Shown: in pieces, positions 1 to 24,292 of the stretch
How positions within the stretch are numbered: position 1 is the first letter of the stretch
Layout: every line of letters starts with the position of its first letter
Origin: a virus
Length of the DNA stretch: 24,292 bases
Direction: 5' to 3' (one strand)
IMG/VR virus record: IMGVR_UViG_3300028423_000429
Location: 1 to 24,292 of that record
Position numbers and translations under genes: made by a program
The notes under the pieces: generated by a model
What the model was told of the DNA's origin: nothing
The model's input: the letters and a program-made list of their open reading frames with translations, nothing else
The model's database searches: none

Positions 1-49
1 GCTGCTAAATATGTAAAACAGGAGAAGAACAATTCCTCGGCTATCATTA

Positions 50-601
50 TACCGTCCAGAAAAGGGCAAAGATTACGATTTTCTAGATCAACAGATTTTT
101 GAAATGTTCACTGTGGGCGGTACTGACGTTCATTTACACAAGTATCTTGGAGCGCAAAGCGCCGAAGAAGGCGAGGGCACTGCGGATCAGCCGGTGTATG
201 ATTCACTGGATCCTACCAATATACAGGATCTGCTGTTCCTTGAAAACAGAGACAGAAAATACGATCAAGACATCTACTCTCTGAGAGGCATATACAATGT
301 CCAGGATATTGACTTTAACCTGTCGCAGTTTGGTTTATTTCTAGACAATGATACTGTGTTTCTTACTGTACATATAAACTCAAGTGTAAAAACCATAGGA
401 AGGAAAATAATATCAGGTGATGTGATAGAACTGCCGCACCTAAAAGATTCTTATGCTTTAGACGAAGCAAGTGTAGCACTAAAAAGATTCTATGTAGTCG
501 AAGACGTGAACAGAGCATCTGAGGGATTTTCTCCTACTTGGAATTCAAGGACATCTTGGACCTGCCTGCAGACGAAGAAGATCCAGGTGGCGAGACTCTG
601 A
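50..601 (+). CDS. N-terminal part of a neck-region virion structural protein (disrupted gene)
   Basis: This is the front part of a structural protein of T4-like marine phages, probably in the head-tail neck, judged by remembered family sequence and by the gp15-like gene next to it. Recognisable stretches are DYDFLDQQIFE, FTVGGTDVHLHKYLG, QDLLFLENRDRKYD, GIYNVQDIDFNLSQFGLFL, GDVIELPHLKD and RFYVVEDVNRASEGFSPTW. The first ATG in this frame is at 104, but the family-like sequence PEKGKDYDFLDQ lies upstream of it, so 104 is not the true start. Bases 1-48 in another frame read AAKYVKQEKNNSSAII, which looks like the preceding part of the same protein, so a frameshift lies near 46-52. After SPTW (about 537-540) the frame runs into unrelated residues up to the stop at 601, and the family sequence goes on in the frame of the next entry. 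The true start lies left of the window. A distinct gp13/gp14-type protein is the main alternative name. Confidence 0.6.
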   Translation, partial: YRPEKGKDYDFLDQQIFEMFTVGGTDVHLHKYLGAQSAEEGEGTADQPVYDSLDPTNIQDLLFLENRDRKYDQDIYSLRGIYNVQDIDFNLSQFGLFLDNDTVFLTVHINSSVKTIGRKIISGDVIELPHLKDSYALDEASVALKRFYVVEDVNRASEGFSPTWNSRTSWTCLQTKKIQVARL

Positions 602-1362
602 GAGATCTGCTTTCGACCTATGACAGAGAACAGAATATAAATGATGCAGTTATAGAACAGGCAGAAGCAGATGCTCCTAAAAGTGGTTATGATGTATCAC
701 ATTACTATCAATTAAGATTAGATCCGAACGAGACAGGCGCAACTGTAGAAGTCGAACAGGTAGACGGTGCTTACACAACAGCACCTCCCAGTGGCAAAGG
801 CTATCAGGGATATCTGCTTGGGGAAGCGGATACACCAAACGGGCAGCAATTTGGACACGGTATTCAGTTTCCTGACGCTCCTGAAAAACATGATTACTTT
901 TTGAGAACAGATTTTCGACCCAAGCGAATGTTTCAGTTTGATGGCAACAAGTGGGTCAAGGTACACGATGATGTTAGGATGACGATGACAAATTCTTCAG
1001 ACAGACGTACACAGAAAACTGGATTTATTAATAATAGAACGTTTGTGTACAACGATCTCGCAGCACAGGATGTGGTTGCGCTTGAGAAGGGAGATACTGA
1101 AATACATACTGATATTTCAGTCCAAGATCAAGCAGAATATCTTGTATTAAAATACGACACTCTAGAAAAATCCTACGCAGTAGCAGACTATCCTGGAATG
1201 ATTACCACACAGGACAGTTCTAGAATTACTATAGAATTACCTGTCATATCAGGTATCCAAGAATCAATAGACTACACAGGCGCATGGGAAGTAAAATTCT
1301 ATCGCAACAGAGAAGCAGAAAGACAGGGTCTATCACGGGCTCTTAGACCACAAGCATTCTGA
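538..1362 (+). CDS. C-terminal part of the same neck-region virion structural protein
   Basis: This continues the previous entry in another frame. EFKDILDLPADEEDPG follows directly where the upstream piece breaks off at SPTW. Further family-like stretches are AEADAPKSGYDVSHYY, FGHGIQFPDAPEKHDYFLRTDF, RMFQFDGNKWVKVHDDVRMT and the end ERQGLSRALRPQA. The only start-like codon is TTG at 538 with no ribosome binding site, so this is a fragment and not a separate gene. From memory, relatives carry some 15 extra residues (a WYPHLYRIK-like stretch) between SPTW and the EFKDIL segment, so bases appear to be deleted here and the loss is not a multiple of three. Just 25 nucleotides separate the stop from the ATG of the gp15-like gene. 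Structural role is fairly sure; the exact T4 equivalent (gp13 or gp14) is not. Confidence 0.6.
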   Translation: MEFKDILDLPADEEDPGGETLRDLLSTYDREQNINDAVIEQAEADAPKSGYDVSHYYQLRLDPNETGATVEVEQVDGAYTTAPPSGKGYQGYLLGEADTPNGQQFGHGIQFPDAPEKHDYFLRTDFRPKRMFQFDGNKWVKVHDDVRMTMTNSSDRRTQKTGFINNRTFVYNDLAAQDVVALEKGDTEIHTDISVQDQAEYLVLKYDTLEKSYAVADYPGMITTQDSSRITIELPVISGIQESIDYTGAWEVKFYRNREAERQGLSRALRPQAF

Positions 1363-1387
1363 AAACAAAATACCAAACGCTCCGAGA

Positions 1388-2749
1388 ATGGCTTTGTATG
1401 TGACAGGCTTAGAACTGGACACTTCAAGACTGGCAGACTCTTCCTATGTAAACAAGGTAAACATTCGAGAAAGAGAGTTTGATTCTCAAGGCAATGAGTA
1501 TCTAAACACCGAAGGCAAGAACTATACAGTAGAACGCCTCATGCCTACGCCCTACACTCTCACAGTGAGTGTAGATTTATGGAGCACAAACACAGACCAA
1601 AAACTTCAGATACTGGAACAGATTTTAATGCTGTTCAACCCTTCCCTCGAACTACAGACCACAGACAACTATCTTGACTGGACATCTCTGTCTGCTGTTT
1701 ACCTCGACGGAATAACCTGGAGTTCAAGAACCATACCTCAGGGCACAGAAACTGAAATAGACGTTTCAACTCTTACATTTACTACGCCTATATACATCTC
1801 TCCTCCTGCTAAGGTAAAACGTCTCGGAGTTATTACAGATATTGTGAGTCGTATACACAATTCCAAGCAGGAGTTGATAGATGCTACTACAGATATTGAT
1901 TTTTCTCTGCCCGAAGGCGATGCTGATGTTCAAACAGAATTATTCGTTAACGAATCAGGTGATTTAGAACGTGCGACTACGAGAAAAGACTACGACACAG
2001 AAGAATCTGTTCTTGCTATCCTCAAAACCACATATCAAAATATCGATCTCCTAGTAATGAATAATACACTGCGATTAGTTCGAAATGGCAGCATAGGAAC
2101 TATGAGTTGGTGGCAATTTCTAGAAGCATTCCCGTTCAAGTTCGAAGAAGGTGTAAGCACAATTAGACTGCAGAGAGCAGATTTGACATCTGAAATTGTA
2201 GGCACACTTGCAATATCAACAGACGAAACTGAAGCCATAGTAAACTGGGACGAAGATTCAATTCCCACAGACACTGTAATTAGCAGCAGTCTAGGTGCTA
2301 GATCCAAAATCGATTACATAATAGATCCAATTAATATTCCTGAAGACAGTCCTGTTAATTTTTTCAGAGACAGAGACTATAATCTAATCGACAAAGATTC
2401 TCCTCGTGGCGAAAAATTCAAAGAGTATGCGTCACAATTCGCCAATAACTTAGACGATATTAAAACACCGGGTTTGAGAATATTATTATTAAATGGTATT
2501 GGTAGTGACAAAAACGAAAACGGAGCAGCGGCTTGGACGAATTCAGACGGATCAGATTTTGTTGCAAATGCTAACGACATCGTAGAGTGGACAGGCACAG
2601 AATGGGAGGTAGTGTTTGATTCTGCAGAGAACGACAGCAGTGATTTATCGATATTTACTACTAATCTCAATACTGGCGTTCAATACAAATTTACTGGTAC
2701 GGAATGGCTTTTGTCGTTTGAAGACCAAATTAACAACAGTATAGAATAG
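1388..2749 (+). CDS. gp15-like proximal tail sheath stabilizer (tail terminator), 453 aa, apparently lacking its N-terminus
   Basis: In T4, gp15 caps the tail tube and sheath and joins the tail to the neck. The match is the pattern TLTVSVDLWSTNTDQKLQILEQILMLFNPSLEL (about residues 57-89), then DNYLDWTSLSAVYLDG and TFTTPIYISPPAKVKRLGVI, which parallels the T4 gp15 stretch with IVEQILPYFQPHF and a closing W-PPV segment. The remaining 300 residues are an extension typical of the marine forms, with GTEWEVVF and GTEWLLSF near the C-terminus. The ATG at 1388 has only a weak purine stretch before it. In-frame codons upstream read SENKIPNAPR, and relatives as I remember them carry APRMALYVTG in the middle of a longer protein. 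Some 70-100 N-terminal codons may therefore be missing, replaced by the end of the neck-like gene. Family call is good; completeness is doubtful. Confidence 0.75.
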   Translation: MALYVTGLELDTSRLADSSYVNKVNIREREFDSQGNEYLNTEGKNYTVERLMPTPYTLTVSVDLWSTNTDQKLQILEQILMLFNPSLELQTTDNYLDWTSLSAVYLDGITWSSRTIPQGTETEIDVSTLTFTTPIYISPPAKVKRLGVITDIVSRIHNSKQELIDATTDIDFSLPEGDADVQTELFVNESGDLERATTRKDYDTEESVLAILKTTYQNIDLLVMNNTLRLVRNGSIGTMSWWQFLEAFPFKFEEGVSTIRLQRADLTSEIVGTLAISTDETEAIVNWDEDSIPTDTVISSSLGARSKIDYIIDPINIPEDSPVNFFRDRDYNLIDKDSPRGEKFKEYASQFANNLDDIKTPGLRILLLNGIGSDKNENGAAAWTNSDGSDFVANANDIVEWTGTEWEVVFDSAENDSSDLSIFTTNLNTGVQYKFTGTEWLLSFEDQINNSIE

Positions 2750-2760
2750 GGATCTAAATC

Positions 2761-4314
2761 GTGAAAAAAGAATACACAATTATTGTAAAACATAGAACAG
2801 ACCTTAAATCTGTAGAACAAGATCTTGTGGCTGACACAGGCAAAGGCGCAGTTCCTAATAGGTCAGTTGAACTTAAAAACCCTAGATATGGATCTAAAGT
2901 TCAAACGCATTTCATGCTTACCGACGACGAAGCGGAATCACTGCGGCAAGATCCAAGAATTCGAGCTATAGAAATCCCGCCAGAACAAAGGCAGGATATT
3001 CAAATTGGCATAAACGCTTCGCAGACTGGCGATTTCACAAGAGGATTCAACAGTGCTGATGATGTTAATTGGGGTTTGCGTAGAATAATTGAAACTATAA
3101 ATGTTTACGGAGATACTGCATCTGTAGGAGGTGACTACGTATATGCTCTCAATGGTGCAGGAGTAGACATTGTTATTCAAGACAGCGGAATACAGGTAGG
3201 ACATCCTGAATGGGAAGACGCGTCTGGCACAACTAGATTACAGCAGATAGACTGGTATGCAGAAAGCGGAATAGCAGGCACTCAGGATCCGGATCATTAC
3301 AGAGACAGAGACGGGCACGGAACTCACTGCGCAGGAATAGCAGCAGGTAAAACTTATGGATTTGCAAAGGGGGCTAGAATATATTCTCAAAAACTAGAGG
3401 GACTAGAAACATTAGATAATGGATCAGATGGAACTGGTATTCCTCTATCGGATGCTTTTGACACTATAAGGCTGTGGCATAATAACAAAGCAGGCGAAAG
3501 ACCCACTGTTGTTAATATGAGTTGGGGTTTTACTAATTCAAGCACGTTTAATCCTAACAACGGAGTCTATCGAGGTGTTTCTTGGGATTACAATGATGAA
3601 TCTGATACTGAATTATGGGACTTATATGGCATAGTTTCTAAATTTAACGGAAATGCAGACCCAGATTTCAGACGCTTACCCGTACAGGTAGCCTCAGTAG
3701 ATGCTGAAATAGAAGACATGATTCTAGACGGAATTCACATCTGTATTGCTGCAGGCAATGATTTTTATAAGGCAGACACACCTGGCGGCAACGATTATGA
3801 TAATTTTGCTATTTTTGACAGCAATACTATATACTATCATCGTCCTGGTTCGCCATATGCAGCCGGAGCATACTATGTGGGCAATCTTGACACTAATGTA
3901 ATACTAGACGGAACATACAAGGATAAAACAGCTCCTTCTAGTAAAAAAGGCCCGGCCGTAAATATCTGGGCTCCTGGCACAGGTATAATGAGCACTAGTT
4001 CAAATCTAGCAGACGCTAGTTATACCCTATACGATTATCCTGGGGACAGTTCATTTAAAATTATGAATATCAGCGGAACTTCTATGTCTTCGCCTCAAAT
4101 AGCAGGTGTGCTTGCTCTGCATCTAGAAAGTCAGCCTGCGCTTATTCCCAGTGAATTGGCCAACAAAATATTTGCTGATTGCCAGTCGGTTATATATCAA
4201 ACTGCAAACAATGATACCGACTACAGACAAGTAGACACTAGCATTCTCGGATCTCCTAATCGGCATGTCTTTGATAGATACGGCGTGCAACCTTTCCAAA
4301 TTACATCGGGGTGA
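2761..4314 (+). CDS. Subtilisin-like serine protease (peptidase S8) of a phage virion module, 517 aa
   Basis: A complete subtilase fold is visible. Catalytic Asp141 lies in VIQDSGIQ, His186 in DGHGTHCAGIAAG, the oxyanion Asn333 in AAGNDF and the nucleophile Ser441 in SGTSMSSPQIAGV. Residues 1-73, with YTIIVKH at the start and LRQDPRIRAIEIPP at the end, resemble an I9-type inhibitor propeptide, so self-maturation is likely. There is no signal peptide or membrane segment, so it stays in the infected cell or is packed into virions. The start is a GTG at 2761, with AGGG at 2748-2751 as ribosome binding site, 11 nucleotides after the gp15-like stop, suggesting co-expression. Marine T4-like phages are known to carry such proteins, often annotated as structural. 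Whether it trims virion proteins, degrades host surface proteins or acts as a structural part is not shown. Confidence 0.9.
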   Translation: MKKEYTIIVKHRTDLKSVEQDLVADTGKGAVPNRSVELKNPRYGSKVQTHFMLTDDEAESLRQDPRIRAIEIPPEQRQDIQIGINASQTGDFTRGFNSADDVNWGLRRIIETINVYGDTASVGGDYVYALNGAGVDIVIQDSGIQVGHPEWEDASGTTRLQQIDWYAESGIAGTQDPDHYRDRDGHGTHCAGIAAGKTYGFAKGARIYSQKLEGLETLDNGSDGTGIPLSDAFDTIRLWHNNKAGERPTVVNMSWGFTNSSTFNPNNGVYRGVSWDYNDESDTELWDLYGIVSKFNGNADPDFRRLPVQVASVDAEIEDMILDGIHICIAAGNDFYKADTPGGNDYDNFAIFDSNTIYYHRPGSPYAAGAYYVGNLDTNVILDGTYKDKTAPSSKKGPAVNIWAPGTGIMSTSSNLADASYTLYDYPGDSSFKIMNISGTSMSSPQIAGVLALHLESQPALIPSELANKIFADCQSVIYQTANNDTDYRQVDTSILGSPNRHVFDRYGVQPFQITSG

Positions 4315-4398
4315 GATTGTCTTCTCATAGCAACTTAGTTGAGTTTATTATCTAAAATATTAATTCAAGCATTTAGAAGTAAATTTATTTGTGCTTTT

Positions 4399-6804
4399 TT
4401 ACAGCGTGCTCAGTCTTTTGACTGTAATCACGCCATTCATGCCTGAGTGAAACTGACATTGGTATTGGTAATTGCCTGAGATAGATTCTTGTATTCTCCA
4501 ATACAGTGTTCCTGAATCAAACCCTTGAGCAGCAGAACCAGTTGACACAGAGCCTGTTGCACTCACATGAACCAAACCTGAACTTATTGCTGCGCCTCCC
4601 GGATCCTGTATTTCAAACGGGTGGCCACCAATTAAATCAAGATCAAACGCAATAGTAGTGCCTGATATTGCATAGATTGTGGGATTATCTCCCGAGTAAT
4701 GTGAATCAAATGTGTAAGCAATTGCACTGTTGTTGTCTACTCTAAGAGTAACAATTGCTGCTTCAAAGATGTCATTAACATCAATACCTGCAGAAGATAC
4801 ATCCGACAGTTCGTTCAAATTTGAAGCACCACCTGCTGATCCTGTGAAACTTACGGTTAGAATATCGCCTGAGATAGAGGTTGATATATCCGTGCCACCT
4901 GCAACAGTTAAAGTGTCTGTGCTTGTATCTGCTGTGGTTGATCCCAAATCTGCTGACACAGTTTGGAATAGATTTTGGCTGGTTCCGCCTGCGCCTGTAA
5001 AATTAATAGTGACAGTGTCACCGGTTACAGACGTTGCAATATCCGAGCCACCTGCAATAGTTAGTGTGTCAGTTGTGGTGTCTGCTGTAGTAGACCCCGA
5101 ATCAGTGCTAACAGTTTGAAAAAGATTTTGATCACTGCCCGATGTGACTGATTGCCAACTCAACTGTCCTGCACCGTCGGTTGTAAGAACTTCGCCGTTC
5201 GCTCCGTCCGTTTGCGGCCAGTTTTGATTGTCTAGTATAATGCTGCCTGTTCCTGCTGTTAAAGAGATATCATCTTCTGCTGTCAAAGCAATCGAAGAAG
5301 CACTGTCCAACGCAAGTGTACCGGTACCCGTTGAAGAAAGCGTTGTGAACGACACTGCGCCTGCAAAATCTACATCAGGCGTAACAGTAATCTGAGAACT
5401 ACCTGTGGTATTAAGTGTAGTACCTATAAATTCAAAATCACCTAATTGTGGCGGTGTATATGTAAATACTCCGGTTGCATTATTGTATATCAAACCAGCA
5501 ACGCCAGGTGTTTCTACTGTAACACTTAAATCTGTGAGAGTCGCAGCACCAATTCCTGCAGCAGTAGGTGGAATAAACTGAAATAATCCTGTTGTGTTAT
5601 CATATGTAATAGCGCCGTTTCCGCTGGGTGTGCCTTCATTGTCTATGTCAATAGCATCTAAAGTAATAACATCCGGAGTGTTTGTGAAATTATTGTAGTT
5701 AAGATAGTATCCACTGTCAAATCCATCAAGTGTGTCTGCATCAAGTCCAGCGCCACCTTCTGCAATATCTGTTCCGGGAGCCCACTTAGCGCCGTCCCAT
5801 TTTAGAACTTCTCCTGGGCTAGGAGGGTTTGATTGAGTATCTACATCAGACAGAAAGTTTATACTAAACGGATTAACATTTATAGTCACTGCATCCGAGT
5901 CTGTAACCACTTCTGTTGATACATTTTCTCCGCCTAATAAGTTTAGTGTTGATACACCGCTAGGATCAAATGAACCGCTGTCTGTATCAATAAGATCGAA
6001 CGAAGAGCCGCTGCCTGTTGCTGCATCTACAAACGAAAATGCACCTGCGCCGTCTGTAGATAAAACCTGGCCGTTTGCACCATCTGTGATTCCAAAATCC
6101 AATATTGAACTGGGAGCATTGTTAAGGTCAACATAGTCATTTGAATAAGCCACTGTGCTTAAAGGATTTATATATCCTGCACTCTCTGCATCGTTGTAAG
6201 TAACATCTGTTAACAGCTTGCGCCACTCGCCTGCGTGTGCATAGTAGAGAGATCCGGTTTCGTGAACGTGCATTGTCATACCATGATAGGTTACAGGAGA
6301 ATAGTTTTCGAGCTCCGATTCAAGCTGCACAGCATTTGCGTATTTGATTATGTTATTGCCAAAATCATAGGTGCCTTCTACCCATTGTAGAGTGTCTTCT
6401 GTGTCTGGTTCGTATGGTATTTGACTGGCATTTTCACCAAGTTCTGCAAGGTTGGCTACTGGTGTCCACTCTCCTGCGTGTGCAAAGTATAGTCTTCCTT
6501 CGGAATGAACGTGAGCAATCATTCCGTGGTAGACAACTGGATCTACTTCTGTTTCAAGGTCATTCAGTGTGTCCCAATGAAAACGAATTCGATTCTTTTT
6601 ACTTAGTAGGTCAAGTTCTGCAGTGCTTTCTATGTTTGCAAAATCCGAAGTTGCAAGTTCCTTTCCTCCTGGATCGTCACCATTGTATACCCTAATACTA
6701 CCAGAATCTTTGTTTGTGTAAATCTGCCCACTGGATCCTGATATTCTATCTAGGAAGCTTGATTGTCTCGGAATAATTCTTATTCTATCAAAAAAGTTGC
6801 TCAT
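4399..6804 (-). CDS. Tail fibre-like protein with His-rich N-terminal duplication and C-terminal cupredoxin-like domain, 801 aa
   Basis: This is a low-complexity, Gly/Ser/Thr/Asp-rich fibre protein. Residues 1-50 hold a docking-type stretch (SGQIYTNKDSGSIRVYNGD). Residues 92-113 and 173-194 are duplicated modules of the form YHGM--HVH--G-LY-AHAGEW. The middle is beta-repeat shaft: paired DGANG(Q/E)VL(S/T)TDGAG units, two GLFQF/GVFTYTP units, and a tandem 51-residue repeat (about 560-661). Residues about 685-796 look like a plastocyanin-type domain with His728 (GGHPF) and Cys783, His786 and Met789 (YQCQFHSGM), the full type-1 copper ligand set. It is convergent with the protease gene. AGGA lies at 6811-6814 before the ATG and a late-promoter-like box at 6823-6830. 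It probably acts at the virion surface in adsorption; metal binding is inferred. Confidence 0.8.
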   Translation of the reverse strand: MSNFFDRIRIIPRQSSFLDRISGSSGQIYTNKDSGSIRVYNGDDPGGKELATSDFANIESTAELDLLSKKNRIRFHWDTLNDLETEVDPVVYHGMIAHVHSEGRLYFAHAGEWTPVANLAELGENASQIPYEPDTEDTLQWVEGTYDFGNNIIKYANAVQLESELENYSPVTYHGMTMHVHETGSLYYAHAGEWRKLLTDVTYNDAESAGYINPLSTVAYSNDYVDLNNAPSSILDFGITDGANGQVLSTDGAGAFSFVDAATGSGSSFDLIDTDSGSFDPSGVSTLNLLGGENVSTEVVTDSDAVTINVNPFSINFLSDVDTQSNPPSPGEVLKWDGAKWAPGTDIAEGGAGLDADTLDGFDSGYYLNYNNFTNTPDVITLDAIDIDNEGTPSGNGAITYDNTTGLFQFIPPTAAGIGAATLTDLSVTVETPGVAGLIYNNATGVFTYTPPQLGDFEFIGTTLNTTGSSQITVTPDVDFAGAVSFTTLSSTGTGTLALDSASSIALTAEDDISLTAGTGSIILDNQNWPQTDGANGEVLTTDGAGQLSWQSVTSGSDQNLFQTVSTDSGSTTADTTTDTLTIAGGSDIATSVTGDTVTINFTGAGGTSQNLFQTVSADLGSTTADTSTDTLTVAGGTDISTSISGDILTVSFTGSAGGASNLNELSDVSSAGIDVNDIFEAAIVTLRVDNNSAIAYTFDSHYSGDNPTIYAISGTTIAFDLDLIGGHPFEIQDPGGAAISSGLVHVSATGSVSTGSAAQGFDSGTLYWRIQESISGNYQYQCQFHSGMNGVITVKRLSTL
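4822..5127 (-). repeat. Tandem 153-bp (51-residue) repeat inside the fibre gene
   Basis: Two adjacent in-frame copies each begin NLFQTVS and continue with GSTTADT-TDTLT-AGG-DI and TS--GD--T--FTG. They occupy roughly residues 560-610 and 611-661. A more distant third copy (DTDSGSFDPSGVSTLNLLGG) lies around residues 273-292. The copies differ at many codons, so the duplication is not recent. They are best read as shaft units of a beta-structured fibre. Confidence 0.75.
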
Positions 6805-6822
6805 TTTATGTCCTCGTTATGA

Positions 6823-6830
6823 TATTTATC
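6823..6830 (-). promoter_or_regulatory. T4-type late promoter box before the 801-residue fibre gene
   Basis: The minus strand reads GATAAATA, one base off the T4 late consensus TATAAATA. It ends 18 nt before the ATG at 6804, with AGGA in between. The same octamer stands 21 nt before the 2338-residue gene. In AT-rich DNA the octamer can occur by chance, but the matching geometry favours a real site. Confidence 0.5.
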
Positions 6831-6878
6831 AAGCTTCACTTTGAATTTTGTATAGAACTTTAAGATATAACTACTTGT

Positions 6879-7310
6879 ATGTCAAACCTTGTATGTGCAG
6901 GTGCTCTTTTCTTCAGTCTTGACACCGAAAGGTTTCTTTTTGTGCATAGAACGCAGGGAAGGAGATCAAATGTATGGGGTATTGTCGGCGGTAATGTCGA
7001 GGGCCGAGAAACGCCATGGGAAGGTTTAAAGAGAGAGATCGAAGAAGAGATAGGTGCAGTTGACATACAAAAAACTATTCCTCTTGAAAAATTTCAATCT
7101 CAAGACGGTCACTTTACATTTCATACCTACCTGTGTATAATAGGAAAAGAATTTCTACCTCAGTTAAATCATGAGCATGATGGATATGCCTGGGTAGAGT
7201 ATGCAAAATGGCCTAAACCTCTGCACTATGGTTTAGGAAATACACTTGCAAAAAAAACTAATCAAACCAAGATTGGAACAGTGTTTAATATAGCCTGGCA
7301 GATTACGTAA
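6879..7310 (+). CDS. Nudix hydrolase, 143 aa
   Basis: Nudix enzymes hydrolyse nucleoside diphosphates linked to another group, using a metal bound by the Nudix helix. The full box GX5EX7REUXEEXGU is present: Gly38, Glu44, Arg52-Glu53, Glu56-Glu57 and Gly59. The N-terminus (CAGALFFSLDTERFLFVHR) is the usual first strand, and the C-terminal half (YLCIIGKEF, LNHEHDGYAWVEY, PLHYGLG) resembles phage MutT-like enzymes. It is a plus-strand gene enclosed by minus-strand fibre genes, divergent from the one at 4399-6804 and convergent with the adhesin at 7323-8303. No strong ribosome binding site precedes the ATG, and a TTGAAT (6841) with TATAAC (6866) is at best a weak promoter. It is probably expressed apart from the late fibre genes. 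The substrate cannot be told from sequence. Confidence 0.9.
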   Translation: MSNLVCAGALFFSLDTERFLFVHRTQGRRSNVWGIVGGNVEGRETPWEGLKREIEEEIGAVDIQKTIPLEKFQSQDGHFTFHTYLCIIGKEFLPQLNHEHDGYAWVEYAKWPKPLHYGLGNTLAKKTNQTKIGTVFNIAWQIT

Positions 7311-7317
7311 ACAATAT

Positions 7318-7336
7318 ATCTTCTATGATAGAAGAT
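7318..7336. terminator. Perfect 8-bp hairpin between convergent genes
   Basis: ATCTTCTA (7318-7325), loop TGA, TAGAAGAT (7329-7336) form a perfect stem. It lies between the Nudix stop (7308-7310) and the end of the opposing adhesin gene, whose TAG stop (7323-7325) is inside the stem. There is no clear T-run on either side, so it may be an mRNA 3'-end stabilising hairpin or a weak two-way terminator and not a classical intrinsic terminator. Confidence 0.5.
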
Positions 7337-8303
7337 CTATTTCTACAAATCCGTCTCCAGAATTTACGCCACTAGAATTGGATTGATTAGTTCCGTTATT
7401 AAACGAACCACCACCAAAACCGCCGCCCCTATCGTTCCCATCGCCGCCAGAATAACCGCCGCCGCCGCCAGCGCCATCAGAACCTTGGCCGCCGCCACCG
7501 CCGAAAGACGATCCGGAGTTACCTTCTCCTCCGTTTACAAAACTAATACCAGGATTTCCGTCGACGGAGCCGCCATTCCCAAAAAAGCCGCCGCCGCCGT
7601 CGCCTCTTTCATTAGAGTTTCCAGAATCAGCCGCACCGCCTTGTCCAGATGATCCTGTGTTGGAATTTGTCTCACTGGTAATACCGTCTTTACCGTCATC
7701 AAATGGGTTGTTTCCTGCGCCGCCGCCGCCGGCGCCTGCTACAATTAAAGGAGTATCTGTAAAGGTTGCTACAAAAGTTCCGCCGCCACCATTTGCGCCT
7801 TCTCCTGTAGTTCTTCCTTCTTGTCCGATTAGAATTTTTATTTTGTCTCCGGCTGTTAGCGTAAAATCACCTCTCATTCTAGCACCTTGACCGGGAGATC
7901 TGTCACCTGCGCCGCCGGCTGCTCCGTATGCTTCTATTCTATAAGTGCCGTCTTGAGGGACTGTCCATAATTGTATACCGTTTGAAGTATCAAAAAATTC
8001 AGTATTATTTTTCCAATTATTAGTTCCTGTGCCTGAGAGGCCGTTTCTTGCCTGAGAAAGACTGGGCCCTGAAGAGCCTGATGATCCACCGGGTGTAAAT
8101 GTTGCTGTAATAAATTCATATAACGAGCTAGCGCCGGATGCAATTGCAATCCATTCTGTTCCATTATAAACTTCTACAATTTCTTCTTCTGTGTTATAAC
8201 GCATCATGCCTAGATTAGCACTGTTAGGTCTTTGAGCATTATTACCTGCTGGAAGTTTAACCGATTGGGTAGTGTTAATTCTTGTGTTTTTTAGGTTTGC
8301 CAT
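7323..8303 (-). CDS. Glycine-rich tail adhesin with conserved docking module, 326 aa
   Basis: Residues 1-55 are a docking module with the motifs LPAGNNAQRPNS, GMMRYNTEEEIVEVYNG and TEWIAIASG, shared with two neighbouring genes. From about residue 112 there is a glycine-rich domain starting LWTVPQDGTYRIEAYGAAGG and holding GDKIKILIGQEG and many GGGGG runs, ending GDGFVEIDLLS. Such domains form polyglycine-type tips in phage adhesins and bind host surface parts; here that role is inferred from resemblance. The start ATG lies two bases after the stop of the 54-residue gene (TAACATG), suggesting translational coupling. It is the last gene of the long minus-strand array and ends in the hairpin at 7318-7336. 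Many glycines use GGC, making the gene locally GC-rich. Confidence 0.8.
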   Translation of the reverse strand: MANLKNTRINTTQSVKLPAGNNAQRPNSANLGMMRYNTEEEIVEVYNGTEWIAIASGASSLYEFITATFTPGGSSGSSGPSLSQARNGLSGTGTNNWKNNTEFFDTSNGIQLWTVPQDGTYRIEAYGAAGGAGDRSPGQGARMRGDFTLTAGDKIKILIGQEGRTTGEGANGGGGTFVATFTDTPLIVAGAGGGGAGNNPFDDGKDGITSETNSNTGSSGQGGAADSGNSNERGDGGGGFFGNGGSVDGNPGISFVNGGEGNSGSSFGGGGGQGSDGAGGGGGYSGGDGNDRGGGFGGGSFNNGTNQSNSSGVNSGDGFVEIDLLS

Positions 8304-8304
8304 G

Positions 8305-8469
8305 TTATAAAGTTACCCATTCTGATCCGTTATACACTTCAAACGCTTCGTCATCTGTGTTGTATCTAAAATCACCTGTTTGAGGACTGCTTGGTCTTTG
8401 ACCAGTTGTTCCGCTTGGAATTTTTAGAAAACCTGTGTCGTTGATTGTGGTATTTTTTAATGTTGCCAT
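8305..8469 (-). CDS. Stand-alone fibre docking module, 54 aa
   Basis: A short open frame starts at the ATG 8467-8469 and stops at TAA 8305-8307. Its sequence (TTINDTGFLKIPSGTTGQRP, GDFRYNTDDEAFEVYNG, SEWVTL at the end) matches the first 50 or so residues of both flanking glycine-rich adhesins, but it stops where they go on into the glycine-rich domain. It starts one base after the TAG of the upstream adhesin and is followed after two bases by the ATG of the next, so it fills an otherwise empty 167-base gap exactly. It may be a remnant of an adhesin that lost its tip, or a real small protein that caps or competes at the docking site. The open frame and the coupling argue for translation. Confidence 0.75.
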   Translation of the reverse strand: MATLKNTTINDTGFLKIPSGTTGQRPSSPQTGDFRYNTDDEAFEVYNGSEWVTL

Positions 8470-8470
8470 T

Positions 8471-9478
8471 CTAGTTATTCTTTATAGTCTCGCTAGATCC
8501 TTGATCAACGTTTGTGCTCGGGAATGATCTGCCTTCACCCCAGAGTATTCTAACAGCTCCGTTGCCGCCGTCGCCGCCTCTGCTCTGTGTGTCATCTTCT
8601 GGCGCGCCGCCGCCGGCACCGTAATTTCCGCCGTCGTTAACAGTACCATTGTTGCCGCCGCTGCCGCCGCCGCCGCCATTGCTGCTGCCGCTTCCGCTAG
8701 ATCCTTGGCCAAATATTCCAACACCGCCGCCGCCATAACCGCGTCTATCCCCGTTTCCGCCGCCTCCTCCGGCGCCACCGGAACCTGAAGAACCTGAACT
8801 CGACGACCCTCCTGTGCCGCCATTACCGGAATAGCCGCCTGCACCGCCGCCGCCCATTGCGCCCGCATTATCTACAGCGTCGCCTCCGTCACCGCCACGT
8901 CCACCGCCGCTTGCGGCTGATCCTAAACTTCCTTGACCGCCGGAACCTGGATTACCTGTGGTTTCGCCTATGCCTCTGCCGCCACCGCGTGCTTCTATTA
9001 AAATAGAGCCGCTTCTTCTAACTTCAGAATCGCCCCCATTCTGTCCATTGCTACCGCTAGTGTTGCCTCCTGACCCTCCGGTACCGACTATAACTGTCAA
9101 AGTTTCCCCTGGAGTTACAGAAACATTGTTACCATAAGTTAAGCCGCCGCCCCCGGCGCCTGAAGATCCATTGCCTGAATTACCAACACCACCACCGCCG
9201 CCGCCACCGGCTCCGACAGCTACTACAAAAATAGAACTCACACCATCGGGAACAGTCCAACTCTGAGTTCCGGTAGACGTAAATACTGCTTCTCCGGGAG
9301 GCGCAGATCCACCTTCTACTGCGATCCACTCTGTACCGTTGTAGAATTCTACCAACTCTTCGTCTGTATTCCAACGCATCATTCCCAGTTCTGGAGAACT
9401 AGGACGTTGTGCAGTAGTGCCTACAGGAAGGCCTATAAATCCTGTATCATTGATAATTGTTCTGTCTAATTCAGCCAT
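8471..9478 (-). CDS. Glycine-rich tail adhesin with conserved docking module, 335 aa
   Basis: Residues 1-54 are the docking module (INDTGFIGLPVGTTAQRPSS, GMMRWNTDEELVEFYNG, TEWIAV). Around residue 65 the glycine-rich domain begins with FTSTGTQSWTVPDGVSSIFV and runs as GGGGG and GSSGSGG blocks to about residue 305. The end GAVRILWGEGRSFPSTNV is a tail I recognise from glycine-rich fibre proteins of marine phages. Its start overlaps the stop of the S74 gene (ATGGCTGA), so the two are probably translationally coupled. It resembles the 326-residue neighbour in plan but differs in its tip, which fits two receptor-binding versions in one phage. Glycine codons are largely GGC and GGT, and the repeated triplets make the gene prone to slippage. 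Confidence 0.8.
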   Translation of the reverse strand: MAELDRTIINDTGFIGLPVGTTAQRPSSPELGMMRWNTDEELVEFYNGTEWIAVEGGSAPPGEAVFTSTGTQSWTVPDGVSSIFVVAVGAGGGGGGGVGNSGNGSSGAGGGGLTYGNNVSVTPGETLTVIVGTGGSGGNTSGSNGQNGGDSEVRRSGSILIEARGGGRGIGETTGNPGSGGQGSLGSAASGGGRGGDGGDAVDNAGAMGGGGAGGYSGNGGTGGSSSSGSSGSGGAGGGGGNGDRRGYGGGGVGIFGQGSSGSGSSNGGGGGSGGNNGTVNDGGNYGAGGGAPEDDTQSRGGDGGNGAVRILWGEGRSFPSTNVDQGSSETIKNN

Positions 9479-10292
9479 TTTTTACCTGAGATAAACTCTT
9501 TATTGCATCTATCAGATAAGCAGTTAACCGTGAGTAAGAAACTGTTTTGAATTCACCGTCTGTGTCAACCAGTTCAGGAATTACTCGTTCTACTTCTTCT
9601 GCTATCAAACCCACTTCTCGCTTACCATTAGATTTTCTTGTGAATTCCACAGGATTTAAACGAGAAATTTTGTCTATAGAATCTGTTAACGGATCAATAT
9701 CTGTTTTTAGAACCAAACTTGAAGTTTCTGTTATTGAACCTGCTTGCACTGTGCCTGAAAAAGTACCGTTGGTTGCACTTGAGATTGATCCAGAACTAAT
9801 AGAAAGACTTCCGTCTGAAAACACATCAGCACTTAGTGTGCCACTGTTTGGTACAAAACTCAGTTTACTGGAAGCAGTATCTACTGAGGATATAGAGCCA
9901 CTGTTAGAAGTGCTTATCAAAGGATAATAGGTAGCAGTATCAGCAGATTGATTTGAAACTTCTATTGTTAAATCTGTAAACGATAAATTACCCGATCCGT
10001 CTACAGTTAACACATCGCCAGCTGTTCCTATGTCTGTAGGCAGTGTAAGAGTATAGTCTGACGACAGTTCTGGACTTTGAATCGACACGCTGTTGTCTTC
10101 TGAGTTGTCATTAAACACCAAAGAAGACGTCCCCTGTATACGCAGATTAGAGTTTACAACAGTTTCGCCGGTGCCGTTGGGTGCAAACTCTATATTTTCA
10201 TCGGCAGGCAGAGTTCCAAAAATATTTCCGCTACTGAAATAATTTCCCAGTATCGATCTACCTGTTACACCTGTTGATATTCTTCTTGGCAT
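9471..10292 (-). CDS. Fibre-type protein with C-terminal S74 intramolecular chaperone domain, 273 aa
   Basis: S74 domains help trimeric fibres fold and then cut themselves off. Residues 191-273 match: TSSLVLKTDIDPL, RLNPVEFTRK, REVGLIAEEVERVIPELV and a closing helix RLTAYLIDAIKSL. In characterised endosialidases a Ser and a Lys five residues later form the catalytic dyad; here Ser191 and Lys196 have that spacing, and the cut would fall just before Ser191. The N-terminal part holds IEFAPNGTGETVVNSNLRI and LTVDGSGNLSFTD, beta-rich fibre-type sequence. The gene overlaps the next adhesin by eight bases. AAGGATA lies shortly before the ATG. With only 190 residues before the cut, the released product would be a small fibre part; the domain could also act on a partner protein, which is speculation. 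Confidence 0.85.
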   Translation of the reverse strand: MPRRISTGVTGRSILGNYFSSGNIFGTLPADENIEFAPNGTGETVVNSNLRIQGTSSLVFNDNSEDNSVSIQSPELSSDYTLTLPTDIGTAGDVLTVDGSGNLSFTDLTIEVSNQSADTATYYPLISTSNSGSISSVDTASSKLSFVPNSGTLSADVFSDGSLSISSGSISSATNGTFSGTVQAGSITETSSLVLKTDIDPLTDSIDKISRLNPVEFTRKSNGKREVGLIAEEVERVIPELVDTDGEFKTVSYSRLTAYLIDAIKSLSQVKNG

Positions 10293-10304
10293 TTTGTATC
10301 CTTG

Positions 10305-10625
10305 TTAGCTTGTTGGGGTTTCTATTCCGTATACTACAACGTTGACGTCTGTGGAATTTGAATAAACAACTATTCTTTTGTCTGCATCTAGCACAATGCC
10401 TGAACGCTCTAGCACACCGTTTCCTAGTAATTCTGCATCGTACTCTATCCATTCATCGTTTGTGGGCGAATCTGCTAGAGCAACTGCTACTCTTACTGTT
10501 CTTGACTGTGAGTTTCTATTTGTAACATTTACAGTTACTACTGAAAATGTGTTTGTGGGAACTGTATACACTGCTGTATTAGTAGTTGCAGATAGATCCG
10601 CTGTTCCTAGTATGCCTGAAGCCAT
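10305..10625 (-). CDS. Small conserved virion protein, 106 aa
   Basis: The sequence has the motifs ASGILGTADLSATTNTAVYT, FSVVTVNVTNRN, RVAVAL and GVLERSGIVLDADKRIVVYS. This is a small all-beta protein type that I recognise as common beside large fibre genes in T4-like marine phages, where it is annotated as hypothetical or structural. It resembles the 109-residue protein at 23620-23949 in size and fold pattern, which suggests distant paralogy. CGGAGATAAG precedes the ATG. A GATAAATA box lies 87 bases upstream at 10712-10719, inside the end of the giant gene, and could drive it. Function is unknown; a decoration or tail-attachment role is plausible. Confidence 0.65.
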   Translation of the reverse strand: MASGILGTADLSATTNTAVYTVPTNTFSVVTVNVTNRNSQSRTVRVAVALADSPTNDEWIEYDAELLGNGVLERSGIVLDADKRIVVYSNSTDVNVVVYGIETPTS

Positions 10626-10640
10626 TATTCTTATCTCCGT

Positions 10641-13600
10641 TTATCTTAAAAAGTATTGAAAGGCTAGCGGTACACCTAATACCGTTCCTCTGAATCTTAT
10701 ATTACCAAATATATTTATCGGTTCTCCATCTACACTGGAAATTTGGTTACCACCAATAAAGATGTTGCCTGCAGTAACGCTATTTACATTAAGTGACGCG
10801 CCGCCGCCACCTATCTGCGATTCAATATAGGCTTTTACTGCTCTCTGAGTAGGAACAATATTGTCAGAATCTGCAGTAAAGAAAGGATCTGTTGAGAATT
10901 CATTTATTGCTGCAGAGTTGCCTCCTAGAGACACCTCGCCCAGTGTAAGTTCCTGTAGACCTGCAAGGTTAAATGCATCTGCAGAAATTGTAGCAACACC
11001 AGTACTCTGTTCTACGGAGAACAGATCACCTACTCTGAAGTTACCATCTTGGTCGGTAGAAGTAAAGAATACCCTACCTCCGTTTTCGCTGCGTGTTTCA
11101 TTAGCTTGGTCAGGGACATTTACAGGCTCTCCAAAGAACCGACTAGGGTAATTTGTTTCTGAAAAACTACCTGTACCGATATCTAGGAAATCATGGCCTG
11201 TCAGCCTTACCTGAGAATATCTTATTCTAAGAGTAATTTCTTCTTCGTCTTGTGGCGCTTCTGTAATAGTTAATCCGGGTGATATTTGCAGGAATGCTGT
11301 ATAAGAACCGTCATTATCTCCCACAAAACTGACTGTTGTAACCAATTTGAAATACCTGCCTGGTAGACTGTCAAATTCAACATTGGATCCGTCTACAGGC
11401 TGATCTGATATCCATTTTACTGCTATCTGATCAACTGCCTGGCGGAAGTCTGCTTCGCCGTTTGAATTTTCAGCATTTATATCAGCACTTGCTTCGGAAT
11501 AGTTGCTGCCTCTGCTAAGAAAGGTTGGGTTCGCAAGAGAACCCTTGCCAATTCTTGGCAACAGAATAACATCTTCTGTGTTACCTGGATCTGTTACAGT
11601 CACAGTGGGCTCGGTGCTGTAGTTTGATCCTGGCTCTTTCAGTCTTACTTCAAATATCTGTTCATTTGAAACACTTGCTCTACCTCTAGCCTTTGCACCA
11701 AGGTTAGCAACTGCGAGTGTGCTATCCGACGCAACAGAGCTGGCAACAAATGTAGTTGTTCTGTTGGGATTGCCGTGAGCAATTGCAGAGAACCCTGTAG
11801 TTACATTAGTGTCAACTGATTGTGCTGTCCATTCTAGGCCATACTCAGAATGATATACTACGGAATTTTCTGTCGCACTTGTAATTGCAAAAACACCCTG
11901 TCCATAAGCAATCTGTGCAGGTTGATCTATTGAAGTAAGTCCTGTGTCTGTCCAGGTTATGCCGTCTAGACTGTAGAGAACACTTCCTTCTGAACTTACA
12001 AGTATGAATCTTCCGTTACCCCATTTGATGTCAGTCCATGTACCTGAAGTTTCTACGTCTGTTGTAGTATCCCAGTTAACCCCGTCTGTGGAATATGCAA
12101 TCTGCGCTTCTCCTGACCGCGCGGCAACAAATAGGCCTTTTCCGTATGTGAGACAGGAAAAACCAATAGCCGGTAATGCATCTGTTGTAGTGATCCAGGA
12201 GTCAGCGCTGTTCTGACTGTACACAACGTCTCGACTGTTATCACTGATAGCTACAAATCTATTGTCGTCAACAGCTATGTTTCCAAAAGCAATCTTTTTA
12301 TCGCCCGATGTAGGTAATCCAGATGTAGAACTCTGCCATACTGCTGCATCTGCAGAATAGTTTACAGTACCGTCTTCTGCAATTGCTGCAACTACAGCCG
12401 ATTTATATAGTGATGATCCATCATCTAGCAGTCCTGTTGCAAGGTCTCTCCAAGGACTAGTGGTAGCCATTGTTTCTGTAGTCCAGGTAAGTCCGTCGAC
12501 GCTGGTATGCGCAATTGCGCTCGAGTCTTGGTCAACACCTACGAATAGACCTTTTTCGCCATATCCGTCAAAATCAAAGTCAAGCACAGTCCCTGAATTA
12601 TCTAGAGCAATAAGTGTCACTGTTATGTCATTTGTTGGAGTAGCACCACCTAGGAGAGTACCGTCGATAGTAACAGTTTCCAATCTCTCGTATCCTGATC
12701 CTGGGGTGTTGAGAGCAACATAGTATTTTGATCCTACTCTTACTACATCGAAAGACACATTTGAACCAGAACCTCCTGTAGCTGATACGTCGGTGTATTC
12801 TTCTGATGTTTCAAAATATTCGATCGCAGATAGAGCAACTGCCGAGTCTAAAGCACCCGTTGTTAGGGAATTACTAGGAGCAGAGAATTCTATTCTAGGT
12901 TCAATCTGATACACAGATGTAGAATTTGGTTCGACTATAGGTATACCCGGAACAACATGCTCCCACCCTGCAGTGCCGTCTTCTTTAACAACTGTTGCTT
13001 CTTTTGAACCTGCATTATAGGTGTCAATGAAAGCATACTGTCCTTCGCCTGATCCGCCTACGATATAAATAGCCATTCCGGGATATGCGGCACTAAGGCT
13101 TCCGTCTGTGGCCGCAAGGAAGATGCCGGTCAAACTGCCTTCCTGCGCAGTATTGCTTTGTACCGTGTATCCTTCGCCACCTGGAGGCACACCTTCTGTT
13201 GCCCCTATTCTCGCCTGGAATACTGCGTCGTCCCTGAATTCGTCTGCTTTTGTTTCGGCTCCTATTCCTGCACCAAATACTTCGATTTCTGCTTCGGTAT
13301 AATTGTTACCAGCATGATCAAATTCTACGGCTAGTATCTGATCGCCATCAACTGTAACATTTGAAACAGTAGCGTTGAACTGTGTTCTATTGTCTACCAC
13401 TGCTCTTACAGGAGTTTCTTCTGGGTCTACGCCTTCTGCTACTGAACCAAACGTGCCATATGAATTATTGCCGTTTGTTGCTCTGATTCTTCCGCCACTT
13501 TCTGCAAGATAACCTACATGAGCATAGTATGAGAATACAGATACTAATTCTGCTCTGCCATTGTTAGTGATCCATGCTCCAATGCCGTCGGAGATAAGCT

Positions 13601-16600
13601 GAGTAAAGTCATTTGACACAATCGAATCGTTGCCCGCAGCGTGTAATTCTCCGTCAATCTTTTGACCTATAGCAGCTTCACCAAATGTAGAAACATTTTG
13701 AACGTAGGGAGATCTTGCTGTGATATGAACTCTCTCATCTTCTGGGCCCCAACCCGGGTCGAGACTGCAATATGCGCCTGCAGTAGGTCTGCGTGTGCCA
13801 AATTCGTTCTCGGGAGTAAGATCTCCGCGCAGCCCTGCTACTGATTGCAATCTTATTCCGGTTGCATTTCTAAGATAGTACATGTCCTCTTCCTGAGAAC
13901 CTATCACAGAATTTACGTAGTATCTTGCTGCTAGTCTATGTCTATAGCTTGCTGATCTGTAGATAGTAAAATCAGCAACAGAGCCTATTCCTGTGTAAGA
14001 TCTTTCCCACACTGAAGGATAAACCAAATCCCATTTGATTGAATCTATGTATTCTCTCACATCTCTAGCACAGAGAGTTTCGTTGTAATCATATGTGGAT
14101 TTAACAGTAAATGAGCCGTTCCACTCTTGTGTGAGATCGACTTCTTGAATTTCTCCTTCAGATACCTCTCCAATCTTGAATTCTGTTGCACTTGTAATCT
14201 CGTAGACAAAATATTCTGTTTGAGACGACAACCCGGCGTCTGTTAGATCAGTTGAATCGTCTTCAAATTCGATCGGTTGATTTCTAAATAACCAGCTAGT
14301 ATCTGATATTGTTAGAGTGTTTGCGGTTGTATTAATATTCGTAACAGTATCTTGAAAATAATCGTTTACATAGGCAAGAACTTCTTGTGCTATAAATTCT
14401 TTGTTAAGTTCTAGTTGTAAAACTGCATTATAGACTTCTTGGTCTTCGACCTGGTTGTTATTTCCTTCTGCAAATCCCGTGAAGATAGCATCATCCTGTT
14501 GTTGGAATGTTTCGTTTACGGTTTTTCCAAATTCTTGTTCTTGTACAGTAGTACCGCTCGGAATGTAGTCTGCTATAATCAGTCTTCTTACAAATTCAAA
14601 AACCGCAATTCTTGCCTGCTTTTCTTCTTGGTTAAGTGTACCTGCAATTGATTTTACATAGAAATTTGTTTGTATAATTGCAGCAACATTTGCAGAAACT
14701 GCATGGTCGTAAGCAAGTGCTTCTACAATATCTACAATTGCAGTTTCATATTCTGTCTGATTGTAAACCAAATCCGAAAAGTTTGCGTTGATAAAACTAA
14801 TTGCCTGAGATTGAATTGTTGAAATATTAGAATCCAGCGTAGAAACCACTGTTTCTTCATATGTTCCAGCATCAACTGTAGGATAGACTATTGCAACAGT
14901 GCCCTCACCATTTTCTAAAATATCAGTGATATTTGTAAATAAGGCATTTATTCTATTAGCAACTGCTGCTGTTCCGCTAGGTCCGTTTGTAATTTGTTCA
15001 ACGGCAATCTGAAGCGCAACAACTTCAGTTCCTGTGGCAATATCTCTACAAAGATTGTTTAAGAAATCATATACATCTATAGGTAATTGTTCTTCTGCTG
15101 GATCAATAACCAAAGTTGCAATATTTTCATCGTAATAGGAGTTTCCTATTCTCACACTTTGCCAATTGCCTTCGTATGTTAAATCGTATGATACAGCATC
15201 TATTACAGCAGAAACATCATTTTTGACTTTGGTTTTAGAATAGTGTTTCACGCTCGGGCTGTTTTCATTTATAAATTCTATAGTCTCTGCCTTTAGAAAT
15301 TCTAGATTCAATCTTAGAAGGTCTCTTCCATATCCAAATTCAGGAGCATCCATAGAGTAAGGAGTTTGGAATTTGGCAGATATTAGATCACCAATGTTAT
15401 AGTCTATATTTTTCCTAATACTTCTTGCTAGTTTTTCAGTCTGTTCGCCTACCTGGACGGTTTCAGCAAACGGCCATTCTTGACTCTGAGACTGTGTATT
15501 AGCTGGACTTGCAGTAACAGTAGCTCCTGTGACTACGTCGCCTATGATTTGTTCTACTCTGTCTAGTCCTTCAAAAGAATATCTAAAATCTACTCTTGGA
15601 GTAAGAGTGCTATTTACAGTATTTCTTGCTTCGATTCTTGTAGATCTTAGTTCGTCGCCTAGCACACAGCATTTTGCAGGAACTATTATAGGACAGACTT
15701 CTCTATAAGTGCCAGTAGACACTCTAATAAGAGTATGCAGTTCTTCTCTTGCTGGAATGCCGGATTCCGATCCTGACAGGATTGCAGTGTTAATTACAGA
15801 TACATAATTTTCTATGTCCGAATAAACGGTTTCTTCTGCGTCTAAAGAAATATCCTTGTATTGGTTTACAATTCTAGTCGAATTGTCGCCTCTCAGTTCT
15901 TGATAGTTTTCAACAGGATCTGTCTGTTCTAATACATTTTCCATTAGAGAACTAGCATAATTGATTATAGCTACTGTTTCGTTTTCTTTCCCTTCAATAT
16001 ACGCAGCTTGTAGGTAATCCAGTGCAATTTCTCTAGTCTTTATGTTTCCGCCATGTGAAATGTCATATTCAACAGCATCAACAATAAATCCTATATCTCT
16101 TTCATATTTTGCAGAGTCATATGTAAAATTTGCTGTGAAAGGAGAATTTGCTTCTTGAATTTGATATTCTGTCCATTCTCCTGTTTCTCTTTGAATGAAC
16201 TGCCTGTTTCTCTCTAGCAGTTTTCTTGCGTTTGGATTTTTTGTGCCACGCTCTATCTGTTCACAAGCGTAGCGCACTGAGCGCCATGGTCGATCGAGAG
16301 ATTTACCATAGATAGGTGCAGGTTCATTTGTTCCGTATTCTGTTACATAATAAACATCTTCTATACTTCCGATAAATTCCCACTCAGGAATTCCTTCGGG
16401 AGAAACTGTTAGTATTTGACCATTTTCGCCTATTGGCAGTCTCTGCGGTGCTGTACCTGCAAAATATACCAAATCGCCTGTGGTAGTAAGCACGCTCTGT
16501 TCTGTGCCTATCGCAAGCACACTCCAGAATTCGGAAGAATCTTCTACATCAGGAGAGTTAACACCATCGTCTGCTATATGATAAGAATTCGCAACAAACG

Positions 16601-17657
16601 AGCTGTCTATAAATCTTACAACATCTCCTGCAAAGTATTCAGCGCCGTCGAGCCATTCACCTCTCCACTCGAATCCTGAATTTAGTCTCTGCCAGAATTC
16701 TTCATTTGGTGGTTGCTGATTTGCGTGATCCTTAACGGCTCTGTAAGTAAATCCGCCTAGACGAACGACTTCTCCGACTCTGTATTCTACGTTAGAAGAA
16801 TCTTCATTCCAGTCGCCTAGAAATCTCAGTCCTTCTGAAAAAAGCTGCCATTGTCCGTTGTCGCCTGTAGGGAAGTCTGAAACATTATCGGATACTGCAA
16901 TATATTGATTGCCACCGTATTTTACGATATCGCCTGACTGATATTTTCTAGTAGCATCCCACTCGTCTTCAAACTCGAATCCTTCTACAAACGCTTCCCA
17001 GAAATCAGAATCCGTTTCAAATTCTGCACTGGAAGTATGATAGGCTAGACAAATCCAAAGCTTTGCTCCTCTTTGAACCACGTCGTTTTTCTTGTATCTA
17101 AAGCCCGAAGTCCAGTCAGACAGGTATTCGAATCCTTCGTTGAACACCTGCCAATTTGACACATCTTCTTCTAAACCAAGTTCAGTAGTCCCTGCTGATA
17201 TGTGATCTTGTACACATACATAGCTGATACCACCATATTTTACAAAATCATTTATCTTATAATTGAAAGAAGTTTCCCAGTTGCCTTTCCAGTCTAGTCC
17301 TTCTGCAAATATTTGCCATTTTTCTATATCAGCCTCTAGGCCCTGAGTAGAATCTTCAGCGGAAATATGATCTTCCGTTGAGATATAAAGTCTAGCACCA
17401 TAGCGAACTATGTTGTCTACAAGATATCTCTCGCCTGGCTGCCATTCTCCTTTCCAGCTTTGGCCGTCTGCCACAAGGTTCCATTTTGAAGGTACTGCGT
17501 TTAGATCATCAAAAAATTCTGTAGAACTATTATGACCTATAACACATATAAAGGACTTGCCGTTGAACGATACCACATCGTCCTTGTAATATTCATTACC
17601 AGAACTCCATTCTCCTTTCCAGACAAATCTTATTCTTCCTAATTTAAATTCAGCCAT
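10641..17657 (-). CDS. Giant modular tail/fibre structural protein, 2338 aa
   Basis: This is the longest gene in the window. Order of parts: seven CBM5/12-like repeats (1 to about 385); a stretch with PIGENGQILTVSPEGIPEWE; a block from about 434 (YVTEYGTNEPAPIYGKSLDR); a helical region (about 510-1250) with repeats of the type DIGFIVDAVEYDISHGGN; a core shared with the 1830-residue protein (YLRNATGIR, SLDPGWGPEDER, VSNDFTQLISDGIGAW, IRATNGNNSYGTFG); a propeller-like region (about 1700-1940) with YSTDGVNW and YSLDGITW; and a C-terminal domain with HDFLDIGTGSF, TDQDGNFRVGDLFSVEQSTG and DSDNIVPTQRAVKAY. Similar giants occur in marine T4-like phages as virion structural proteins. CTCC at 17665-17668 (GGAG on the coding strand) is the ribosome binding site, with a late-type box upstream. 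No lesion is visible over 7 kb. Confidence 0.8.
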   Translation of the reverse strand: MAEFKLGRIRFVWKGEWSSGNEYYKDDVVSFNGKSFICVIGHNSSTEFFDDLNAVPSKWNLVADGQSWKGEWQPGERYLVDNIVRYGARLYISTEDHISAEDSTQGLEADIEKWQIFAEGLDWKGNWETSFNYKINDFVKYGGISYVCVQDHISAGTTELGLEEDVSNWQVFNEGFEYLSDWTSGFRYKKNDVVQRGAKLWICLAYHTSSAEFETDSDFWEAFVEGFEFEDEWDATRKYQSGDIVKYGGNQYIAVSDNVSDFPTGDNGQWQLFSEGLRFLGDWNEDSSNVEYRVGEVVRLGGFTYRAVKDHANQQPPNEEFWQRLNSGFEWRGEWLDGAEYFAGDVVRFIDSSFVANSYHIADDGVNSPDVEDSSEFWSVLAIGTEQSVLTTTGDLVYFAGTAPQRLPIGENGQILTVSPEGIPEWEFIGSIEDVYYVTEYGTNEPAPIYGKSLDRPWRSVRYACEQIERGTKNPNARKLLERNRQFIQRETGEWTEYQIQEANSPFTANFTYDSAKYERDIGFIVDAVEYDISHGGNIKTREIALDYLQAAYIEGKENETVAIINYASSLMENVLEQTDPVENYQELRGDNSTRIVNQYKDISLDAEETVYSDIENYVSVINTAILSGSESGIPAREELHTLIRVSTGTYREVCPIIVPAKCCVLGDELRSTRIEARNTVNSTLTPRVDFRYSFEGLDRVEQIIGDVVTGATVTASPANTQSQSQEWPFAETVQVGEQTEKLARSIRKNIDYNIGDLISAKFQTPYSMDAPEFGYGRDLLRLNLEFLKAETIEFINENSPSVKHYSKTKVKNDVSAVIDAVSYDLTYEGNWQSVRIGNSYYDENIATLVIDPAEEQLPIDVYDFLNNLCRDIATGTEVVALQIAVEQITNGPSGTAAVANRINALFTNITDILENGEGTVAIVYPTVDAGTYEETVVSTLDSNISTIQSQAISFINANFSDLVYNQTEYETAIVDIVEALAYDHAVSANVAAIIQTNFYVKSIAGTLNQEEKQARIAVFEFVRRLIIADYIPSGTTVQEQEFGKTVNETFQQQDDAIFTGFAEGNNNQVEDQEVYNAVLQLELNKEFIAQEVLAYVNDYFQDTVTNINTTANTLTISDTSWLFRNQPIEFEDDSTDLTDAGLSSQTEYFVYEITSATEFKIGEVSEGEIQEVDLTQEWNGSFTVKSTYDYNETLCARDVREYIDSIKWDLVYPSVWERSYTGIGSVADFTIYRSASYRHRLAARYYVNSVIGSQEEDMYYLRNATGIRLQSVAGLRGDLTPENEFGTRRPTAGAYCSLDPGWGPEDERVHITARSPYVQNVSTFGEAAIGQKIDGELHAAGNDSIVSNDFTQLISDGIGAWITNNGRAELVSVFSYYAHVGYLAESGGRIRATNGNNSYGTFGSVAEGVDPEETPVRAVVDNRTQFNATVSNVTVDGDQILAVEFDHAGNNYTEAEIEVFGAGIGAETKADEFRDDAVFQARIGATEGVPPGGEGYTVQSNTAQEGSLTGIFLAATDGSLSAAYPGMAIYIVGGSGEGQYAFIDTYNAGSKEATVVKEDGTAGWEHVVPGIPIVEPNSTSVYQIEPRIEFSAPSNSLTTGALDSAVALSAIEYFETSEEYTDVSATGGSGSNVSFDVVRVGSKYYVALNTPGSGYERLETVTIDGTLLGGATPTNDITVTLIALDNSGTVLDFDFDGYGEKGLFVGVDQDSSAIAHTSVDGLTWTTETMATTSPWRDLATGLLDDGSSLYKSAVVAAIAEDGTVNYSADAAVWQSSTSGLPTSGDKKIAFGNIAVDDNRFVAISDNSRDVVYSQNSADSWITTTDALPAIGFSCLTYGKGLFVAARSGEAQIAYSTDGVNWDTTTDVETSGTWTDIKWGNGRFILVSSEGSVLYSLDGITWTDTGLTSIDQPAQIAYGQGVFAITSATENSVVYHSEYGLEWTAQSVDTNVTTGFSAIAHGNPNRTTTFVASSVASDSTLAVANLGAKARGRASVSNEQIFEVRLKEPGSNYSTEPTVTVTDPGNTEDVILLPRIGKGSLANPTFLSRGSNYSEASADINAENSNGEADFRQAVDQIAVKWISDQPVDGSNVEFDSLPGRYFKLVTTVSFVGDNDGSYTAFLQISPGLTITEAPQDEEEITLRIRYSQVRLTGHDFLDIGTGSFSETNYPSRFFGEPVNVPDQANETRSENGGRVFFTSTDQDGNFRVGDLFSVEQSTGVATISADAFNLAGLQELTLGEVSLGGNSAAINEFSTDPFFTADSDNIVPTQRAVKAYIESQIGGGGASLNVNSVTAGNIFIGGNQISSVDGEPINIFGNIRFRGTVLGVPLAFQYFLR
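16500..17657 (-). repeat. Seven CBM5/12-like repeats in the 2338-residue giant
   Basis: Seven units of about 50-55 residues follow the pattern W-G-W----Y---D-V---G--Y-----H. Examples are WKGEWSSGNEYYKDDVVSFN, WKGEWQPGERYLVDNIVRYG and WRGEWLDGAEYFAGDVVRF. The spacing of Trp, Tyr, GD-V, G and Tyr resembles chitin-binding modules of families 5 and 12. Binding to a glycan is inferred from this pattern only. Confidence 0.7.
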
Positions 17658-17678
17658 CTATAAACTCCGCGCTATTGT

Positions 17679-17686
17679 TATTTATC
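17679..17686 (-). promoter_or_regulatory. T4-type late promoter box before the 2338-residue giant
   Basis: The minus strand reads GATAAATA in the 30-base gap between the two giant genes. It ends 21 nt before the ATG at 17657, with GGAG between box and start. Because most other junctions in this array overlap or are a few bases long, this gap looks like a deliberate internal promoter. Confidence 0.55.
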
Positions 17687-17687
17687 A

Positions 17688-20600
17688 CTATTGCATACTA
17701 TCGTCAAAAGTTCTCAGTAACAGTGACTGTGTTATCATTGTTCCGGAAACATGTGTAGGAGTTCCGGTTCTTGGATCACTGCCTTGCAATGACGCTTGTC
17801 TAGGAACGTCTATGAAAGGTTCTGCAATTACATCTAGTGTATTAGCAGGCCCTCCTAACCGTAGTCTTCCTGATATAAGAGTATTTGTTTCGAGGTTTTC
17901 GCCGCCGACCGAAAGACGTTGTGCAAGGAAACTTGCCACAGCTCTTTGAGTCGGAACAATATTGTCTGAATCCTGTGTGAAATTTGGATCCGTGGAAAAT
18001 TCTCTAACGACAGTTCCGGAACCACCTAGCCTAATTCCTCCTAATGACAGTTCGTCCAGTCCTTGCAGATCAAAAAATTCAGCGGATATAGTTATAACAC
18101 CAGTTGCCTGATTAACAGCAAAAAGGTCGCCGCCTCTGAAGTTGCCGTCTTGGTCTGTAGAAACATAAAACACTCTGCCGCCGTCAAATTCTCTAACTTC
18201 GTTGTCGGGGGATGCTGTAAAAAAGTTGCCGCTCCCGTATATTTGAGGATAGTTGGTGTTGTCAAAATTCCCTGTGCCTATGTCAAGGAAGTCATGATTT
18301 GTTAATCTTGCCTTGCTGATATTTTCAATAATAGTAACAGTGTCTCCGTTGTTTATATCATTTTCTAATGTAAGAGCAGGAGTCACCTGTATTTCTACGA
18401 GATTAGTTCCTTGATTGGTTCCGTCGTCACCTAGGTTCGTTACTATTGCTGCAGAATACTCTTTAAGCTGTGTAGGATTCTCATCGTCAAATACACCATC
18501 AATTAATATCTGAGCTCCTACGTCTGGAATTTTCGTCACGTTATTAATTGTTAGTATGTTATCTGCAGGAATTACATCAGCAAAACCGTCGCCGCTTATA
18601 ACAACATCTGCTTGAGAACTTACATATCCTGCACCTCTGTTAATAAAATCAGGCTGAGCAAGAACTCCTGAGTTGATTCTTGCTTGAATGGCTGCATCTA
18701 CTGATGCAACATTGTCAAATAACACGATCTCAGGCGGTGCTGCAGAATCATACCCGGATCCTGGGTCCCAGATTTTCATAAAACTTATCTGACCTTGTCT
18801 TACAAACGGTCTCATTATAGCAGGTTTCCCTGTGCGTACAATACCAACGCCACTCGATCTTATGCTATCTGCAAACAGGAACCACTCTGGTCTAGAATTA
18901 AAACTAGCAAATCCAAAAGTAGTCCAGGGTTTCGATTCATCTAGTACAGTCTGTTGCCAGTTTAGACAGTTATAGGAAGTATATACAGCTCCTGTAGTGT
19001 CTATCACAAAAAATATGCCTTGATTGTATTTTATTGTTATAAAAGTTCCCGGTTCTTCTCCGGCATCTGCAGGCGGAGTTCCTGTAAGCCAATCAATTCC
19101 GTTGAAACTGTAAAAGCATAATCCGTCTGATGTAATTGTAACAAATTTGTTATCACCGTAGGTAAGGGCAACAAAATCATATTGATTTTCATCATCAATC
19201 TGTGGCAGCACTGTGTCATTTCTTGTCCATGATATACCGTCTTCTGATGTTGCAGTTGCTCTATCTGACGTAGACAGTGCTAGGAATTGTCCTTTGCCGT
19301 ATGCAAGATATTGATATGCAGAAATTGTAGAATCTGCTGTAGAATCGCTGTCTGTATCTTCTGGGATCTCTGCTAGTTGCCATGTTTCGCCGTTGCTGCT
19401 ATAGGCAACAGTATTAGAGTTATTAGAAATTAACACAAATACATCATTTCCGTATACACCGTCTACCCAATTTTGAGTTTCTGGCAAGGCACGTTCTGAC
19501 CATGTTTCGCCGTCAAGACTGAATGCAATTCTGTCTTCTAGAGAAGCAACAGCAACAAATCTATTATTGCCGCTTATAATTCTCGGAAAGTCTGCAACAA
19601 ACGGAAGTGTAACCTCTGTGTAATTTCGTCCGTCGTCTGTGAATAATGCAAAGTTTGGATTTGCGACATTTACTAATCGTCCGGCTCTTCCTGTGCCTTC
19701 TGTTTCTATAGAAATAACACTGTTTGTGCTGTCCTCAGACACTTCCGTTATTCTAACAATAAGGTCGTTTTCGGGACTAGAACCGTCAAATTCTGTACCT
19801 GCAATTACAAAAGAATCTCCTACAACATATCCTGCTCCCCCGTCGACAATGCTAGCAGAATAATCTAGACCAGCTTTTACAATGTCTAGTACAGCAGATT
19901 GATCTGCAACTTCAGAGTCACCTTGGCTGCCAGTTGGTATTTGGACGGCTGCAAAGGTCTGTGTGATTTCACCGTAAACTGAGTCGATGTAGGTTCTATC
20001 AACAGGCAAATCTTCATATTGTTGTTCGAAAGGCGGTGCTTCTATGTCTACACGAGGCTCGATTCTATATTGGTTATTGGTGTCGAGCAGTTCAAGTGCA
20101 GGCGTGCCTCCTACAACATGATCCCATCCAGGCTCTCCGTCAGATTCTCTAACCACAGTTGCATCTTTGGTGGTAGGATTGTAGGTATCTATTATTGCAT
20201 ACTGTCCGGCTGCAGGTCCAGCAATAATAATCACTCTCTGACCGGTATAGTTTGTGTCTATTTGATTGCTGTCGTTAGTAGACAAAGTTATCTCTGTTGC
20301 GCCGTTGGAGTTAAATTGACAAAAACCTTGTTGTTGTGTATAACCCGAACCTCCCACAGTAGCGCTATCGCCGAAACCTGTTATCTTGCCGCTGAATATT
20401 GCACTATCTCTAAAATCTCTAAATTCAACCGATGCAAATTCGCCGGCGCCTATTATGTTAGCATCTGCTGTTGTGTATTCTTCTCCGCAGTTTCTGTATT
20501 CAAAAACAAGGATTTCACTTATCGACCCTCCTGCGATAGCATCCTGTACCTGCGCTTGATTGTTGCGATTAAATACAGATACCTCTTGTGGAGTTTCGTT

Positions 20601-23180
20601 AGGATCACTGCCATCGGCAATAGTGCCAAATCTTCCATACGAGTTATTTCCATTTGTAGCGCGGATCACTCCTCCAGTCTGAGCAAGATAACCAACTGCA
20701 TTATAATAACTAAACACAGATACCAGTTCAGTGCGTGCGTTATCCGAAACCCAAATACCTATACCATCCGACAGTACCTGAGTAAAATCGTTGGATACCA
20801 TTGAGCGGTTGCCGCCGTTGTGAAGAGTGCCGTCTAGTCTTTTGCCAACGCAGCGAGTTCCTATTGTAGTAACGCCCTGAATATAAGGCGAACGATTGTT
20901 AATCCAGGTTCTTTCGTCGGCGGGTCCCCAGCCTGGATCAAGGCTAACAAAGGCGCCGCCGTCATTTATAGCATACTCTCCTCCTGGTATAGGATTGATA
21001 AGATTGCCATCAAGTCCTCTAAGAGTAAGGCCTCTCATACCCGTTGTATCACGCATGTAAAAAAGATTTTTTCTTGTAGATCCGAGCGCGGCATTGACAT
21101 AGCGTTCGCCGGCTAACAGAGTTCCGTAGTTGCCCGAATTTTCAAGATCTCTTCTTACACCTCTCAAAAGAGCAATAAAATCGTTTTGTACTCTTGATCT
21201 TGTAAATGTCTGTTCAGGATATTTGTTTTGCAGATATGCCCAAGATTCTGCTGCGATGAATTTTCTATTTTCCCAGAAAGCAAGAGCAGCGTCTACTTCA
21301 GCAGCATTTTGATTAGCAGTGTTTGAGCCAGACAGAACAGGATCGATTTGTCCTCCGTGTAATCTAAAGTTTACATAGTCTCTAAAAATATCAATCTGAG
21401 AAAGCACTCTGTTAACGCCAGAAACGTCAGTAGTAGTAGTCTCTAGTAACTGCTGTTCATCATTTCCTGAAGTTGGTTCTACAGGCGTATTTGTAACCAC
21501 ATCAAGAATGAAAGTACTTAGATTGGCAATTGCTTCTTCAATAAATTTAAAGTCATCTTGATATTCGGGTATAGGTTCATTTGGCTTTATTGTAGTAGAC
21601 CTTAATTCATCTCCAAAAATAGCAGTACCAGAAGGAACAATTACAGGTGCGATTTCTTCGAATACACCAGTTGACACTTTTATAGTTGACAGAGTCCCGG
21701 GTTCAAAGTTATCTTCTATATAAGAACAGGCAAATTTCACTGTTCTAAAGGGTTTATCAATTCGCAGGCCTCTGTCTCTGTCAAATTCACTATCGTCTAC
21801 ACCGTTGGGGGCAACATATACTACATTTCCGTCTACTGCTACCTTGCGCCAAAAAACTTCTAGTTCTTGCGAAACACTGAGGACGTCACCTTCGGCTCCG
21901 ATTGAAACTGCTGTATCGCCTAGAGTAGATCCGTCGCCTGTTTCTTCTCTTGTAAGACCGTAGGAAAGCAAATCTCCTTTGTAATTTAGTGCACCTGACT
22001 GCCCTGCTTGAATTACGGTGTCCCAGTAATTATATACATTGCCGTTATCTCCCGGAAAATCTTCGATTGTGGAAATGTGTTCTATATTTGCTCTGTAGGC
22101 TGTGCCGTTGTAGTACACTATGTCTCCAACGGAATATCTCTTATTCGTCTCCCATACCTGTGAAAACACAGAACCCGGGATCAACAGTTCCCACCAGTCC
22201 GGATCTAGATAATCAAGAGTACTGCCGTCGTACTGTGTTTCTTGTTCGCTTTCGCCTACTACAGCAATCTGCCTTTTTGCAACAAAGAGCTGACCTCCTC
22301 TTTGCACAACATCGCCTGTGTTGTATTCGCTATTGAAACTCCAATCACCTCTAAAATTACGGGATTGCGATAACTCTCGCCAGTTGTCTGACAAATCGTC
22401 AGTGAATGGATCTAAATTAGAATTATTTTTTACAGCAACATACAAGACACCGTCGCGTTTAACTACATCGCCTATTTGATATGGAACTGCAGGGTCCCAG
22501 TCTGATTCGAATTGGTATCCTGGAAATTCTACTTCGTATTTTCCGTCAATTATGTTGTTGCCTGCAAAATGAGTTTCTGTAAATCTGATTATAGAACCAC
22601 CAAATTTGAAAAGATCGTTTTTTCTATATTCGCCTCGGGATCTCCTATACTCTATTCCGTTATAAAACACCTGCCATTTCTGCGAATCATCTTCCAGTCT
22701 AGTCTGTGAGGTGTGTGGTCTTATACACTTGTAGACAATGCCGTTATATTTTACAACAGAACCATCCACATAATCTGTAGCAGAGCTCCAATCTCCAAGG
22801 TATTCGATGTGGAAGGCAAAAAACTGCCAATTTTCTTGATCTTGAGAAAATACCGTAGATACATGATCTACCTCACAAATATAAATGGAGCCTTTATAAT
22901 ATACCAGCTGATTTTTGTTATACTCTGTAGCTGTTGCCCAGTCGCCTCTAAAAGATACACCGGTTGCCATTAAGACCCAGCGTGGCTCCGGCTGTGGAGG
23001 ATCAGACTGAGGTAGCACAGCATCTAGATCATCTGTAAAATTCTGTGAAGCAGTGTGCCTTATCAGGCAAACATAGCTAGAGCCATTGAGAGAAACTACA
23101 TCATCTCTCTGATATGAGTTTCCTGCGCTCCATTCTCCTTTCCATGTGTAAGTTAACCGTTCTATTGCAAATTCAGTCAT
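17688..23180 (-). CDS. Giant modular tail/fibre structural protein, paralogue, 1830 aa
   Basis: It has the same plan as the 2338-residue neighbour: seven CBM5/12-like repeats (1 to about 390), a pectate-lyase-like start at about 450 (VVYVAPNGVDDSEF, DKPFRTVKFA, GDELRSTTI), a shared core from about 707 (FYMRDTTGMRG, SLDPGWGPADER, VSNDFTQVLSDGIGIW, RATNGNNSYGRFG), a propeller-like region (about 1177-1440; FSLDGETW, YSSNGETW, TSEDGISW, YSFNGIDW) and the same C-terminal domain (HDFLDIGTGNF, STDQDGNFRGGDLFAVNQ, DSDNIVPTQRAVASF). The long helical region of the larger protein is mostly absent; only a shorter one (VDAALAFWENRKFIAAESW) is seen. The ATG overlaps the stop of the preceding gene as ATGA, so it is probably translationally coupled. 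It likely forms a long tail or fibre part; exact location in the virion is unknown. Confidence 0.8.
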   Translation of the reverse strand: MTEFAIERLTYTWKGEWSAGNSYQRDDVVSLNGSSYVCLIRHTASQNFTDDLDAVLPQSDPPQPEPRWVLMATGVSFRGDWATATEYNKNQLVYYKGSIYICEVDHVSTVFSQDQENWQFFAFHIEYLGDWSSATDYVDGSVVKYNGIVYKCIRPHTSQTRLEDDSQKWQVFYNGIEYRRSRGEYRKNDLFKFGGSIIRFTETHFAGNNIIDGKYEVEFPGYQFESDWDPAVPYQIGDVVKRDGVLYVAVKNNSNLDPFTDDLSDNWRELSQSRNFRGDWSFNSEYNTGDVVQRGGQLFVAKRQIAVVGESEQETQYDGSTLDYLDPDWWELLIPGSVFSQVWETNKRYSVGDIVYYNGTAYRANIEHISTIEDFPGDNGNVYNYWDTVIQAGQSGALNYKGDLLSYGLTREETGDGSTLGDTAVSIGAEGDVLSVSQELEVFWRKVAVDGNVVYVAPNGVDDSEFDRDRGLRIDKPFRTVKFACSYIEDNFEPGTLSTIKVSTGVFEEIAPVIVPSGTAIFGDELRSTTIKPNEPIPEYQDDFKFIEEAIANLSTFILDVVTNTPVEPTSGNDEQQLLETTTTDVSGVNRVLSQIDIFRDYVNFRLHGGQIDPVLSGSNTANQNAAEVDAALAFWENRKFIAAESWAYLQNKYPEQTFTRSRVQNDFIALLRGVRRDLENSGNYGTLLAGERYVNAALGSTRKNLFYMRDTTGMRGLTLRGLDGNLINPIPGGEYAINDGGAFVSLDPGWGPADERTWINNRSPYIQGVTTIGTRCVGKRLDGTLHNGGNRSMVSNDFTQVLSDGIGIWVSDNARTELVSVFSYYNAVGYLAQTGGVIRATNGNNSYGRFGTIADGSDPNETPQEVSVFNRNNQAQVQDAIAGGSISEILVFEYRNCGEEYTTADANIIGAGEFASVEFRDFRDSAIFSGKITGFGDSATVGGSGYTQQQGFCQFNSNGATEITLSTNDSNQIDTNYTGQRVIIIAGPAAGQYAIIDTYNPTTKDATVVRESDGEPGWDHVVGGTPALELLDTNNQYRIEPRVDIEAPPFEQQYEDLPVDRTYIDSVYGEITQTFAAVQIPTGSQGDSEVADQSAVLDIVKAGLDYSASIVDGGAGYVVGDSFVIAGTEFDGSSPENDLIVRITEVSEDSTNSVISIETEGTGRAGRLVNVANPNFALFTDDGRNYTEVTLPFVADFPRIISGNNRFVAVASLEDRIAFSLDGETWSERALPETQNWVDGVYGNDVFVLISNNSNTVAYSSNGETWQLAEIPEDTDSDSTADSTISAYQYLAYGKGQFLALSTSDRATATSEDGISWTRNDTVLPQIDDENQYDFVALTYGDNKFVTITSDGLCFYSFNGIDWLTGTPPADAGEEPGTFITIKYNQGIFFVIDTTGAVYTSYNCLNWQQTVLDESKPWTTFGFASFNSRPEWFLFADSIRSSGVGIVRTGKPAIMRPFVRQGQISFMKIWDPGSGYDSAAPPEIVLFDNVASVDAAIQARINSGVLAQPDFINRGAGYVSSQADVVISGDGFADVIPADNILTINNVTKIPDVGAQILIDGVFDDENPTQLKEYSAAIVTNLGDDGTNQGTNLVEIQVTPALTLENDINNGDTVTIIENISKARLTNHDFLDIGTGNFDNTNYPQIYGSGNFFTASPDNEVREFDGGRVFYVSTDQDGNFRGGDLFAVNQATGVITISAEFFDLQGLDELSLGGIRLGGSGTVVREFSTDPNFTQDSDNIVPTQRAVASFLAQRLSVGGENLETNTLISGRLRLGGPANTLDVIAEPFIDVPRQASLQGSDPRTGTPTHVSGTMITQSLLLRTFDDSMQ
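22010..23180 (-). repeat. Seven CBM5/12-like repeats in the 1830-residue giant
   Basis: Units include WKGEWSAGNSYQRDDVVSLN, FRGDWATATEYNKNQLVYYK, YLGDWSSATDYVDGSVVKYN and VWETNKRYSVGDIVYYN. The fourth unit is degenerate (YRRSRGEYRKNDLFKFGG). The first repeat is closest to the first repeat of the other giant, so the array was present before the two genes split. Confidence 0.7.
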
Positions 23181-23620
23181 TGGTTTCTCGCTGCGTCTGT
23201 GTATTCTTTATTTTCTAGCACTTGTTCATCTCTGCCTTCGTTGTATCCTGGCGTAGATATATTGTCGGGGTATGTAAAATCTTCGTTAACTCTTTGAACA
23301 AACTGTCCTGTCTCACTTTCAACATAGTAACTTAATGCTCTGTTATCCCATTTAAGCTGAGGATATCTGAGGTTAGGATACACAATGTCATGCGATTCGT
23401 CTATGCCTTCAAAATAGCTGATTCCTTCTTCAAAGTCGGGAAAACTGGCGTCTCTTGTGCCTTGGTTGTTAATAACAATAGAATTTTCGTCCCCGCCTTG
23501 TAATTGATCTATTCTTATTAAAAAAAGTTCTCCGTCGTTGTTTCTTCTTAATCCGTAGAGATACTGACGTGCAACTCCGTCTAGTATGCCTTGAGGACTC
23601 TTTCCTATATAATTAGCCAT
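23177..23620 (-). CDS. Conserved virion structural protein, 147 aa
   Basis: The N-terminus ANYIGKSPQGILDGVARQYL followed by YGLRRNNDGELFLIRIDQL is a pattern I recognise in small proteins next to large fibre genes of T4-like marine phages. The rest is acidic and Tyr/Asn-rich (FPDFEEGISYFEG, YPNLRYPQLKWDNRALSYYV). No catalytic motif, signal peptide or membrane segment is seen. The start shares one base with the stop of the 109-residue gene (TAATG) and its own stop overlaps the start of the 1830-residue giant (ATGA), so the three are most likely translated as a coupled set. A structural or fibre-docking role is inferred from place and family. Confidence 0.7.
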   Translation of the reverse strand: MANYIGKSPQGILDGVARQYLYGLRRNNDGELFLIRIDQLQGGDENSIVINNQGTRDASFPDFEEGISYFEGIDESHDIVYPNLRYPQLKWDNRALSYYVESETGQFVQRVNEDFTYPDNISTPGYNEGRDEQVLENKEYTDAARNQ

Positions 23621-23949
23621 TATACCGTCTCCACGTAACTAAGAATTACATCTACCGAATCGTCTGCTGTAGATTGAATTTTTATAGAATTATTTGGTGC
23701 TAATATCAGTTTTTCACCGTTTGTAACTGCTCTTAAACTGGTCTGAGAAGGAAGAAGGTTCTGTCTTAGATAAAAACCATCAACAGACGTATCGTCTTTT
23801 ACAATAATATCCACATACACAAAACTTGTGATAAGATTAGTTAAACTTAGGCCTACTATTGTTGCTCTTTCTGCTGCTCCTACAGAAAGTATCTCAACAG
23901 GTTCTGTTCCTACATTTTTAATTACTTTGTTTCTAAATGTATTTGCCAT
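23620..23949 (-). CDS. Small conserved virion protein, 109 aa
   Basis: The sequence starts ANTFRNKVIKNVGTEPVEIL and has TIVGLSLTNLITSFVYVDII, GFYLRQNLLPSQTSLR and KLILAPNNSIKIQSTADDSV. It is an all-beta small protein known from the tail-fibre neighbourhood of marine T4-like phages. It resembles the 106-residue protein at 10305-10625 in length and in its closing VLD/LAP--- and ST-D-VDV segments. GGATAAG overlapping the previous stop provides a ribosome binding site three bases before the ATG. No enzyme motif is seen; a structural role is inferred. Confidence 0.65.
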   Translation of the reverse strand: MANTFRNKVIKNVGTEPVEILSVGAAERATIVGLSLTNLITSFVYVDIIVKDDTSVDGFYLRQNLLPSQTSLRAVTNGEKLILAPNNSIKIQSTADDSVDVILSYVETV

Positions 23950-23952
23950 TTC

Positions 23953-24292
23953 TTATCCAATTGCTATTATATTTTCGAACGCTATAGTTTCTGCGTCTGT
24001 TCTTGATAGACCTGCTTCCTGGCCTGCTACTGAAATCCAATTTAATCCGTCCCAGATTTCAACACGATTGTCATCTGTGTTTAATCGCATAAGGCCTGGT
24101 TCGGAGAAAGCAACCGGAGGACGTTCGTCACTTTGTCCTATTGGAATTACTAATCCGCTAGTGCCGTCAAATTTGACATAACCGTTATCTGTGTTATCAA
24201 AAACTGTGACTGCATTACTTTCTATATTTTGTATTACATTTGTATTTATTGCAAGATTATCAAACACAATACTGCCAGTACCGTTTGAATTA
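23953..24292 (-). CDS. C-terminal part of a fibre-type structural protein, cut by the window edge
   Basis: About 112 residues are visible. A GTG at 24265-24267 could be read as a start, but the frame stays open to the edge, reading NSNGTGSI before it, and this NGTGSIVFDNLAI pattern belongs to fibre proteins (compare APNGTGETVV in the S74 gene). The true start therefore lies beyond the window. The visible part holds YVKFDGTSGLVIPIG, ERPPVAFSEPGLMRLNTDDN, RVEIWDGLNWISV and a closing helix TDAETIAFENIIAIG. The central portion is a distant copy of the docking module seen in the glycine-rich adhesins, here at a C-terminus. TAA is at 23953-23955 and the next gene starts three bases after it. Confidence 0.65.
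   Translation of the reverse strand, partial: NSNGTGSIVFDNLAINTNVIQNIESNAVTVFDNTDNGYVKFDGTSGLVIPIGQSDERPPVAFSEPGLMRLNTDDNRVEIWDGLNWISVAGQEAGLSRTDAETIAFENIIAIG

Follow-up and report, generated by a model that had tools for sequence, protein, structure and literature searches.

A tip-less dock gene lodged between two phage adhesins is selectively maintained and may encode a blank subunit of a multi-adhesin complex

What is a gene for when it encodes the mount of an adhesin and nothing beyond it? The question arises from a 24,292-nt stretch of viral DNA (IMG/VR record IMGVR_UViG_3300028423_000429, positions 1 to 24,292; hereafter the window), in which three neighboring genes share one N-terminal module of ~54 residues, the dock. 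In two of them the dock leads into a glycine-rich tip, different in each, and in the third nothing follows it, as a preliminary description had recognized. The genes of this array and its surroundings are as follows.

4399-6804, minus strand: 801-aa fiber or baseplate-wedge connector-like protein (phrog_677), the next gene past the array
6879-7310, plus strand: NUDIX hydrolase, conserved downstream border of the cassette array
7323-8303, minus strand: slot 3 adhesin, 326 aa, dock plus a glycine-rich tip resembling PF12810 (E 8e-5)
8142-8303, minus strand: dock domain of slot 3, residues 1-54, placed by its match to the 54-aa protein
8305-8469, minus strand: slot 2, tip-less dock protein, 54 aa, from the open reading frame list and its matches to the neighbors
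8471-9478, minus strand: slot 1 adhesin, 335 aa, dock plus Gly_rich_2 tip (PF21722, E 5e-16)
9317-9478, minus strand: dock domain of slot 1, residues 1-54, placed by its match to the 54-aa protein
9471-10292, minus strand: 273-aa fiber protein ending in a Peptidase_S74 intramolecular chaperone, upstream of slot 1
10305-10625, minus strand: conserved protein of 106 aa, encoded ahead of the S74 gene in every relative compared
23953-24267, minus strand: gene of 104 aa as called, close to the end of the contig, with a divergent fourth copy of the dock

In the order of minus-strand transcription, the 106-aa gene is followed by the S74 fiber gene and slots 1, 2, and 3, the dock genes of the window thereby forming an array that adjoins fiber genes. 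The S74 gene overlaps slot 1 by 8 nt, and the tight packing ascribed earlier to the tip-less gene was borne out, since a single nucleotide separates the slot 1 stop from the slot 2 start (TAG-A-ATG) and the slot 2 stop from the slot 3 start (TAA-C-ATG). The slot 1 tip scored 59.8 bits against PF21722, above the curated cut-off of 24.3; that of slot 3 differs from it and approaches the ALK/LTK glycine-rich domain PF12810, just under the cut-off. The interval first assigned to the array (8136-9478) takes in slot 3 only as its dock part, and the fourth dock copy was absent from that list. Its matching part (24031-24168, minus strand) is weaker, at 36% identity, and ~30 residues follow the dock in this gene, which may be the end of a longer fiber gene.

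A protein of 453 aa encoded at 1388-2749 matches the T4 gp15 tail sheath stabilizer, and one of 2338 aa has its nearest counterparts, at no more than about 40% identity, in fiber proteins from Pelagibacter phage Mosig and from T4-like cyanophages; on these two grounds we regard the window as a fragment of a T4-like marine myovirus. No near DNA match to it was found among phage records. Directly after the gp15-like gene lies a subtilase gene (Peptidase_S8, E 7e-26; 2761-4314, plus strand), and the 2338-aa protein and its equally giant neighbor of 1830 aa (10641-17657 and 17688-23180, minus strand) have related starts and carry several CBM_5_12 carbohydrate-binding modules each.

The 54-aa protein aligned with the starts of its neighbors at 60% (E 2e-20) and 55% (E 9e-18) identity, far beyond chance; the three slots are homologous docks. 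The motif initially quoted for all of them (INDTGF--LP-GTTAQRPSS and onwards) holds for slots 1 and 2 but not for slot 3, which reads INTTQSVKLPAGNNAQRPNS. An HMM and an alignment of 80 docks placed the core pattern GTTAQRPxSPxxGxxRxNTxxxxxExYxGxxW at the N-terminus of the 54-aa protein, which ends two residues past the end of the dock profile with no tip, unlike most dock-bearing cassette proteins; this missing tip is what sets off the tip-less class among such proteins of T4-like marine phages. In database comparisons, the 54-aa protein reached 17.7 bits (E 0.003) against Pfam PF24059 (DUF7360), below the curated cut-off of 27.6 bits, and PHROG 20787 (67 aa, 'virion structural protein') matched the dock core. 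A text search for the dock motif gave no paper.

Comparison of the same locus in four relatives revealed a short dock gene in three of them, and corresponding docks that bear a tip in some phages and none in others. L083/L005 has the layout of the window (341, 54, and 332 aa); in L084 (56, 54, and 383 aa) the slot 1 dock is likewise tip-less, and L086 encodes proteins of 55, 476, and 321 aa. Slot 2 is therefore tip-less in the window and in the two nearest relatives of this layout. The remaining phage, L085, carries a glycine-rich protein without any dock, so a tip-less subunit is not universally needed. The S74 fiber gene is the upstream neighbor in L083, L084, and L086 as well, with a 323-aa variant in L085, and the opposite-strand NUDIX gene (61-64% identical to that of the window) borders the variable cassettes in all five phages. 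In L084, the tip-less slot 2 gene ends in a TAG in frame with the slot 3 start 6 nt downstream (1471-1480), where readthrough would yield a protein with two docks and a single tip. A general mechanism joining the short gene to its downstream neighbor by frameshift or readthrough was rejected, because the relative frame of the next start varies among relatives (+1 in the window, L005, and L086; +2 in L011, L012, L019, L020, and L025; in frame in L084 and L006).

One reading of a dock without a tip is a decayed adhesin cassette that has lost its tip and is being eliminated. The slot 2 genes of the window and L005 differ at 31 nucleotides, 19 of them at third positions, and only eight residues are changed. 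When 31 changes were placed at random, none of 20,000 trials yielded so few residue changes and 12,679 carried a stop codon. The corresponding dN of 0.085 and dS of 1.21, the latter near saturation, give a dN/dS of about 0.07. Dock identity between the two phages is higher at slot 2 (85%) than at slots 1 (72%) and 3 (66%), and both stop and spacing of the 54-aa gene are kept in L005, its nearest relative. The gene is under purifying selection and conserved in relatives, and so passed the refutation test envisaged at the outset.

A further line of evidence concerns how docks end. Among 141 distinct related N-terminal docks, the tail past the dock measured 2-9 residues in 11, 19 and 38 residues in two, and at least 153 in the rest; these loci were partly fetched with the tip-less 54-aa query and are biased to docks, so that 11 of 141 shows two classes and not a frequency. 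On the dock tree, built on 54 columns and with many forks unresolved, the tip label needs six changes versus 10.7 in shuffles, and the tip-less docks of L011, L012, L019, L020, and L025 form one clade (support 95/92). Tip-less docks are a discrete, heritable class.

In Kyanoviridae, a slot that we term A sits behind the fiber gene T4-GC346 and the conserved T4-GC347. Across 17 annotated genomes, slot A is tip-less in eight (S-SM1, S-IOM18, QB2, P-RSM1, metaG-MbCM1, Syn33, S-RIM12, and ACG-2014a) and tipped in nine (P-RSM4, S-SSM5, S-RIM2, S-H25, S-8S29, P-SSM3, S-CAM8, S-RIM14, and Syn19); both states occur even within Tefnutvirus, where S-IOM18 lacks a tip and S-H25 and S-8S29 have one. To count it in metagenomes, 80 contigs were fetched with the neighboring gene T4-GC347, a search blind to tip state. 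Forty of the 66 distinct arrangements of slots A and B so obtained have a tip-less slot A gene (76-92 aa), the others encoding 290-478 aa, bar one cut by a contig end. Slot B lacks a tip (82-85 aa) in S-SM1 as well as in L349, L365, L369, L355, L336, and L325. Many cyanophage contigs (L326, L332, L375, L384, and others) carry small cysteine-rich proteins of 59-63 aa or proteins of ~210 aa inserted after slot A. The slot A tree (36 tip-less versus 26 tipped rows) needs eight tip-state changes versus 20 in shuffles, by a quick method that leaves some long branches, at least two of the changes being forced by starred branches. Related phages thus retain the dock of an orthologous slot and switch its tip state time and again. 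Median dN/dS, confined to close pairs because distant ones inflate unfiltered pairwise values, was 0.29 for tip-less slot A, 0.20 for tipped docks, and 0.13 for tip-less slot B. Slot docks are under constraint, the tip-less ones at slot A no more so than the tipped; since the former do not fall below the latter, our claim is one of selection and not of extra-strong selection. In RefSeq, the S-SM1 genes SSM1_041-043 are named structural or fiber, and SSM1_044-049, tipped and tip-less alike, are hypothetical; virion proteomics of this phage has been published (PMC3037559). We found no text describing the tip-less class of Kyanoviridae cassette proteins.

These repeated changes of state imply that tips are lost at times, which is what a decayed cassette would need. 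Purifying selection, to which the window/L005 substitution pattern attests against decay, the near absence of intermediate truncations between the two tail-length classes, the 1-nt junctions devoid of any remnant, and the clustering of tip-less docks in clades that recur all speak against it, and we hold decay, one of the options raised in the preliminary description, to be extremely improbable. The short gene looks like a working 'blank' rather than a broken gene, given that selection maintains it and that tip-less mounts like it turn up again in related phages from the ocean and from fresh water.

Docks and tips have different histories. In L005, slot 3 keeps a slot 3 dock and bears a tip of the slot 1 type, and across loci we found 30 gene pairs with docks at least 70% identical but unrelated tips, along with 128 pairs in which the tips are related and dock identity does not exceed 55%. 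Exchange of docks and exchange of tips are independent of each other, and tips move between docks, which supports the notion of a common dock with exchangeable tips. L005 slots 1 and 3 are identical over their final 90 nt (7901-7990 and 9076-9165), the rest being about 60% identical, and this block appears to stem from a recent local gene conversion or exchange joining the 3' ends of the tip genes. Such traffic invites the idea that the short dock is kept as a stretch of DNA for homologous uptake of new tips, all the more so as the 30 incongruent pairs with similar docks and unrelated tips signal that junctions near docks recombine over time. Within the genome of the window, however, the landing place proposed at first sight found no backing: the longest exact matches between the short gene and a neighboring dock span 7-11 nt, the only recent exchange seen, that of L005, lies at 3' ends, and it is the protein and not the DNA that is conserved, as the third-position share of the slot 2 differences illustrates. 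We deem this explanation very unlikely.

AlphaFold, supplied with 80 aligned docks, predicted for the 54-aa protein a compact domain of three strands (mean pLDDT 90). The best fold matches in the PDB were CBA120 TSP3 (TMq 0.71), CBA120 TSP4-N (0.60), and BPP-1 Mtd (0.50), all with E above 0.01 and none in this search passing E 0.001; the 54-residue trimerization domains of collagens XV/XVIII appeared further down (E about 1). Among predicted viral structures, fold matches include S-SM1 proteins only 76 and 82 aa long. Sequence comparison aligned the dock core with the C-terminal ends of Gp49 (9d83, E 0.001) and CBA120 TSP3 (E 0.0095). Compared with the XD2/XD3 assembly domain, a β-jellyroll of ~60 residues found in T4 gp10 and CBA120 TSP4, Foldseek returned TMq 0.57-0.60 with probabilities up to 0.99 and E 0.09 or worse. 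In CBA120, XD2 and XD3 of TSP4-N bind other tailspike trimers, XD domains mediating tailspike assembly (PMC8825819). Because 7rfv, which ends at residue 250 without XD3, is among the fold matches, XD2 may be the counterpart of the dock in TSP4-N.

How a mount without a tip could serve is suggested by the dock N-terminus. Over residues 1-17, docks of the same slot in different phages are 71% identical versus 47% across slots, the corresponding values for the core being 64 and 55% (nine docks only). The slot-specific N-terminus would address each dock to its own place, and the core would trimerize into a mount for each adhesin, in a multi-adhesin complex that might sit at the end of the S74 fiber or at the baseplate. 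A tip-less dock would then fill its place as spacer, branch point, or cap, leaving the complex whole without a receptor-binding tip there. We give an even chance to the proposal that the product of the 54-aa gene is an assembly domain complete in itself and able to fold on its own, maintained as a putative structural subunit, a blank, that fills one slot of such a complex.

Tip-less docks could alternatively enter the same sites, or mixed trimers, as tipped ones and so set the number of tip-bearing sites. Such competition would draw on the core common to the slots of one genome (55-60% identical) and on adjacent genes with near-overlapping stops and starts, as in translational coupling; slot-specific N-termini nevertheless suit an assigned slot better than rivalry for one site, as does a tip-less state fixed at one slot in many phages, which makes this reading unlikely. 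The frequent position of the tip-less gene directly before a tipped dock gene, with stop and start overlapping or nearly so, would equally fit an assembly factor that aids neighboring adhesins in trimerizing or reaching the fiber and is missing from the finished virion, and small chaperones are usual beside tail fibers (Pam3 gp25, PMC9608196). Yet the tip-less protein is a homolog of the very dock that serves as structural part, and its Pfam matches and 25 best PHROG matches include no Tfa-type chaperone family, leaving this function rather improbable. A blank structural subunit is the likeliest assignment, ahead of the competitor, with decay and landing site disfavored.

More broadly, and tentatively, T4-like marine phages might build multi-adhesin heads from addressed slots and keep blank docks among their regular components; through tip gain or loss, both how many tips there are and of which kind could then change on a permanent scaffold with assembly intact. 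For host recognition, abundant ocean phages depend on variable gene islands crowded with 'hypothetical' proteins. If tip-less docks were obligatory blanks, a widespread class of small unannotated genes would be explained; these islands could be read by a rule, that of addressed slots with a tip present or absent, and tip gain and loss would become countable evolutionary events.

Known systems offer partial parallels. In the CBA120 tailspike complex (the XD domains of TSP4-N) and in T4 gp10, small trimeric β domains assemble several receptor-binding proteins, and the AlphaFold model of the 54-aa protein is similar to TSP4-N; XD domains, however, are parts of long proteins, whereas the dock of the 54-aa protein stands alone. 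The dock-like part ends the protein in CBA120 TSP3 and Gp49 but begins it in dock arrays. Adhesins of the Pam3 gp24 and S16 gp38 type resemble the tipped slots in being modular fiber proteins with an N-terminal mount and a glycine-rich receptor-binding end, although Pam3 gp24 is mounted by α helices and the account of it consulted describes no tip-less partner. The Kyanoviridae cassette genes after T4-GC346/347 (T4-GC 998, 1427, and 349), recorded as hypothetical proteins, are built as in the window, with a dock that either leads into a variable tip or stands without one, and their tip-less members of 76-89 aa (S-SM1, Syn33, P-RSM1, and others) likewise lie beside fiber genes; they differ in a slot-specific leader of ~35 residues before the dock core, which in the genes of the window measures only ~17.
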